The notes: generated from the letters alone by a model not told the origin. A stretch of 64,000 nucleotides of DNA from Lachnospiraceae bacterium (GCA_024692715.1 JAILMH010000003.1:1-64000); one strand, 5' to 3'; shown: positions 1-64,000, counted from the stretch's first letter. Program-made: numbers and translations.

Positions 1-101
1 ACAAACATGAGAAACAGATAGATACCAAGTGATTCTTTGATAAAACGCTCTGAGAGAAGTTCTTTGACTTTATTCCCTGCGCTCTTCAGATTTGCACTCA
101 T
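1..101 (-). CDS. Partial N-terminus of an unidentified, probably membrane protein
   Basis: An ATG on the minus strand at 101 opens a frame that stays open to the window edge, giving 33 complete codons starting MSANLKSAGNKVKELLSERF. A GGAGAG ribosome binding site lies 6 bases upstream. After about 25 charged residues the frame turns hydrophobic (GIYLFLMF), which suggests a first membrane segment. It is separated from the flagellar genes by a terminator, so it is likely a separate transcription unit. The family cannot be named from so short a piece. Confidence 0.6.
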   Translation of the reverse strand, partial: MSANLKSAGNKVKELLSERFIKESLGIYLFLMF

Positions 102-149
102 CTTTAACTCTCCTATAAAATAATAATATTATTCGCTATAAGCTATTAC

Positions 150-178
150 AGTATAGCATAAACATTGTTAAAAATAAA
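150..178 (-). promoter_or_regulatory. Candidate extended -10 promoter for the partial gene at the left edge
   Basis: On the minus strand TATACT is preceded by TGC, which makes an extended -10 element. Seventeen bases further upstream is only a weak -35, TTTATT. It lies between the flagellar terminator and the start at 101. Read by eye only. Confidence 0.4.
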
Positions 179-206
179 AGAAGAGCGGATGTCTTCCGCT
201 CTTCTC
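170..206 (-). terminator. Rho-independent terminator of the flaG-fliD-fliS operon
   Basis: GAAGAGCGGA (180-189) and TCCGCTCTTC (195-204) form a perfect 10-bp stem with a 5-base loop. On the minus strand the stem is followed by a T-rich tract (CTTTTATTTTTA). It sits just after the last gene of the flagellar operon. Confidence 0.85.
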
Positions 207-222
207 ACAGTTCCTGATCTTA

Positions 223-702
223 TTAATGTCTTTTATCCAGAAAATAAGGCTGCGCCTGCATTTCCGCCTTTCCCATCGCATGTTTATACTGGTTAAGTGC
301 CTTTACTGCGCTGCGCCTCGTTCCGAGATTTCTCCGTTCTCTGGTAAAGAATTCTGTTACCGCAAGCTTATTTCTGGCTTCAGTTGTCTGAATTTTTATA
401 GCTTTTTCAGTAACTTCAGCAACAAGCTCTTTTAATCTTTTGATCTCATCTTTATGCGCATTTTTATTGTTTAAGATCTCATCTCTCACTTTTTCATAAA
501 TAACTTCAAATCCATCATCGAGCTTTGAAATTTTTTTCGCAAGCTCTCCAAGTGAATCAAAATTATTCTTTATCGCATCGAGATCCGGCTTCTCTGCACC
601 TATAAGCTCAGTCTGCTCCTGATCCCTTTCAATTACCTCATCTAAAGCCTTTGATTTTTCTATCATACTATCGATCAGAATTGAAATATAGGAATCGTTC
701 AT
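223..702 (-). CDS. Small helical protein in the FliT position of the flagellar operon
   Basis: A 159-residue, highly charged, almost entirely helical protein rich in Lys and Glu, with no membrane segment. Its start codon overlaps the fliS stop by 4 bases (ATGA), so the two genes are translationally coupled. In many Gram-positive bacteria the gene after fliS encodes FliT or a FliT-like export chaperone, and size and helical character fit. I see no clear FliT signature, so the role as a filament-cap chaperone or other late flagellar accessory is inferred from position. A terminator follows directly. Confidence 0.6.
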   Translation of the reverse strand: MNDSYISILIDSMIEKSKALDEVIERDQEQTELIGAEKPDLDAIKNNFDSLGELAKKISKLDDGFEVIYEKVRDEILNNKNAHKDEIKRLKELVAEVTEKAIKIQTTEARNKLAVTEFFTRERRNLGTRRSAVKALNQYKHAMGKAEMQAQPYFLDKRH

Positions 703-1106
703 GCTTCACCTGCCATTCCGCCGGTTCCGGAACCATTGCCGGCTCTCTTCATTACCTCTCTCCAGGTATCTCTTAAAGACCTTATATGATCGGCACACTC
801 CTCAAGGATTTCTTTATCCTTCTTAAGATTTGCCTCTACAAGTCTTTTTTTAACGTATACATAGATTCTGTCAAAATCTTCTGCCACCGGGTATTTCCGG
901 TCCAATGTAGCCTGAAATTCATCGATTATGCGCTCTGCTTTTCTGATATTATTATGTGCTTTTTCAACATCATTATTATCTACTGCGCTAATAGACATAT
1001 TTATGAACTTAAGACATCCATCATAGAGCATTAACGTAAGTTCTGCAGGTGTTGCAGTTAAAATTTTGTTTTTACCGTATCGTGCATATACATTCTGTGC
1101 TAACAT
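699..1106 (-). CDS. fliS: Flagellar export chaperone FliS
   Basis: FliS is the cytosolic chaperone that binds the C-terminal end of flagellin and prevents premature polymerisation before export. The 135-residue length is typical. The N-terminal segment NVYARYGKNKILTATPAELT followed by LMLYDGCLKFI closely resembles the FliS helical-bundle start with its conserved T-x-x-P-x-E-L-x-x-M-L-Y-D-G block. It lies between fliD and a FliT-position gene, the usual order. The C-terminus ends in a Gly-rich tail (GNGSGTGG), which is longer than I would expect but unlikely to matter. Confidence 0.95.
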   Translation of the reverse strand: MLAQNVYARYGKNKILTATPAELTLMLYDGCLKFINMSISAVDNNDVEKAHNNIRKAERIIDEFQATLDRKYPVAEDFDRIYVYVKKRLVEANLKKDKEILEECADHIRSLRDTWREVMKRAGNGSGTGGMAGEA

Positions 1107-1158
1107 CGTACCCCACCTCTAACTCTCTTGCCTGTTGCTTTTATGTCTCGAATATCAA

Positions 1159-2706
1159 TTACATGTAAAGAAGCTGTGAAACTGCGCTCTGATTGCTCTG
1201 CAGTCTCGACAATGCTGTCTCCATTGCAGCAAACTGATCATAATAGCGATCTTCAAGAGCTGAAAGAGCATCTTCCATCTCCTCTATCTCGTCTGTCATG
1301 TCGTCATATTCTGTCTGGAGCTCTTTGTCGTTATAAACTTTATATTTACTTCTTGTTCCCGCAATACTGGTCATATTTGCATCAAGATTCTTATAAAATG
1401 CCTGTGCAAGACCTGTAAAGAATGAAGTAAATGTGTCCGGATCATTGACAAGCGCTGCTCTGAGTTTATCTTCATTTCCTGATGTGTCGCTGTCATCTGC
1501 ATTACCATCTATATGGTATGCATGTTTTTCATTATCTCCTGCCAGGAAGTAGCTCAGCGTCTCAATACCGAAACTTGAAAGGGTATATGTATTATCATCA
1601 TCATCTGTGTATGTATAATTAGCCATTGCATTGGTGAAAATACTTCTTACCGAATCAAGCGTATCATCTCTTCTAAGCAGTGCATCTTTGATCTTGGTCT
1701 CCCAGGATTCTATTTCATCATCTGACATCGAAGATTTTTCATCTGACGAAAGAATATCATAATCGCTGGCATCATCTGCATTATAAAGCGCATCCATTTT
1801 GTTTATCAGCGAGTTATATTCATCGAAGAAATCAACTATGCTTTCGTAGATACTGTCAATATCTTTATCTGTTGTTATACTTGTCGCTGTATAAGTATCT
1901 GTTGATGAGTCATATGCAGAAACAGCCGTTGCCGTGATAGTAAGACCGTTTATGCTGAAAGTATTTGATGTTGACTCATACTCAGCTCCATTCAGATCTA
2001 TTACTGCATTTGATCCTTCAACATATGATGCTCCGGATACTGTTGCTGTATTATCAGTAACCTCGATTCCAAGTGTGCTTGCAAGTCCCGAAGTTCCATC
2101 TCCATCTTCTATCGTAAAGTTCTGATCCTCTCCTGATTCTGAAGCACTTATGAAAAAGCGTCCGTTTGTTGAATCATAAGATGCTGTAAGTCCTGTTGCA
2201 GATTTTATCTTGGATGCAACTGAAGCCAGTGTATCTGTGCTGGAAAGGCTTACATCATACTCTGTAGAATCAACTGTGATCTTCAAGGATGAATCTGAAG
2301 TATATCCAAGATCTGCCAGTGTAGTACTTGATCCGAGAACATCCCCGCTGCTGTCCTCAAGCTTTGCGCCTGTAAGGTATGCAGATTTTGCAAGGGATTT
2401 AACTGTTAGAGACTGAGTTCCTATTACAGCGGATGTTGATGCTGTAACTGTTGCAATACTTGTATCTGCAACCTTTGAAGTCTTTGAATTAAAAGCTGTA
2501 GAAGTAGTAAATTTATCAAGACTTCCCTTAAAAAAGCTGTATATTTCAGAGTTCAGAGACTCCCATTTTTCCTGTTTCCAGCTAAGTTTAGTCTGCTCAT
2601 TCTTTTTCTTGGTTATTTTTGCACTATGCACCGAGACCAGTGCCGAAACCAATGTTGTTGTATCAAGACCAGAGAGCAAACCGGTCATTCTTAATGTATC
2701 TGACAT
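1159..2706 (-). CDS. fliD: Flagellar filament cap protein FliD (HAP2)
   Basis: FliD caps the growing filament and promotes flagellin insertion. The N-terminal region (MTGLLSGLDTTTLV, then a heptad-like Lys/Glu-rich helix) and the C-terminal coiled coil (residues about 460-510, ending in QSNQSAVSQLL) match FliD_N and FliD_C. The middle is Ser/Thr/Asp-rich with repeated beta-type segments, as expected for surface-exposed domains. The track start at 2727 is too early: the AGGAGG-like site ACGGAGG lies between that ATG and the next one, so translation should begin at 2706 (MSDTLRM), giving 515 residues. The gene sits between flaG and fliS. Confidence 0.93.
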   Translation of the reverse strand: MSDTLRMTGLLSGLDTTTLVSALVSVHSAKITKKKNEQTKLSWKQEKWESLNSEIYSFFKGSLDKFTTSTAFNSKTSKVADTSIATVTASTSAVIGTQSLTVKSLAKSAYLTGAKLEDSSGDVLGSSTTLADLGYTSDSSLKITVDSTEYDVSLSSTDTLASVASKIKSATGLTASYDSTNGRFFISASESGEDQNFTIEDGDGTSGLASTLGIEVTDNTATVSGASYVEGSNAVIDLNGAEYESTSNTFSINGLTITATAVSAYDSSTDTYTATSITTDKDIDSIYESIVDFFDEYNSLINKMDALYNADDASDYDILSSDEKSSMSDDEIESWETKIKDALLRRDDTLDSVRSIFTNAMANYTYTDDDDNTYTLSSFGIETLSYFLAGDNEKHAYHIDGNADDSDTSGNEDKLRAALVNDPDTFTSFFTGLAQAFYKNLDANMTSIAGTRSKYKVYNDKELQTEYDDMTDEIEEMEDALSALEDRYYDQFAAMETALSRLQSNQSAVSQLLYM

Positions 2707-2748
2707 ATAAATCCTCCGTTTTGACACATTAAGTGTCTAACTGAAATC

Positions 2749-3183
2749 TTATTTTTTCGTATCAACCATAATGCCGGCCATTTCCCAGACTTTAGCCAGC
2801 ATGTCAAGCGTTTTTTCCGGTGGGTATTCTTTTATGACTTCTTTTGTCTGCTTGTCAACTATCTTGATAGTCACGCGATTTGTATCCTCGTGAAATCCGA
2901 ATATAGCTTCAGAATGGTCGATCATCTCTTTATTGATCTGCTCGATCCTCTTCCTTATCTCTTCATTAGCAGTTTTAGAATTACCCTTAGACTCGGATAT
3001 TATCACTGCCCCATCGGAAGCGGAAGCCTGCGCATCACCTGCGCTTCCTTTTTCTGTAGGCTTTGATGTTTTCTTCAACTCCTCCGGTGCCACATTTGAT
3101 GATGCAGCACTAATGGCCGCACTTTCTGCGGGCTTTCCTGCCGAGTAGCCTGTCAAATTTCCTGCCTTTTCGACCGCTGTCAC
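2749..3183 (-). CDS. flaG: FlaG family flagellar protein
   Basis: The C-terminal 70 residues match the FlaG fold: a helix (RIEQINKEMIDHSEAIFGF), then the strand pair VTIKIVDKQTKEVIKEYPPE and a final amphipathic helix. FlaG proteins influence filament length in other bacteria; their molecular role is not settled. The N-terminal 75 residues are low-complexity Ala/Ser/Lys. The track uses a GTG at 3192, but the AAGGAGG site touches that codon; the next in-frame GTG at 3183 is 8 bases downstream of the site and is the better start, giving 144 residues. First gene of the flaG-fliD-fliS unit. Confidence 0.85.
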   Translation of the reverse strand: MTAVEKAGNLTGYSAGKPAESAAISAASSNVAPEELKKTSKPTEKGSAGDAQASASDGAVIISESKGNSKTANEEIRKRIEQINKEMIDHSEAIFGFHEDTNRVTIKIVDKQTKEVIKEYPPEKTLDMLAKVWEMAGIMVDTKK

Positions 3184-3272
3184 ACCTATCACCTCCTTGT
3201 GATCAAAACTACAAAATGCACGCCTCTGCCGGAGTTCCTTCTCACATACCTAGGCGATATCTTTCATGTTAA

Positions 3273-3280
3273 ATATCGGC
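3273..3280 (-). promoter_or_regulatory. Sigma-28-like -10 element upstream of flaG
   Basis: On the minus strand the sequence GCCGATAT matches the -10 consensus of flagellar sigma factors (GCCGATAA). The expected TAAA 15 bases upstream is not clear (TTAT). It lies just after the csrA terminator and about 90 bases before the flaG start, the right place for a late flagellar promoter. Confidence 0.5.
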
Positions 3281-3297
3281 ACTTGTACTCAAAAAAT

Positions 3298-3331
3298 AAT
3301 AGCCCGAGGTGTTTTTTAACCTCGGGCTATT
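3298..3331 (-). terminator. Terminator after csrA
   Basis: AATAGCCCGAGGT and ACCTCGGGCTATT form a perfect 13-bp stem with an 8-base loop. On the minus strand it is followed by ATTTTTTG. It ends the flgM-to-csrA operon and separates it from flaG-fliD-fliS. Confidence 0.9.
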
Positions 3332-3343
3332 AAAATTTAATAT

Positions 3344-3565
3344 TTATAAAAGATTTTTTAATGCATCGACCGTATCAGGACTCAGCGACTTAGACTGCTT
3401 ATTTGCTTCCTGAATCTCAAGATAAATTTCTTTACGGTATATCGGAACATCCTTGGGCGCACTTATCCCAAGCTTGATCTGATCACCTCTGACTTCAAGA
3501 ACTGTAACTTCGATATTGTTATTGATAACCAGAGATTCACCTTTTTTTCTCGATAATGTCAGCAT
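3344..3565 (-). CDS. csrA: Carbon storage regulator CsrA, translational repressor
   Basis: CsrA is a small dimeric RNA-binding protein that blocks ribosome binding at GGA-containing leaders; in Gram-positive flagellates its main target is flagellin mRNA. The 73-residue protein starts MLTLSRKKGESLVINNNIEV and contains the GDQIKLGISAPKDVPIYRKEI block with the RNA-binding surface residues. It directly abuts fliW, whose stop codon adjoins the csrA start, so both are translationally linked. The pairing is the known FliW-CsrA switch, in which FliW sequesters CsrA until flagellin titrates FliW away. A strong terminator follows. Confidence 0.97.
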   Translation of the reverse strand: MLTLSRKKGESLVINNNIEVTVLEVRGDQIKLGISAPKDVPIYRKEIYLEIQEANKQSKSLSPDTVDALKNLL

Positions 3566-4036
3566 TTATTCCCCCGCCTTTCCGGCCTCTTCTTTCGCCT
3601 GTGCAAGTATATCGTATATAGGGAATTTAATCTGGTAGCTGTCATCATTCAGTATGATCTGTGCCGCATTTCTTGTCTTAATGTCAATGATGATCGGCGC
3701 CATAAGATTAACTGTCATCTTGGTCAGATCATGCGGAACTGCCACCGTTACCAGCACAAGCGCTCCTTCTTCAAAGCCTCCCAGCGGCATGATCAGTTCG
3801 TCCTCGACTACAGGATCATAATCAGGGCTCACTATCTTCGGATCAAGCACCGGAAGTGAAAATTCAGGCTCATCTAATGATACCAAAAATTGCAGAGATT
3901 TTCCATCTGACTTTTCCGAATCATACATAAGAGCGAATTTCGTCATATTGGGAAAACCCACTATCCCCTTTGGAAAAGTTATTATTCGATCGTCCTCAAT
4001 TATAACGCTGCCGAAAAGTCTGGTATTTACTTCCAT
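3566..4036 (-). CDS. fliW: Flagellar assembly factor FliW, CsrA antagonist
   Basis: FliW binds either flagellin or CsrA; when flagellin is exported, free FliW inhibits CsrA allosterically and flagellin translation resumes. The 156-residue length fits. The N-terminal motif IITFPKGIVGFPNMTKFAL is the family hallmark, and the beta-rich body with LVTVAVPHDLTKMTVNLMAPI follows. It lies between flgL and csrA, the common Gram-positive order, with the same direction and 36 bases after flgL. Confidence 0.96.
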   Translation of the reverse strand: MEVNTRLFGSVIIEDDRIITFPKGIVGFPNMTKFALMYDSEKSDGKSLQFLVSLDEPEFSLPVLDPKIVSPDYDPVVEDELIMPLGGFEEGALVLVTVAVPHDLTKMTVNLMAPIIIDIKTRNAAQIILNDDSYQIKFPIYDILAQAKEEAGKAGE

Positions 4037-4072
4037 TTTTACCCCCCGATTATATGAATCCCTTCTAAATGA

Positions 4073-5635
4073 TTAAATGTAGTTCAAAAGTGTCTGCTGC
4101 GAGATCTTTCCTGTTACTATGAGCGAAGAATTATATATAAGCGTTGCTTCCTGTATATCTATGGCAATATCAGAAAGCTGTACATTCTCATTATTAGATG
4201 CCTGCTCCTGAACCGTTGTCTTGTTTTCTGTCAGTCTGGCAGTTATGATCGTTATACGATTCTGAACTGTACCGGACTGTGTAGCCGCAAGGTTGACCTG
4301 ATCGTAATAATTTCCGGAGGAAGTTATCCCATCCTTAAACATATCTTTGAGCTTACTGGTATAAAAATCAAGTTCCTTTTCAGCAGCAGCTTTCAGATAT
4401 GTAAGCTCCTCATTCGTCGGATCTTCTTCAAGTGCTGCTTTTATCTTTTCAAGCTTCTGCTCTGCAGATTTAGTTGAATCAAGGATATCCTCCATTTCGT
4501 CGATATCCCTTCCCACATCTGTCATAAACGCGTCATTGGCATTTGTGTTTATTGCGATCGACTGCGCATTTCCAACGGCGTATTCCATCGACTGTTCTGC
4601 GTCATCATACTCTAAAATCGTAGGATATTTTGTACTGTTCGCTTCATTCAGAGCGACATCCACACAATTAAAATAATGCTCAGGTTTGAGATCTCCCGTA
4701 CTCCATTCGGTCTTTTCATAGACGAAAGAGATATCATCTGCCGCTGCCATCGCAGTTTTGATAGTTTCTCCAAAGATCATATTTCCGGTGGTTGTATTTA
4801 CATATATAGTTCCATCCGTGATCTCATTTGTTGTCGTATCTATTGCCGCTGTATCATCTGTGATGTATTCCACAGAATATTCCGTACCATCTATTGTAAC
4901 TTTTCCCGGCACAAGGTCCGTTGTAGTCCTCTCTGTTGTGGAATCATCGATATTGTCATAAGCAAGCCTGATCCTGTAGCCACTTATCTCGTTGATATCT
5001 GTCTCAACTGCCACATTTGTAGGTGTTGTCTCAGCTGTCGCCTCTGTAATATCGGTGTCACTTACATTGTTGGAAAGGAAGCTGTAGCTTGTGATATCGT
5101 CTTTATCAAACTCTTCTTCTATTACGTAGTCATACGCCGGATTTCCGTCTCCAACGAGCTTTGTACGTTCTTCGATATTATTTTCTGTAAATGTAAGGCT
5201 GTCGCTTGTACGATATCCTGTAAAGAGATATCTGTCTTCATTGGTTGAATTTCCAATCGAATAATACTGATCCACCAGCGCTCTGATCTGTGTCAGATAA
5301 GTCTCCCTGTCTGAAGTCTTATTAGTACCATTTGCTCCGGAGGTAAACTCATGTTTTATAGACTGTACAATATCTCTTGCCTCTGTCAGTGCCGTCTGTG
5401 AACTGTCTACCCAGCTCTTCGCATCAGCAAGGTTCTTATCCAAATACTGAGAGATATCTGAATACGATGAACGAAATCTCAACGAACGCATTGCAACAAC
5501 GGGATCGTCCGACGGATCATTTATCTTCTTTTCTGTCGCCTGCTGTGTTGCAAGTTTATCCAGCGCCCTTTTATTTATCTGAATGTTATAGCCTGCATTA
5601 TTACTTATGATCTTATTTGTAATTCTTGTACCCAT
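4073..5635 (-). CDS. flgL: Hook-filament junction protein FlgL (HAP3), with large insert
   Basis: FlgL is the second junction protein between hook and filament. Its ends are flagellin-like: the N-terminus carries LDKLATQQATEKKINDPSDDP-type residues and the C-terminal helix ends in SSLIVTGKISQQTLLNYI. At 520 residues it is much longer than the roughly 300 residues of the Bacillus subtilis protein. The extra length is a Thr/Asp/Glu-rich variable domain at about residues 165-330, which would project outward. The gene follows the two flgK genes and precedes fliW. Confidence 0.9.
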   Translation of the reverse strand: MGTRITNKIISNNAGYNIQINKRALDKLATQQATEKKINDPSDDPVVAMRSLRFRSSYSDISQYLDKNLADAKSWVDSSQTALTEARDIVQSIKHEFTSGANGTNKTSDRETYLTQIRALVDQYYSIGNSTNEDRYLFTGYRTSDSLTFTENNIEERTKLVGDGNPAYDYVIEEEFDKDDITSYSFLSNNVSDTDITEATAETTPTNVAVETDINEISGYRIRLAYDNIDDSTTERTTTDLVPGKVTIDGTEYSVEYITDDTAAIDTTTNEITDGTIYVNTTTGNMIFGETIKTAMAAADDISFVYEKTEWSTGDLKPEHYFNCVDVALNEANSTKYPTILEYDDAEQSMEYAVGNAQSIAINTNANDAFMTDVGRDIDEMEDILDSTKSAEQKLEKIKAALEEDPTNEELTYLKAAAEKELDFYTSKLKDMFKDGITSSGNYYDQVNLAATQSGTVQNRITIITARLTENKTTVQEQASNNENVQLSDIAIDIQEATLIYNSSLIVTGKISQQTLLNYI

Positions 5636-5655
5636 GATCTTTACTCCCTAATAAC

Positions 5656-7593
5656 TTAAACACCTGTCTCCAAAATAAGCCGATCATATATCTGAGCCAT
5701 TACGGAAATGACCTTTGAATTCAGCGAATAACACTTCTGATACTTCAAAAGATCAAGTGTTTCTTCTTCTATATCCACACCGGCAACTGAAAGTCTCTGA
5801 TTTTCAATAGAATTTTTTATATTTTTTGCATTGGACGAAAAAGTCTCAGCATTGGCTGATGCAAGCGCCATATCTGAAAGAACTACTGTAAGAAATTCCG
5901 AAGATGTTCCGCCGCGGAATTTCATCTTTGTCTTATTAGTCTTGATGTCTATAAGTTCTTTTACAATGTCATTCGCAGTGAGATTGACATCTCCATCTGT
6001 AGCTGTCGTCGACATAAGCGTCGTATCATCCACAATATCGCCATTTACATTAAAATTACCGGCAGTGATGTTGTAGTAGCTGAATGCTGTTGTATCTGTG
6101 CCATTGACCGCAGCCTGATAGGCTTGTCCGGTGGTGCTGTCGGTTATATCTGCAATGGTGATCGTGGCGTCAGAATCTGCCTCCGTAAATCCAGTCTCTA
6201 TGCCTGTTATCTCATTTTCCCAGACAAAGTAATTTCTGTTTTCATCAGAAAGACTATCACCATTCATGTCTTCGCCTGTCTTTTCGATGGTGTTAAAGAC
6301 TCTGGCATAATCCCGCACCCACTGATTCATCTGAGCCTGATAATATGCTATTCCCTTATAATCAATAGACTCACCGAAGGTTGCAGATGTTCCTGTAGAT
6401 ATATCTGCTATCTCAACATCATTATTGGTCCCCGGCTCAACACCTGTAAACACAAAGGTAGCTGTATTATCGGTTTCATTGTAGGTAAGGCTCCAGCCTG
6501 TATAAGTAAAACTTCTTCCATCAACCTTTACATTTCCTGATGCCGCTATATTAAGCTTTGAAATGATCTCATCAAGGCTTGTCTCTTCGTTATAGGTATC
6601 GACCAGCATTGTAAATGTATTATCACCTACCGCTGTAAGCGTACCCTTAAGATTCTCTTCATTATTTCCGTCTCTGAGCTGGAATAATGCCTTAAGGCTT
6701 CCTGTCAGGTTATTCGCAAGTACAGAGAATGTATTTCCTGTCTCTTTCCACCTGAGATCGTAGAGTCCGTCCGCATCGCACATATTTGTCTTATTTTCTC
6801 TGGAAACACATTCTATTTCATGGTATCTGTATCCATCGACAAGGCTGTTTCCATTGCAGATATTTACTCTGTAGACATTTGCTCCGCTTTCAGTTCCCGT
6901 GCTTTCATCTATCACCGGAGTCTCCGTGACCGTCACATCTACATATTCTGAAAGCTCATCAATTAGAAGTGCTCTCGAATCCCTAAGGTCATTCGCTGCA
7001 ACTCCCTGTATCTCAAGCACATTTATCTGCTGGTTAAGTGCTGCCACTTCCTGTGCGATGGAATTGATCCTTGTAACTGTTGTTTTGATCTCGCTGTTGG
7101 CGTCCACCTGAAGCTGTTTCAGATTATCTGCCATAAGATTAAAATACTCAGTCAGCGACTGGGAAGTACCAACCACAGATTCTCTTGCCGTTGTCGAGCT
7201 CGGATTGGTAGAAAGACTTTCAAGAGCTGCATAGAGCTTATCTGAGATAGTACTGAAGCCTTCGCTGGACGAATTATCCTTAAAATACTTCTCTATCTGA
7301 GTCATATAGCTGCTCAAAGTGGAATACATTCCACAGTCAGCATTGTTATTCCAGTATTTTGTATCGTAAAACAGGTTTCTCAGCTGAGTCACTGATGTGA
7401 CTGAAATTCCTGTACCTGTCATACCGTATCTCTGATAAACACGCAGAGCATCGCTTGCCGTTGTGTTTACCACCTGCCTCGAATACCCTTCAGTATTCGC
7501 ATTTGCCGAATTATGTGCAACTGTATTTTCCTGGACTTCCGAAGCAATTATTCCGGAATATCCGATCATTAGTCCAAAAAACTGTGATGCCAT
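5656..7593 (-). CDS. flgK: Flagellar hook-associated protein FlgK, longer paralogue
   Basis: This 645-residue HAP1 homologue has the rod/hook/HAP signature near the N-terminus (NTVAHNSANANTEGYSRQVV), the FlgK block ALNQQINVLEIQGVAANDLRDSR around residue 190-215 and the C-terminal helix LLKYQKCYSLNSKVISVM. It is longer than typical FlgK because of Ser/Thr/Asp-rich central domains. The second flgK gene lies directly upstream. Which of the two is the main junction protein cannot be decided from sequence. The canonical Asn-Leu-Ala-Asn motif is altered here to NSANANT, so this copy is the more divergent one. Confidence 0.88.
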   Translation of the reverse strand: MASQFFGLMIGYSGIIASEVQENTVAHNSANANTEGYSRQVVNTTASDALRVYQRYGMTGTGISVTSVTQLRNLFYDTKYWNNNADCGMYSTLSSYMTQIEKYFKDNSSSEGFSTISDKLYAALESLSTNPSSTTARESVVGTSQSLTEYFNLMADNLKQLQVDANSEIKTTVTRINSIAQEVAALNQQINVLEIQGVAANDLRDSRALLIDELSEYVDVTVTETPVIDESTGTESGANVYRVNICNGNSLVDGYRYHEIECVSRENKTNMCDADGLYDLRWKETGNTFSVLANNLTGSLKALFQLRDGNNEENLKGTLTAVGDNTFTMLVDTYNEETSLDEIISKLNIAASGNVKVDGRSFTYTGWSLTYNETDNTATFVFTGVEPGTNNDVEIADISTGTSATFGESIDYKGIAYYQAQMNQWVRDYARVFNTIEKTGEDMNGDSLSDENRNYFVWENEITGIETGFTEADSDATITIADITDSTTGQAYQAAVNGTDTTAFSYYNITAGNFNVNGDIVDDTTLMSTTATDGDVNLTANDIVKELIDIKTNKTKMKFRGGTSSEFLTVVLSDMALASANAETFSSNAKNIKNSIENQRLSVAGVDIEEETLDLLKYQKCYSLNSKVISVMAQIYDRLILETGV

Positions 7594-7630
7594 AGCTCCA
7601 CCTCATCTCATATCTCTCTGCCTCAGCTGC

Positions 7631-9295
7631 TTAAGCAAGCTGTGTCAGCAGATTTTCAAGCATATCATTGACTACATTAAAGTAACGGCTGCTGGCATTA
7701 TACGCATTCTGATAACGTATCATCTTAGTGAGCTCTTCACTGTCTGATACACCCGCAACTGACTGACGTGCAGCTTCAACATTGTCAAGCTCCACATCCG
7801 CACTTTCTGACATATTTTTATAAATTGCTCCAAGGTCAGAATATGCATTAACGATACCTATGTAATAATCGCTGAATGTAAGCGGTGTCAAAGTGTCAGG
7901 CGTTAAAGTCTCATATTCATCTGTGAATATTGCAGCTAATGCATCTGCTGTATCCTGGTCTGTATCTGCCATATTTTTTTCTGAAACAAAACCGTTATTT
8001 ATCTTAGTTGGCTGCTCCAGAAGTATCTTATTAATTTTCAGGTTAGAACATGTATATGTTATATCCTGTCCGTGATAATCTGTCTCTGAAGAATCTATCG
8101 GCAAAAACAGGTCGTAATAATATACCCCTGCTGATGACAGATATGTACCTGTATCAAGAGCATCTCCATTTTCATCATACTGAGATACAGTCACATCATC
8201 ATCTTCTGTATGATTGAGCAGAGTATTTATCTTCGTAACGATTCCATTTACAAGGTTGTCTAAAAGCGCCTGCACAGAAGCAAGACTAGAAGAATCAACA
8301 TTTTCAAAGTTTTCAGAAGCTGTTCCTGACTGGGTTACGCCGTCGTCATCCTCATAGCTGTACGCATCGAGGTCCGCAAAAGTTCCTCTCTTGGTGCCTC
8401 TTGCTTCTATAAGTGCCCTCAGCGAGCCTTTATCCGTGCCCTGCTTCGCATTTCCTGCTGTTCCGTCATACACATCCATATCGTATGATTTCCAGCGCAC
8501 AGTATAGAAACCTGTAGATACGTCATCATCTTCAATCACAGCTTCCATCTCATTTACAAATCCGTGATTGACAAGAGTTTCCCCTTCAAACAATACTGTG
8601 ACGTATTTAAAGGCATCTTCGGTGTATTCGACTTTTCCATATGAAGAAAGTTCATCAAGGATAAGATCACGCTTATCTCTAAGGTCGTTTGCAGTCTCAA
8701 TACCGCCTGCCTCTGCAGTTGCGATCTGTATATTCAGATCATGGATCTGCTGGGCATACTCATTGATTGCCTCCACCTGATCTACTATCTGCTCATTCAG
8801 ATTATCCTGATAATCCGAAATCCCATTGTAGATATCCTGCGCACGTGTAAGAAATTCCTGTGCCTTAGTAATGACAGTATTTTCATTCGTCGCATCTGTA
8901 GAATTCTTTGCAAGCTCTATAAATGCATTCTTAAGCTCCTGCAATGACGTCTGAAATTCTTCACCCTCAAGCTCACCAAATAAAGTATTTATTTCAGTTA
9001 TAACTTCCGAATTTGTGGAATAGTAGGAAGATTTTCCATTACTGCTTCGATATTGAAGATCGAGAAAATAATCCCTTACAGCTCTTACCTGCATTATATC
9101 AACGCCGAGGCCTGTCTGTTTCGGACTAGTTGCTCCCTCATCAAATTTAAGATAAGTCATATCTCCCTGCGAAACCTGCTGACGTGTATATCCCGTCGTA
9201 TCTGTATTCGCAAGGTTATGTGCAGTTGTGTTCAAGGCATTCTGGCTAGTCTGAATGCCTGACACACCCCTGTATAATGCGCTCATAAGTGACAT
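7631..9295 (-). CDS. flgK: Flagellar hook-associated protein FlgK, canonical paralogue
   Basis: A 554-residue HAP1 homologue. The N-terminus MSLMSALYRGVSGIQTSQNA and the HNLANTDTTGYTRQQV motif are textbook FlgK; the NDLRDKRDLILDELSSYGKV block (about residue 205-225) and the C-terminal MIRYQNAYNASSRYFNVVND helix are also present. A GAGGGG site precedes the start. It lies 23 bases after flgN, which encodes its export chaperone, so this is probably the main FlgK. A second, more divergent flgK follows. Confidence 0.94.
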   Translation of the reverse strand: MSLMSALYRGVSGIQTSQNALNTTAHNLANTDTTGYTRQQVSQGDMTYLKFDEGATSPKQTGLGVDIMQVRAVRDYFLDLQYRSSNGKSSYYSTNSEVITEINTLFGELEGEEFQTSLQELKNAFIELAKNSTDATNENTVITKAQEFLTRAQDIYNGISDYQDNLNEQIVDQVEAINEYAQQIHDLNIQIATAEAGGIETANDLRDKRDLILDELSSYGKVEYTEDAFKYVTVLFEGETLVNHGFVNEMEAVIEDDDVSTGFYTVRWKSYDMDVYDGTAGNAKQGTDKGSLRALIEARGTKRGTFADLDAYSYEDDDGVTQSGTASENFENVDSSSLASVQALLDNLVNGIVTKINTLLNHTEDDDVTVSQYDENGDALDTGTYLSSAGVYYYDLFLPIDSSETDYHGQDITYTCSNLKINKILLEQPTKINNGFVSEKNMADTDQDTADALAAIFTDEYETLTPDTLTPLTFSDYYIGIVNAYSDLGAIYKNMSESADVELDNVEAARQSVAGVSDSEELTKMIRYQNAYNASSRYFNVVNDMLENLLTQLA

Positions 9296-9318
9296 TGATG
9301 TCCACCCCTCATTCTTTC

Positions 9319-9837
9319 TTACTGCTTCGCGTCAAAACCACCCTGAGCACCCCCAAGTACATCTCCTGCATTCGAAGCGTACCTGGTATAATTTCCTGTC
9401 TCCGGTCCGGCCCTCATAGACCGCTCCAAAGCCAGATTAAAATTTATCATATCCAGGGATTGGCGTATCAGCACACCGTTTTGCTCATTTACGAGTTTCA
9501 GATTGCTGACTGCTGTATTAAGCCTGTCACGAACTGATGCCAATGCATCATGTTCTTGCGGTCTCTTTTCCATTAACTGAATAAGATCCCTGAGCTTCAA
9601 AGTTTTAACATCCCTGTTTGTGACGTTAGCTATGTCTTTCATCACCCCTGCGCGTTTTTTATCAAGCGCTTCGACCCTAACTAACGTCTCTTGTTCTTCA
9701 TCCGTGATTTTTTGAAGTTCTTCCACTCCCCCCTTAACAATTATGGGGGTCTTTTTTTTGGCTAATTCTAGCAGCTCTGAGTACATATCTGCTTCCTGAT
9801 TAAGTACAGTTATCAGATCCTCCATTAAGGTTGCCAC
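9319..9837 (-). CDS. flgN: Flagellar export chaperone FlgN
   Basis: FlgN binds FlgK and FlgL before export. This 172-residue all-helical protein has the family-type N-terminus MEDLITVLNQEADMYSELLE, where a Leu/Glu-rich helix leads into a long coiled coil, and a disordered C-terminal tail. The start codon is GTG at 9837, placed 8 bases after a GAGG site. It sits between flgM and flgK as in other Gram-positive flagellar operons. Confidence 0.88.
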   Translation of the reverse strand: MATLMEDLITVLNQEADMYSELLELAKKKTPIIVKGGVEELQKITDEEQETLVRVEALDKKRAGVMKDIANVTNRDVKTLKLRDLIQLMEKRPQEHDALASVRDRLNTAVSNLKLVNEQNGVLIRQSLDMINFNLALERSMRAGPETGNYTRYASNAGDVLGGAQGGFDAKQ

Positions 9838-9870
9838 TTAAACTACCTCAGCTTTCTTCTGAATTAGTCC

Positions 9871-10149
9871 TCATGCAAGTTCATCTATCTTTGCCATGAG
9901 TTTGTCAGCAAATGACTCACCCGACACATCATAAGTTCCGGCATCGATCTTTGCCTTCAGCGGAGCCGTTAAATCTTCTCTAACGTCCTGCGCATCAGCA
10001 ACAGCCTTTTTTGCTGTCTGCAGATCATGTCCAAATTCTGAAAGTTCCAAGGCATCTTTAGCAGATGAAGCAGCTGATGTACTGTTTACTTTATTAGTCT
10101 TCTGCTTTCCGTAAATCTGCATTACCTGATTATAAGCTTCTACACGCAT
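9871..10149 (-). CDS. flgM: Anti-sigma-28 factor FlgM
   Basis: FlgM binds the flagellar sigma factor until the hook is complete. The 92-residue protein begins MRVEAYNQVMQIYGKQK, typical for Gram-positive FlgM, and has a sigma-binding C-terminal half (VREDLTAPLKAKIDAGTYDVSGESFADKL) in which the I-x-x-G-x-Y-x-V block is conserved. A strong AGGAGG site precedes the ATG. It is the first gene of the late operon and lies behind a near-perfect sigma-28 promoter, so it is probably induced by the factor it inhibits. Confidence 0.93.
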   Translation of the reverse strand: MRVEAYNQVMQIYGKQKTNKVNSTSAASSAKDALELSEFGHDLQTAKKAVADAQDVREDLTAPLKAKIDAGTYDVSGESFADKLMAKIDELA

Positions 10150-10237
10150 ATCCGACTCCTCCTTTCTGACAGGATTTCATAAGTCTCCTCATTTAATCAA
10201 CAGCCTGGGCACTGCCGTTAAAATCTTTACACATTAC

Positions 10238-10264
10238 TTATCGGAGAATTATGTCTTTTCTTTA
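10238..10264 (-). promoter_or_regulatory. Sigma-28 (FliA/SigD) promoter of the flgM-csrA operon
   Basis: On the minus strand TAAA is followed by exactly 15 bases and then TCCGATAA, matching the flagellar sigma consensus TAAA-N15-GCCGATAA at all but one position. It lies 89 bases upstream of the flgM start. Confidence 0.9.
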
Positions 10265-10570
10265 GTTCAATAAATGTAAAAAATTTTTAAGCTTCTGTGA
10301 AAAATTTAGGTAATTTTGTATACAATATTTTTCATTCATTTAACAATCTGTCGTGACTTTGTATATCATTTGCTTGTGTTACCCCTATTATCGGTATGAC
10401 TACTCGTTTTCTAAATCCATTTTATGCGATTTTATCACTTATTTAAGTTTTTTCAGATTTGTGCAATTGTTTGTTACATAGTTTTCATTCTCTCAAAACA
10501 CCTTTTGGGTATAGTCCTGGACTTAATTTTATTTTTGTGTGCGAAGCCTGACGAAATGCAGTTGTACAAG
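10265..10570. other. AT-rich gene-free spacer between flgM promoter and nrdG terminator
   Basis: No frame here looks coding. On the minus strand a second sigma-28-like element is present: TAGA, 14 bases, then ACCGATAA (10388-10413). No tRNA or long repeat is visible. Confidence 0.6.
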
Positions 10571-10601
10571 TAAAAAAGGAATGATCCATCCGACCATTCC
10601 T
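10571..10601 (-). terminator. Terminator after nrdG
   Basis: AGGAATG and CATTCCT flank a short interior; on the minus strand the stem is followed by six T residues (CATTCCTTTTTTA). It lies 16 bases beyond the nrdG stop. Confidence 0.8.
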
Positions 10602-10616
10602 CTTACTTGCCTGAAT

Positions 10617-11147
10617 TTAACGAAATTCTTCGTTCCAGACAGGACTATTTTCTCTCAATGAACTCTGCACATCAAGAATACGCTGATTGCTGCTTCCCCT
10701 AAACTTAAGCATAAGATTTTTCTTATCGAGATGAAATTCACCATCTACAAGGCAATCTATATTGCTGAGAAGTTCATTGGTATACTCTGTGTGACAGGCT
10801 TTATTTTCCGGATCTGTCAGTTCCTCAAAAGTATATCCGGAATATATCCAGATATTTTTTTCCGGAAGTTTCTCACGTATCCTCTTTATAAGATGAAGTA
10901 CATGCGGCTGATTTTCCGGCTCCATAGGTTCTCCGCCAAGACACGTAAACCCGGCAATGTAGTTTGGCTCAAGTGACCTCAGAATCTCATCCTCCAGGTC
11001 AGTGTTAAACTCCTCACCAAAGTCAAAGGACCATGTTTCAGGCTGAAAACAACCCTCGCAGTGGTGTCTGCAGCCTGAAACAAAAAGTGATGTTCTTACG
11101 CCCGGGCCATTGGCAATATCGCAGTATTTAATGTTTCCGTAGTTCAT
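10617..11147 (-). CDS. nrdG: Anaerobic ribonucleotide reductase activating enzyme NrdG
   Basis: NrdG is a radical SAM enzyme that generates the glycyl radical on NrdD. The 176-residue protein has the [4Fe-4S] cluster motif CRHHCEGC (C-x3-C-x2-C) near residues 26-33, preceded by GPGVRTSLFVSGC, and the TCLGGEPMEPENQ segment that follows in this family. The start lies 15 bases after the nrdD stop with an AAGGAG site, so both are co-transcribed. It functions only under anaerobic conditions. Confidence 0.96.
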   Translation of the reverse strand: MNYGNIKYCDIANGPGVRTSLFVSGCRHHCEGCFQPETWSFDFGEEFNTDLEDEILRSLEPNYIAGFTCLGGEPMEPENQPHVLHLIKRIREKLPEKNIWIYSGYTFEELTDPENKACHTEYTNELLSNIDCLVDGEFHLDKKNLMLKFRGSSNQRILDVQSSLRENSPVWNEEFR

Positions 11148-11162
11148 AAAACGCTCTGCTCC

Positions 11163-13334
11163 TTACAGGTGAAGAACTCTTTCCTTAATTTCCTGTGTAC
11201 GTCCCTGATTCCAGAACTGTGTTCCGATGTATCCGCATGTACGACGGGCAACATTCATCTTGTCCTGATTACGGTTGTGGCAACACGGGCACTCCCATAC
11301 AAGCTTTCCTGTCTCATCATCCTTTACGATCTGAATCTCTCCTTCATAACCGCATACCTGACAGTAATCACTCTTAGTATTAAGCTCAGCATACATGATA
11401 TTGTTGTAAATATACTGCATGACTGAAAGAACCGCATCGATGTTGTTGTTCATATTAGGAACTTCAACATAACTGATAGCTCCGCCCGGTGAAAGCTCCT
11501 GGAACTGAGACTCAAACTTAAGCTTGGCAAACGCATCGATATTCTCTGTTACGTGTACATGATAGCTGTTTGTGATGTAGTTCTTATCTGTAACGCCTTC
11601 AATGATTCCAAATCTTCTCTGAAGCTTCTTTGAGAACTCATAAGTAGTTGACTCAAGCGGTGTTCCATAAAGGCTGAAGCTGATATTTGTCTCTTCCTTC
11701 CACTCGTTACACTTATCATTGAGGTGCTGCATTACTTCGAGAGCGAATGATGTACCCGGCTCCTGAGTATGTGAGCATCCCTTCATATAACGTGTCATCT
11801 CGCAGATACCGGCGTATCCGAGAGAGATTGTTGAGTAGTTATTGAAAAGCATCTTATCAATAGTTTCACCCTTCTTGAGACGTGCAAGCGCACCATACTG
11901 CCAAAGAAGAGGTGCAACGTCTGAAGGTGTTCCGATAAGTCTCTCATGGCGGCACATAAGAGCTCTCTTACAAAGATCAAGCCTTTCATCAAGGATCTTC
12001 CAGAATTTATCCTCGTCTCTGCCTGATGAACATGCAACATCTACAAGATTGATAGTGCAGACACCCTGATTGAATCTTCCGTAGTATTTATGCTTTCCGT
12101 TCTCTCCAAGGCCTTCTTTATCCGGTGTAAGGAAGCTTCTGCATCCCATACATGGATATACATCGCCCTTGAGCTCTTTCATGATCTTCGCAGAGATGTA
12201 GTCAGGAACCATACGCTTTGCAGTACACTTGGCTGCAAGCTCTGTAAGGTACCAGTACTTTGAACCCTCTGTGACATTATCTTCATCAAGAACATAGATA
12301 AGCTTAGGGAATGCAGGTGTGATAAATACACCCTTTTCGTTCTTAACACCGGTCATTCTCTGCTTAAGCATTTCCTCGATAACGAGTGCAAGGTCTTCTC
12401 TTGTCTGACCTTCAGGCACTTCATCAAGATACATAAATACTGTAACGAACGGAGCCTGTCCATTTGTTGTCATCAGTGTGATGACCTGATACTGGATCAC
12501 CTGTACTCCATCCTTGATCTCTTTTCTTACTCTCATTTCAGCAATAGCATTGATCTGCTCATCTGTTGCTGAAATATTCTCTGCCTCAAGCTCTTTTCTT
12601 ACTGCTTTACGATAATTCTGACGGCTTACATCTACGAAAGGTACAAGATGTGACAGTGTGATAGACTGTCCGCCGTACTGTGAACTTGCAACCTGCGCAA
12701 TGATCTGTGTCGCAATGTTGCAGGCTGTTCTAAAGGAATGTGGCTTCTCGATAAGTGTCTCTGAAATAACTGTACCGTTCTGAAGCATGTCCTCAAGATT
12801 AACCAGATCGCAGTTATGAATCTGCTGTGATACGTAGTCGAGATCATGTACGTGAATGATCCCCTTGTCATTCGCATCCATGATATCTGCAGGCATGAAG
12901 AAACGACGTGCAAGATCCTTTGAAACCTCTCCGGCCATATAATCTCTCTGAGTTGAAGCAAGTACAGGGTTCTTGTTTGAATTTTCCTGCTTTACATCCT
13001 CATTTTTGAAGCTTATAAGAGAGAGAATTTTATCATCAGTAGTGTTGGACTTACGCACAAGCGCTCTCTTATAGCGGTATGTGATGTACTTTCTGGCAAG
13101 TTCGTATTTTCCTGCCTTCATGATCTCGTCTTCTACCTGATCCTGAATCTCTTCCACGTTCATGGCTCTGGTCATTTCATTGCAGTGATCTTCAACATGA
13201 TTCTCGAGAACTCTGATCTCTTCCTCAGTCATTCTTGACCCTTCGGTCACTTCTCTGTTAGCCTTGAGAACTGCCGCAACGATCTTCTCACCGTCGAATT
13301 CGACTTCTTCGCCATTTCGCTTGATAATGTTCAT
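11163..13334 (-). CDS. nrdD: Anaerobic (class III) ribonucleoside-triphosphate reductase NrdD
   Basis: NrdD reduces ribonucleoside triphosphates to deoxy forms using a glycyl radical. The 723-residue protein begins with an ATP-cone domain (IIKRNGEEVEFDGEKIV, residues 3-90) that senses ATP/dATP. Near the C-terminus are two CxxC pairs (CQVCGYEG and CPCC), the zinc site, followed by the glycyl radical signature RTCGYIGTQ, in which the Gly of CGY (about residue 701) should carry the radical. nrdG follows 15 bases downstream. Two NrdR boxes lie about 115-160 bases upstream, so repression by NrdR is expected. Confidence 0.97.
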   Translation of the reverse strand: MNIIKRNGEEVEFDGEKIVAAVLKANREVTEGSRMTEEEIRVLENHVEDHCNEMTRAMNVEEIQDQVEDEIMKAGKYELARKYITYRYKRALVRKSNTTDDKILSLISFKNEDVKQENSNKNPVLASTQRDYMAGEVSKDLARRFFMPADIMDANDKGIIHVHDLDYVSQQIHNCDLVNLEDMLQNGTVISETLIEKPHSFRTACNIATQIIAQVASSQYGGQSITLSHLVPFVDVSRQNYRKAVRKELEAENISATDEQINAIAEMRVRKEIKDGVQVIQYQVITLMTTNGQAPFVTVFMYLDEVPEGQTREDLALVIEEMLKQRMTGVKNEKGVFITPAFPKLIYVLDEDNVTEGSKYWYLTELAAKCTAKRMVPDYISAKIMKELKGDVYPCMGCRSFLTPDKEGLGENGKHKYYGRFNQGVCTINLVDVACSSGRDEDKFWKILDERLDLCKRALMCRHERLIGTPSDVAPLLWQYGALARLKKGETIDKMLFNNYSTISLGYAGICEMTRYMKGCSHTQEPGTSFALEVMQHLNDKCNEWKEETNISFSLYGTPLESTTYEFSKKLQRRFGIIEGVTDKNYITNSYHVHVTENIDAFAKLKFESQFQELSPGGAISYVEVPNMNNNIDAVLSVMQYIYNNIMYAELNTKSDYCQVCGYEGEIQIVKDDETGKLVWECPCCHNRNQDKMNVARRTCGYIGTQFWNQGRTQEIKERVLHL

Positions 13335-13425
13335 GTTTTCCCTCGTCTCCTATTACATAATTTTCTAAGCGCAGAACGTCCTTTCTGCCACTTTGTTACC
13401 AGTAAAGTTTCTGCAGGCAGTACAC

Positions 13426-13445
13426 AAGCCGGCAAAAGCCGGCTT
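13426..13445. repeat. Perfect short inverted repeat in the nrdD leader
   Basis: AAGCCGGC, four A residues, GCCGGCTT: a perfect 8-bp stem with a 4-base loop. There is no T-run after it on the minus strand. It lies between the NrdR boxes and the nrdD start and could be a leader hairpin that stabilises the message. Confidence 0.5.
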
Positions 13446-13448
13446 ACT

Positions 13449-13496
13449 ACACTAAATATTGTATGCACATGTCAAAAGCTTTACTAAATATTGCGT
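13449..13496 (-). promoter_or_regulatory. Tandem NrdR boxes with embedded -35 of the nrdDG promoter
   Basis: Two copies of the core ACTAAATATTG (boxes 13449-13464 and 13481-13496) lie 32 bp apart centre to centre, the three-turn spacing known for NrdR box pairs. They resemble the NrdR consensus acaCwAtATaTwGtgt. A perfect -35 TTGACA (minus strand, 13470-13475) lies between them, so the gene-proximal box would cover the -10 region. Confidence 0.85.
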
Positions 13497-13539
13497 ATTT
13501 ATAATAACTCAATATCTGCATGTTGTGAAGTGGTCAATT

Positions 13540-13612
13540 TTAACAAAAAATAAAATAAGCGTCATTGAATCTTCTACTTGATTTTTTCAAAATGATTCAA
13601 AGACGCTTATTT
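13540..13612 (-). terminator. Terminator after glnN
   Basis: On the minus strand AAATAAGCGTC plus TTGAATC pairs with GATTCAA plus GACGCTTATTT across a 20-base loop, followed by TTTATTTTTTG. The stem is nearly perfect with one mismatch in the middle. Confidence 0.8.
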
Positions 13613-13649
13613 TTACTGACTTAGAACAATTGCACTAACCCCTTATAAT

Positions 13650-15761
13650 TTATACTTCAAAAAGAAGATCACCATATGAAGGCATCGGCCAATAGTCTTT
13701 ATCAACGATCATCTCAAGACGATCTATAGGTGCGCGAAGAGCCGCCATATCTGCCTTTACCACATCTCTGCAGAACTCAGCACTCTCTCTTACATCACCT
13801 TTGCTCACTGCCTCGGCATCATCATCAATAAGCTTCTGAAGGGCATTCTTTGCCTCTATCGTAAGGTCTGTTACTTCATAGAGAATTTCCTTTGCTGCTG
13901 TATCATCAGCACCTGCATCTCTAAGCTCCTTAACAGTTTCAGCAAGCACCTTTGAGTACTTGAGACATGAAGGAATAAGCGACTTTGAAGCCATATCGAT
14001 CATTGTTCTCGCTTCGATATTTACCTCTTTCGCATAGCCCTCATACTTGATCTCCTGACGAGACTCAAGTTCTTCTTTGGTAAAAATGCCGAATTTTTCA
14101 AACAGCTTAATTGATTTTTCAGAAGTAAGGCATTCATATGCATCAACCGATGACTTAAGATTTGGAAGGCCACGTCTTTCAGCCTCCTCGATCCATTCAT
14201 CAGAGTATCCGTTTCCGTTGAATACTATTCTCTGATGCTCTGTCGCATACTTCTTAATGAGGTTGTGTACTTCAATATCGAAGTTCTCAGCCTTTTCAAG
14301 TACATCGCTGGCTTCAGCAAATGCCTCGGCTACGATGGTATTAAGAATAATGTTCGGCGGAGCGATAGATTCACTTGAGCCGACCATTCTGAATTCAAAT
14401 TTATTTCCTGTAAATGCAAATGGTGAAGTACGGTTACGATCTGTGGCATCCTTCATGAAATCCGGAAGGGTACGCACACCTGTCTCCATCTTCTCACCCT
14501 GCTTTGAGCTTGTAGCCATACCGGTCGATATGAGCTGTGAAAGCACATCCTGAAGCTGCTCACCGACAAAAGCAGAAACAACTGCCGGCGGTGCCTCGTT
14601 TGCACCAAGTCTGTAGTCATTGCCAACAGAAGCTGCTGACTCACGAAGAAGATCTGCGTGCTCGTCCACTGCCTTTAAGATACATGTCAGAACAAGGAGG
14701 AACTGTACGTTGTCGTGAGGTGTATCTCCAGGCTCGAGAAGGTTGATACCGTCATCAGTAACGATGCTCCAGTTATCATGCTTACCTGAGCCGTTAACTC
14801 CGGCAAATGGCTTTTCATGGAGAAGGCAGGTCATTCCCTGACGTTCTGCTACTTTCTTCATTACCTCCATGGTAAGCTGGTTTGCATCAACTGCAACGTT
14901 ACAATCTGAGTAGATCGGTGCAAGCTCATGCTGTCCCGGTGCAACCTCGTTATGCTGAGTCTTTGCCGGAATTCCGAGCTTCCAGAGCTCTTCGTTGAGC
15001 ACCTTCATAAATGCTGCAACTCTTTCTCTTATAACACCAAAATACTGGTCATCAAGCTCCTGACCCTTTGGAGGCATAGCTCCGAAGAGGGTGTGGCCTG
15101 TATAAATAAGGTCTTTTCTCTGCAGGAAACGTTCGCGGTCCACAAGGAAGTACTCCTGCTCCGCTCCGACTGATGGCTTTACACTCTTTGAAGTAGTATT
15201 GCCAAAAAGTCGTATAAGTCTAAGTGTCTGGGTATTAAGAGCCTCCATAGAGCGAAGAAGAGGCGTCTTCATATCCAGTGATTCACCTGTGTAAGAGCAG
15301 AATGCTGTCGGAATGCAGAGAATAGCTCCCGCTGCATCGTGTCTTACAAAAGCCGGAGAAGTGCAGTCCCATGCCGTATATCCTCTGGCTTCAAAGGTTG
15401 ATCTGATTCCGCCTGACGGGAAGGAAGAGGCATCAGGCTCACTCTTTATGAGCTCTTTACCGGAGAACTCAAGTATAACCGTTCCATCCTTTCTCACAGG
15501 AGAGATAAATGAGTCATGCTTCTCTGCTGTAATACCTGTAAGGGGCTGAAACCAGTGTGTATAGTGAGTTGCGCCTCTCTCAATAGCCCATTCCTTCATT
15601 GCATGCGCAACGACATCCGCAAGATCCGGGGCAAGTTCTTTGCCCTCATCGATCGTGCGGCGAAGCTCTTTGTAATACTTCTTCGGAAGTCGTTCTCTCA
15701 TCACGGTGTCATTAAATACATCTTCGCCAAAAATCTCAGCGATGTTGACGTTTTCGCTCAT
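13650..15761 (-). CDS. glnN: Glutamine synthetase type III
   Basis: GSIII makes glutamine from glutamate, ammonia and ATP. At 703 residues this belongs to the long type III class rather than the 450-residue GSI. The N-terminal half has the GSIII region (THYTHWFQPLTGITAEKHDSF, about residues 75-95); the catalytic core includes GAEQEYFL, HNEVAPGQHELAPIY and NGSGKHDNWS, which supply metal and glutamate ligands. The track start at 15773 precedes the GGAGGA site, so translation begins at 15761 (MSENVN). The gene is a monocistronic unit with its own promoter and terminator. Confidence 0.96.
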   Translation of the reverse strand: MSENVNIAEIFGEDVFNDTVMRERLPKKYYKELRRTIDEGKELAPDLADVVAHAMKEWAIERGATHYTHWFQPLTGITAEKHDSFISPVRKDGTVILEFSGKELIKSEPDASSFPSGGIRSTFEARGYTAWDCTSPAFVRHDAAGAILCIPTAFCSYTGESLDMKTPLLRSMEALNTQTLRLIRLFGNTTSKSVKPSVGAEQEYFLVDRERFLQRKDLIYTGHTLFGAMPPKGQELDDQYFGVIRERVAAFMKVLNEELWKLGIPAKTQHNEVAPGQHELAPIYSDCNVAVDANQLTMEVMKKVAERQGMTCLLHEKPFAGVNGSGKHDNWSIVTDDGINLLEPGDTPHDNVQFLLVLTCILKAVDEHADLLRESAASVGNDYRLGANEAPPAVVSAFVGEQLQDVLSQLISTGMATSSKQGEKMETGVRTLPDFMKDATDRNRTSPFAFTGNKFEFRMVGSSESIAPPNIILNTIVAEAFAEASDVLEKAENFDIEVHNLIKKYATEHQRIVFNGNGYSDEWIEEAERRGLPNLKSSVDAYECLTSEKSIKLFEKFGIFTKEELESRQEIKYEGYAKEVNIEARTMIDMASKSLIPSCLKYSKVLAETVKELRDAGADDTAAKEILYEVTDLTIEAKNALQKLIDDDAEAVSKGDVRESAEFCRDVVKADMAALRAPIDRLEMIVDKDYWPMPSYGDLLFEV

Positions 15762-15810
15762 GTGTTCCTCCATAAAAAGACCTATATGAATTTATTTAAT
15801 TACCGTACCG

Positions 15811-15839
15811 ATTATAAAACAATATTTTGTATACGTCCA
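15811..15839 (-). promoter_or_regulatory. SigA-type promoter of glnN
   Basis: On the minus strand TGGACG, 17 bases, then a perfect TATAAT. The -35 matches TTGACA at four of six positions. It lies about 50 bases upstream of the glnN start. Confidence 0.75.
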
Positions 15840-15856
15840 CACAAAAGTTTACTACA

Positions 15857-16783
15857 CTAAAGTCTTATCCAACCGTCTATATGTTTGATATCACTGTCTT
15901 TATCAGAAATATAGCTCTTTGGATAAACAACTATTGCGTTTTCGTTATCATTCAAAAGTCCGGCCCATTCCGAGAACGTAGAATTGGCCGTGATATTGTG
16001 TCGGCACCTGCTCATGAGCAGCATATCGATATAACTTTTATCATCATCATTTCCCGTAACGATACGTTTATTTTCAAGCCAGCCGAAATTCTCTTCCAGA
16101 AATTCCTTATCATCTGAAAAAAGAAAATATCTGGGATTTTCGACTCTGCTCTCAATAAGCTCCACCGCTTTTTTATAATACTCCATCGGCATACTTAAAA
16201 AGCCCTGTTCTGCCCCTGTAGTAAGGTAATCACCTCTCCTTACGTGGATAGATACCGAGCTGCACGAGCTGATGTCTTTTAAGATATCATCATTTTCATC
16301 TCCGATGGAATGCAGATCAAAGCTCAGCGCTTTCCTCAGTTCCTTAAGATTGTCCTTATAGTAATCTTCTTTCAGAAAATAGCCTGTGATATACACGTTC
16401 TTCGAACAGTCTATATTATCGACTTTCTCCTTGAGTACATCCTCGTCTTCACGTCCTGTTTCGCTGATGCGCTGCTTTTCAAAATGTTTTCCGGCAAACA
16501 GTCTTACGATCCGGTTTATATACCTCACCTTTTCACTGGTCTGTGGAAAAACTCCCGAGCATTTGAAAGCTTCAAGCTCACTGGCCTCCTCAAAGACAAA
16601 GTCTTTGTTGTCAACTCTCTTAAAAAGCTTATTCAGCTCAAAGCCCTGATGGGCATCATTCCATTTATACCAGCTTGTATCAGCCAACACCTTCGTTTCC
16701 GGATATTTTTTCCGAAGATATGTATAAAAGGCATACTGAAACATCTGATTTCCTAATCCGCTTGTAAATCTGAGAACAATCAT
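15857..16783 (-). CDS. Family 11 glycosyltransferase (alpha-1,2-fucosyltransferase-like)
   Basis: The protein (308 residues) has the GT11 signature set: FTSGLGNQMFQYAFYTYL at residues 6-23, the GDP-fucose-binding motif SIHVRRGDYL near residue 165 and NSTFSEWAGLL near residue 270. Enzymes of this family transfer fucose from GDP-fucose in alpha-1,2 linkage to galactose-type acceptors, usually in O-antigen or capsule repeats. Its start overlaps the preceding glycosyltransferase gene by 4 bases. It is the last gene of the glycan cluster. The acceptor is unknown. Confidence 0.9.
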   Translation of the reverse strand: MIVLRFTSGLGNQMFQYAFYTYLRKKYPETKVLADTSWYKWNDAHQGFELNKLFKRVDNKDFVFEEASELEAFKCSGVFPQTSEKVRYINRIVRLFAGKHFEKQRISETGREDEDVLKEKVDNIDCSKNVYITGYFLKEDYYKDNLKELRKALSFDLHSIGDENDDILKDISSCSSVSIHVRRGDYLTTGAEQGFLSMPMEYYKKAVELIESRVENPRYFLFSDDKEFLEENFGWLENKRIVTGNDDDKSYIDMLLMSRCRHNITANSTFSEWAGLLNDNENAIVVYPKSYISDKDSDIKHIDGWIRL

Positions 16784-17703
16784 CTTTTTCTGACCTTTCC
16801 AAATTTAACGTGCAGGATATAGAACCCGAAGCATTTAGAAAACATGCTCCATGTACGTGCCGAAGGGTGCTTAAGCCAGAGTCCCGCTGCATTTTTGAAT
16901 CTTCCAAGCGCCTGTCCTATCTCGTAATCCGTAAGACCGGCATTTTTTTCGATCCATTTCATAAGGCTGCATTTATACTCGAATTCTTCTACCATGGTAT
17001 CCCTTTTAAGCTTGATGGAATTCCATGTACCTCCGCCCTGCTTTCTTATAACGCGGTGCGCCGCCATGACATCATCAAATCGATATATCTTTCCCTGCAG
17101 CAAAAGGAAGGTAAAGATCACCTCATCATCTATGAAATCATGAGCACGGTAGAGGATCGAATAGTCCATTTTTCCGTTTTTATAAAAATTACGGCAGACA
17201 TTCGATGCTGTCTGTCCCGGCCATTCTCCCCGCCTTTCCCAGTTCTCGTAGGTATAATCTCCGCTCCATGAATAGAGCTTTTCCTTCTGTTCATCACTCG
17301 AGGGATCACCGTTCTCATCGATTATGCAGAAAGAGTGTGTGGTTCCCATGTAATCCGGATGTGTATCAAGGAAATCAACCTGTTTCTGAAGCTTTGTATC
17401 ATCATTCCAGTAATCGTCTCCTTCAAGATACGCAAGGTATTCGCCCTCTGCCTCCATTGATGTCAGGTAGACATTGAGTGTAGGGCGTCCAAGATTCTTT
17501 TCTCGAAGCAGCAGCCTGAATTTCCCCGGATTTTTCATGGAATATTCTCTCAGTATGTCCTGGGTTCCATCTGTCGAGCAGTCGTCTCCGACAACTATCT
17601 CGTAGTCAAAATCTGTTTTCTGCATCAGAATTCCATCCAATGCTTTTCTTACATACTTTGCATGATTGTAGGTGATCAGAATCACCGAAAGTTTTGGTTT
17701 CAT
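16780..17703 (-). CDS. Family 2 glycosyltransferase
   Basis: The N-terminal GT-A domain starts MKPKLSVILITYNHAKYVRK; it has the nucleotide-sugar motif VGDDCSTDGTQDIL around residue 38-52 and a metal-binding LEGDDYWND near residue 95. The acidic EGDDY form is common in capsule glycosyltransferases with sugar-containing acceptors. A GAGG site precedes the start. It sits 10 bases after the ABC transporter gene and overlaps the fucosyltransferase gene by 4 bases. Donor and acceptor cannot be read from sequence. Confidence 0.88.
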   Translation of the reverse strand: MKPKLSVILITYNHAKYVRKALDGILMQKTDFDYEIVVGDDCSTDGTQDILREYSMKNPGKFRLLLREKNLGRPTLNVYLTSMEAEGEYLAYLEGDDYWNDDTKLQKQVDFLDTHPDYMGTTHSFCIIDENGDPSSDEQKEKLYSWSGDYTYENWERRGEWPGQTASNVCRNFYKNGKMDYSILYRAHDFIDDEVIFTFLLLQGKIYRFDDVMAAHRVIRKQGGGTWNSIKLKRDTMVEEFEYKCSLMKWIEKNAGLTDYEIGQALGRFKNAAGLWLKHPSARTWSMFSKCFGFYILHVKFGKVRKR

Positions 17704-17713
17704 TTTTCCTCTT

Positions 17714-19468
17714 TCACGCCTGTATGGTCGCAGGATCTACAGCATTTACCGTTCCATTTTCAACCCTAAAGATATACTCACAGTTTTTGATAGTCGTTAA
17801 TCGATGAGCGATTATGAGCAGTGTCTTCTTTCCGTGAAGCCTCTCTATAGCCTCCATGACCGCCTTTTCTGTTTCATTGTCAAGTGCACTGGTCGCCTCA
17901 TCAAGAACAAGTATCTCGGGGTTTCCATAGAGCGCTCTGGCGATACCGATCCTCTGGCGCTGTCCTCCGGAAAGTCTCACGCCACGCTCTCCAACCTCTG
18001 TATCAAGTCCCTCAGGAAGTGAGCGGACAAAATCTGCAAGCTGAGCCTCTTCAAGTGCGCTCCATACCTGTGCTTCATCTATTTTGTCCTTATCTATTCC
18101 AAAAGCGACATTACTTCTTATGCTCTCATCCGCAAGAAAGATAGCCTGTGGAATATAGGCAAGTTTCTCCGCCCATCTGAGCGGATTTTCATGAACATTC
18201 ATGCTTCCGTACTTAACACAGCCGCTTCTTGGGAAAAGAATTCCAAGAATGACATCCGCCATTGTCGATTTACCTGCACCACTAGGGCCTATAAGTCCTA
18301 TAGATGCGCCAAGCGGTATATCAAAGCTTACATTTTTCAAGACATCTTCATCTGTCTTAGGGTAACGATATACCAGATTTTCTACACTTATCTTATCCGG
18401 CTTTTCTTCAAGCTCTCCCTGATGCGCATCTGTGATCTCCACATCCACCATATCCTCAGTTTCTCTGAGATCATGATAGATAAGGTCTATCGAAGGCTTA
18501 AGAAATGTTATTCCGTTAAGATAATTACTGATCTTTCCGACTGACGGCAGAAGCTTGAAAGCCGCAACTGCAAAGGCGGCAAGCTGCGGAAGTATGCTGT
18601 TCAAGTCTGTGCCTGTACGAAGCTTGAATACCAGCACGAGCATAATTCCTGTAATGCAGACCGTCTCTATCAGATACTTCGGAACCTGTCCAAAGAAATT
18701 TGTGTTTATCAGTGCTGTCATCTTTTTATCACCGCAGTTTGTAAATTCCTTTACAAAGTATTTCTCACGATGAAGGATCTTAATATCCTTTACTGCTCCA
18801 AGAGCCTGATTGATAGCCTGATGCATCTTTCCGTCATACTTCTGATTCTGCTGCCCGTAAGCTCTGACTCTCTTACGCGTAAGCACACTGTAAAGTCCCA
18901 CACATACAAGCAGTATCACAGCCATTGTTATCGACATCACCGGATCACTGAAAAGCAGATACAGCGCGAGCATCATTGAAAGAAGGATCTCCGATGCAAC
19001 ATTCAGTACCGAAAGGATAAGCTGAAAAAGTCTGTCTGTATCCAGCATGATGTTTCTTATCATCTCTGAGGTATTATGATCGAGATGATAGGTATATGGT
19101 TTTTTAAGATAGCAGTCGACAAGCCTGCTCGCGCATTTAAGCTGATTTTTATAGATAAAAGAATACTGAAAATAGTACATAAGCGTAAGATACAGATTCT
19201 TTAAGAAGTAAATTGCGATTATCACAAATACAAGAAAAACAAAGAAATCTGTCACTGAATGCATACCGCACAATGTATATATTTCGTGAAGTATTCCGGG
19301 CTCATCCACAACTTCCGGCTTTGAAATGAGATTGATGAGCGGCATTATGAGCGATACGCCCACAAGCTCAAGCATAGCACCTATGAAGATTGCAAACATA
19401 AGCTGTATCATACGGTGTTTCTGTTTTTTGTCGAATATATAGTTTAATTTGTGTAAAATGTCATTCAT
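17714..19468 (-). CDS. ABC exporter, PglK/MsbA-like glycolipid flippase candidate
   Basis: A 584-residue half-transporter. Residues about 20-320 hold six membrane segments (first IQLMFAIFIGAMLELVGVSLI); residues about 355-575 hold the ATPase with Walker A GPSGAGKST, signature LSGGQRQRIGIARAL and Walker B ILVLDEATSALD. Placement inside a glycosyltransferase cluster suggests it flips a lipid-linked oligosaccharide across the membrane, as PglK does, rather than exporting peptide; that is inference. No Wzx-type flippase or Wzy-type polymerase is recognisable in the cluster. The gene overlaps the upstream glycosyltransferase by 4 bases. Confidence 0.88.
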   Translation of the reverse strand: MNDILHKLNYIFDKKQKHRMIQLMFAIFIGAMLELVGVSLIMPLINLISKPEVVDEPGILHEIYTLCGMHSVTDFFVFLVFVIIAIYFLKNLYLTLMYYFQYSFIYKNQLKCASRLVDCYLKKPYTYHLDHNTSEMIRNIMLDTDRLFQLILSVLNVASEILLSMMLALYLLFSDPVMSITMAVILLVCVGLYSVLTRKRVRAYGQQNQKYDGKMHQAINQALGAVKDIKILHREKYFVKEFTNCGDKKMTALINTNFFGQVPKYLIETVCITGIMLVLVFKLRTGTDLNSILPQLAAFAVAAFKLLPSVGKISNYLNGITFLKPSIDLIYHDLRETEDMVDVEITDAHQGELEEKPDKISVENLVYRYPKTDEDVLKNVSFDIPLGASIGLIGPSGAGKSTMADVILGILFPRSGCVKYGSMNVHENPLRWAEKLAYIPQAIFLADESIRSNVAFGIDKDKIDEAQVWSALEEAQLADFVRSLPEGLDTEVGERGVRLSGGQRQRIGIARALYGNPEILVLDEATSALDNETEKAVMEAIERLHGKKTLLIIAHRLTTIKNCEYIFRVENGTVNAVDPATIQA

Positions 19469-20568
19469 CTGTTAAACGCCCTGTATTTCATTAGATTCAT
19501 CATCTTTTTGCGATTCATACCCGGATAAAAATAATCCTCTAATATTCCTGTTTCTGTTCTGAGTGCTCTTGATTTCCTTGTGAGATCATAAAGCCTTATC
19601 TCTCTTCCCGGTATCTTTAAGAAAATATTTGCATCCATCGGTCTGAGCACAAGTCCATAATGCTCCATCACATGATACGGCAGAGACTGTGTCGAAAGAA
19701 GATAGTTCATTTTGACTGCATGATCTCTTATTTTCAAGCCATAAAGGTCGGATTCATAAGGCATGAGCGCATTTTCAAAATATGCGTCATATACTGCTCT
19801 TGAGTCAGCAAGCCCCGAGAAGTGGAAGGTATGTGTCGTTCCAAAGGAAAGCGGGACCTGCAGATCTGTAACTGCATGAAAAGCGTGTTCTCCAGCATCT
19901 GCAAAGTTTGTAGTATAAGAAATTCGCGGATAAAGGAAGTATCTGTCAGTTTCTATAAGATACTTTATAGCATATTTAAGCCATGAATTTTCTGACCACG
20001 CAGCAGCATCTGAAGGCATACCGTTTCCATGGAGATCATCTCCGTCATGCTCTTTCTGCCAGTCTCTGAAATCATCCCACTGCTTTGCTGTCCACGCCTG
20101 TCCCCAGCTTGAAGCAAACTGGAAGTACCAGTTATCATAGCCATCGTCGATAGGCTCAAAGGGAAGACGGGCAAATACATTGAATCTGTGATTGTAAAGG
20201 GAAATTCCACCGATCTCATCCCTCATCGCCGAAAAATCCAGCGCACTTGATGCAAACCTGTAAAATTCCGGAGACACATATAGATCATCCTCAAGCATGA
20301 TGATACTTCCAAATTCATTTGTGTAATTACCGCACTCTAAAATATGCTTTTTAAGCCCGAGTCTGTCCGCATGACGGACAACTCTCTTATTTCCATGCTT
20401 CCAGTTGAATTTTTCCGCGATTCTCGCAACTTCAGGATTGTCACTGTTGTCTATACTTATGATGAGCTGTATATCATCATAGTCATAGCTGGCTTCCGCC
20501 ACGGACACCAGGATCCTCTTTAATGAATCCACTCTGTTGTATGCTGCTATAACTATTGCCGGTTTCAT
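19465..20568 (-). CDS. GT-A fold glycosyltransferase
   Basis: The protein (367 residues) opens with [20 protein letters not shown] and has the metal-binding [16 protein letters not shown] motif around residue 92-108; the EDD triad and the sequence context resemble GnT-I-like and related nucleotide-diphospho-sugar transferases. The centre is Trp-rich ([20 protein letters not shown]). It overlaps the acetyltransferase gene by 4 bases upstream and the ABC transporter by 4 bases downstream, so it is embedded in the glycan operon. Sugar specificity is unknown. Confidence 0.82.
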
Positions 20569-21257
20569 GATCTTCCCATTGCCTCCAAAAATACCTTAAT
20601 ATCCTTAAATTCATCTATATGAGCTCTGATCCATTCATCAGAATTTTCCCACCACTTTAACTCTTCAAGTCTTTTTACCGTCTCTTCATCAAAACGATAT
20701 CGGATCACTCTGGCAGGTACGCCAGCACAAATACTGTATGGCGGGGTATCCTTAACTACCAACGCTCCGGCACCAACGACCGCGCCGTCTCCTATGGTGA
20801 CACCATCCATTATTTTTACGTGGTTTCCGATCCACACATCATTTCCTATCTTTATATTTCCTACTTCACCCTTAAAGGTCTTTTCCTTTGCAAAGGAGAA
20901 ACCAAATGTCTCTGCCGGGTCTGTGAATGCCGGATGCATGGCAACCTGATCTTTTATCGGATGCCTTCCAACGACAGTTGAAACTCCTGCACCTATCGAA
21001 GTATATCTTCCGATCTCGGTGTCGGTAAAGTCCCCGTCTCTATTGATATATGAACCTCTGCCAAGCTTTCCATTTACAAATGAGGTATTGCGTCCGAGAA
21101 AATTTCTTCCCTCAAGTACTGCTCCTCTCACATATGAACCCTGCTTTAATATGCTGTTTGTCTTTATTTCGCAGGACAACCGTATAAACGGAAAAAAAAG
21201 GCAGCGATAAATACCGCTCGCTGCCTCATTTAATTTTCTTTTCCAGATTTTTTTCAT
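20565..21257 (-). CDS. Left-handed beta-helix O-acetyltransferase
   Basis: A 230-residue protein with hexapeptide repeats from about residue 35 to 185, ending in [20 protein letters not shown] and [13 protein letters not shown]. These are hallmarks of the CatB/WbbJ class of acetyl-CoA dependent transferases. The segment [14 protein letters not shown] supplies the likely catalytic His (about residue 97). Within this cluster it most likely O- or N-acetylates a sugar of the surface glycan. It overlaps neighbours by 4 bases on both sides. Confidence 0.88.
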
Positions 21258-22066
21258 TTTACTTCTACCCGCTTCTGGTGCCGCATCTTGCGCTGCACCT
21301 TACGAATCCAGTATTTAAGCCAGCCCGGAAAATAATCCATTCCAAACTGCCTTATATTGATCGACCACATCTGCTTCTTTATTTCTTCATCCCCCGGAGT
21401 CTCTATTCCGTTTTCTCTGCGTATTGCTATCGATTCAAGATAGGTGTCCTTAAGCCTTACGCTGGAAACCCCGGTCTTTGAAACCTTTGCAATGAGCACT
21501 CCCGTATCTGAAAACATGCAGCCTGCATTATATGCCTGGAGCAGAAAGTTATAGTCAGCTCCTATCTTCCACTTTAGATCAAAGGGAAAGCTTCTCATAA
21601 GCCTTGTCCTTGCAAATACGCTCTGATGAGAAAAAGGCATGCGCTCCTTTATTTTTTCAGGACATTTTCTGAAATAATGATACTCTCCAAACTCCTCCTC
21701 GGCTGTATCGCCAAAAAGAAGATCTGAAGCACTCCAGTCACGGCCCTCAAAGATATCCGAAAGCACATGATCTGAAAAATAGCAGTCTCCGGAGTTCATA
21801 AAGCTTATCCATTCACCTACAGCTCTTTTTACAGCTATATTCATGGCGTCATAGAGTCCCTTATCGGGCTCTGAAATGATCCTGAAGGATATCCCTCTCT
21901 CCTTAAAACGGCTTCTGTAACTTTCTGCAACTTTTACAGTACCATCCTTTGAACCGCCGTCCTTTATTATATACTCAAAATCTGAATATTTCTGAGAAAG
22001 CACCGACTCTATCGTAGCCGCGATAAATTTCTCTTCATTATAGCATACAGTGATCACTGTTATCAT
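21254..22066 (-). CDS. Family 2 glycosyltransferase (WcaA/colanic-type)
   Basis: The GT-A domain begins [20 protein letters not shown] with [16 protein letters not shown] near residue 38 and [14 protein letters not shown] near residue 95. These are typical of capsule/O-antigen GT2 enzymes. The track start lies 6 bases upstream; the GAGGGAG site gives better spacing to the second ATG at 22066, which also matches family N-termini. The C-terminus is basic ([16 protein letters not shown]), possibly for membrane contact. It lies between an acetyltransferase and a GT4 gene. Confidence 0.88.
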
Positions 22067-22078
22067 TAACATTCTCCC

Positions 22079-23182
22079 TCAACGCTGTCTCAGATGCTCG
22101 TAAAGTTTTGCCACTATAGGATCCCATCTAAAATCATGCCAGGTATAATCTGCAATTTCCACCGCTCTCGACTCCCAGTCCGCCTTCGAATTCATAAGTC
22201 TTACAAAGGCACCTGAAAGCGCCATACTATCATCGACCGGAACTATATAACCGAACTTTCCGTCGTTATAGATATCCCTTCCTGCCGGAACACCCTTTGT
22301 AGTCACAAGGAAGTCCCCGTTTGCCGCAGCTTCAAGCAGCACTATTCCAAAGCTTTCTGACCTTGAAGGTAATGTAAATATCTTTGCCCTTCTGTAATAT
22401 TCATTCAGCTTTTCCTTATCGGTAATTGGTCCTGTGAAAATGATCCTGTCCTTAAGGTCCGGATGTCTTGCCATGAAGCTTGAAATATAGGTCTTAAACT
22501 CTTCTTCAATACTTCCCACAAGATAGAGCTTCCAGTCATTCTGCACTGCCGCACCTGCAAAAGCATTAAGGAGAACATCTGTAGCCTTTGCATAGGTACC
22601 GAGATTTCCGACCGCCAGTATCATATTTTCTTTATTGAATGTCTTAACAGGCTGTTCTTCATCTGTATAAAATCCATTCGGAATATATATGATCCTTGGG
22701 CCATACTTCTTTTCCATCCAACCTGCGATAAGTGTAGTCTCTACAGAAACCACATCTGCAAGCCTTATGGTCATCCTCTTTATAAATCCGACCGGATTCG
22801 GCATGAGAAGCCTTTTATAGCCCTTAAGATCCATATCGAGCTTAAGGTATCCCTTTCCGCCCGGTTTTTTCCTAAGTTTATAAATAAGCAGGTACACAAA
22901 GCTCGAAAGATTCAGGTGATAGACATTGAGCACATCTATCCCGGATGCATTTTTCCACACAAATTTTGCTCCCGCTATGATCGGTGAAATCATATCTTTT
23001 TTCAGAAATTTCACCTTAAGTCCCTTTACCTCTTTTTCAAGATAAGGATAACTTTCATCATTTTTATATGACACCATAATGCTGTTAACATTGTAGTCTC
23101 TGTGCAGCATGTATGGGATCATTCCAACATCCTTTAATAGATGTACATTTTTCAATCTGGTAAACAGCGTAACAAATACCAT
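22079..23182 (-). CDS. Family 4 glycosyltransferase (GT-B fold)
   Basis: A 367-residue GT-B enzyme. The C-terminal domain has AVGNLGTYAKATDVLLNAFA, the IIFTGPITDKEKLNEYYRRA block and FTLPSRSESFGIVLLEAAAN, in which E-x7-E contacts the donor nucleotide. The track start at 23200 precedes the GGAGG site; the ATG at 23182 (MVFVTLF) follows it at proper spacing. It is transcribed away from the plus-strand GT2 gene only 36 bases distant. The cluster context suggests hexose transfer to a lipid-linked glycan. Confidence 0.88.
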   Translation of the reverse strand: MVFVTLFTRLKNVHLLKDVGMIPYMLHRDYNVNSIMVSYKNDESYPYLEKEVKGLKVKFLKKDMISPIIAGAKFVWKNASGIDVLNVYHLNLSSFVYLLIYKLRKKPGGKGYLKLDMDLKGYKRLLMPNPVGFIKRMTIRLADVVSVETTLIAGWMEKKYGPRIIYIPNGFYTDEEQPVKTFNKENMILAVGNLGTYAKATDVLLNAFAGAAVQNDWKLYLVGSIEEEFKTYISSFMARHPDLKDRIIFTGPITDKEKLNEYYRRAKIFTLPSRSESFGIVLLEAAANGDFLVTTKGVPAGRDIYNDGKFGYIVPVDDSMALSGAFVRLMNSKADWESRAVEIADYTWHDFRWDPIVAKLYEHLRQR

Positions 23183-23218
23183 TTGCCGCCTCCACTTCAA
23201 ACGATTATAATAGGCATC

Positions 23219-24076
23219 ATGAAAACAACATTAATAATACTTAATTATAACGATGCTGAGCGAACAATCAAGCTCGCCCAGACAGTAAAAAATTATAACT
23301 CAATAAATCACATTGTAATCACTGACAATGCATCAAGTGACGATTCATTCGCAAGGCTTTTAGAAATCGCCGACGATAAAATTTCCGTAGTGACCTCCGG
23401 CTTTAACGGCGGCTATGCCAAAGGCAATAATTTCGGCTGCCGCTATGCCATAGCAAATTTTTCTCCGGATATTTTATTTGTGGCAAATCCGGATGTAGCC
23501 TTTGACAATGAAACTGCCGCTGCAATGGCTGCAGCTCTGACAAAATGCAAGAATCTCGGCGTAGTAGCTCCTCTTGTACGCAAAGGTTACAATGTATGGA
23601 ATCTCCCGGGCTTTGCCGGAATCATCGAGAGCCTTTTCCTTGTATGGTTCACTCTCGACAAGCTCCTTATACGAAAAAAGATATTAAATTCTGACAAGCA
23701 GCTTGTCCCTGCCGGAGTCGCCGAAGGTTCATTCTTCGCTCTCACTGCTGCCGCATTTAAGGAAGCAGGCGGTTTCGATGAGCGGACCTTCCTTTACTCT
23801 GAAGAGATAATCCTTGCATCGAGGCTTAAGGCACTCGGACTTCGTACCGGCATCTTAAGAGATTACCGCTACGACCATATGCACTCTGCAAGTATCAAAA
23901 AACACTACAACTCTTCAAAAGCCCGCACCTTCAAGCATTTTGCAGAAAGCTTTGCCATCTATAACAAGCACTATCTGCACACAACTCCTATGCAGGATAA
24001 AATTTATGATCTTGCCTGTAAGCTCGCCTATGGCGAAAGGCTTGTCTATGATTTTATCAAAAATCATATGCCTTAA
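23219..24076 (+). CDS. Family 2 glycosyltransferase on the opposite strand (rhamnosyltransferase-like)
   Basis: The only plus-strand gene in the glycan cluster. It begins MKTTLIILNYNDAERTIKL, has HIVITDNASSDDSFARLLE and the FVANPDVAFD metal site (residues about 88-97), and then VAEGSFFALTAAAFKEAGGFDERTFLY, a pattern seen in dTDP-rhamnosyl and similar transferases. The track start at 23141 lies inside the divergent gene; the ATG at 23219 matches the family start, although its ribosome binding site is weak. The stop overlaps the stop of the convergent GT4 gene by 3 bases. The acceptor is unknown. Confidence 0.87.
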   Translation: MKTTLIILNYNDAERTIKLAQTVKNYNSINHIVITDNASSDDSFARLLEIADDKISVVTSGFNGGYAKGNNFGCRYAIANFSPDILFVANPDVAFDNETAAAMAAALTKCKNLGVVAPLVRKGYNVWNLPGFAGIIESLFLVWFTLDKLLIRKKILNSDKQLVPAGVAEGSFFALTAAAFKEAGGFDERTFLYSEEIILASRLKALGLRTGILRDYRYDHMHSASIKKHYNSSKARTFKHFAESFAIYNKHYLHTTPMQDKIYDLACKLAYGERLVYDFIKNHMP

Positions 24077-25179
24077 AGGTCTGCGAGCTCACGTATACTC
24101 TTAACCATGTGCTCCCATGAAAAACGTCCACTATCGGCTTTGATCTCAGCTTTGAAATCGAAGCCGTTTTCTTTCATGGAATAAAATTTCTTTACAGCTT
24201 TCACAAGTTCATCTGCATCTGCGCTTTCACAAAGAACTCCTGTCTTGCCATCTGTTACAACCTCAGGAAGTCCGCCGACTCTTGTTGCTATGACCGGCTT
24301 TTCGAATCCGAAAGCTATCTGCGCTATACCACTCTGTGTCGCATCTATATACGGAAGTACGACTGCATCAGCTGCTGCAAAATATTTCTCCACTTCACGA
24401 TCTGGCGTATATCCGTCATGTATCTCAACCCTGTCTCTCACTCCAAGAGAATCTATGAGCTCATCATATTCTGCTCTGGCATTTCCAAAATCTCCGACAA
24501 CCATCAGCTTTACATCCTCAAGGGACTTCATCGCATCAAGCATGTATTTAAGCCCTTTATAAGGGCGGATAAATCCAAAGAAAAGGATCACCTTTTCCTC
24601 TGAAGTCTTCTCAGGCTGATCGTGAAAATTAAATGCACTATAAGTAGGATGCATATTCACTATATATTTAGGGTCCCGGATAATAGTCTTGAGCTCAGAG
24701 GCTTCTTTGGAAGAATGGAGCACAAAATAATCTCCTCCCCTGAGAGTAAGGCGCGTCAAAAACCTGTCCAACGGAAATCTTTCGTGTGGAAAGACATTAT
24801 GGCAGGTAAACAGGATCTTCGTCTTTATAAGCGCAGAAAGTATCCTGTAACACGGCGCAAAATATGGATGCCACCATTCGATGATCACAAGCTCCGGTTT
24901 CATCGCATTGATCTTCATCGCAGTGGCAATAATATTGAATGGATTGGCTGTATTCAGCCAGAAATGAGTGTTTTCAACCTTAAAGCTGTCATTTTTAAAA
25001 TCCCTCTGCTCCTTTTTGAAAAGAAGCTTCGGGTACTGCATGGAATAAGAGATCACTTCGGTATTAAATTCTTTCCTCAATGCTCGAGCCAGCAGCCCCG
25101 TATAATGAGAAATTCCGCCTTTAAATGGGTAAACCGGGCCGATCAGAACTATTTTCTTTTCAGTTTTTTCGGTTGTCAT
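24073..25179 (-). CDS. Family 4 glycosyltransferase
   Basis: A 368-residue GT-B enzyme beginning KKIVLIGPVYPFKGGISHYTG, with the N-terminal Gly-rich loop, VILFFGFIRPYKGLKYMLDA near residue 200 and VVLPYIDATQSGIAQIAFGF with the E/D-x7-E type donor site near residue 290. Its start overlaps the dolichol-phosphate-mannose-synthase-like gene by 20 bases. It shares a 3-base stop overlap with the opposite-strand GT2 gene. Probable role: transfer of a hexose in surface glycan assembly. Confidence 0.88.
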   Translation of the reverse strand: MTTEKTEKKIVLIGPVYPFKGGISHYTGLLARALRKEFNTEVISYSMQYPKLLFKKEQRDFKNDSFKVENTHFWLNTANPFNIIATAMKINAMKPELVIIEWWHPYFAPCYRILSALIKTKILFTCHNVFPHERFPLDRFLTRLTLRGGDYFVLHSSKEASELKTIIRDPKYIVNMHPTYSAFNFHDQPEKTSEEKVILFFGFIRPYKGLKYMLDAMKSLEDVKLMVVGDFGNARAEYDELIDSLGVRDRVEIHDGYTPDREVEKYFAAADAVVLPYIDATQSGIAQIAFGFEKPVIATRVGGLPEVVTDGKTGVLCESADADELVKAVKKFYSMKENGFDFKAEIKADSGRFSWEHMVKSIRELADL

Positions 25180-26140
25180 TCAAGATTTCCTCATTGCTTT
25201 TCTCTCCGGCTTCAATTCTTCTGAGTCTGAACTGAATATCCTCAAGAATCTTTCTATTAGCTGCAATAATATCAGCCTGAAGTCCCATGATAAATGTGGA
25301 GAATCCAAGCATCATCAATGTACTTGCAAGGATAAGTGACTGGATATGTCCAACTCCCTGTCCCTGTGAGAAGTAAATGATGAATCTGATCGCAAGCACA
25401 AGCCCGATGGTAAACGGAATTAGTCCTATCAATGAGAAAAATACCAACGGACGATACATCATATATGCTCTGATTATTGTGAGGATAGATTTTTTAATGT
25501 ATCCTGCCATACTGCTGAAAAGTCTTGACTTCCTAAGCTCCGGATTTGTATTTATCGGAACCGAAGTGATAGCCATACTGTTTCTTCCGGCCTGCACAAT
25601 TGTCTCAAGTGTATATGTGTAGTTATTGATAACATTTATATGCATTGCTGCATCTCTTGAAAAAGCTCTGAATCCGCTCGGAGCGTCCGGAATATCTGTT
25701 GCAGATGCTTTACGCACTACAAAGCTTCCAAGATGCTGAAGCTTCTTTTTAAGCGGTGAAAATCCCGGTGTATCATCAATAGGTCTTTCACCGATAACGA
25801 TCTCAGCTTTATGCTCGAGGATCGGTCTTACAAGTTTTTCAATGTCTGAACCGCAATACTGATTATCAGCATCTGTATTTACGATAATGTCTGCGCCATT
25901 TCTGAGACAGGCATCAAGACCTGCAATAAATCCCTTTGCAAGACCTTTATTCTTGACAAAGGAAACGACGTAATTAACGCCCCATTCCTTTGCCACTTCT
26001 ACAGTATTGTCTGTACTTCCATCGTTGATAATAAGGTACTCGATCTCATCAATGCCATCGATATGACGCGGCAGAGCATCAAGTGCTACCTTGAGTGTTT
26101 TTGCTTCGTTTAAACACGGAATCTGAATTATGAGCTTCAT
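25160..26140 (-). CDS. Polyprenyl-phosphate glycosyltransferase (DPM1-like GT2 with C-terminal membrane segments)
   Basis: The N-terminal GT-A domain begins LIIQIPCLNEAKTLKVALD, has LIINDGSTDNTVEVAKEWGV near residue 36 and a VNTDADNQY metal site near residue 90. Two hydrophobic segments follow at about residues 229-255 and 266-290, then a charged helix. This layout is that of DPM/ArnC/GtrB-type enzymes that charge undecaprenyl phosphate with a sugar. It may supply a sugar donor on the outer side of the membrane. It overlaps trhP by 4 bases and the next glycosyltransferase by 20. Confidence 0.9.
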   Translation of the reverse strand: MKLIIQIPCLNEAKTLKVALDALPRHIDGIDEIEYLIINDGSTDNTVEVAKEWGVNYVVSFVKNKGLAKGFIAGLDACLRNGADIIVNTDADNQYCGSDIEKLVRPILEHKAEIVIGERPIDDTPGFSPLKKKLQHLGSFVVRKASATDIPDAPSGFRAFSRDAAMHINVINNYTYTLETIVQAGRNSMAITSVPINTNPELRKSRLFSSMAGYIKKSILTIIRAYMMYRPLVFFSLIGLIPFTIGLVLAIRFIIYFSQGQGVGHIQSLILASTLMMLGFSTFIMGLQADIIAANRKILEDIQFRLRRIEAGEKSNEEILNDNRKN

Positions 26141-27384
26141 GACTCGTTTGCTTCTCCTCGTTTTTCTTTACGTCTGAGCAGGTCCTGCGCAGATGGGCTT
26201 CCTGAAAGCTTTACCCAGATCTTCTGCTTAGGATGAGGTGCAGATTCCATATCTCCATCCTCTTCGCTGCGGATCGACTCGACTCTTACAAATTCATTTG
26301 TAAAGTCAGGCTTCATTATCTCGATCTCTTCTCCAACGCAGAATTTATTTTTCTGATGAATTACAGCTTCACCATTTTCATTAACTTCCTCGATCACACC
26401 AAGATAAGTATAATCTGTTGAGTAAGTGTTGTTATCATAGATCTGAGACTCGTATGAAGGTTTTCCAAACCAGAATCCTGTACAGAAGTTTCTTGTTGTA
26501 CATTTACGAATCTCTTCTTTATACCATTCCATATTTGCCTGATATTTCTCAGGTGATTCAAAATAATCGTCAATAGCTCTGCGATATGTTCTTGCAGTTG
26601 CAGCAACATAAAGCGCAGTTTTCATTCTGCCTTCGATCTTAAGACTGTCGATACCTGCGTCCACAAGCTCCGGAATATGCTCGATCATGCAGAGATCCTT
26701 TGAGTTGAAAATAAAAGTTCCTCTCTCATTTTCTTCGATAGGAAGATACTGACCAGGTCTGCTGGCTTCGGCAACGGCATACTTCCAGCGGCATGGATGC
26801 TTACACTCTCCATGGTTGGCATCATGGCCTGTGAAATAGTTTGAAAGAAGGCATCTTCCAGAGTATGAAATACACATGGCACCATGGATAAATGACTCGA
26901 TCTCAAGATCATCGGGGATATTTGCCCTGATCTCTTTGACTTCCTCAAGTGAAAGCTCTCTGGCAGAAACTACACGCTTTGCACCCATCTTATGCCAGAA
27001 ATTGAAAGTTTTATAATTTGTATTATTAGCCTGAGTACTGATATGCAGCTCCATATCCGGCATATTTTCTCTGGCAGTCATAAACATACCCGGATCTGCA
27101 ACAAGTACAGCATCAGGCTTTATCTCTGCAAGCTCCTTAAAATAACGGGCTGCCTCATCCAGATCATTATTATGTGCAATGATATTTGCTGTAACATAAA
27201 CCTTTACTCCATGCTTATGAGCATAGGCAATACCTTCCTCCATTTCTTCCCTGGAGAAATTTTTAGCTCCGGCACGGAGACCCATTGTCTCACCACCGAT
27301 ATATACTGCATTGGCACCAAATGTTACTGCTGTTTTCAGTTCCTCAAGTCCCTTTGAAGGGATCAGTAATTCAGGTTTTCTCAT
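26137..27384 (-). CDS. trhP: U32 family protein, tRNA 5-hydroxyuridine synthesis protein TrhP-like
   Basis: U32 proteins were first called collagenases, but the TrhP branch installs the 5-hydroxyl on U34 of tRNAs. The 415-residue protein has the family signature ESFIHGAMCISYSGRCLLSN around residues 160-180 with nearby Cys residues (ECKHPC) and the early ELLIPSKGLEELKTAV segment. The gene directly follows trmR, whose product methylates the same hydroxyl, exactly as in the Bacillus yrrM-yrrN-yrrO cluster. Single rather than paired U32 genes are present here. Confidence 0.88.
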   Translation of the reverse strand: MRKPELLIPSKGLEELKTAVTFGANAVYIGGETMGLRAGAKNFSREEMEEGIAYAHKHGVKVYVTANIIAHNNDLDEAARYFKELAEIKPDAVLVADPGMFMTARENMPDMELHISTQANNTNYKTFNFWHKMGAKRVVSARELSLEEVKEIRANIPDDLEIESFIHGAMCISYSGRCLLSNYFTGHDANHGECKHPCRWKYAVAEASRPGQYLPIEENERGTFIFNSKDLCMIEHIPELVDAGIDSLKIEGRMKTALYVAATARTYRRAIDDYFESPEKYQANMEWYKEEIRKCTTRNFCTGFWFGKPSYESQIYDNNTYSTDYTYLGVIEEVNENGEAVIHQKNKFCVGEEIEIMKPDFTNEFVRVESIRSEEDGDMESAPHPKQKIWVKLSGSPSAQDLLRRKEKRGEANES

Positions 27385-27405
27385 ACTACTTTGATTCCTT
27401 AAATC

Positions 27406-28041
27406 TTAAATCCTAACTGCAAGTGTAACTCCATCTCCCACCGGAAGAACCGATGCAGAGAAATCAGCATCATGTGTGATACTGTATAAAAAATCTCTCA
27501 TACGCTTGTGAATCGTACGATTTCTGCGGTTTACCGCAAACTTTGACTCAAAAACATCTCCATCCTGAAGACAATTATCTGCAACCAATAATCCGCCTTT
27601 CTTCAAAAGCCTCTTGGCTTCTTCAAGATAATACGGATACTGAGCCTTGGCCGCATCAATAAATATCATATCATAACTCTCCGTCAATGCCGGAAGTATC
27701 TCCTCTGCATTTCCTTCAAGCAATTTTATCCTGTCCTTAAAACCCGACTTTTCAAAATTTTCTTTGGCTATCGGAATCCTTACATCATAATTCTCAATAG
27801 TTGTAATACTTGCATCTGAATACTGAGCCATAAGGATCGCTGAAAATCCAACCGCAGCGCCGATTTCAAGTATTGTACCGGGTTTATGCTCCGCAAGCAA
27901 AAATTTAAGCAGAGTCTGGGTTTCTTTACGTATGATCGGAACCCACGTCTGCCTTGCGGATTTTTCTATTTCGTTTAAAAAAGGCGTATTCCCTGAGTTC
28001 AGGGAATTTATATACGCCGTACATCTTTCATTTACTATCAA
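27406..28041 (-). CDS. trmR: tRNA 5-hydroxyuridine O-methyltransferase TrmR-like
   Basis: A class I SAM-dependent O-methyltransferase of 211 residues: the SAM-binding segment is TILEIGAAVGFSAILMAQYS (residues about 54-73), followed by YDMIFIDAAKAQYPYYL and GGLLVADNCLQDG, the metal-binding triad region of the catechol-OMT-like family. In Bacillus subtilis the homologue TrmR forms mo5U in tRNA. The start is TTG, overlapping the truncated mltG stop as TTGA. trhP follows 21 bases downstream, so substrate and product of one pathway are encoded together. Confidence 0.87.
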   Translation of the reverse strand: MIVNERCTAYINSLNSGNTPFLNEIEKSARQTWVPIIRKETQTLLKFLLAEHKPGTILEIGAAVGFSAILMAQYSDASITTIENYDVRIPIAKENFEKSGFKDRIKLLEGNAEEILPALTESYDMIFIDAAKAQYPYYLEEAKRLLKKGGLLVADNCLQDGDVFESKFAVNRRNRTIHKRMRDFLYSITHDADFSASVLPVGDGVTLAVRI

Positions 28042-28493
28042 TTACTTTCGGTTACCTCTTCCGAAGCTTCACTGGAACCCTCATCTGATGCTTCAGAAGA
28101 CGAAGCCTTTTCTGAGGTTTCTTCAGTAGATGATTCACCATCACCAGCCATTATTTCCATCATTTCTTCAGCGGTCATAGCTGTACTCAGCTCGTATGTG
28201 CCGCCTTTTAGCTTTCCACTGTACTCAGAAAATTTTTCCTGAAAGCTGAAAAGCTTTGCATCACGAATAAGCCCATGATCTTCAAGGATCTCTCCAATTT
28301 CAGACGCAGACGCTCCACTGGGAATTTCTACTGTCACGTCAACACCGTCACCGGACGATACCGCCTTCTCGGCAAAGACGCGATAGCCAAAGCTATAAGC
28401 CTGCTTTCCCCAGCTGACGATCAGAATAAGCATGATCACAATTATCAGTATTCTGGCCATCATGGCACACATTGAAATGACCATATTTCTCAT
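28038..28493 (-). CDS. Truncated MltG/YceG-like protein: membrane anchor plus LysM-like domain only
   Basis: MltG is the membrane-bound lytic transglycosylase that cleaves nascent peptidoglycan. This 151-residue protein has a membrane segment (ARILIIVIMLILIVSWG, about residues 12-28) and a region resembling the LysM-like subdomain of MltG (VEIPSGASASEIGEILEDHG, GGTYELSTAMTAEEMMEIM), then a Ser/Glu-rich tail. The catalytic domain found in the 330-380 residue full-length protein is absent, and the downstream frame is trmR, not a decayed MltG. The track start is replaced by ATG at 28493, which overlaps the ylbF stop as ATGA. Position ylbF-mltG-trmR matches yrrL-yrrM of Bacillus. Confidence 0.75.
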   Translation of the reverse strand: MRNMVISMCAMMARILIIVIMLILIVSWGKQAYSFGYRVFAEKAVSSGDGVDVTVEIPSGASASEIGEILEDHGLIRDAKLFSFQEKFSEYSGKLKGGTYELSTAMTAEEMMEIMAGDGESSTEETSEKASSSEASDEGSSEASEEVTESN

Positions 28494-28828
28494 AATATGA
28501 TGTCCCAATCCTCTTTCATTCGCATTATAAAGAGATCCATGCAATCCCGAAGCAGGCGGTTAAGCTCCGCCTCTGCTTCGAGATAATCATGTATCCTCGG
28601 GTTATTATATACGCTTTCATTTTCATCTGCAAATCTGATCTCTTCTTCGAGAAGTTTTTCATCCGGCGTTCTCAGCAAAAGCTCATAGTGCTGGCGCCTG
28701 ATACGCCTTGCCTCCGCCAGCAGCGCAGGTTCTTTTTTCAATGAAAGCTCGGTTTCCTTAAGTTTGCGATACTCATCTGTATCGCGCACAGCTTTTACAA
28801 AATCTAAAATATTTTCTTCTGATATCAT
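28490..28828 (-). CDS. YlbF/YmcA family (DUF964) RNA-metabolism accessory protein
   Basis: A 112-residue helical protein (MISEENILDFVKAVRDTDEYRKL then long charged helices). YlbF and YmcA form the Y-complex that directs RNase Y to certain transcripts in Bacillus. Here the ATG at 28828 overlaps the RNase J stop as ATGA, so the two are translationally coupled; the longer track start lies inside the RNase J frame. This linkage suggests, but does not prove, a role with RNase J. Confidence 0.82.
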   Translation of the reverse strand: MISEENILDFVKAVRDTDEYRKLKETELSLKKEPALLAEARRIRRQHYELLLRTPDEKLLEEEIRFADENESVYNNPRIHDYLEAEAELNRLLRDCMDLFIMRMKEDWDIIL

Positions 28829-30495
28829 ACTTCCATTATGATGGGAAGAATCATAGGGCGACGCTTCGTCTTTTTCCAAAGATAATCAGAAAGACTGTCT
28901 CTGAGCGTGCTCTTGATCTTGCTCCAGTCTGTAATACCTTTTTCCGAAAGTTCATCCATCTGATCCTGAAGGATCTCTGTCGAATCCTCAAGAAGTGCAT
29001 CAGATTCTCTTACATATACAAAACCTCTTGAAACGATGTCAGGTCCTGCAAGAACCTGTCCTGTTCCGCGCTGCATTGTAAGTACTATGATGACAATACC
29101 GTCCTCAGCAAGATGCTGTCTGTCACGGAGTACGATATTTCCAACATCACCGACTCCAAGTCCGTCAACATATATAGCGCCTGTCGGTACGTGCTTTGCA
29201 ACCTTTGCCCCGTCATCATCTATCTCAAGCACATCACCTGAATGAAGCATAAGGATGTGATCGTGATCATATCCGAGCTCCTCGGCAATAGTTGCCTGTG
29301 CATGGCGGTGACGGTACTCTCCGTGTGCAGGAATAGAATACTTAGGTTTTACAAGGGAGTAGATAAGCTTGATCTCCTCTCTGCACGCATGTCCTGAAAC
29401 ATGAGCATCCTGGAAAATAACCTCTGCACCCTTTTCTTCAAGTTCATCAATGATCCTTGAAACTGATTTCTCATTTCCGGGAATCGGATTTGAACTGAAG
29501 ATGATAACGTCGTTAGGCTTGATCGTAACCTTCTTATGCATGTTCATCGCCATTCTCGAAAGGGCAGCCATTGACTCTCCCTGGCTTCCTGTTGTGACGA
29601 TAACAAGCTTTTCATCCGGATAATTCTTGATCTCATCAACGCTGATAAGTGTATTATCCGTGATCTTAATGTAGCCAAGCTCTGTTGCTGTCTCGATAAC
29701 GTTGACCATTGAACGTCCTTCGACAACGACTTTTCTTCCATACTTTTCAGCAGAGTTGATTATCTGCTGAACACGGTCTACATTAGATGCAAATGTGGCA
29801 ATTATGATACGGTTTCTCTTGTGCTCTCCGAAAAGTGTATCAAACACCTTTCCAATAGTACGCTCAGATCTGGTAAAGCCCTCACGTTCAGCATTTGTAC
29901 TATCGCACATAAGCGCAAGAACACCCTTCTTGCCGATTTCACCGAATCTCTGAAGATCGATAGCATCACCGAATACCGGTGTGTAGTCAACCTTAAAGTC
30001 TCCTGTGTGAACTACGATTCCTGCCGGAGAATAGATGGCAAGTGCAGATGCATCGGCAATTGAATGGTTAGTCTTGATGAACTCAATTCGGAAAGCTCCG
30101 AGATTGATAGACTGACCATGCTTGATCACCTTACGTCTTACACACTTTAAGAGCCCATGCTCTTCAAGCTTACGGTCGATAAGGCCGATTGTAAGCTTGG
30201 TAGCATAAATAGGCGCATTTACCTCCTTCAGGACATATGGAAGCGCTCCGATATGATCCTCGTGTCCATGTGTGATAATAAATCCCTTTACCTTATCGAT
30301 GTTGTCTTTAAGGTAGCTCACATCTGGAATACAAAGATCAATTCCGAGCATGTCATCCTCCGGAAATGCAAGTCCGCAGTCCACTACAATGATGCTGTCC
30401 TCATACTCAAACGCTGTAATGTTCATTCCGATCTGTTCAAGACCGCCGAGAGGTATGATCTTCAGCTTAGAGTGGTCTTTATTCAGTTTTTTCAA
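28825..30495 (-). CDS. rnj: Ribonuclease J
   Basis: RNase J is a metallo-beta-lactamase fold enzyme with 5'-to-3' exonuclease and endonuclease activity in mRNA decay and rRNA maturation. The 556-residue protein has the zinc motif HGHEDHIGAL (about residues 76-85), the HTGDFKVDYTP segment near residue 165, beta-CASP motifs including GSQGESMAAL and the late HVSGHACREE histidines. The start codon is TTG at 30495, placed 8 bases after GGAGG; no in-frame ATG fits. Coupled to ylbF downstream and 30 bases after fur. Confidence 0.95.
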   Translation of the reverse strand: MKKLNKDHSKLKIIPLGGLEQIGMNITAFEYEDSIIVVDCGLAFPEDDMLGIDLCIPDVSYLKDNIDKVKGFIITHGHEDHIGALPYVLKEVNAPIYATKLTIGLIDRKLEEHGLLKCVRRKVIKHGQSINLGAFRIEFIKTNHSIADASALAIYSPAGIVVHTGDFKVDYTPVFGDAIDLQRFGEIGKKGVLALMCDSTNAEREGFTRSERTIGKVFDTLFGEHKRNRIIIATFASNVDRVQQIINSAEKYGRKVVVEGRSMVNVIETATELGYIKITDNTLISVDEIKNYPDEKLVIVTTGSQGESMAALSRMAMNMHKKVTIKPNDVIIFSSNPIPGNEKSVSRIIDELEEKGAEVIFQDAHVSGHACREEIKLIYSLVKPKYSIPAHGEYRHRHAQATIAEELGYDHDHILMLHSGDVLEIDDDGAKVAKHVPTGAIYVDGLGVGDVGNIVLRDRQHLAEDGIVIIVLTMQRGTGQVLAGPDIVSRGFVYVRESDALLEDSTEILQDQMDELSEKGITDWSKIKSTLRDSLSDYLWKKTKRRPMILPIIMEV

Positions 30496-30525
30496 ATATT
30501 TAATCCTCCGTTCATGTACCGTCCT

Positions 30526-31032
30526 TTATTTCAAAGACGTATTTCCTTCGTCCATTTTTTTCGCACACTCAGCACAATAGCCGTAAAATCTCACTTCGTG
30601 ATTGACAATTCTAAAACCGGTCGTTTCAGAAACATTTAATTCAAGATCATCAAGCAGATCTTTTTCGAAAGGAATTATATTCCCGCATTTAATACAGATA
30701 AGATGATGATGCCTGTGATGTGCTCCCACGCTTTCGTCAATGTCGCTAATTTCATAACGCGCATTTCCGTCATCGAGATTAATACGATCTACGAGCCCAA
30801 GCTGAACTAAAAGCTGGATCGATCTATAAACAGTGGCCAGTCCGATTCCCAGACCGAGCTCACATGTCTTTCTATATATTTCTTCAGCCGTAAGGTGCGC
30901 ACCTCTTGCCTCTGTAAGAATGCGCAAAATGAGGAGCCTCTGACTTGTTATCTTGAGGCCCTTCTCCTTAAGCCTTGCTTTCAATTGTTCTTCTTCAAAA
31001 GTTTCGAAATTCAACGGATTTTTTTCATTCAA
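30526..31032 (-). CDS. Fur family metal- or peroxide-responsive regulator
   Basis: A 168-residue winged-helix repressor: KITSQRLLILRILTEARGAH (helix-turn-helix), LATVYRSIQLLVQLGLVDRI recognition region, then the dimer domain with HHRHHHLICIKCGNI and the C-terminal CAECAKKM. The two CxxC pairs (CIKC, CAEC) form a structural zinc site. Whether it is Fur, PerR or Zur cannot be decided: the Asp/His pattern would need alignment. It overlaps the DUF1292 gene by 8 bases and lies in the ireB-RNase J operon. Confidence 0.9.
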   Translation of the reverse strand: MNEKNPLNFETFEEEQLKARLKEKGLKITSQRLLILRILTEARGAHLTAEEIYRKTCELGLGIGLATVYRSIQLLVQLGLVDRINLDDGNARYEISDIDESVGAHHRHHHLICIKCGNIIPFEKDLLDDLELNVSETTGFRIVNHEVRFYGYCAECAKKMDEGNTSLK

Positions 31033-31282
31033 ACTCTACATCCCCTAACAGTTTGCCAAAGGCCTCCATCACCGGTGTAAGTTCTTCTTCATCGAAGACT
31101 GTCGCATAGACAACGTCGTCTGAACCTTCAGCTACTCCCTCTTCCTTGAGAATAAGTGCATCAGTATCGCCTTCCTCATCCTCTGTTACAAGTAAATACT
31201 GTGAACCCTTTACTGAAGTTTCAGCAAGTATAAAATACTCCATCTCTTCGCCATCTTCTGATGTGAATTTAAGCTTTTCCAT
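31025..31282 (-). CDS. DUF1292 family acidic small protein (YrzB-like)
   Basis: An 85-residue, strongly acidic protein starting MEKLKFTSEDGEEMEYFILAE with a beta-rich core (YLLVTEDEEGDTDALILKEE). This is the DUF1292 family, whose members follow ruvX (yrrK) in Firmicutes. Function is unknown. It lies 7 bases after ruvX and overlaps fur by 8 bases. Confidence 0.9.
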   Translation of the reverse strand: MEKLKFTSEDGEEMEYFILAETSVKGSQYLLVTEDEEGDTDALILKEEGVAEGSDDVVYATVFDEEELTPVMEAFGKLLGDVEFE

Positions 31283-31289
31283 TTAATCC

Positions 31290-31715
31290 TCAATTCTCTA
31301 AACTGTTTATATAATCCTGAAGGATAACAGCCGCAGCAATGCTGTCGACACGTTCCTTTCTTTCACGCCTGTCCTTCATATCGTTGGCATCCATGATCTC
31401 GTCTGCTTCAACTGTCGTAAGGCGCTCATCTACCATGTGAATAGGAAGTCCTGTACGTCTTCCGATCATATCCGCAAAAGCCCTGGCTTTTTCAGCGCGC
31501 TCTCCCTCGCTCCCGTCCATGTTCAACGGAAGTCCTACTATTACCTCATCAACCTTACTGTCTACGATGATAGTCTCTATTCGGGCACAAGTGCGCCTCA
31601 ATCTTTTTTCGTTTTCACGGCGCACTATCTCCACGCCATGTGCAAGTTTACCTGTTGGGTCACTTAAAGCGACTCCAACGGTCTTTGATCCATAATCTAA
31701 TCCGATGTATTTCAT
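31290..31715 (-). CDS. ruvX: RuvX/YqgF family putative pre-16S rRNA nuclease
   Basis: RuvX/YqgF is an RNase H-like enzyme needed to finish the 5' end of 16S rRNA in E. coli and also linked to Holliday junction resolution. The 141-residue protein has the family-defining [17 protein letters not shown] start, [17 protein letters not shown] near residue 55 and [11 protein letters not shown] near residue 95, which carry the acidic metal ligands. It overlaps ireB by 4 bases and precedes DUF1292. Confidence 0.95.
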
Positions 31716-31990
31716 TTGTCCCAGCCATTGCTTTTAATATATTGTTTCAGAAGTTCCTCAACGAGCTCATCCCGTTCTACCTTCATAATAAGCGATCTTG
31801 CATTATTATGACTTGTGATATATGTAGGGTCTCCTGACATAATATATCCAACGATCTGACTTATCGGATTATATCCTTTTTCCGTTAATGCTTCATACAC
31901 TGTTGAAAGTACTACCTTTACGCCTGTTTCCGGCTCTGTTTCAACTTTGAAAAACTGAGTACTTCCAAGATCTTTATCTTTTAAATTCAT
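31712..31990 (-). CDS. ireB: IreB family regulatory phosphoprotein (UPF0297)
   Basis: IreB is phosphorylated by the PASTA-type Ser/Thr kinase IreK/PrkC and affects cephalosporin tolerance in enterococci. The 92-residue protein begins [19 protein letters not shown] with Ser/Thr near the N-terminus where phosphorylation sites lie, and continues [20 protein letters not shown]. The track start at 32020 is upstream of the ribosome binding site; the family start is the ATG at 31990. It is first in a long operon that includes ruvX, fur, RNase J, mltG and trmR. Confidence 0.93.
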
Positions 31991-32065
31991 TCCGTCCTGC
32001 TCTCCTTTTTTGAAGTGCACCTTTTATGAACGAAAATTGGCATTTTCATTCAATCTATTCTCTTA

Positions 32066-32094
32066 ATTGTATATCACCAATGACAAAAATTCAA
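32066..32094 (-). promoter_or_regulatory. SigA-type promoter of the ireB operon
   Basis: On the minus strand TTGAAT, 17 bases, then TACAAT. The matches are four of six and five of six. It is placed about 76 bases before the ireB start. Confidence 0.7.
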
Positions 32095-32131
32095 GAAAAC
32101 GTATATACCAACATCCGAAAGTGTAAAAAAT

Positions 32132-32177
32132 CTGTATATGCAATTAGGGGGATTCCTATACAGAAATCCTCCTAATT
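32132..32177 (-). terminator. Strong hairpin after the envelope operon, probable terminator
   Basis: AATTAGGGGGATT (32142-32154) pairs with AATCCTCCTAATT (32165-32177) over 13 positions with one G-U. On the minus strand a run of T occurs only about 10 bases after the stem, so it is not a classic terminator. CTGTATA (32132-32138) could pair instead with TATACAG (32157-32163) in an alternative fold. Confidence 0.55.
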
Positions 32178-32223
32178 CTATGTCCATCGTTAAATTTTTG
32201 TGAATTATCTAAATTTACGAAAC

Positions 32224-32904
32224 TTATCCGTGATACTCGCCATTGTAAGCGATCATTGTAACATCATCGATTCCGCTGATAGCACGGATCTCATCTGCCA
32301 CCTTGAGATCCTTCTCAACACAGTCAACCTGAACCGTAAGCTCTGTGCTTCCTTCTCTTACAGTCTTTGACTTAACTGAATGCTCAAACTTCTTAAGCTT
32401 TTCAAGTGCCTTTTCCTCAGCATCACCATTTGCATGAATGACCATGATATAAGCCTTTGCAATACTGTGCTTTCCATTCATCGCAATGATAAGGATGAGC
32501 ATGAAGAACATTCCGATAGCTGCAAGAAGATACATACTTGCACCAACTGTAATACCTGTCGTTATCGCCCAGAAGAGATACAAAATATCCAGCGGTTCCT
32601 TGATCGCCGTACGGTATCTGACGATTGAAAGTGCACCGACCATACCAAGTGAGATAACTATGTTTGTACTAATAGCAAGTGTAACCATACATGTAAGAAC
32701 TGTCATTCCTACAAGAGTAAGTGCAAACGATCTGGAATAGATAACTCCCTTGTAAAACTTCTTATAAATTGCATAAATAAGAAGCCCAGCAATCAGTGCC
32801 AGTGCCATATCAACCATAATGGTAAGCAGAGTGCTGAGAGAAATTGTCTGATTATACATATCAGATTCCAGTACCGATTTCTTGATCATTGCTTTAACGC
32901 TCAT
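32224..32904 (-). CDS. DUF4956 membrane protein
   Basis: A 226-residue protein with four hydrophobic segments in the first 150 residues (for example MVDMALALIAGLLIYAIYKKF and VTLAISTNIVISLGMVGALSI), the conserved SIVRYRTAIKEPLDILYLFWAI stretch and a soluble C-terminal domain with EKALEKLKKFEHSVKSKTV. DUF4956 proteins are often next to VTC-domain and CotH-type genes, exactly as here. The conserved arrangement suggests a membrane partner of the VTC protein. It lies 77 bases after that gene. Confidence 0.88.
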   Translation of the reverse strand: MSVKAMIKKSVLESDMYNQTISLSTLLTIMVDMALALIAGLLIYAIYKKFYKGVIYSRSFALTLVGMTVLTCMVTLAISTNIVISLGMVGALSIVRYRTAIKEPLDILYLFWAITTGITVGASMYLLAAIGMFFMLILIIAMNGKHSIAKAYIMVIHANGDAEEKALEKLKKFEHSVKSKTVREGSTELTVQVDCVEKDLKVADEIRAISGIDDVTMIAYNGEYHG

Positions 32905-32981
32905 TATAATTCCAACCTTTCCTTTGCCCCTTGGTGATAAATATCCCCTTTAGATATTACACCTGATTTATTATTTTAACC

Positions 32982-33692
32982 TTAATTAAACCCATAAATA
33001 TTTCTTTTTACATCATCGCACATAACAAACTTGGATGCAGCAGTATATATCGACTGCTCCGGAGGAAGGATGCTTCTGAAAATATCCGGAAGAAATTCTG
33101 TGTATTTTACTTCCATGATAAGATATTCCGGCTCCATCGCATCATATACCGGGATATTTTTACTGAATATATCCCAATCAGTGAAAGCGGACCTTACCTT
33201 CATGTCAAATGTGATCCGCACCGTTCCCTGATCATATATCCACGGAATCCGGTCATAGTCTACGATGACCTCCGGCTTCATGCCATTAACAGTACATTCC
33301 AGATAAAATTCTCTGCACAGTTCATCATCACGTTTGAGAAGAAATGCATAGTCACCTTTTATGATCTTTTCTACTTCTTCTCTGCTCAGGCGGGCCGAAG
33401 CTTTGTATATATAGTTTCCCTGTTTACGTTTACATTCAAGGCTTATAAAATCATCACTATAATTATAAATTCTTATACGATATTTTTTTCTCACAGCTGT
33501 TCCGGCCATTTTTTCTTCATACGCATTGTGCCATAAATCATCAAAATACAGGCTTCGTATGAAGTACTGACCATCAATAGCATGAGAGTCAATCGATGCA
33601 AACGTTTTAAGACGACTTTCAATCACGTCTTTTTCTGCATAGCTAATCAAATATTTCATCTCATGCCTAAATTTGACTGTCTTATCGCTCAT
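32982..33692 (-). CDS. VTC domain protein, polyphosphate-polymerase-like triphosphate tunnel enzyme
   Basis: VTC4 of yeast makes polyphosphate from ATP within a triphosphate tunnel barrel. This 236-residue protein has the tunnel residues in order: RHEMKYLIS, YFIRSLYFDD, KKYRIRIYN, SLECKRKQGNYIYKA, VDYDRIPWI, VRITFDMKVRS and YLIMEVKYTEF, so Lys, Arg and Glu positions appear intact. It lacks the SPX regulatory and membrane regions of the eukaryotic form. The TTG at 33710 is possible, but ATG at 33692 follows AAGAGG closely and is my choice. Part of a DUF4956-VTC-CotH set. Confidence 0.87.
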   Translation of the reverse strand: MSDKTVKFRHEMKYLISYAEKDVIESRLKTFASIDSHAIDGQYFIRSLYFDDLWHNAYEEKMAGTAVRKKYRIRIYNYSDDFISLECKRKQGNYIYKASARLSREEVEKIIKGDYAFLLKRDDELCREFYLECTVNGMKPEVIVDYDRIPWIYDQGTVRITFDMKVRSAFTDWDIFSKNIPVYDAMEPEYLIMEVKYTEFLPDIFRSILPPEQSIYTAASKFVMCDDVKRNIYGFN

Positions 33693-33757
33693 ATCCTCTT
33701 CTTTCCCCAATTAATTGATTCTACCGTAAACAGTTTAAAATGTCTAATAACAACTAA

Positions 33758-35848
33758 CTATTTACAATTTAACTCAACATCTTTAACTATGTATTCGTAA
33801 CGCTTTTCATAAAATTCCTTGAGCTTATCCACTTCAGCATCAAAATCGCTTATCGTCTTTTTCCCACTGTAATAGCGCTCATATGTAAGCTCCATCTGTG
33901 GTCTTATAAGCTCTGCCAGCGAATCTATCTTAGCATTCACCTGCTCTGTATCAAAGAGCTCTGTGCTTATTTCATCAAAGCGCTCCTTAAAATCTTTTCT
34001 AAACTGTTCACTCTTCATTAGCGACTTAAGGAGCCAGTTCTTACCGCTGACTTCTGTAAGACTTTCAAGCTCAACATTTTCAAGATCCATGGATGTGGAA
34101 TTCACATCAAATATGCAGAATCTCCACTTTCCATCTTCATATTCACCATTGCCGGTCTCTCTGACGCGCCACATTCCAACGTTAGATCCGGGCCAGTCGT
34201 TAGTATGCGCAATGTAGATCTGCGCAGTGTAATAATCCAAAAGACTGTCTATGTCCACCCGCTTTTTGAACTCTTCATAAACCGCCGGATCATTCAGATC
34301 AGCATGCGTAACATACGTGGTAAGCTCGTCATAAAGCTCTTTATCCTCAGGATCACCTGCACCGACAGCATCATTTTTTATCATTATGACATTGTTTTCA
34401 TCAACGCCATATTTATCCGAAAAATATGTTTTGCTGTACTTTTGTGCGATCCAGTATAATCCCCAGTACTCGCCATCCAGAAAAACCGCTGCCGGCTTTC
34501 CTTCAAGCACTGCTGCCGAGCTGTCTTTCATAATGTCCGCGAAAAGCATATCCTTAAGCTTTGTGCTGAGATCATCACCTCCGCTGAAAAGAGATATAGA
34601 TTTTTCTTTCCTGTCACCTGCGATCAGATTTTTATCAAAATATGAATCTCCATATGCACCTCTGGCGAAAAGATTAAAGCTCTTCTGCGCATATCCACGG
34701 CTTCCGCCGCCCTTTATCCTGACGCCAAGTGCCTGTGTCAGCTCAAGCTCATGGTTTTCATCAAAAAATGATACCACAGCAGCTCTTTCAGCTTTCCTTC
34801 CGGCAAGGTGATAGTTTCCCGGGGTCCACCACCATATCCCGGCTTTATCGTAGCTTTCTTCTGCTCCGGAAGTTACGTAATCCGCATAGGTCTTACCCAG
34901 CACATAAATTCCGTTCTCATAGGAGAAAAGCCCCTCAGGATCGCTTACAAGGCTTACAACGCTGATACCATCATATTTTTCTTTTTTATCGTATCCGACA
35001 AAATAAACCGATGTATAGGAATCACTCTTTTTCCCGGAATCATCAAAGGCTGCAGCTCTTACCACAACTGCCTTATCCACCGGCTTTGAAGGAATATAAG
35101 TCCTTATCGCAACATCTTCACTTGCAGAATACACATTTTCATTTTTACTTGCATCCGTTATCTCCAACGGTGCTGTATACTTCTCTGAATCACTGTCCGG
35201 CTCACTACCGTCAAGTGTATAACGGATCGTAAGTCCCGGCTCTGTACTTAGAGAAAGCTTGAAGTCTTCATCATAAAAGCCGCTGCTTTCGGAGAAATTA
35301 ACAGCCGCATTCAGTGTTTCTTTAAGACTCACTGCACTGTCATTACTGGCAATAGGCGTAGGTGTCAGCCTATCCCATTTCGAATCTCCATCCCTTATCC
35401 TTCCCCAGACTGTATCCGGTTTCAGATAAGGAACATCTATTTCATCAATTACTCTGCCGCTTGGAGTCGTCAGACTTATTGCAGTCCCCTCAGACGAGAT
35501 TGAAAAGTCAGCCTCTCCATCTACTCCATCACTATCTGCAAATATTATAAGATATCCATTCGCCGGTACTATCTTTCCATCGATCGTCCATCCTGAATCA
35601 AGCGCTTTGTTTTTAGAAAGACGCCACCCTGTAATATCCACATCTTCAGAAGTCGGATTATACAGCTCTATCCAATCCGGATATCTCCCGTAATTATCAG
35701 AAACTGTTGACAGATTTGAAGCACACACCTCATTTATAAGCACATGCCTGCCATCACTCCATAAACTTCTGCAGACTGCCAAAGTAATGATAAGTGCAAA
35801 GAATATCAGAAGTACCACATGAAGGTACCTGTTAAACCACTTTCGCAT
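33758..35848 (-). CDS. CotH-like secreted kinase with lamin-tail and chitobiase-like domains
   Basis: A 696-residue exported protein: N-terminal membrane anchor (VVLLIFFALIITLAVC, residues 11-26), lamin-tail domain (INEVCASNLSTVSDNYGRYP through ITGWRLSKN, residues 38-145), a chitobiase C-terminal-like domain (TIRYTLDGSEPDSDSEKYTA, about 205-225) and a CotH domain (about 295-690). The CotH part has IKGGGSRGYAQKSFNL, DGEYWGLYWIAQKYS, TNDWPGSN (near 549) and IFDVN (near 579), where family kinases have catalytic acidic residues. CotH kinases phosphorylate spore coat and other extracytoplasmic proteins. No sporulation gene is near, so an envelope role seems likely. VTC follows 65 bases downstream. 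Confidence 0.87.
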   Translation of the reverse strand: MRKWFNRYLHVVLLIFFALIITLAVCRSLWSDGRHVLINEVCASNLSTVSDNYGRYPDWIELYNPTSEDVDITGWRLSKNKALDSGWTIDGKIVPANGYLIIFADSDGVDGEADFSISSEGTAISLTTPSGRVIDEIDVPYLKPDTVWGRIRDGDSKWDRLTPTPIASNDSAVSLKETLNAAVNFSESSGFYDEDFKLSLSTEPGLTIRYTLDGSEPDSDSEKYTAPLEITDASKNENVYSASEDVAIRTYIPSKPVDKAVVVRAAAFDDSGKKSDSYTSVYFVGYDKKEKYDGISVVSLVSDPEGLFSYENGIYVLGKTYADYVTSGAEESYDKAGIWWWTPGNYHLAGRKAERAAVVSFFDENHELELTQALGVRIKGGGSRGYAQKSFNLFARGAYGDSYFDKNLIAGDRKEKSISLFSGGDDLSTKLKDMLFADIMKDSSAAVLEGKPAAVFLDGEYWGLYWIAQKYSKTYFSDKYGVDENNVIMIKNDAVGAGDPEDKELYDELTTYVTHADLNDPAVYEEFKKRVDIDSLLDYYTAQIYIAHTNDWPGSNVGMWRVRETGNGEYEDGKWRFCIFDVNSTSMDLENVELESLTEVSGKNWLLKSLMKSEQFRKDFKERFDEISTELFDTEQVNAKIDSLAELIRPQMELTYERYYSGKKTISDFDAEVDKLKEFYEKRYEYIVKDVELNCK

Positions 35849-35887
35849 ACATATAATGCCCTTCGCTTTTCTGTCTCGAAAAACAAA

Positions 35888-36622
35888 TTATTTGAAAAGC
35901 TCTGACGCTGCTCTGAGATCATTCTCATTATCGATCTCATACCATTTTTCTCCGTTAAGCCTGCGTGCCTTTAGAGTTTGCCCTTCAAGACTTCTTATTA
36001 TACCAATAACTGACTCATAGTAAACATTATCTCCCATAGCTTTTCTATATGCCTCCATAAAGGGAACATAATACTTAGTCGAAAAGCCACGGCTAAACTT
36101 GTACATATTGACTGTTTTATAATACTCTGATTTTTCTTCTTCACAAAATTTTTTTCCGGGAATAAAATCAATTATATTGTCATTTTCATCAAGTTTTAAG
36201 CAAGTTCCATCCATCCAGTCATCATATTTATCCACCAGTGCAACAGAGTCCCTTTCATCTTCCGCGAGTCCCTTTATCACTCCATGTTCAGTGATCAGAT
36301 CAGACTCCAGAAGCAGAGTATCATCTTCGAGAAGATATTTGTCCGCAATAAAGAGCGAATAAATATTATTTGTTGTATCATATATTTTATTTTCAACAAA
36401 CACAAGTGGGGTTTTTACACCAAGACTTTCTATATAGCCCTTAAGGAGCTCACTTTTATAGCCTGTGACGATTATTATCCGCTGGAGCTCTAATCCGTCA
36501 AGCTCGCGCAGCATCCTTTCAATGAGAGAAACCCCGTTTACCTTAACCATACACTTGGTATTATTCTCAGTATATTCTTTTAGCCTTTTACCCATTCCAG
36601 CTGCCAGAATCAATGCCTGCAT
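35888..36622 (-). CDS. Nucleotidyltransferase, LicC/phosphocholine-cytidylyltransferase-like
   Basis: A 244-residue NTP-transferase with MQALILAAGMGKRLKEYT at the N-terminus, TKCMVKVNG in place of the usual PKPLVKV segment and LLESDLITE (metal-binding Asp near residue 105). LicC-like enzymes activate small polyol or choline phosphates with CTP. Because a CDP-glycerol-type transferase gene lies 1 base upstream, the most natural idea is a CDP-activated alcohol, but substrate is not readable. The track start adds 34 residues from the upstream frame; AGGAGG precedes the ATG at 36622. Confidence 0.82.
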   Translation of the reverse strand: MQALILAAGMGKRLKEYTENNTKCMVKVNGVSLIERMLRELDGLELQRIIIVTGYKSELLKGYIESLGVKTPLVFVENKIYDTTNNIYSLFIADKYLLEDDTLLLESDLITEHGVIKGLAEDERDSVALVDKYDDWMDGTCLKLDENDNIIDFIPGKKFCEEEKSEYYKTVNMYKFSRGFSTKYYVPFMEAYRKAMGDNVYYESVIGIIRSLEGQTLKARRLNGEKWYEIDNENDLRAASELFK

Positions 36623-36623
36623 A

Positions 36624-37883
36624 TCAAATTCCTCCTGCTTTCTGTCCCAATTCTTCATACTTTCCAACAAGGTAATCCACTGTACGAACAGCAGCTTCTC
36701 CCGGAAGCTCCCATCTTTCGCCACGCACCTCAGCCCTTCCAGCCTTCAGTGGGTCCTCTTCTATCAACCTGTCGATGATTTCCTTTATATCTCCAAAGTC
36801 ACACTTTTCAAGCTTCTGTCCTATTCTCTTATGCGCATCAAAGCTGTATAGACCTTCTTTATCAAGCCACCACGCATCATAAGGTGAAAGATCAAAGGAT
36901 GTATCTGCGTACAACACCGGCTTATCAAAAACCAGTGCATAGTCAAATATAACACTCGAAAAGTCGGTTATCATGATATCTGCTTTATTAAGGACATCAA
37001 AATTGTCATTGTCCCTGTTCCATGAAAGCTTTTCGCTTTCAGGGTATTTACGCTGAAGCTCTTCCATAAGAGGAATTTCCGAAACAAATGACTGCGGATG
37101 TGGACGAACTATGATCTCATATCCTGTTTTCTGCAAGGCTTCGATCAATTCTCCGCCAAACCTTGACAGAATAGAGCTTTTACCCCAGGAAGATGCCACG
37201 AGCACTGTCCTTCCGGCCTTTTCGGCACGTCCTGTCTCTTCAAGCCGCTTCTTCATCACATCCATATATGCGGAGCCCACATAAGTAAGCTCTTTCTTCT
37301 TTATGGAAGGTCTTATTTTTTCCATATTTCTTATGTTCTTTTCCTGCACATTTCCGGAAAGAAGAACCGCATCATAATAATCAAGCCCGAACATCCTGTA
37401 AAGAGCACTGTCTCCAGTAGAATGATAGGTATGCACATACCAATCCACATTCTGTGAGCGTTTCCACTGATATACATCAAGCCCGGGAGTTGTCGCAAGA
37501 AGTATACCGGCCTTTGCAAAATTCAAACGGGCAAAGGCTTTGTTTCCCTCACCTATGAACTCACATTTAACATATTCATACTTTTCTTCAAGTGCCGGAT
37601 CATTAGAAGCTGCAGTCCAGTACTCAAGCGGTATTTTTCTCTTTTCAAACTCGTCACACACCGGCTTAAAAATATTCCAATACCATTTATTATCACTGAA
37701 TATCAGGTACGGTATCTTCTTTGCCGATGCAGTATCAACCTTGCCTCCGCTTATCATAAATTTAACCTTCAGAAAGATTTTTTGAAGAAAAAATACAACA
37801 GCAGCAGCTACTCCAACTATTACCGAAAACAGCATGCTTCCAGTACCCGGATCAATATATAGTAAAATTCCGGAATAATTCAT
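36624..37883 (-). CDS. CDP-glycerol glycerophosphotransferase family protein (TagB/TagF-like)
   Basis: A 419-residue protein with a hydrophobic N-terminus (YIDPGTGSMLFSVIVGVAAA, residues 10-30) and the teichoic-acid transferase fold: HTYHSTGDSALYR near residue 155, YVGSAYMDVMKKRLEE, VLVASSWGKSSILSRFG, VRPHPQSF and TDFSSVIFDYALVFDKPVLY near residue 310. This family transfers glycerol- or ribitol-phosphate from CDP-polyols to make teichoic acid chains. The next genes encode a nucleotidyltransferase and a large YidC/phosphatase-superfamily fusion, which supports phosphopolymer synthesis as inference. Confidence 0.88.
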   Translation of the reverse strand: MNYSGILLYIDPGTGSMLFSVIVGVAAAVVFFLQKIFLKVKFMISGGKVDTASAKKIPYLIFSDNKWYWNIFKPVCDEFEKRKIPLEYWTAASNDPALEEKYEYVKCEFIGEGNKAFARLNFAKAGILLATTPGLDVYQWKRSQNVDWYVHTYHSTGDSALYRMFGLDYYDAVLLSGNVQEKNIRNMEKIRPSIKKKELTYVGSAYMDVMKKRLEETGRAEKAGRTVLVASSWGKSSILSRFGGELIEALQKTGYEIIVRPHPQSFVSEIPLMEELQRKYPESEKLSWNRDNDNFDVLNKADIMITDFSSVIFDYALVFDKPVLYADTSFDLSPYDAWWLDKEGLYSFDAHKRIGQKLEKCDFGDIKEIIDRLIEEDPLKAGRAEVRGERWELPGEAAVRTVDYLVGKYEELGQKAGGI

Positions 37884-37898
37884 AATTTCTGCCCTTCC

Positions 37899-40694
37899 TT
37901 ATTCTCCGGCACTTTTATTGCCGGCATAGACCCAGTTAGATTTATCGAAAATATTTTCACTTACCGTATACCATGAAGAATCGCCTGTGTTGAACACATT
38001 TCCACTGTTCTTCTCAAGATGCAGATTGTCGGAAAGTGTCACCATCATAGGCTCTTTATTCTTCGCATCAGAATTTACTTCATTTCCCGTAAACGGATTT
38101 ACCGGGTCACTGATCACTCCCTCCATTGCAAGCGTCGGAACATCCGCATTTGTCATAAAGGTGTTATCAGTAGTAAATTCTTTCGCATCAAAGTCTTTGA
38201 ACATAAGAAGCGGATTTACAGCTTCAACGTCAAGCTCATCATTTACGATCATATCTTCAAACTGTCCAAGATCATAGCCATGATCTGCAACGATTATAAT
38301 TCTTGTATTGTCATAAATCCCCTGTTCTTTAAGGTAATCAAACCAGTTTCCAAGCTGTATAAATGATGCCATATTTACATGATAATGATATTTACCAGGT
38401 TTTTCCTCTTTATAGGCATCGACTGTCTTTCCGTTAAGGGTAAACCTCGACGGGTCATCATACTGTGAATTATTGACATTTCCACTCGGCACATAGTCAG
38501 GCATCTGAAGCTCTGACGGATTATGTGTTGTATTATTGTGGATCATGAAAAAGCTTCCCTTGCCGTTATCTGTTATGTCAGTAAGCTTTGAGAGATTCTT
38601 AAGTACCGCATAGTTTCTAAGGAAATCCTGATCCATGTTATTAACTGTGGTTCCAAAGTAATCTCCGGAATCATAGATAAAGTTCTGCAGAAACAACGGT
38701 GAGGCCTTAAATAAGCTGTACCAGAAAAAGTTTCTGTATTTTATCTCTTTGTGATCAGCTGCAAGTTCATCATCACTTAAAAGATTAGTGTATTCACCAA
38801 GCTTTGTGTGATAAGCGCTGATCCCGGAATACTTCTCGTAGATAGAGAGATCCGGTATATCCTTGTACCCCGCATATGACGGATCACAGACCGTTGCCTG
38901 ATAGCCGTTATCAGAAAAAAGTACCGGCATCAGCAGATCTGCCTGATCGTTTTTTTCTGCCATTGTCTCATCTGTACGTGCATTTATAGCCGCGGGAGTA
39001 TATTCGTATCCGCCATATACCGCAGGGGCTGCCAGATTAGTATGCTCTCCGAAAGAAATAGTATTCGGATAATAGGTAAATCCGGAGAACTGCTCCTTAA
39101 GCTCAGGGCGCTCATTTAACATATAAGGAACATAGCCGCTTATTGCTCTGTCGAGAAGAATGACGACCACGTTCTTTTCATTCCTGCTGAGCTTGATTAT
39201 CGGCTCCACTTCATCATCGGAAGACTTTGCATTCTTTCTTCCCTCGTCTATATACTCGATATCTGAAATATCTTTATTAACTCCAACGACATTATAGGCT
39301 GTAAGAGCCACACCGCCGATAAGTATCACCGAAAGAGCCATAGCCACAAACTGCCTGCGTGCACGATATACAAACGCAAGTACACAGAAAAGTACCACAA
39401 GTACAGCGACATTTATAAGCTTCTCTGATGTCGAATAATGAACTGCCTCTTTATATTCAAGCAATGTTGAAAGTGTACCGAAATTCTTTCCAAAAAACAT
39501 GTAATTGACAAGCGAAGCTATCGCAAGTAAAAACATGACAAAGGTCTGGAACTTTTTAACTTTCTCAGTTCCAAAGAAATAGATTATAGCTCCGCCCCAC
39601 ACAAGGAAAAATCCGGCTGCTATCGATGCAGTGCTGAGCACATAATACAGCGGATTAACGTATGAATATACGTTTACAAAATCCTCAGGTGACGCGCTGA
39701 CAACAGACATAGGGATCAATACACCGTATACACATGTAAGGCATAAGCCTGAAAGAAGGAATATCTTCCCGGTCTTAACATCAGTATTAATAATTCCAGA
39801 TAAAATCTCTCTGAATTTCTTAAGCGCACCTGCAATGACACCATTCGGAGCTTTATCTTTGCAGGCTGCTGCAAATCTTATAAGAGTCGGAATATTCATA
39901 AGTCCGAATAAGAGGAGCATAAACACTGCTCTCTTTAGACTTCCGAGCTTTCCAACAGCCATACACGAAGCAAAGATCACCACCGATGCTGCGCTCAGTA
40001 TCACTGAAAGCACTTTCCCCGGATTCGGCACCAGCTTCAGGAAAATATTTTTCACAAGAGAAAACAGATTGTTTAAGGTCCAGTAAAATACCAGTCCTGC
40101 CGGTCTGTCATACAAAAATACAAGGAAGATCAGCGCAAGGATATAGAGCTGAGCCTTATCCTTTAACGGAAAGCCTCTTGTATAGATCACTCCGGATATA
40201 AAGTTTATAAGTGTCATTAAGATTGGAAAAATATTGATTGAAATACCGAACAGTACTAAGAGCTGATCCGGTGAGCCCATATCATTAATAATCCAAAAAG
40301 ATGTACCCTTTAATAACGATAAATTCGAAAGATATTTATACGCCGCCGTAAAAAACGGAATCTGAAGCAGCAGCGGAAGTGAACCTCTGAAAACATAAAG
40401 CGGTGAATAGTTCTGCTCACGGTAGTAAGCCTGCAGTATCATGAACCTTTCATCACCCTTAAAGGTCTTACGGATGTGTTTTATAGGAAGTGCCATAAGC
40501 TTCTGCATCCGGCGCTCCTCATCCTGAATCGCATCCGCCTTTCTATAAAGCGGAAGCGAAAGTACATTAACCGCTATGCTCACAGAAACGATCGCTATTC
40601 CTGCATTACCGAACATCCTGTAGGTTACAGAAAAGATCGTTTCCATAACCAGGACAAGCGGCATGATAAATATGTTGTATAAACAAGTAAGCAT
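37899..40694 (-). CDS. YidC/Oxa1 domain fused to multi-span region and alkaline-phosphatase-superfamily (LtaS/sulfatase-like) domain
   Basis: A 931-residue protein. Residues about 5-222 look like YidC: NVLSLPLYRKADAIQDEERR, the Arg-containing region and SLPLLLQIPFFTAAYKYLSN are characteristic. Residues about 230-470 hold about seven further membrane segments. Residues about 500-860 are outside and resemble LTA synthase or sulfatases: NVVVILLDRAI (Asp515), GEHTNLAAPAVYGGYEY (Thr552 as possible nucleophile), NNTTHNPSE (His724) and IVADHGYDLG (Asp804, His805) give a full metal site. It lies 15 bases before the glycerophosphotransferase gene. The predicted reaction is phosphoglycerol transfer or hydrolysis at the surface; this is inference. 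Confidence 0.85.
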   Translation of the reverse strand: MLTCLYNIFIMPLVLVMETIFSVTYRMFGNAGIAIVSVSIAVNVLSLPLYRKADAIQDEERRMQKLMALPIKHIRKTFKGDERFMILQAYYREQNYSPLYVFRGSLPLLLQIPFFTAAYKYLSNLSLLKGTSFWIINDMGSPDQLLVLFGISINIFPILMTLINFISGVIYTRGFPLKDKAQLYILALIFLVFLYDRPAGLVFYWTLNNLFSLVKNIFLKLVPNPGKVLSVILSAASVVIFASCMAVGKLGSLKRAVFMLLLFGLMNIPTLIRFAAACKDKAPNGVIAGALKKFREILSGIINTDVKTGKIFLLSGLCLTCVYGVLIPMSVVSASPEDFVNVYSYVNPLYYVLSTASIAAGFFLVWGGAIIYFFGTEKVKKFQTFVMFLLAIASLVNYMFFGKNFGTLSTLLEYKEAVHYSTSEKLINVAVLVVLFCVLAFVYRARRQFVAMALSVILIGGVALTAYNVVGVNKDISDIEYIDEGRKNAKSSDDEVEPIIKLSRNEKNVVVILLDRAISGYVPYMLNERPELKEQFSGFTYYPNTISFGEHTNLAAPAVYGGYEYTPAAINARTDETMAEKNDQADLLMPVLFSDNGYQATVCDPSYAGYKDIPDLSIYEKYSGISAYHTKLGEYTNLLSDDELAADHKEIKYRNFFWYSLFKASPLFLQNFIYDSGDYFGTTVNNMDQDFLRNYAVLKNLSKLTDITDNGKGSFFMIHNNTTHNPSELQMPDYVPSGNVNNSQYDDPSRFTLNGKTVDAYKEEKPGKYHYHVNMASFIQLGNWFDYLKEQGIYDNTRIIIVADHGYDLGQFEDMIVNDELDVEAVNPLLMFKDFDAKEFTTDNTFMTNADVPTLAMEGVISDPVNPFTGNEVNSDAKNKEPMMVTLSDNLHLEKNSGNVFNTGDSSWYTVSENIFDKSNWVYAGNKSAGE

Positions 40695-40832
40695 TTTCTC
40701 TCCTCTACAAAAATGTAATATATATTATCTAACATAATTGTTTATAAAGTGAACATTATTTAACAATTATATTAATAATAGCTAAACTTAAGCTTAAAAA
40801 AATATTTTTGCCTTTAAGCCCTTCCGGTTCTT

Positions 40833-40861
40833 TTGACCATATTCCTGCTTTATGCTATCAT
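40833..40861 (+). promoter_or_regulatory. SigA-type promoter of the prmA operon
   Basis: TTGACC, 17 bases, then TATCAT: five of six matches in both elements. It lies 40 bases upstream of the prmA start. Confidence 0.85.
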
Positions 40862-40900
40862 ATCTCTACTTATGTTTTAAAGTACCTGAAAGGAAAAATA

Positions 40901-41866
40901 ATGCAGTACAATAAATATACGATCAAGACCACTCCTGAAGCAGAGGATATACTCTCCGCTTTACTTCCGGATATCGGTGTTGACGGTATCGAGATCGAGG
41001 ATGCTTCTATCCCTGCTGAGATCAGTGCCAGCGAGATGTTCTATGACGAGCTTCCGGAAAACGATATCCCGGAGGATGTTGCTTTTGTCAGCTTTTATCT
41101 TGACTCCTCAAAGGATTCAAGAGCTGTTCTCCGTGAAGCCTCAGCGCTTATCAACAGCCTCAGAGAGACTGTTAACATCGGTGATGGTGGAATCAGTATA
41201 AGACAGACAGAGGACAAAGACTGGATCAATAACTGGAAGGAATTTTTCCACCAGTTCACAATAGATTTTGAAGACGGAAAACGCGCACTTTTCATCCCAT
41301 CCTGGGAAAGTTCTGAAAGCAGCGATGACTTTGACTGGACTATTCACATAGATCCCGGAACAGCTTTCGGCACAGGTGCCCACCACACCACAAGGCTCTG
41401 TATCAAAGCACTGGAAAAATATATAAAGCCCGGAGATAATCTTCTTGATATCGGTACCGGAAGTGGTATTCTTTCTCTTATGGCATTTAAATTCGGAATT
41501 TCTCATGCCAAGGGCACAGACCTTGACGAAGGTGCTATTCCGGCTGTTGCAGAAAATTTCGAAGTAAACGGCTTAAAGAATGCTGACTTCGAGCTGATCC
41601 TCGGAAATATCCTCGATGACAGCTCCGTACAGAAAAAGTGCGGCAAAAACTATCGTATAGTTGTCGCTAACATTCTTCCGGATGTTTTGAAGCCGCTCAC
41701 TCCTATGGTCCCATCACTTCTGGCCCCGGATGGAGTTTACATAACTTCCGGTATCATTGATGAAAAAGCCGACGAAGTTAAAGAATTCATTGAAGCTGCA
41801 GGCTTTGAGATCCTTGAGCGCCACGATGACGGCGAATGGGTTTCATATGTTTCTAAGCTTAAATAA
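40901..41866 (+). CDS. prmA: Ribosomal protein L11 methyltransferase PrmA
   Basis: PrmA trimethylates lysines of ribosomal protein L11. The 321-residue protein has an N-terminal ferredoxin-like substrate domain (residues about 1-100), then the linker with DPGTAFGTGAHHTTRL and the SAM site LLDIGTGSGILSLMAFKFG near residue 180. The longer track frame starts in the promoter region; an AAAGGA site precedes the ATG at 40901. rsmE follows 14 bases later as in Bacillus and clostridia. Confidence 0.94.
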   Translation: MQYNKYTIKTTPEAEDILSALLPDIGVDGIEIEDASIPAEISASEMFYDELPENDIPEDVAFVSFYLDSSKDSRAVLREASALINSLRETVNIGDGGISIRQTEDKDWINNWKEFFHQFTIDFEDGKRALFIPSWESSESSDDFDWTIHIDPGTAFGTGAHHTTRLCIKALEKYIKPGDNLLDIGTGSGILSLMAFKFGISHAKGTDLDEGAIPAVAENFEVNGLKNADFELILGNILDDSSVQKKCGKNYRIVVANILPDVLKPLTPMVPSLLAPDGVYITSGIIDEKADEVKEFIEAAGFEILERHDDGEWVSYVSKLK

Positions 41867-41880
41867 GAAGCGAGGCGCGT

Positions 41881-42624
41881 ATGTATCATTTTTTTGTTGA
41901 TCCATCAAATATTCAGGGTCAGGATATCTACATCGACGGTAAAGACTACAACCATATCAGAAATGTACTTCGCATGAAAAAAGGCGAAGTGATCTCCGTA
42001 GGCGACGGTGTTTCCGGAAATGATTATAGATGTCATATTGAAGATTTCACAGAAACCGCAGTTCACTGCCGTCTTGATTTTATAAAGCAGGAGGACGTCG
42101 AACTCCCGGTAAAAGTAACTCTTTACCAGGGACTTCCAAAGTCCGACAAAATGGAAACTATCATACAGAAGTGCGTTGAACTGGGCGTTGCAAGAGTCGT
42201 ACCTGTAAGCTGTTCACGCTCTATAGTCAAAATAGATGCAAAGCGTGAAAAGTCTAAACTCATGCGCTGGAATATGATCTCCGAAGCTGCAGCAAAGCAG
42301 AGTAAACGTGCTTTCATCCCGGAAGTCACACATATCATGAATTTCCGCGAAGCAGTCGAGGATTCCGGCTCACTTGACAAGGTATTTATCCCCTATGAGC
42401 TTGCCGAAGATTTCGACACCACCAGAGACCTTATCGAAAAGGTTTCTTCCGGTCAGTCTATAGGCATATTTATAGGCCCGGAAGGCGGTTTCAGCGAAGA
42501 TGAAATCGCGCTCTGCAAGGAATCCGGAATAACTCCTATCACCCTTGGAAAGCGCATTCTCAGGACAGAGACAGCTGCAATGGTAGTCCTTTCATGGTTC
42601 ATATATAAATTTGAAACTAAATAA
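41881..42624 (+). CDS. rsmE: 16S rRNA (uridine-1498-N3)-methyltransferase RsmE
   Basis: RsmE methylates U1498 of 16S rRNA. The 247-residue SPOUT-class protein has an N-terminal PUA-like segment (YNHIRNVLRMKKGEVISVGD) and the knot region with IGIFIGPEGGFSEDEI and LGKRILRTETAAMVVLSW near the C-terminus. It follows prmA and precedes the cysteine desulfurase gene. Confidence 0.95.
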   Translation: MYHFFVDPSNIQGQDIYIDGKDYNHIRNVLRMKKGEVISVGDGVSGNDYRCHIEDFTETAVHCRLDFIKQEDVELPVKVTLYQGLPKSDKMETIIQKCVELGVARVVPVSCSRSIVKIDAKREKSKLMRWNMISEAAAKQSKRAFIPEVTHIMNFREAVEDSGSLDKVFIPYELAEDFDTTRDLIEKVSSGQSIGIFIGPEGGFSEDEIALCKESGITPITLGKRILRTETAAMVVLSWFIYKFETK

Positions 42625-42647
42625 TTTTTTAGGAGAAGGTCACTAAA

Positions 42648-43799
42648 ATGGAATGCTATCTTGATAATTCTGCGACTACAAGGGTCCTCCCGGAAGCCGT
42701 AGAGCTAATGAACAAAATTTTCCTTGAAGATTATGGTAATCCTTCAAGTCTTCACAATAAAGGCTTTGATGCTGAAAAGTACATCCGAAGCGCAAGAGAT
42801 TCTTTTGCAGATTTTCTTAAATGCGGAAAGAATGACATCATCTTTACCTCCGGCGGTACAGAAAGCAACAATACAGCTATAATCGGCGCAGCGATCCATT
42901 ACGGAAGCCGCGGTCATCACATGATCACAACCCGCATTGAACACGCCGCAGTTTCTGCTCCGATGAAATTCCTTGAATCACGAGGCTGGCAGATCGACTA
43001 CCTCGATGTTGACTCCACAGGAAGAGTAAGTCTTGACCAACTCAAAGAACTTCTTCGTGAAGATACAGTGCTTGTTTCTGTCATGCACGTCAATAACGAG
43101 ATCGGAACAATTCAGCCAATAGCCGAGATCGGCGAGCTTATCCACAGCACTGCCCCTGACTGTCTCTTCCATGTTGATGACATACAGGGCTTCGGTAAGC
43201 TTCCGCTCATCCCTTCAAAGCTCCATATCGACCTGCTTTCAGCAAGTTCGCATAAGATACACGGACCTAAGGGAGTCGGACTTCTCTATGTAAGTCCGCG
43301 CACACATATTTCGCCGATAATCTTTGGCGGCGGACACCAGAATGGCATGCGTTCCGGCACAGAAAATGTACCGGGAGTTGCAGGTTTTGCTTACGCAGCC
43401 TCTGAAATGTACAAACATATGGAAGAAAACCAGAAGCACTTCAAAGAGCTTCACGATTATTTTGTCTCTGAAGTCACAAAGCTTGATGACGTTACAGTCA
43501 ACGGTTCTGCTGAATTCGGAGCACCATACATTATTTCACTTACAGTTAAGAACGTGAGGGCTGAGGTTCTGCTCCATGCTCTTGAAGAAAAGGAAATTTA
43601 TGTTTCAGCAGGTTCTGCCTGCTCATCAAACAAGCCTGCAGTTTCAGCAACACTTAAAGCGATCGATGTGCCGCGTTTTGCACTTGATTCCACAGTACGT
43701 TTAAGCTTCAGCGCACACACAACAAAGGAAGAGCTCGAATACACACTCGATACTCTTAAAGAGCTCGTTCCGACACTTAGAAAATTCACAAGAAAGTAA
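42648..43799 (+). CDS. NifS/IscS-type cysteine desulfurase
   Basis: A 383-residue PLP enzyme that takes sulfur from cysteine. It has FTSGGTESNNTAIIGAA (PLP phosphate site), HVDDIQGFGKLPL, SSHKIHGPKGVGLLY with the Schiff-base Lys near residue 206 and SAGSACSSN with the sulfur-accepting Cys near residue 325. It lies 9 bases before thiI, so it most likely is the dedicated sulfur donor for ThiI (NifZ-like role in Bacillus), rather than the Fe-S cluster enzyme. Confidence 0.93.
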   Translation: MECYLDNSATTRVLPEAVELMNKIFLEDYGNPSSLHNKGFDAEKYIRSARDSFADFLKCGKNDIIFTSGGTESNNTAIIGAAIHYGSRGHHMITTRIEHAAVSAPMKFLESRGWQIDYLDVDSTGRVSLDQLKELLREDTVLVSVMHVNNEIGTIQPIAEIGELIHSTAPDCLFHVDDIQGFGKLPLIPSKLHIDLLSASSHKIHGPKGVGLLYVSPRTHISPIIFGGGHQNGMRSGTENVPGVAGFAYAASEMYKHMEENQKHFKELHDYFVSEVTKLDDVTVNGSAEFGAPYIISLTVKNVRAEVLLHALEEKEIYVSAGSACSSNKPAVSATLKAIDVPRFALDSTVRLSFSAHTTKEELEYTLDTLKELVPTLRKFTRK

Positions 43800-43808
43800 G
43801 GTATTTAA

Positions 43809-44996
43809 ATGTTTCAGGCTTTTTTATTAAAATACGCTGAGGTCGGCGTTAAGGGAAAAAATCGTTATGTATTCGAGGATGCACTTGTACGAAACGTAAA
43901 GAAGCATCTTGAAAAGATCAGCGGCGAATTCGATGTTTCAAAGATCAACGGACGTGTCTTCGTACAGTGTGCCAACTACGACTACGAAGAGACTGTCGAA
44001 GAGCTCAAAAAGGTTTTCGGTGTTGTAGGTATCTGCCCTGTACGCGTTCTTGACAGCATGGATCATGACGATGTAGTCAAGGCTGCTGTAGAATTTATCG
44101 GTGAAAACTACCCTGATAAGAACTTCTCTTTCAAGGTAGAGACACGACGTGCAAATAAGAGCTATCCAATCCCTTCAATGACTATGGATGCCGACGCCGG
44201 AGAAGCAATTCTCATGGCTTATCCCGAGACTCATGTGGACGTACACAATCCTGAAGTCAGACTCCACATCGAAGTCCGCGAAACAGTTTTCATGTACTCT
44301 AAGACGATAAAGGGCTGCGGCGGTATGCCTCTTGGAACCAACGGCCGTGCTCTTCTCCTTCTCTCAGGCGGAATTGATTCCCCTGTGGCCGGATACATGG
44401 TCTCACGCCGCGGTGTTGAGCTGGATGCAGTATATTTCAATGCACCGCCTTATACCTCAGAGCGTGCCAAGCAGAAGGTAATGGATCTTGCCCGTCAGAT
44501 CTCAAAATGGACAGGCCCTATCCACCTTCACATTATCAACTTTACAGATATTCAGCTCTATATCTATGAAAAATGCCCGCACGATGAGCTTACTATCATC
44601 ATGCGCCGCTATATGATGCGAATCGCTGAGCATATTGCAAGACAGAATGACCTTCTCGGCCTTATCACCGGTGAGTCCATCGGCCAGGTTGCAAGCCAGA
44701 CCATGAAAAGTCTTTTCTGCACCGACGAAGCCTGCAATATTCCGGTTTATCGTCCGCTTATCGGCTTTGACAAGCAGGATATCATCGATCTCTCCGAAAA
44801 GCTCGGAACCTACGAGACCTCTATCCTTCCTTATGAGGATTGCTGCACAATTTTCGTTGCAAAGCATCCTGTAACAAAGCCAAACCTTAATATTATCAAA
44901 AAATCAGAAACGAAGCTTGATGAAAAGATCGATGAGCTGTTCAAGACAGCTATCGAAACAGATGAGGTAGTTCTCATTGGAAACGAAGAGAGATAA
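43809..44996 (+). CDS. thiI: tRNA 4-thiouridine synthetase ThiI
   Basis: ThiI forms 4-thiouridine at tRNA position 8 and in some species assists thiazole synthesis. The 395-residue protein has a ferredoxin-like/THUMP N-terminus (KYAEVGVKGKNRYVFEDAL) and the PP-loop LLLLSGGIDSPVAGYMVSRRG near residue 180. There is no rhodanese domain, so sulfur must come from a partner, probably the adjacent desulfurase. Its last codons overlap the next gene by 20 bases. Confidence 0.95.
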   Translation: MFQAFLLKYAEVGVKGKNRYVFEDALVRNVKKHLEKISGEFDVSKINGRVFVQCANYDYEETVEELKKVFGVVGICPVRVLDSMDHDDVVKAAVEFIGENYPDKNFSFKVETRRANKSYPIPSMTMDADAGEAILMAYPETHVDVHNPEVRLHIEVRETVFMYSKTIKGCGGMPLGTNGRALLLLSGGIDSPVAGYMVSRRGVELDAVYFNAPPYTSERAKQKVMDLARQISKWTGPIHLHIINFTDIQLYIYEKCPHDELTIIMRRYMMRIAEHIARQNDLLGLITGESIGQVASQTMKSLFCTDEACNIPVYRPLIGFDKQDIIDLSEKLGTYETSILPYEDCCTIFVAKHPVTKPNLNIIKKSETKLDEKIDELFKTAIETDEVVLIGNEER

Positions 44997-46635
44997 GATC
45001 TTAATATTTATTGGCTCCTTCCTCATTGGTGCAGCTCTGTTCATTGCCTGTTACGGGACAGGTGTGCTTGATGTCACCAATGTGGACTGGATCTTCGGCA
45101 TGGCAGACCCTGATATAAAACAGCATTTTCTCGGATGGTGTCACTACCGTGAAAGCGCATGGGATTTCCCCCTTGGGCTCATAAGCACGCTCTCCTATCC
45201 CTATAAAATGTCTGTTCTATATACGGATTCGATGCCGCTGGTCGCATTTATCTGCAAGCTCCTGAGTCCATTGCTTCCGCATACCTTTCAGTATCTTGGA
45301 TGGTATGGCCTGATCAGCACCGGACTTACCGGAGGTGTAGGCGCCCTGATCCTGCTAAGGCTCACGCACAGCCGGTATGCTTCAATCATCGGCTCCGCAG
45401 CCTTCTGTATAGCACCTCACATGCTTCAGCGGATGTTTTATCACACTACGCTGACAGCACAGTGGCTGATACTTTTACCTATTCTTCTCTGGCTAAATGA
45501 CACCCGTAAAAAGGCTCGCCGGAAAAAATGTCTCATCTGGGCAGTATATTCATTTGTCGCTGTCACGATACATCCGTACCTCTTTGCAATGGGCGCATTT
45601 ATCTGGGGATTTTCAGCCATCGAAGAGCTCATCCTAAACAAAAAGCTTCAGGATGTGTTGTTCCAGGCAGCATCTATAATCCTCACTGCGCTTTTAGGGC
45701 TTTGGCTCATGGGCGCATTTTATGGGGATGTGGAGCAGGTGTATCTTGCCGGTGGTTATACCGCAAATATGAATACCTTCTTCAATCCGATAGGCAAAAG
45801 TATGATCTTTCCTGATCTGCCGCTGCAGAACGGTCTGCAGTATGAAGGCTACGGCTATCTCGGCGCCGGAATGATATTGCTCATATTGATCGATATTACC
45901 TGCATTCTCTTTAAGAATCGCCGCAGTCTGCATCCTGTGAAATACTGCAAAAAACACCTGAGATTCACGCTGTTTCTCGGAACCTTTGTATTCTTCTGTG
46001 CGTTTGCGGTCTTTCCTGAGATCTCGCTTAATACGAAGCTCTTCCTGACTATTTCGCAGCCCGGTATAATCGGAGACTTCTTCGGAACATTCCGCTCAAC
46101 CGGACGTTTTATCTGGCCTGCTGTATGGATCCTGTACATCGGAGCTTTTACGCTGTGTGTCAGAAATTTCAAGACAACTGCAAGTATCGTGATAATCTTT
46201 GCCTGTGTATTTCTTCAGGTATATGATCTTTCAGGCGCGATCGCTGAAAAGAATGAAGATATCACAAAAGAGCACAGAAAAGCACACTCAGACCTGGATG
46301 ACGATGCAGTGACCTCAAAGATCAGCCGATATAAACATATAGTTATGACCTACGATGACAATATAGAGATGAATAATCTCGCATACTTCGCCTATCGTTA
46401 CGGTCTTACGATGAATAGCTATTACTATGCCCGCGGAATCGAGGAGCTTATAGCTCTGCAGCTGGATAAATATAACGAAGGGCTCCGCAGCGGCGAAGAC
46501 TATAGTGACTGCATATTCGTTTTAAAGGATAAAAACTTTGATGAATGGAAAGACTGTGGACTGAATTTTTACTATATAGACAACTCAATAATAGGAGTTA
46601 AAGAACCTTTGGACGGTCTGGAAAAAGTAGAGTGA
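44977..46635 (+). CDS. Polytopic membrane protein, DUF6311/GT-C-like
   Basis: A 552-residue integral membrane protein with about 11 hydrophobic segments, starting KILIFIGSFLIGAALFIACY. An extracellular first loop contains VDWIFGMADPDIKQHFLGW; the acidic pattern after the first span and the C-terminal soluble domain resemble GT-C glycosyltransferases, and the sequence resembles the DUF6311 family. The likely start is TTG at 44977, about 9 bases after GAGG, overlapping thiI. Sugar donor or acceptor is not known. Confidence 0.72.
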   Translation: METKRDKILIFIGSFLIGAALFIACYGTGVLDVTNVDWIFGMADPDIKQHFLGWCHYRESAWDFPLGLISTLSYPYKMSVLYTDSMPLVAFICKLLSPLLPHTFQYLGWYGLISTGLTGGVGALILLRLTHSRYASIIGSAAFCIAPHMLQRMFYHTTLTAQWLILLPILLWLNDTRKKARRKKCLIWAVYSFVAVTIHPYLFAMGAFIWGFSAIEELILNKKLQDVLFQAASIILTALLGLWLMGAFYGDVEQVYLAGGYTANMNTFFNPIGKSMIFPDLPLQNGLQYEGYGYLGAGMILLILIDITCILFKNRRSLHPVKYCKKHLRFTLFLGTFVFFCAFAVFPEISLNTKLFLTISQPGIIGDFFGTFRSTGRFIWPAVWILYIGAFTLCVRNFKTTASIVIIFACVFLQVYDLSGAIAEKNEDITKEHRKAHSDLDDDAVTSKISRYKHIVMTYDDNIEMNNLAYFAYRYGLTMNSYYYARGIEELIALQLDKYNEGLRSGEDYSDCIFVLKDKNFDEWKDCGLNFYYIDNSIIGVKEPLDGLEKVE

Positions 46636-46640
46636 TAAAA

Positions 46641-46715
46641 TCGGGCTTTCTCGTCTGCTGTAAAAAATTTTACGGCAAACGAAGAGAGGCCGATGTTTAT
46701 ACAACATCGAGCCCC
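46641..46715. other. Structured intergenic region with two hairpins and optional closing stem
   Basis: TCGTCTGC-type half at 46651 pairs with the half ending at 46682 (about 12 pairs with one mismatch and one G-U). A second hairpin is CGATGTT (46691-46697) with AACATCG (46703-46709). GGGCT (46643-46647) could close both against AGCCC (46710-46714) as a three-way junction. It lies between convergent genes, and neither strand shows a T-run right after a stem. Confidence 0.4.
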
Positions 46716-46744
46716 ACCCAATTCCTTAGAAATACCGATATTAA

Positions 46745-46978
46745 TTACTTTACGATGTAAGTATCAAGGATCTTAAGAACCTCGTCGACATTCTCCTCTG
46801 CGTGAATGTTAAGATCGATAGGCTTTGAAAGATCCAGACTGAAGATACCCATGATTGACTTAGCATCAATTACATATCTTCCTGATACAAGATCAAAATC
46901 GTAATCGAACTTTGTAATATCGTTTACGAATGACTTTACCTTATCGATAGAATTAAGAGAAATCTTAACTGTCTTCAT
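46745..46978 (-). CDS. HPr-like protein lacking the phosphorylatable histidine region
   Basis: A 77-residue protein recognisable as HPr-like by the segment VIDAKSIMGIFSLDLSKPIDL, which matches the regulatory Ser motif (Ser at residue 41). The N-terminal G-x-H-A-R-P active-site loop of HPr is absent: residues 9-18 read NSIDKVKSFV. It cannot act as a PTS phosphocarrier. It may act as a signalling or structural HPr derivative. It stands alone with its own promoter. Confidence 0.8.
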   Translation of the reverse strand: MKTVKISLNSIDKVKSFVNDITKFDYDFDLVSGRYVIDAKSIMGIFSLDLSKPIDLNIHAEENVDEVLKILDTYIVK

Positions 46979-47012
46979 ATTAAATACGCCTCCTTAAGCT
47001 TTATATGCTTAT

Positions 47013-47041
47013 ATCTTAAAGTTCGAGGCATTAAAAGTCAA
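47013..47041 (-). promoter_or_regulatory. SigA-type promoter of the HPr-like gene
   Basis: On the minus strand TTGACT, 17 bases, then TAAGAT, which match at five and four of six positions. It lies about 35 bases before the start of the HPr-like gene. Confidence 0.65.
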
Positions 47042-47099
47042 TATCCATCCTGCCCAAAATAATAAACATTTACGTACAAGTTAACGAAAGGAATCGAAA

Positions 47100-48467
47100 T
47101 TGAAATCAGCAGCATTACATAACCTTGGTTGTAAGGTTAACGCTTATGAACTTGAATTAATGCAGGATGCTCTCGAAAAAGACGGCTACAATATCGTACC
47201 CTTTGACGAAAGAGCTGACATCTACGTTATCAATACCTGCTCTGTAACAAATATTGCTGACCGTAAGTCTCGTCAGATGCTTCATAAGGCCAGAACCATG
47301 AATCCAAACGCCGTGGTCGTAGCTGCAGGATGTTATGTAAACACCCGTGGTGACGAAGAGGTCTTAAGTGATGATGTAGATATTGTTATATTAAATAATG
47401 ATAAAAAGAATATAGCTCAGATCATAGATAAATACGTTGCAGAGCACCCTGTTGAGGAAAGTGACGTGACAAAGGAAGCTGTTCCTGTAAACATGACAGA
47501 AGCCGCTGCAACAAGGCGCCGCAGCCAGCTTGAAGGTGACCACACACGTGCCTTTGTCAAAATCCAGGACGGATGTGAGATGTTCTGCTCATACTGCATA
47601 ATCCCTTATGCAAGAGGTGTCATAACAAGCCGCCCTGAAGAGGATATCATCTCAGAGCTTACAGCGCTCGTTTCAGAAGGATATCATGAGTTTGTCCTTA
47701 CCGGTATCCATCTTTCTTCATACGGTGTGGACCGTATGCCTTCAGAGAAAAATAAGAGCGGGCATCTGAACTTTGCAGAATTCATCGACGGATACCGTTC
47801 CGGCGAGATCGAATCGCCTCTTGTCGCACTTATAGAAAGGCTCAGTAAGATCGACGGCATAGACAGAATCCGTCTCGGCTCCCTTGAGCCAAGGATCATC
47901 ACCGATGATTTCGCCAAACGCCTTAGTGCCATTCCTGAGATCTGCCCGCAGTTCCACCTTTCACTGCAGAGTGGCTGTGACAGCGTTCTCCGACGCATGA
48001 ACCGTCATTACACCGCCGAAGAGTATCTTGACGGAGTAAAGCTCTTAAGACAGTATTTCGACTCACCAGCCATCACTACAGACGTTATAGTTGGATTTCC
48101 TCAGGAAACCGATGCCGAATTTGACGAAACACATGAATTTTTGAAAAAAGTTAACTTCTACGAAACACATATTTTCAAATATTCAAGACGTCAGGGCACT
48201 CCTGCCGACCGCATGAGCGGACAGCTCACAGATGCACAGAAGCACGCACGCAGTACAGTTCTTCTAGCACTCAACAACGAAAACAAACGTAAATTTGCCG
48301 ATTCATTTATCGGACGTGAGGTTGAAGTTCTCTTTGAGGAAAATAACGAAGGATATACTAAAGAATATGTCCGCGTTAAAGCCGCAGATAAAGAATATGC
48401 CACAGGCACTATTGTCAAGGGACATATAACAGGACGTCTGAATGACGATATAATGAGCTTTGAATAA
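47100..48467 (+). CDS. mtaB: tRNA N6-threonylcarbamoyladenosine 37 methylthiotransferase MtaB
   Basis: MtaB adds a methylthio group to t6A37 of tRNAs for ANN codons. The 455-residue protein has the N-terminal cluster site (ALHNLGCKVNAYELELM, then TCSVTNIADRKSRQ and AGCYVNT), the radical SAM motif CEMFCSYCIIPYARG (C-x3-C-x2-C) and a C-terminal TRAM-like region. The start is TTG at 47100, 7 bases after an AAAGGA site; the family N-terminus begins here. A bidirectional terminator separates it from dnaJ. Confidence 0.95.
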   Translation: MKSAALHNLGCKVNAYELELMQDALEKDGYNIVPFDERADIYVINTCSVTNIADRKSRQMLHKARTMNPNAVVVAAGCYVNTRGDEEVLSDDVDIVILNNDKKNIAQIIDKYVAEHPVEESDVTKEAVPVNMTEAAATRRRSQLEGDHTRAFVKIQDGCEMFCSYCIIPYARGVITSRPEEDIISELTALVSEGYHEFVLTGIHLSSYGVDRMPSEKNKSGHLNFAEFIDGYRSGEIESPLVALIERLSKIDGIDRIRLGSLEPRIITDDFAKRLSAIPEICPQFHLSLQSGCDSVLRRMNRHYTAEEYLDGVKLLRQYFDSPAITTDVIVGFPQETDAEFDETHEFLKKVNFYETHIFKYSRRQGTPADRMSGQLTDAQKHARSTVLLALNNENKRKFADSFIGREVEVLFEENNEGYTKEYVRVKAADKEYATGTIVKGHITGRLNDDIMSFE

Positions 48468-48469
48468 TA

Positions 48470-48508
48470 AAAACGGATGTTGTATTTCTTGAATACAGCA
48501 TCCGTTTT
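48470..48508. terminator. Bidirectional terminator between mtaB and dnaJ
   Basis: AAAACGGATGTTGTATT pairs with AATACAGCATCCGTTTT over 17 positions with one G-U and a 5-base loop. The two ends are rich in A and T, so it can stop transcription from both convergent genes. Confidence 0.92.
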
Positions 48509-48512
48509 ATAT

Positions 48513-49694
48513 TTAACCGAAGAATCCCTTCTTCTTTTTCTTTTCTTTTTCCTTTTCAGCACCGTTTCCGGTCTTTTTTTCAACTTCGTGAAGTGAATCG
48601 CCTGTGAGTTCATCAAACTGGCGCAGAAGCTCCTTTGAGCTTGATGTAAGACCTGTCGGAACCTGTACGACAAGTGTAACATACTGATCACCACGATCGT
48701 TCTCGTCTCTGAGTGAAGGAACACCCTTACCCTTAAGACGGATCTTTGTGTCTGTCTGAGTTCCAGCCTTAACAGTATATGCAACCTTTCCGTCAACAGT
48801 ATCAATGAGCACGTCTCCGCCAAGAGCAGCCTGTGCAAATGAAATAGGCGCTGTTGAGAAGATATTCATTCCCTGTCTCTGGAAGATAGGATGACGTGAA
48901 ACAACTGCCTCTACAAGAAGATCTCCTCTTCCGCCGCCGTTCTTTCCTGGTTCACCCTTTTCACGGATACGGACCATCTGTCCGTTATCAATACCTGCCG
49001 GGATCGTTACCTTAAGCTTCTTTCTGGAAGAAATGTATCCTGTTCCGTAACAGTCAGGGCACTTATCCTTGATGACCTTACCTGTACCTCCACAGTCAGG
49101 ACATGTCTGAACATTACGTACTGTTCCGAAAAGTGACTGCTGTGTAAATACTACCTGGCCTTTACCACCGCACTTAGGGCATGTCTGAGGCGAGGTTCCC
49201 GGCTTTGCACCTGTTCCATTACACTTTGTACATGTATCTTTAAGAGTAAGCTCAATTTCCTTTTCTGTACCAAATACAGCCTCTTCAAAAGTGATACGGA
49301 CCTGAGTACGGATATTTGCACCCTTCTGAGGGCCATTGCTGTTTGATCTTCTTGAACTTCCACCACCGAAGAAATCGCCGAAGATATCACCGAAGATATC
49401 ACCGAAATCGCCGCTGTTGAAGTCAAATCCACCAAAGCCGCCGGCACCGCCGCCTGCTCCGCCATCAAATGCTGCATGGCCGAACTGATCATACTGCTGA
49501 CGCTTCTTTGGATCTGAAAGAACTGCATAAGCTTCAGATGCTTCCTTGAACTTAGCCTCTGCGGTCTTATCACCAGGATTCATATCAGGATGATATTTTT
49601 TGGCCAGAGCACGATATGCTTTTTTGATCGTTGCATCGTCCGCGTTCTTATCAACGCCAAGGACCTCGTAGTAGTCCCTTTTCTGTTCTGCCAT
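48513..49694 (-). CDS. dnaJ: Chaperone DnaJ (Hsp40)
   Basis: DnaJ delivers substrates to DnaK and stimulates its ATPase. The 393-residue protein has a J-domain with [11 protein letters not shown] (HPD motif near residue 33-35), a Gly/Phe-rich region ([20 protein letters not shown]), four zinc-finger repeats of C-x2-C-x-G-x-G type and C-terminal beta domains. It ends in an unusual Lys-rich tail [13 protein letters not shown]. It is last in the hrcA operon, about 100 bases after dnaK. Confidence 0.97.
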
Positions 49695-49792
49695 ATTAAT
49701 AATTCCTCATTTCTTTTATGCACAGAATTCACAGGATACATTTCCATATACCCTGTGAATCCATATTTGGCTTTATCAATTAAAGATCAGAG

Positions 49793-52287
<2,495 letters not shown>

Positions 52288-52306
52288 GCGGCTCACTCCT
52301 CCTTAG

Positions 52307-53356
52307 CTATTTCTTTTTCTTGTAGAGGGTATCGAGCTCCTCCTGAAGCTTTTTCAGTGTCTTCGCAACCTTTTCGTAATCCATACGCTTAGGTCCGATG
52401 ATGCTCATCATTCCCTTCATCCCATCTTCCAATTCATAAGTTGCCGTAACAACTGAGCAGTCCTTCATTGATTTGATGGGTGACTCATTGCCGATATAAA
52501 CCTGAATTCCATGCTGCTCTGAGTCCAATTTATCGTCAATTTCGGAGAGCGATCTGCTCATCAGCTCTTCGAACTGGTTCTTTTCCTCCAGTGTGGAAAT
52601 AATCTCACTTGCCTTCTGATTATCTGAAAGCTCCGGATAACGGAAAATATTGTTTGCTCCACTGGTGTAGATCTCAAGATCTTCATCTGCGCGAATCGCT
52701 TCCGCAACCGCATCGATGACAGAGCCTATCATTTCCGAATGAATTCCAGCCCTTTCCTTGATCAAGGTGATCAGTCCAAGATTGATCTCCTCAAGAGAAA
52801 GTCCATTCAAATGTGTGTTAAGCAAAAGATTTAATTTAAGGATCGTATCCTGATCTATCTCTTCCTCCACTGGAATCATTTTGTTTTTAATGATATTTCC
52901 CTCAACTACAATAACAGCAAGTACGCTGTTTGCATCCACCTTTGAAAGTTGTATGAATTTCAACTTGTTATGATGAATCTGAGGTGAAGAAACCATCGCT
53001 GCATAATTAGTGCTCTCTGCAAGAAGCTTTGATACCTGCTGCAACAGTTCTGACAGCTGATCCGCCTTTTGTACGACCATGTCTTTCATATCAGACACTT
53101 CTTTTTCTTTTTCAGACATCATACGGTCGACGTAGAAACGATATCCTTTATCCGATGGAATACGTCCGGAAGAAGTATGCGGCTGTAATATATAGCCCAT
53201 CTCCTCGAGGTCTGACATCTCATTCCTTATCGTAGCAGGACTCACCTTTAGGCCTTCAAGTTTGGATATTGTCCTCGATCCTACCGGTTCACCTGTTTCC
53301 AGGTAATTTTTGATGATCGCTTCCAGTATTTTGGTTTTTCTCTCGTTCATCTCCAT
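52307..53356 (-). CDS. hrcA: Heat-inducible transcription repressor HrcA
   Basis: HrcA binds CIRCE and represses class I heat-shock genes; GroEL keeps it active. The protein of about 349 residues has the N-terminal winged helix (LEAIIKNYLETGEPVGSRTI, ATIRNEMSDLEEMGYILQPH) and the HTSSGRIPSDKGYRFYVDRM motif. Three nearby ATGs are possible (53362, 53356, 53350); 53356 has the best spacing from AGAGG. It is first in the operon and is autoregulated by a CIRCE directly upstream. Confidence 0.96.
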   Translation of the reverse strand: MEMNERKTKILEAIIKNYLETGEPVGSRTISKLEGLKVSPATIRNEMSDLEEMGYILQPHTSSGRIPSDKGYRFYVDRMMSEKEKEVSDMKDMVVQKADQLSELLQQVSKLLAESTNYAAMVSSPQIHHNKLKFIQLSKVDANSVLAVIVVEGNIIKNKMIPVEEEIDQDTILKLNLLLNTHLNGLSLEEINLGLITLIKERAGIHSEMIGSVIDAVAEAIRADEDLEIYTSGANNIFRYPELSDNQKASEIISTLEEKNQFEELMSRSLSEIDDKLDSEQHGIQVYIGNESPIKSMKDCSVVTATYELEDGMKGMMSIIGPKRMDYEKVAKTLKKLQEELDTLYKKKK

Positions 53357-53378
53357 TCGCATTTGCCTCTTTCAGATG

Positions 53379-53405
53379 TTAGCACTCATTTTTATTGAGT
53401 GCTAA
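53379..53405. promoter_or_regulatory. CIRCE operator
   Basis: TTAGCACTC, nine bases, GAGTGCTAA: a perfect match to the consensus CIRCE inverted repeat, located 22 bases upstream of the hrcA start. It is the HrcA binding site. Confidence 0.98.
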
Positions 53406-53419
53406 TTTCTTCAATCCAT

Positions 53420-53448
53420 ACATTACACCCCATGCCGGATTTTGTCAA
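53420..53448 (-). promoter_or_regulatory. SigA-type promoter of hrcA-grpE-dnaK-dnaJ
   Basis: On the minus strand a perfect TTGACA, 17 bases, then a weaker TAATGT. The CIRCE begins 14 bases downstream of the -10, which places it over the start of transcription. Confidence 0.7.
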
Positions 53449-53489
53449 CACTTTGTACTGCAAAAATTGCTGTAAAAAAACTAAAAAAA

Positions 53490-53517
53490 GACATCTTCAT
53501 TTTATCCCGAAGATGTC
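53490..53517 (-). terminator. Terminator after the GT-C-like gene
   Basis: GACATCTTC and GAAGATGTC form a 9-bp stem with a 10-base loop. On the minus strand it is followed by seven T residues. A-rich sequence on the other side makes it nearly symmetric. Confidence 0.88.
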
Positions 53518-53525
53518 CTTTTTTT

Positions 53526-55142
53526 CTATTTCAGTGTCCAGAATTCCACATCCCAGGTCCATCGTCCGGCCCTCAGGGTAAGTGTTTTTTCTTTCTTATA
53601 TTTCATATTGAGATCTGCCTCATCAAAGACTTCATCATAATCTTTGATATAAGAAACAACACTGTATTCTCCATTCTGAACTTTATTTTTAATCTCTTCT
53701 CTATAATCAAGATGTTGCTTAAAGAGCCCGCCCGCATACGGGAACTGCTCCTGTGAACTCTCTGATTTCAGATATCTGTCATAGAATTTCTGCGTTATTA
53801 CAAACGGCTGGCCCGTATTATAAACGTAGATATCATTTTTCACCCCATAATACGCAAGCAAAGGATATAGATACATATCCCCTTTATTGCTGTCCATTAT
53901 GGAGATTGCCTCATCCCATGCCTGATAGTTCTCAGCAGTCATCTGCGATTTAGGAAGTCTCGCATCAGTCCTATAGATCGTAAAGCACATAAGCATGACG
54001 TAGAATACCGAAAATATCACATATTTAGCATTCTTTCCGGCTGACGGCTTCCATCTTTCCATCAATATAAGAGCTTCGATGACCAGCGCTGGAACAAAAA
54101 GCTCCAGATAATACGAAAGCCAGGCGCCATCATTCTGTCCTATATAAAGGAGACAGATACCTGCGACCACCATGTGTCCAAACAGAAGAAAATCTATTTT
54201 TTCAAGTTTCTTCTTAAATATCGTGAGCAGGATGAAAAACGAAGCCGCTACAAAAAGCATAAGGAACATTCCGCCGATAGACATTATCTGCGAAAAGTTA
54301 TATGCCTCACCGCTCATCTTAACTGTTCCTCTGGTGACAGTTCCTGAAATCCCCTTTCCGGGGCCCTTTGCAAGATAGATCACAAAGGTCCAGAACATCG
54401 GACACTTCCACTGTATCAGTCCAGCAAGAGCACCTGCCGTCACTGCCATTGAGCCCAGATACTTAAAGCAGTCTTTCTTCGAAATAAACAAAAAGAAATA
54501 TGCCGTAGCCGTACCTGCTATAAGCAGGAAGTATTGCTTTGTGAAAAATATCAATACCGTAAGGACTGCGATCATGACCGGTCTGAACCTCATCTTTTCT
54601 TTAGATAAAAGATAAAGGATAAGAACCATCATGAACAAGCCCATACTGTCTGGAACTGCATTCACATAGCTGTAACGCCAGTGACAATTTATCAAAAACA
54701 AAAATGTCAGAATCGGCCCCACAGGTGTCTTCGCATATCTGGCGGTCATTTTGGCTCCAAGAATCGCAGAGCCGATTATGCACGCAAAGGTGACAAGATA
54801 GTGCAGCAGCACCAGATCTATATGTATAAAAAGGCCAAAAAATGCTGTAACCAGCGAATACAGCGGTCCATACAGATAGATCATAGCCGGCATATCCTGC
54901 TTTAATACCTCAGCTGAATACGGATTTATTCCCTTGAGAAATTCATCTGTAAGCAGTACATTTGCCGCTTCACGATATTCATTTGGAATATTGACATCCG
55001 TAAAGGTATGATTTAATATCCCCGCCAATAGATAGATCGTATAAAGTACCGCCGGTACTGCAAGCCACGAAACGGGATCACCGGTAAAAGATTGCCGGAT
55101 ACGGATGTATCCGGCACTTATCATATTCTTAAATTTATTCAT
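53526..55142 (-). CDS. Polytopic membrane protein, GT-C-like glycosyltransferase candidate
   Basis: A 538-residue integral membrane protein with about 11-12 hydrophobic segments, beginning MNKFKNMISAGYIRIRQSF. The loop after the first span contains DVNIPNEYREAANVLL with an acidic residue in the place where GT-C enzymes have catalytic Asp/Glu; the final 100 residues are soluble and outside. I do not recognise a named family with certainty. It is one gene with a terminator and lies 8 bases after the DUF6465-like gene, so both may be co-transcribed. Confidence 0.7.
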   Translation of the reverse strand: MNKFKNMISAGYIRIRQSFTGDPVSWLAVPAVLYTIYLLAGILNHTFTDVNIPNEYREAANVLLTDEFLKGINPYSAEVLKQDMPAMIYLYGPLYSLVTAFFGLFIHIDLVLLHYLVTFACIIGSAILGAKMTARYAKTPVGPILTFLFLINCHWRYSYVNAVPDSMGLFMMVLILYLLSKEKMRFRPVMIAVLTVLIFFTKQYFLLIAGTATAYFFLFISKKDCFKYLGSMAVTAGALAGLIQWKCPMFWTFVIYLAKGPGKGISGTVTRGTVKMSGEAYNFSQIMSIGGMFLMLFVAASFFILLTIFKKKLEKIDFLLFGHMVVAGICLLYIGQNDGAWLSYYLELFVPALVIEALILMERWKPSAGKNAKYVIFSVFYVMLMCFTIYRTDARLPKSQMTAENYQAWDEAISIMDSNKGDMYLYPLLAYYGVKNDIYVYNTGQPFVITQKFYDRYLKSESSQEQFPYAGGLFKQHLDYREEIKNKVQNGEYSVVSYIKDYDEVFDEADLNMKYKKEKTLTLRAGRWTWDVEFWTLK

Positions 55143-55150
55143 ATAAAAAA

Positions 55151-55519
55151 TTAAATTCCAAAGCTTCCTTCATCAGAGTCATTAACCACGAAATATGCAG
55201 CCGACTCTTCTGGTTTGATGTAATAAGTAACCTTTTTGACATCTGAAAGTGACTTGCCAAGATCCTTAGTCCAAACCTCTGCAAATCTTGCATTCAGATC
55301 ACTGCCTGATACTTCTTTTCCCTGAAACTGAAGAACATATTCATAAACCGGAGTCTTCTTTGCAGGTGATTTTTTTGCTGTAGTCTTCTTTGCCTCAGTT
55401 TTTTTTGCTGCAGGCTTAGCGTCTGCTGCCTTAACTTCCTCTGACTTCTTTTCTACTGCAGCCTTAGGTGTAATAGCTGCTGTTGTTGATGGTACAGCTC
55501 TTCTACGTGTAGGTGCCAT
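55151..55519 (-). CDS. Lys/Ala-rich protein with C-terminal DUF6465-like domain
   Basis: A 122-residue protein. Residues about 20-60 are made of Ala-Lys repeats (PAAKKTEAKKTTAKKSPAKK), like histone H1 tails or other nucleic-acid-binding tails. The C-terminal 65 residues (YEYVLQFQGKEVSGSDLNAR then VKKVTYYIKPEESAAYFVVN) have a compact beta-alpha pattern and resemble DUF6465. Function is unknown; DNA or RNA binding by the tail is an inference. A strong promoter lies upstream. Confidence 0.72.
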   Translation of the reverse strand: MAPTRRRAVPSTTAAITPKAAVEKKSEEVKAADAKPAAKKTEAKKTTAKKSPAKKTPVYEYVLQFQGKEVSGSDLNARFAEVWTKDLGKSLSDVKKVTYYIKPEESAAYFVVNDSDEGSFGI

Positions 55520-55654
55520 AATACTCCTCCTTATTTAGTTCAAAAGGCTTTTGATGCCATTTTGTCGTTCCCTATAAATACTTTCAAGGCTCTCCGCAAA
55601 CCCTCCACGCATCAAGCCTGTTCCTACTTTTATACAAAAATAAGTATCTTATAA

Positions 55655-55683
55655 ATAGTATCGCAGATTAGTTTTGGTGTCAA
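55655..55683 (-). promoter_or_regulatory. SigA-type promoter of the DUF6465-like gene
   Basis: On the minus strand a perfect TTGACA, 17 bases, then TACTAT (four of six). The start codon lies about 135 bases downstream, so the leader is long. Confidence 0.7.
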
Positions 55684-55842
55684 ACTCCTAACTTGTATTA
55701 AAATCCGTGGAGTTTACATTTCGTTCAAACTTTCTTTTAAGAAAATTAATTTTAGAATAGATTTTATTTCATTTTCTTTACTTAATATATAATCATACAA
55801 ACAAACATGACAGATTCAAAGCAAAAACTTTTTCATAATACT
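55684..55842. other. AT-rich gene-free spacer
   Basis: With the flanking promoter and hairpins this completes a gene-free stretch of about 400 bases (55520-55927). I see no coding frame, tRNA or repeat here. Confidence 0.5.
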
Positions 55843-55921
55843 GCCGGAGTACGAAAGTGCTCCGGCATCCTCCCTTTTAAAGACAATTTAAATGCCCTGC
55901 AGATTTTTCAACCTGCAGGGC
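55843..55921 (-). terminator. Two tandem hairpins after fba
   Basis: GCCCTGCAG (55894-55902) pairs with CTGCAGGGC (55913-55921), and TGCCGGAG pairs with CTCCGGCA further on (55846-55867). On the minus strand neither has a strong T-run, so termination could be inefficient or they may protect the message end. Confidence 0.5.
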
Positions 55922-55927
55922 TTATTT

Positions 55928-56866
55928 TTATGCTTTATTTTCACTTCCAAGAACATTTATGATCTTGTCGTGTACGATTTCTTTTACATAATTGCGACCG
56001 TCACCAATATACTGACGAGGGTCAAAGTGTGAAGGATGCTCTGTAAGATGCTCACGGATTCCGGCTGTCATTCCAAGACGAAGGTCAGAATCAATATTTA
56101 TCTTACAAACCGCACTCTTTGCAGCTTCCCTAAGCTGTTTTTCCGGAATGCCGACTGCATCTGCAAGTCCGCCGCCGAATTCATTGATTATCTTTACATA
56201 CTTAGGCGGTACTGATGAAGATCCATGAAGTACGATTGGAAAGCCCGGAAGCTTCTTTACGATCTCCTCAAGGATATCAAGACGGATATGCGGCTGTGTG
56301 CCGGGCTTGAACTTATAAGCACCATGGCTTGTTCCAATTGCGATAGCAAGTGAATCAACACCTGTTCTCTCAACAAACTCTACAACCTGATCAGGATCTG
56401 TATACTGTGCCTTTTCAGCAGAAACATTTACATCATCTTCTACTCCTGCAAGTGTTCCAAGCTCTGCTTCTACCACAACACCATGCTCATGAGCATAATC
56501 AGCAACTCTCTTTGAAACATCTACATTTTCATCGAACGGCTTTGAAGAACCATCGATCATTACTGATGTAAAACCACTATCAATACATTCTTTACATACC
56601 TCAAAATCAGCGCCATGATCCAGATGAAGTGCTATCGGGATCTCTGGATGAAGCTCAACTGCTGCCTCTACCAGTTTCTTAAGATATACTGAATTTGCAT
56701 ATTTTCTGGCTCCTGCAGATGCCTGCAAAATAACCGGAGAATGCAGCTCTGCTGCAGCCTCTGTGATACCCTGTACGATCTCCATGTTATTAACATTGAA
56801 TGCACCTACAGCATATCCACCAGCATATGCTTTCTTGAACATTTCTGTTGTTGTAACTAATGCCAT
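55928..56866 (-). CDS. fba: Fructose-bisphosphate aldolase class II
   Basis: This zinc aldolase splits fructose 1,6-bisphosphate in glycolysis. The 312-residue protein has ALHLDHGADFEVCKECIDSG near residue 78 with zinc-binding His, TSVMIDGSSKPFDENV, EAELGTLAGVEDDV, GTSHGAYKFKPG and VLHGSSSVP. It is preceded by its own promoter although it follows dagK in the same direction. Confidence 0.97.
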   Translation of the reverse strand: MALVTTTEMFKKAYAGGYAVGAFNVNNMEIVQGITEAAAELHSPVILQASAGARKYANSVYLKKLVEAAVELHPEIPIALHLDHGADFEVCKECIDSGFTSVMIDGSSKPFDENVDVSKRVADYAHEHGVVVEAELGTLAGVEDDVNVSAEKAQYTDPDQVVEFVERTGVDSLAIAIGTSHGAYKFKPGTQPHIRLDILEEIVKKLPGFPIVLHGSSSVPPKYVKIINEFGGGLADAVGIPEKQLREAAKSAVCKINIDSDLRLGMTAGIREHLTEHPSHFDPRQYIGDGRNYVKEIVHDKIINVLGSENKA

Positions 56867-56932
56867 AACTTACCCCTTTCCTACGCCTCTCTCTTGTAAA
56901 ATATTTACACATTAACAGGTGTAATCAAGCGA

Positions 56933-56961
56933 ATTATAGCACCTTTTTACACTCCAAACAA
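56933..56961 (-). promoter_or_regulatory. SigA-type promoter of fba
   Basis: On the minus strand TTGTTT, 17 bases, then a perfect TATAAT. The -35 lies inside the last codons of the lipid kinase gene. It explains separate high expression of fba. Confidence 0.75.
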
Positions 56962-57863
56962 GGTATCTCAATTCCCGATGGTACTACCATTTCAATACAT
57001 TTCTGCATATTTGTAAGGTCAGCCACCTTTGGTCTTCCACCATATTCACCATCCAACGTCCACGGAATCTCTTCCTCTGAAGTAAACCTTATATGTCTTG
57101 TTTTGAAGTTGATTATGAACTGATTGTCATTGGCTCCTGATATGATATCCGCTGCAATATCTGTGAAATCCTGCAGCTGTACCGGATTTCTGATCAATGT
57201 CACTTCAAAAAGTCCATCGTCAAGATAAACATCCGGTCCTGTTATACTTTCAATCCCACCGACAGAAAGCGAATTACTGATCATTCCAAACAGGAAATCA
57301 TCCTCAAGAAATCCACTATCATATTCTACCTTCATATGGTAGGTCTTGACCTGAGGAAGTCTTATGGCAGCTTCAATAAGATATGCTAAATGCCCAAAGG
57401 TATTTTTCATATCCTGCTTCGTCTCGTAGGAAACATCAGTGAACAGACCAAAGGCTGCCACATATACGAAATAATTATTATTAAATTTTCCCATATCAAA
57501 GGCTTCGATCCTTCCATCGACGATGGTTTCCGCCGCCTTTAACATATTTCTTGGTATTTTGATCGATCTGGCAAAGTCATTAGTGCTTCCTGCGGGAACA
57601 TATCCGATTGGAATTTTCTCCTCGCAACGAAGCATTCCTGTAACAACTTCGTCGAGTGTCCCATCTCCTCCGCTGCAGGCGATCATATCAAAGCCTTCTT
57701 TTCTATTAATAACGGCTTCAATAGCATCACCCTGTTTCTGCGTAGGAAATACAGTAACCTCGAATCCGGCTTTGGCAAAGATGTCTATGATGTCGAGCAG
57801 ATTGCTGCGTATCTTTGCCATTCCGGCATGTGGATTATAGATAAATAACATTTTACCTGTCAT
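56934..57863 (-). CDS. Diacylglycerol/lipid kinase family protein (DagK/YegS-like)
   Basis: A 309-residue lipid kinase: KMLFIYNPHAGMAKIRSNL at the N-terminus, the ATP motif ACSGGDGTLDEVVTGML near residue 65 and IGYVPAGSTNDFARSI near residue 90. In Gram-positive bacteria DgkB-type enzymes recycle diacylglycerol released during lipoteichoic acid synthesis. That would fit the phosphopolymer genes in this window, but substrate is not proven. It lies 15 bases after crh. Confidence 0.9.
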   Translation of the reverse strand: MTGKMLFIYNPHAGMAKIRSNLLDIIDIFAKAGFEVTVFPTQKQGDAIEAVINRKEGFDMIACSGGDGTLDEVVTGMLRCEEKIPIGYVPAGSTNDFARSIKIPRNMLKAAETIVDGRIEAFDMGKFNNNYFVYVAAFGLFTDVSYETKQDMKNTFGHLAYLIEAAIRLPQVKTYHMKVEYDSGFLEDDFLFGMISNSLSVGGIESITGPDVYLDDGLFEVTLIRNPVQLQDFTDIAADIISGANDNQFIINFKTRHIRFTSEEEIPWTLDGEYGGRPKVADLTNMQKCIEMVVPSGIEIPCLECKKVL

Positions 57864-57878
57864 AGCGAACTTACACCC

Positions 57879-58148
57879 TTAAACAGCTGCCTTAGCTTCT
57901 CCAGTCAGGTACTTAACGATATTTTCAGATGCTGCATCTTCATCAACACCATCTGTTACAACATCAACGTCATCACCATTTTTAAGTGCGAGTGTCATCA
58001 TTCCCATGATACTCTTAGCATTAACATGCTTTGAATCATACTCAATATAAACGCTTGAATCATACTGACTTGCCATCTGAACAAGCATGGCAATTGGACG
58101 GGTATCCATATCTTCTTTCATTGATACAGTTACAGTCTGTTTCTTCAT
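57879..58148 (-). CDS. crh: Crh-like HPr paralogue with Asp at position 15
   Basis: Crh is an HPr homologue that is phosphorylated only on Ser46 by HprK and then acts with CcpA. This 89-residue protein keeps Ser46 exactly in the motif NAKSIMGMMTLAL. At residue 15, where HPr has His and Bacillus Crh has Gln, it has Asp (MDTRPIAM). So it should not carry PTS phosphate. It follows whiA by 39 bases, the place of crh in the Bacillus yvcJ-yvcK-yvcL-crh block. A strong GGAGGAG site precedes the ATG. Confidence 0.88.
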   Translation of the reverse strand: MKKQTVTVSMKEDMDTRPIAMLVQMASQYDSSVYIEYDSKHVNAKSIMGMMTLALKNGDDVDVVTDGVDEDAASENIVKYLTGEAKAAV

Positions 58149-58187
58149 AAATAAATCTCCTCCATTTCAAGCCCGGCTATAACGATG

Positions 58188-59096
58188 TCAGTTTTCCTGC
58201 TTTCGTAAATCATCTGCGATCTCACTGAGCTTTCGCAATCTGTGATTGACTCCTGACTTACCTACCGGCGGATCTAATAGATTTCCAAGCTCCTTCAAAG
58301 CCGCCTCCGGATTAGCAAGCCTGATCTCCGCCATCTGTCTGAGCGGCTCACTCAAACGAATGAAGCCTCCATGATCTCTGATATATTCTATATCGTTAAC
58401 CTGCTTTATCGCAGCACTTACTGTTTTGGCTATGTTGGCCGTCTCACAGTTCACTCGGCGGTTTACAGCATTGCGCATTTCTTTAACTATACGGGTGTTT
58501 TCCATATTCATGAGTGCCTGATGTGCTTCCATTATATTAAGCATATCGATTATCTGCTCGCCCTCTTTAATATATACCACAAAATACCTTTTTCTTTGAA
58601 CTATTTTGCTTTCTATATCAAAACTGTTGACAAGCTCCTGAAGCATTTCTGCCTGTGATTGCCGGGCACAAACTATTTCAAGATGATATGACCTCACAGG
58701 ATTATTCATTGATCCTGAGGATATAAAAGCGCCGCTTATGAAAGCTCGGCGGCAGCACATTTTTTCTACAAGAAGTCGCGAAAAGTCCCCGCTGCCCTCT
58801 CCAATTTTTAACATTTCAGAGACAAGCACCGCGTCCTTACCATCGATCTCCAACATATAGACATTATCATGAGCACGTCTTACACGCACGTTACAACGTA
58901 TTCTACATGTTTTTTGCAATAATGTAAAGCAGATTTTAGCGATATCAACATTCTCTGTTTGTATGCTGATCTGTTGTTTTTTTGCATCATACGCGCCGCA
59001 AAATTGAAAGATAGCAGCAAGCTCTGCTATCTGACAATGTCGCGCTGATGGTATATATGAAGCAATCTCATGCTTCACTTCTGACGAAAATGACAT
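58188..59096 (-). CDS. whiA: Sporulation/division regulator WhiA
   Basis: WhiA combines a degenerate LAGLIDADG homing-endonuclease-like domain with a C-terminal helix-turn-helix and in Bacillus affects division and chromosome segregation. The 302-residue protein begins MSFSSEVKHEIASYIPSARH, has RRAFISGAFISSGSMNNPVRSYHLEI near residue 115 and ends with LGNLLDPPVGKSGVNHRLRKL. It follows rapZ by 6 bases. Confidence 0.95.
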   Translation of the reverse strand: MSFSSEVKHEIASYIPSARHCQIAELAAIFQFCGAYDAKKQQISIQTENVDIAKICFTLLQKTCRIRCNVRVRRAHDNVYMLEIDGKDAVLVSEMLKIGEGSGDFSRLLVEKMCCRRAFISGAFISSGSMNNPVRSYHLEIVCARQSQAEMLQELVNSFDIESKIVQRKRYFVVYIKEGEQIIDMLNIMEAHQALMNMENTRIVKEMRNAVNRRVNCETANIAKTVSAAIKQVNDIEYIRDHGGFIRLSEPLRQMAEIRLANPEAALKELGNLLDPPVGKSGVNHRLRKLSEIADDLRKQEN

Positions 59097-59102
59097 AAAT
59101 GA

Positions 59103-59969
59103 TTATTTCCTGAGTGCATCCTTGTAAATATCACGATGCTCTATTTTTATCCCGTAGCTGCCTTTAGCGCTGAGTCTTTCATAGAGCTTATTTGCAAGAG
59201 TTACACTTCTATGCTTTCCGCCCGTGCAGCCAATTGCTATCACAAGCTGATTTTTTCCTTCGATCACATAATTAGGTATAAGGAATTCGACCATATCCTC
59301 GAGCTTATCGAGAAACATTCCTGCTTCCTTAAACTGCATTACATAATCCTGAACCTCTTTATCGTTTCCGGTATGAGCCTTAAGCTCTTCTATATAATAT
59401 GGATTTGGAAGAAATCTCACATCAAATACCAGATCTGCATCATTTGGAATACCATATTTATATCCAAATGAAAGGATCGTGATAAAAAGATTCTTATAGT
59501 CTTTATTTTTTGAATATATCTCACCGATCTCAGCCTTCAGCTCTCGTGTGAGCATATGACTTGTATCTATGATATAGGTAGCGTTTTTTTTCATCCAGGA
59601 AAGCATTTCACGCTCTCTTGTTATTCCATCCTCTACCCTGCCATGAGCAGTAAGAGGGTGCGCACGCCTTGTCTCCTTGAATCTCTTGATCAGAACATCG
59701 TCTGTCGCATCAAGATAGAGGATATCATAGCTGTATCCCTGCTCCATAAGCTCTCGAAGTGCTGCATCTGCATCCTTTAATCCGGTTCTTACATCTATAC
59801 CGATAGCAACCTTCTGAAGTTCACTGTTGGGAGCATAGGCAAGCTCGGCAAATTTACCGATCAGCTTGACCGGCAGATTGTCTACACAGAAATAACCCAA
59901 ATCTTCCAGCATTTTCAGTGCAGTGCTTTTTCCGGCACCACTCATTCCCGTTACAATGACAAACTTCAT
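59103..59969 (-). CDS. rapZ: RapZ/YvcJ nucleotide-binding protein
   Basis: In E. coli RapZ is an RNA-binding adaptor that controls GlmS; in Gram-positives YvcJ is a GTPase-type protein. The 288-residue protein has the Walker A VTGMSGAGKSTALKMLED at the N-terminus and a C-terminal domain with IAIGCTGGKHRSVTLANKL. It lies between murB (2-base gap) and whiA. No yvcK gene lies between them here, unlike Bacillus. Confidence 0.95.
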   Translation of the reverse strand: MKFVIVTGMSGAGKSTALKMLEDLGYFCVDNLPVKLIGKFAELAYAPNSELQKVAIGIDVRTGLKDADAALRELMEQGYSYDILYLDATDDVLIKRFKETRRAHPLTAHGRVEDGITREREMLSWMKKNATYIIDTSHMLTRELKAEIGEIYSKNKDYKNLFITILSFGYKYGIPNDADLVFDVRFLPNPYYIEELKAHTGNDKEVQDYVMQFKEAGMFLDKLEDMVEFLIPNYVIEGKNQLVIAIGCTGGKHRSVTLANKLYERLSAKGSYGIKIEHRDIYKDALRK

Positions 59970-59971
59970 TC

Positions 59972-60883
59972 TCAGAATTCTCCTATCATACAGACTTCAG
60001 GCTCCAGCTTTACGCCAAAGCGTTCCTTCACCTTTTCCTGTACCTCAAAAATCACATCATGTACATCTGCTGCAGACGCATTGCCTGCATTGATCACAAA
60101 TCCGCAGTGCTTTTCAGAAACCTTGGCTCCGCCTATAGTGTATCCGGAAAGTCCCGCATCCATTATAAGCTTCCCTGCAAAATATCCCTCCGGCCTCTTA
60201 AAAGTACTTCCTGCACTCGGAAACTGGAGCGGCTGCTTTGCAAGTCTCTGAGCCTTCAGCTCATCCATCTTTGCTTTGATATCTTCCGGATTTCCTTTTT
60301 TCAGCTTAAAGGTTGCCGCTGTAACAACTATTTTAGCCCTGCGGCATATGCTTGTCCTATACCCAAATGCCATCTCTGCATTTGAATATCTGATGAATTC
60401 TCCATCCGGAGCCACTGCATCAACCTCGGTGACTATGTCCTTCATTTCTCCGCCATAGGCACCTGCGTTCATGACCATAGCGCCGCCCACTGAGCCCGGG
60501 ATTCCCGAAGCAAATTCCAGCCCTGTGAGCCCATGCTCAAGCGCTGTCGATGCCACCTTTGAAAGCATGGCACCCGCACCTGCGGTGATAACATCACCAT
60601 TTACCTTTATTTCATTAAAACCATTTCCTATCCATATCATGACTCCGTCGTAGCCATGATCTCCGACCAGCAGATTGCTGCCGTTTCCAAGGATAAAATG
60701 CTCTCTTTCAACAAGATTAAGGTATTTAATAAGCTTTTCAAGCTCTTCCTGATTAGCCGGCTTAATAAAGTATTTTGCGGGACCGCCTACACGAAATGTC
60801 GTATGCTTATTCATAGGCTCATCCTTGAGCACTTCACTTTCGGGTATCAGTTCCTTAATATAATCAAAAAAATATTCACTCAT
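59972..60883 (-). CDS. murB: UDP-N-acetylenolpyruvoylglucosamine reductase MurB
   Basis: MurB is the FAD-dependent reductase that makes UDP-N-acetylmuramic acid. The 303-residue protein has NTHTTFRVGG-type start (NKHTTFRVGGPAKYFIKP), LGNGSNLLVGDHGYDGVMI, GIPGSVGGAMVMNAGAYGGE and QFPSAGSTFKRPEGYFAGKL with the catalytic Ser. The pattern is that of type II MurB. It lies between the ROK kinase and rapZ. Confidence 0.97.
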   Translation of the reverse strand: MSEYFFDYIKELIPESEVLKDEPMNKHTTFRVGGPAKYFIKPANQEELEKLIKYLNLVEREHFILGNGSNLLVGDHGYDGVMIWIGNGFNEIKVNGDVITAGAGAMLSKVASTALEHGLTGLEFASGIPGSVGGAMVMNAGAYGGEMKDIVTEVDAVAPDGEFIRYSNAEMAFGYRTSICRRAKIVVTAATFKLKKGNPEDIKAKMDELKAQRLAKQPLQFPSAGSTFKRPEGYFAGKLIMDAGLSGYTIGGAKVSEKHCGFVINAGNASAADVHDVIFEVQEKVKERFGVKLEPEVCMIGEF

Positions 60884-60886
60884 TAA

Positions 60887-61825
60887 TCAAAGTACCAGCT
60901 TAGCTGCTCCATAAATTCCACCGTCGTTTCCAAGTATGGCACGTGTGAACTTTGTCTCACGGCTTGCATGGAAGACATATTTCTTAAAGTTCTTTGTGAT
61001 GAAAGGCATGATGACTTCACCTGAAAGGCTTACTCCTCCGCCGATCACGAAGATCTCCGGATTGAGAACACCTGCGATATCTGCAAGTCCTTTGCCAAGG
61101 TACTCTCCGAACTTCTCTGCAACTCTTGTTGCTACAGCGTCTCCGGCCTCTACAGCATCCCATACATCCTTTGCTGTATGCTTCTTCTCTCTCATAAGAC
61201 TTGGCTCATCAGTATTTGCAAGCTCTCTCTCAAGAAGTCTTACGATGCCTGTTGCTGAAGCGTACTGCTCGAGACATCCGTGATTTCCGCAATTGCAGGC
61301 AAGCTCTTCATCGTCCTGGATGTGGATGTGTCCGATCTCACCGGCTGCTCCTGTTGTACCCTCAAGGATCTTTCCATTGATGATGACTCCGCCGCCGATA
61401 CCGGTTCCGAGTGTTACCATTACAAGGTTCTTAAAGCCCTTTCCGCTTCCCATCCATGCTTCACCAAGTGCAGCAACGTTGGCATCATTTCCGGCTTTTA
61501 CTTTCATTCCATTGAGATATCCTGCAAGCTCTTCTGCTACATTGAAGACATTTTCCCAGTGAAGATTGACTGCTTTACGGATAACACCTGTCTCATCAAC
61601 CGGGCCCGGAAGTCCGATTCCAGCGCCTTCAACTTCATCAGCCGCAATATTTCTCTCTTTCATTTTATCAAGCACTGAAGCTGCAATGTCAGGAAGGATA
61701 GCCTTTCCGTTATCCTCTGTACGTGTAGGGATGCTCCACTTCTCAACAAGCATACCATCATTTGTAAAAAGTCCAATCTTAACTGATGTTCCTCCAACAT
61801 CAATACCGAACGCATATTTTTTCAT
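60887..61825 (-). CDS. ROK family sugar kinase, probable glucokinase
   Basis: A 312-residue ROK kinase: AFGIDVGGTSVKIGLFTNDG (ATP), VMVTLGTGIGGGVIINGKI and the zinc motif CNCGNHGCLEQYASATG. These features match Gram-positive GlkA-type enzymes that phosphorylate glucose. The track start is upstream of the AAGGAGA site; the ATG at 61825 follows it. The gene is in an operon with hprK and crh, so it fits control of carbon flow. Confidence 0.9.
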   Translation of the reverse strand: MKKYAFGIDVGGTSVKIGLFTNDGMLVEKWSIPTRTEDNGKAILPDIAASVLDKMKERNIAADEVEGAGIGLPGPVDETGVIRKAVNLHWENVFNVAEELAGYLNGMKVKAGNDANVAALGEAWMGSGKGFKNLVMVTLGTGIGGGVIINGKILEGTTGAAGEIGHIHIQDDEELACNCGNHGCLEQYASATGIVRLLERELANTDEPSLMREKKHTAKDVWDAVEAGDAVATRVAEKFGEYLGKGLADIAGVLNPEIFVIGGGVSLSGEVIMPFITKNFKKYVFHASRETKFTRAILGNDGGIYGAAKLVL

Positions 61826-61883
61826 CTCAACAAGTCTCCTTAATTTCCCAATTTTTCCCAAAGCTGTTTTAAGAGTATTTTAC

Positions 61884-62816
61884 TCACTCTTCTCTTTTTC
61901 TCATAAGATTTTCCTGAACTCTCTTATAGAGTTCCTGAGCGGCATTATAACCCATCTTCTTCTGACGGTAGTTGATAGCTGCTGTCTCGCAGATGATCGC
62001 AAGGTTACGACCCGGTCTGATCGGAATACTGTGACATACAACCTTTGTTCCAAGGTACTCTGTATATTCCTCCTCGAGTCCGAGGCGATCATATTCCTTA
62101 TCCTTATCCCAGTCCTCAAGCTTGATAACAAGGCTTATCTGCTCTGAATCCTTAACGCTCTGTGCACCAAAAAGAGCCTTTACATCAACGATACCGATAC
62201 CTCTGAGTTCGATGAAGTGCTTAGTTATATCAGGTGCAGAGCCCACAAGCGAATCATCAGAGACCTTACGGATCTCGACAACATCATCTGAAATAAGACG
62301 ATGGCCTCTCTTTATAAGCTCAAGAGCTGCCTCACTCTTACCGATACCGCTTTCACCTGTGATGAGTACACCTTCACCATCTACATCGACAAGAACACCA
62401 TGTATGGAAACACACGGTGCGAGCTCAGTATTGAGCCAGCGAATGATCTCAGCCATGAAATCAGAAGTTGAACGTGAAGTCTTGAGTACCGGAACTCCAT
62501 TTTCGATCGCATGTTTCATAAATATATCATCCGGATCAAGATCACGGCAGAAAATTATACATGGAACCTCTTCATTAAGAAGGTGTGCGTATATTTCTTC
62601 CTTACGGTCATCTTCCATACCTTCCATATAAGAATATTCAACAAAACCGATTATCTCAACACGTGTCTTCTCATAATGCTCAAAAAAGCCTGTGAGCTGA
62701 AGTGCCGGTCGGTTGATCTCAGGTGAACCGATCTTTCTGTTTGATATATCGATATCAGGTGTCAGATTAACAAGCTTCATTTTCTCAATGAGATTTTGCA
62801 GCGCAACAGTCGCCAT
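61884..62816 (-). CDS. hprK: HPr(Ser) kinase/phosphorylase HprK
   Basis: HprK phosphorylates HPr and Crh on Ser46 in response to glycolytic intermediates and also removes the phosphate. The 310-residue protein has the P-loop LITGESGIGKSEAALELIKRG with the following SDDVVEI region, and the HprK signature IELRGIGIVDVKALFG near residue 205. GGGAGGT precedes the ATG at 62816; the track start lies before it. First gene of the hprK-ROK-murB-rapZ-whiA-crh-dagK run. Confidence 0.96.
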   Translation of the reverse strand: MATVALQNLIEKMKLVNLTPDIDISNRKIGSPEINRPALQLTGFFEHYEKTRVEIIGFVEYSYMEGMEDDRKEEIYAHLLNEEVPCIIFCRDLDPDDIFMKHAIENGVPVLKTSRSTSDFMAEIIRWLNTELAPCVSIHGVLVDVDGEGVLITGESGIGKSEAALELIKRGHRLISDDVVEIRKVSDDSLVGSAPDITKHFIELRGIGIVDVKALFGAQSVKDSEQISLVIKLEDWDKDKEYDRLGLEEEYTEYLGTKVVCHSIPIRPGRNLAIICETAAINYRQKKMGYNAAQELYKRVQENLMRKREE

Positions 62817-62832
62817 AATTGTACCTCCCATT

Positions 62833-62855
62833 CTGGCGCATTTAAGCCGCGCCAG
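62833..62855. repeat. Palindrome in the hprK leader
   Basis: CTGGCGC, nine bases, GCGCCAG: a perfect 7-bp inverted repeat 17 bases before the hprK start. It might be an operator or a leader hairpin. Two TACAAT -10 candidates (minus strand 62859-62864 and 62877-62882) lie just upstream. Confidence 0.5.
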
Positions 62856-62924
62856 TGCATTGTATTCTAGTCTATAATTGTATCATTCTCTCAAAAATAT
62901 GTGAAGCATCTTTTGCATCATCAT

Positions 62925-62932
62925 GCTACAAT
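62925..62932 (+). promoter_or_regulatory. Extended -10 promoter of uvrC
   Basis: TACAAT (62927-62932) is preceded by TGC as an extended -10. There is no good -35. It lies about 38 bases before the uvrC start. Confidence 0.5.
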
Positions 62933-62969
62933 CTACATAAGCATTTAGATATTTTAGAAAGGTGTTTTT

Positions 62970-64000
62970 ATGGAATTTGATATCGAAGAAAACCTCGCCC
63001 ATCTTCCAAAAAGACCGGGTGTTTATATAATGCACGCCGCAAATGATGAAATAATCTACATCGGAAAGGCTGTAAACCTTTTCAACCGCGTGCATTCTTA
63101 TTTTAGAAAAACCAAAAAGAGTCCCAAGATTCAAAAGATGGTGACTCATATAAATTATTTTGAATATATAATAACCGACTCCGAACTTGAGGCTCTGGTA
63201 CTGGAAAGTAACCTCATAAAGAAGCATCGTCCGCGCTATAATACGATGCTGAAGGACGATAAAAGCTACCCTTATATAAAGGTGACTGTAAATGAACCTT
63301 ACCCCAGGATACTTTTTTCCAGAAAGCCACAGGGTGACACCGCTGTCACCAGGTCAAAGGCAAAGTTTTTCGGCCCCTATACCTCTGCGTGGGGAGTCCA
63401 TGACACCATAGAGCTTATAAATAAAATCTACAAACTCCGCACCTGCAACCGTGTTCTCCCAAGGGATATCGACAAAGTAAGGCCCTGTCTCAAGTACCAC
63501 ATCAAAATGTGTCAGGGGCCTTGTAAAAGCGGCTGCACCTCTAAGGAGGAGTATCAGAAGTCTGTAGACGGAGCTCTGAACTTCCTCAACGGAAACTACA
63601 AGCCCATTCTCGATATGCTTGAGAAAAACATGATGGACGCCTCTGAGGATATGCGCTATGAAGATGCGATAGAATGGAGAGACCTCTTAAATTCTGTAAA
63701 AACTGTGGCCCAGAAGCAAAAGATAACCGCTGCCTCTGATGCAGAAGACCGGGATATCATTGCCTGCTACAGTGAAGAGGATGAATCTGTTATAGTGATC
63801 TTTTTTGTAAGGAACGGACGTCTTGTCGGACGTGATCATCACTATATGACAGGGACCTCTGACCAGACTAAGGGCGAGATCCTGGACAGCTTTGTGAAAC
63901 AGTTTTATTCCGGAACGCCTTTTATCCCTAAGGAGATAATGCTCGAAGAGGATATCGAGGAAAAGAGTGTCGTCGAAGAATGGCTCACTAAGAAACGCGG
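62970..64000 (+). CDS. uvrC: Excinuclease ABC subunit C (UvrC), 3' end outside the window
   Basis: UvrC makes both incisions in nucleotide excision repair. The frame is open from ATG at 62970 to the window end, about 343 codons of an expected 600. It starts MEFDIEENLAHLPKRPGVYI and has the GIY-YIG nuclease motif (GVYIM ... IIYIGKAVNLFNRV), then the conserved PYIKVTVNEPYPRIL and FFGPYTSAWGVHDTI segments and the CLKYHIKMCQGPCKSGC Cys cluster. AGAAAGGTG precedes the ATG. It is absent from the track because it lacks a stop. Confidence 0.96.
   Translation, partial: MEFDIEENLAHLPKRPGVYIMHAANDEIIYIGKAVNLFNRVHSYFRKTKKSPKIQKMVTHINYFEYIITDSELEALVLESNLIKKHRPRYNTMLKDDKSYPYIKVTVNEPYPRILFSRKPQGDTAVTRSKAKFFGPYTSAWGVHDTIELINKIYKLRTCNRVLPRDIDKVRPCLKYHIKMCQGPCKSGCTSKEEYQKSVDGALNFLNGNYKPILDMLEKNMMDASEDMRYEDAIEWRDLLNSVKTVAQKQKITAASDAEDRDIIACYSEEDESVIVIFFVRNGRLVGRDHHYMTGTSDQTKGEILDSFVKQFYSGTPFIPKEIMLEEDIEEKSVVEEWLTKKR

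Follow-up and report, generated by a model that had tools for sequence, protein, structure and literature searches.

Six closely spaced genes on a Lachnospiraceae contig raise the question of whether proteins concerned with phosphate transfer or with the membrane act there as one pathway. The genes lie in a 64,000-nucleotide stretch of DNA (hereafter the window) and encode a YidC-sulfatase fusion (YidCS), a PF04464 transferase (GlyPT), a nucleotidyltransferase (NTP), and proteins of the CotH, VTC, and DUF4956 families (Table 1). An initial annotation had proposed that all six cooperate to make an activated alcohol phosphate, polymerise it, move it, and phosphorylate targets outside the cell. 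The layout from which it started is correct: the six open reading frames run in a single direction, the intergenic gaps given as 1 to 77 bp measure 15, 1, 39, 47, and 77 bp in gene order from YidCS, and each of the six family names is upheld by a score above the curated Pfam cut-off. Here, we present evidence that the block consists of two adjoining modules, A (YidCS-GlyPT-NTP) and B (CotH-VTC-DUF4956). With moderate confidence we favor a model in which module A would perform surface head-group tailoring and module B would be a separate polyphosphate-type unit, the reactions, their direction, and the substrate being those that we infer below. The window also carries flagellar genes at its start, named by sequence reading only.

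Table 1. Features of the six-gene block, in gene order (positions counted from the first letter of the window).
Feature	Module	Position	Strand	Length	Basis
YidCS (YidC-sulfatase fusion)	A	37899-40694	minus	931 aa	
GlyPT (PF04464 transferase)	A	36624-37883	minus	419 aa	
NTP (nucleotidyltransferase)	A	35888-36622	minus	244 aa	
CotH	B	33758-35848	minus	696 aa	
VTC	B	32982-33710	minus	242 aa	
DUF4956 membrane protein	B	32224-32904	minus	226 aa	
Inverted repeat 3' of DUF4956, possible transcript end		about 32177-32142	minus		folding; stem kept in G038

YidCS matches the Pfam families 60KD_IMP (PF02096; 3e-24, 86 bits, cut-off 35) and, just above the cut-off, Sulfatase (PF00884; 4e-6). Residues 1-221 of the protein are YidC-like; helices then lead to a group of five transmembrane helices (309-477), and a domain of alkaline-phosphatase/sulfatase fold follows (about 497-925). 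An AlphaFold2 model was obtained with a pLDDT of 86, and Foldseek placed PbgA/YejM, MCR-1, LtaP, and LtaS among the best structural matches, with further matches to sulfatases and phosphonate monoester hydrolases. Six residues (D515, T552, N720, H724, D804, and H805) are invariant in an alignment of 43 relatives, and among them D515, T552, D804, and H805 represent the threonine nucleophile and the Asp/His metal ligands of LtaS/EptA-type transferases. YidCS thus shares with the LtaS/EptA/MCR transferases an external alkaline-phosphatase fold, a Thr nucleophile, and metal-binding Asp/His residues, as well as five predicted helices preceding this domain; unlike them, it is fused to a YidC-like domain and its gene is paired with one for a CDP-alcohol-type transferase. 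Because hydrolases share the fold, we take the case for transferase activity from gene context and not from the fold, and the modeled domain could be a hydrolase instead. The position of the groove arginine of E. coli YidC (Arg366) is occupied by N43 in YidCS and by Asn in 39, Ser in three, and Gln in one of the 43 relatives. Since this groove position has no positive charge, YidCS is not classed as an insertase despite its 60KD_IMP domain.

The PF04464 (Glyphos_transf) match of GlyPT (7e-12, 45.5 bits, cut-off 22.1) covers the C-terminal part of the protein only. In its structural model (pLDDT 87) a membrane helix at the N terminus precedes a GT-B fold, which resembles TagF (with CDP-glycerol) at TM scores of 0.55-0.56, alongside general GT-B enzymes. 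The N-terminal motif YIDPGTGS contains a stretch, YIDPGTG, that is invariant among homologues, as are R260, H262, and P263 of RPHPQS, D307 and S309 of DFS, and H154. The RPHP and DFS motifs are of the TagF type, and from motifs and model GlyPT is predicted to be a membrane-anchored transferase of the TagF/CDP-glycerol transferase type.

The likely start codon of NTP is the ATG located one base past the GlyPT stop codon, giving a protein of 244 aa; an alternative 278-aa frame begins at an upstream GTG within the GlyPT gene. The protein matches NTP_transf_3 (2e-9), and a sequence search of the PDB returned PntC-AEPT (6pd1, 2.9e-14) as the best match, followed by LicC (1jyk, 3.4e-11). Two glutamates of PntC, Glu104 and Glu196, face the amine (PMC6697681), and both are matched in the NTP alignment. 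In a tree, NTP joined nucleotidyltransferase domains that have a CobD-like PLP domain as fusion partner (support 94/86, 55-61% identity). These alignments make it likely that NTP is a LicC/PntC-type cytidylyltransferase for the phosphate of a primary-amine alcohol. No PEP mutase was found in the 90%-complete window genome, and home-made 2-aminoethylphosphonate was for this reason rejected as the head group in the window species. Without a PEP mutase, the best guess for the substrate is an amine that carries a phosphate and not a phosphonate; phosphoethanolamine is our candidate, a guess that should be held lightly. Likewise, nothing closely homologous to the CobD-like domain is encoded in the window genome, and a partner of this kind encoded elsewhere in it was rejected, since only generic aminotransferases (22-26% identity) are present.

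The recurrence of these genes elsewhere reveals the company that YidCS keeps. A scan of GTDB, with one genome per species, yielded at least 570 YidCS-encoding stretches. The best 80 of these were kept; they derive mostly from Clostridia, and also from Coriobacteria, Treponema, and one Negativicute. Isolates such as Schwartzia succinivorans DSM 10502 are among the matches listed. From the matches listed by that scan, 77 loci were examined. Within the family the distribution is patchy, with YidCS in 16 of 298 sampled genomes, and yet G030, which belongs to the genus, has as many as five paralogues in differing polysaccharide contexts. In 79 of about 101-103 loci examined, a homologue of GlyPT is encoded no more than six genes away from YidCS, and 21 loci have YidCS without GlyPT within the stretch examined. 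When the two genes are directly adjacent they are tightly coupled: 74 of 75 such pairs are on the same strand and 63 of 75 overlap or are separated by at most 20 bp (median gap, 1 bp), with GlyPT first in 51 pairs and YidCS first in 23.

The neighbors of YidCS include several kinds of activating genes. Phosphonate genes (PEP mutase, Ppd, AEP transaminase) are found near YidCS in 13 of 101 loci, and the examples tested exceed the NCBIfam cut-offs (Ppd, TIGR03297, 455 bits; AEP transaminase, TIGR03301, 460; PEP mutase, TIGR02320, 411). Kinase-like genes occur in 15 of the 101 loci and an EamA permease in nine, mostly the same loci; together with a LicC-like NTP they make up a choline-type set, LicABC-like as judged by gene order. 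An NTP-CobD-like fusion is present in 7/101 loci and a TagD-like gene in 4/101, both names being loose because the CobD-like example (183 bits, cut-off 290) and the TagD-like example (69 bits, cut-off 165) score below their cut-offs. A recognised activating pathway of any of these kinds was absent within six genes in 63 of the 101 loci, including that of the window and those of its two closest relatives. These observations suggest that module A probably belongs to a widespread type of head-group tailoring cassette, in which the activating genes are exchangeable. A description of the YidC-sulfatase fusion was not found in the open-licence literature, and the cassette is apparently undescribed.

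We propose that NTP would join CTP to a small amino-alcohol phosphate, as a first guess converting phosphoethanolamine to CDP-ethanolamine, and that GlyPT, anchored at the inner face of the membrane, would take the phospho-alcohol off its CDP donor and pass it to an acceptor, which may be a carrier lipid or a glycan linked to a lipid. YidCS would then take up the phospho-group in the membrane, and its outer domain would transfer it, by way of Thr552 and a bound metal, to a glycan or teichoic-type polymer of the cell surface. Having no groove arginine, the YidC-like part would serve as a scaffold for membrane and substrate instead of as a protein insertase. A broader proposal, which we consider a genuine possibility but hesitate to call probable, is that YidCS and GlyPT form a general two-protein machine in Clostridia, Coriobacteria, Negativicutes, and Treponema that passes CMP-activated head groups supplied by neighboring genes across the membrane and onto surface glycans, the YidC fold being reused for the handling of lipids or head groups instead of for protein insertion. 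Such a machine would fill part of the gap at the transferase step in phosphonate tailoring. The head groups considered for it were 2-aminoethylphosphonate and phosphocholine-like, phosphoethanolamine-like, and glycerol phosphate-like groups.

Alternatively, YidCS might be a lipoteichoic-acid-type synthase that polymerises glycerol phosphate from phosphatidylglycerol, with GlyPT and NTP making a linkage or primer unit. The presence of LtaS and LtaP among the structural matches and of a TagD-like gene beside the pair in some relatives is consistent with such a role. So is the finding of no other membrane sulfatase-fold protein in the window genome, in which the sole further PF00884 protein is a soluble arylsulfatase; a canonical LtaS encoded elsewhere in this genome was rejected on the same ground. 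However, most identifiable partners of YidCS make head groups of the AEP or choline type, which end a chain and cannot be polymerised. Furthermore, the occurrence of up to five paralogues per genome in different polysaccharide contexts, and carriage by so few of the family genomes (16/298), are unlike a housekeeping LTA synthase, and we regard this role as unlikely. The polymerisation foreseen by the initial annotation finds no backing; the addition of a single group to a glycan fits the neighboring pathways better.

The proteins of module B point to a different activity. VTC matches its Pfam family at 1e-32 (114 bits), and 14 charged residues of the tunnel type (R15, E17, K19, K76, R78, R80, E92, K94, K103, R154, R165, E200, K202, and K227) are identical in 48 sequences, so that the charges expected of a triphosphate-tunnel polymerase are intact and the protein is a putative polyphosphate polymerase; a sequence search of the PDB with VTC gave no match. 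CotH matches the entire length of its Pfam profile (2e-39, 136 bits) and possesses, besides the kinase-like domain, an N-terminal anchor and LTD and chitobiase-C/Fn3-like domains. Its match to the solved CotH structure 5jd9 is weak (6e-6). Three candidate active-site residues, K389, E460, and D581, show a conservation of 94-100% across 17 sequences. The DUF4956 protein matches its family at 2e-12. VTC is present in 47 of 48 genomes of the genus, and DUF4956 is similarly widespread and nearly always adjoins it. We read module B as a VTC-DUF4956 unit with an optional CotH that would presumably make and move polyphosphate.

Module B is already known from other bacteria. CotH, a polyphosphate polymerase, and DUF4956, the same three gene families, have been reported to lie contiguously as accessory genes in Gram-positive Pel clusters (PMC7112168), and a locus listing for C. 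perfringens includes VTC and CotH genes (PMC2879425). The Pel accessory set is contiguous with the pel genes, whereas module B of the window lies away from pel. In three genomes of the genus (G014, G031, and G039) a copy of VTC-DUF4956 has pelG beside it, at a distance of a few kb; the window genome yielded no PelG, and a Pel link was rejected for the window's copy of module B.

Are the two modules nonetheless parts of one pathway, in which module A would build or export a phosphate polymer and VTC, CotH, and DUF4956 would add polyphosphate to it or phosphorylate it? The single strand, the short gaps, and the one hairpin at the end of the block are as expected of such a pathway, the sister species G038 has the same gene order, with proteins 80-94% identical to those of the window, and in three genomes (G040, G021, and G033) CotH lies near YidCS without VTC. 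Against this, the halves occur apart nearly everywhere. Within the genus, 24 genomes (the window genome, G038, and 22 others) carry VTC-DUF4956 next to IreB-YqgF, often with PrmA/RsmE/NifS/ThiI on the far side, and module A is present at this site in the window species and G038 only, being missing from the other 22. CotH accompanies VTC-DUF4956 at the site in 10 of the 24 genomes, including eight of the 22 without module A, and in G033 and G042 an unrelated gene takes the place ahead of CotH. Among the 77 GTDB loci, taken from the best of at least 570 stretches, CotH is not encoded within 10 kb of YidCS in any, and VTC-DUF4956 in a single one. The copy of module A closest to those of the two species (78% identity for both YidCS and NTP) is that of G042, where it lies in a polysaccharide cluster, L068, apart from its module B, which is at the usual site in L107. 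The L068 cluster also encodes NeuB-like and flippase-like proteins, so named by reading the sequence only.

As the halves are separate almost everywhere (22 of 24 genus sites and all but one of the 77 GTDB loci), we reject one six-gene pathway as the main reading and regard it as improbable, a shade more so than the lipoteichoic-acid-type synthase. The six-gene order, for which the initial annotation had asked that conservation across Lachnospiraceae be checked, proved limited to two sister species, an outcome of the kind that the annotation itself had named as refuting. Its idea of an activated alcohol phosphate that is made, transferred, and handled at the membrane is supported for YidCS-GlyPT-NTP, the YidCS-GlyPT pair recurring with recognised head-group pathways, but not for all six genes together.

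With module A read as a head-group tailoring cassette, its closest logic is that of the Lic/Pnt pathways and of the C. difficile CD0242/CD0244 step; the part that differs is the YidC-alkaline-phosphatase fusion as a constant partner. In the Lic/Pnt pathways (PMC6697681), as would be the case in module A, a MobA-like cytidylyltransferase uses CTP to activate a small head group for surface glycans (phosphocholine for LicC, 2-aminoethylphosphonate for PntC) and is encoded beside the genes for head-group biosynthesis, as in relatives of module A. The window NTP is related to both enzymes. LicD-like transferases have been proposed for these pathways and the later Pnt steps called enigmatic (PMC6697681); the text of that paper makes no mention of YidC, sulfatase, or CDP-glycerol. 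In place of a LicD-like transferase, module A has a PF04464 protein and the YidC-alkaline-phosphatase fusion. Mutants in CD0242 or CD0244 lose the phosphothreonine on the type A glycan of C. difficile, and CDP-threonine is the proposed donor (PMC10714395). Like module A, CD0242 and CD0244, together with PA1090 and PA1091 of the P. aeruginosa b-type system (PMC10714395, PMC11833859), combine a LicC-like NTP with a TagF-like transferase, the phospho-group passing from a proposed CDP donor to a sugar. These flagellin systems, however, work on their target in the cytoplasm, and their clusters as published include no YidCS gene, whereas GlyPT is membrane-anchored and tightly coupled to YidCS; as the operon also has no glycosyltransferase, it is very unlikely, even with this shared logic and the putative flagellar genes of the window, that module A modifies flagellin or some other glycoprotein within the cell while YidCS removes or recycles the group outside.

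Module A would instead represent a variant of known Lic/Pnt-type surface head-group tailoring with an unusual putative transferase. The YidCS-GlyPT pair, with its swapping activating neighbors, is a concrete candidate for the last steps of surface attachment of phosphonates and phospho-amino-alcohols in Gram-positive anaerobes. YidCS would, in addition, exemplify a YidC-type domain that lacks the insertase groove charge and is fused to an LtaS/EptA-like enzyme.

In the window species and G038, module A would have been placed directly upstream of a module B that occupies a fixed site. Protein identities between the two species are alike for the six genes and for the compared neighbors (81-99%), with module A (87-91%) only slightly under most neighboring genes, indicating that the joining of the modules predates the split of the two species. 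Base composition was rejected as a sign of recent transfer, the GC and GC3 of module A being unremarkable. A promoter scan was of little use (40 matches versus 28.6 expected). The hairpin that had been noted at the 3' end of the block is present, with its stem conserved in G038. Its stability is only modestly above that of shuffled sequences (z -1.6) and its T-run begins about 10 nt beyond the stem, and for these two reasons a terminator scan made no call there. Having been joined, the two modules may now share one transcript in both species.

At seven of the loci compared (L141, L148, L157, L163, L178, L179 and L191), a LicC/PntC-type nucleotidyltransferase is fused to a CobD/HisC-like PLP domain, which was covered by the domain scan at four of the seven, and the fusion lies close to genes encoding the PF04464 transferase (GlyPT) and the YidC-sulfatase fusion protein (YidCS). 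These fusions may convert phosphoserine or phosphothreonine to a CDP-amino-alcohol. The N-terminal YIDPGTGSM motif of GlyPT shows almost no variation among 35 relatives. Loci L174 and L182 each carry several YidCS genes, consecutive or near one another.

Within the window's genus, four loci (L138, L139, L071 and L069) in genomes G021, G040 and G033 have CotH-like genes in the vicinity of YidCS but neither VTC nor DUF4956, and thus CotH and YidCS may be linked in this genus. Besides the window copy, the window genome (G000) bears a second, partial CotH-DUF4956-VTC-CotH set.

Upstream of the RNase J cluster is a run of polysaccharide and glycosyltransferase-like genes, named from sequence reading only, that includes a 584-aa ABC-transporter-like protein and could be the source of the acceptor glycan.

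Coordinates of the features discussed
Feature	Location	Remark
Glycosyltransferase-like and polysaccharide gene run	window 15857-26140	names by sequence reading only
YIDPGTGSM motif	GlyPT residues 9-17, window about 37859-37833	N-terminal
Partial CotH-DUF4956-VTC-CotH set	G000 contig 6 (L105), 1-4245	at contig edge
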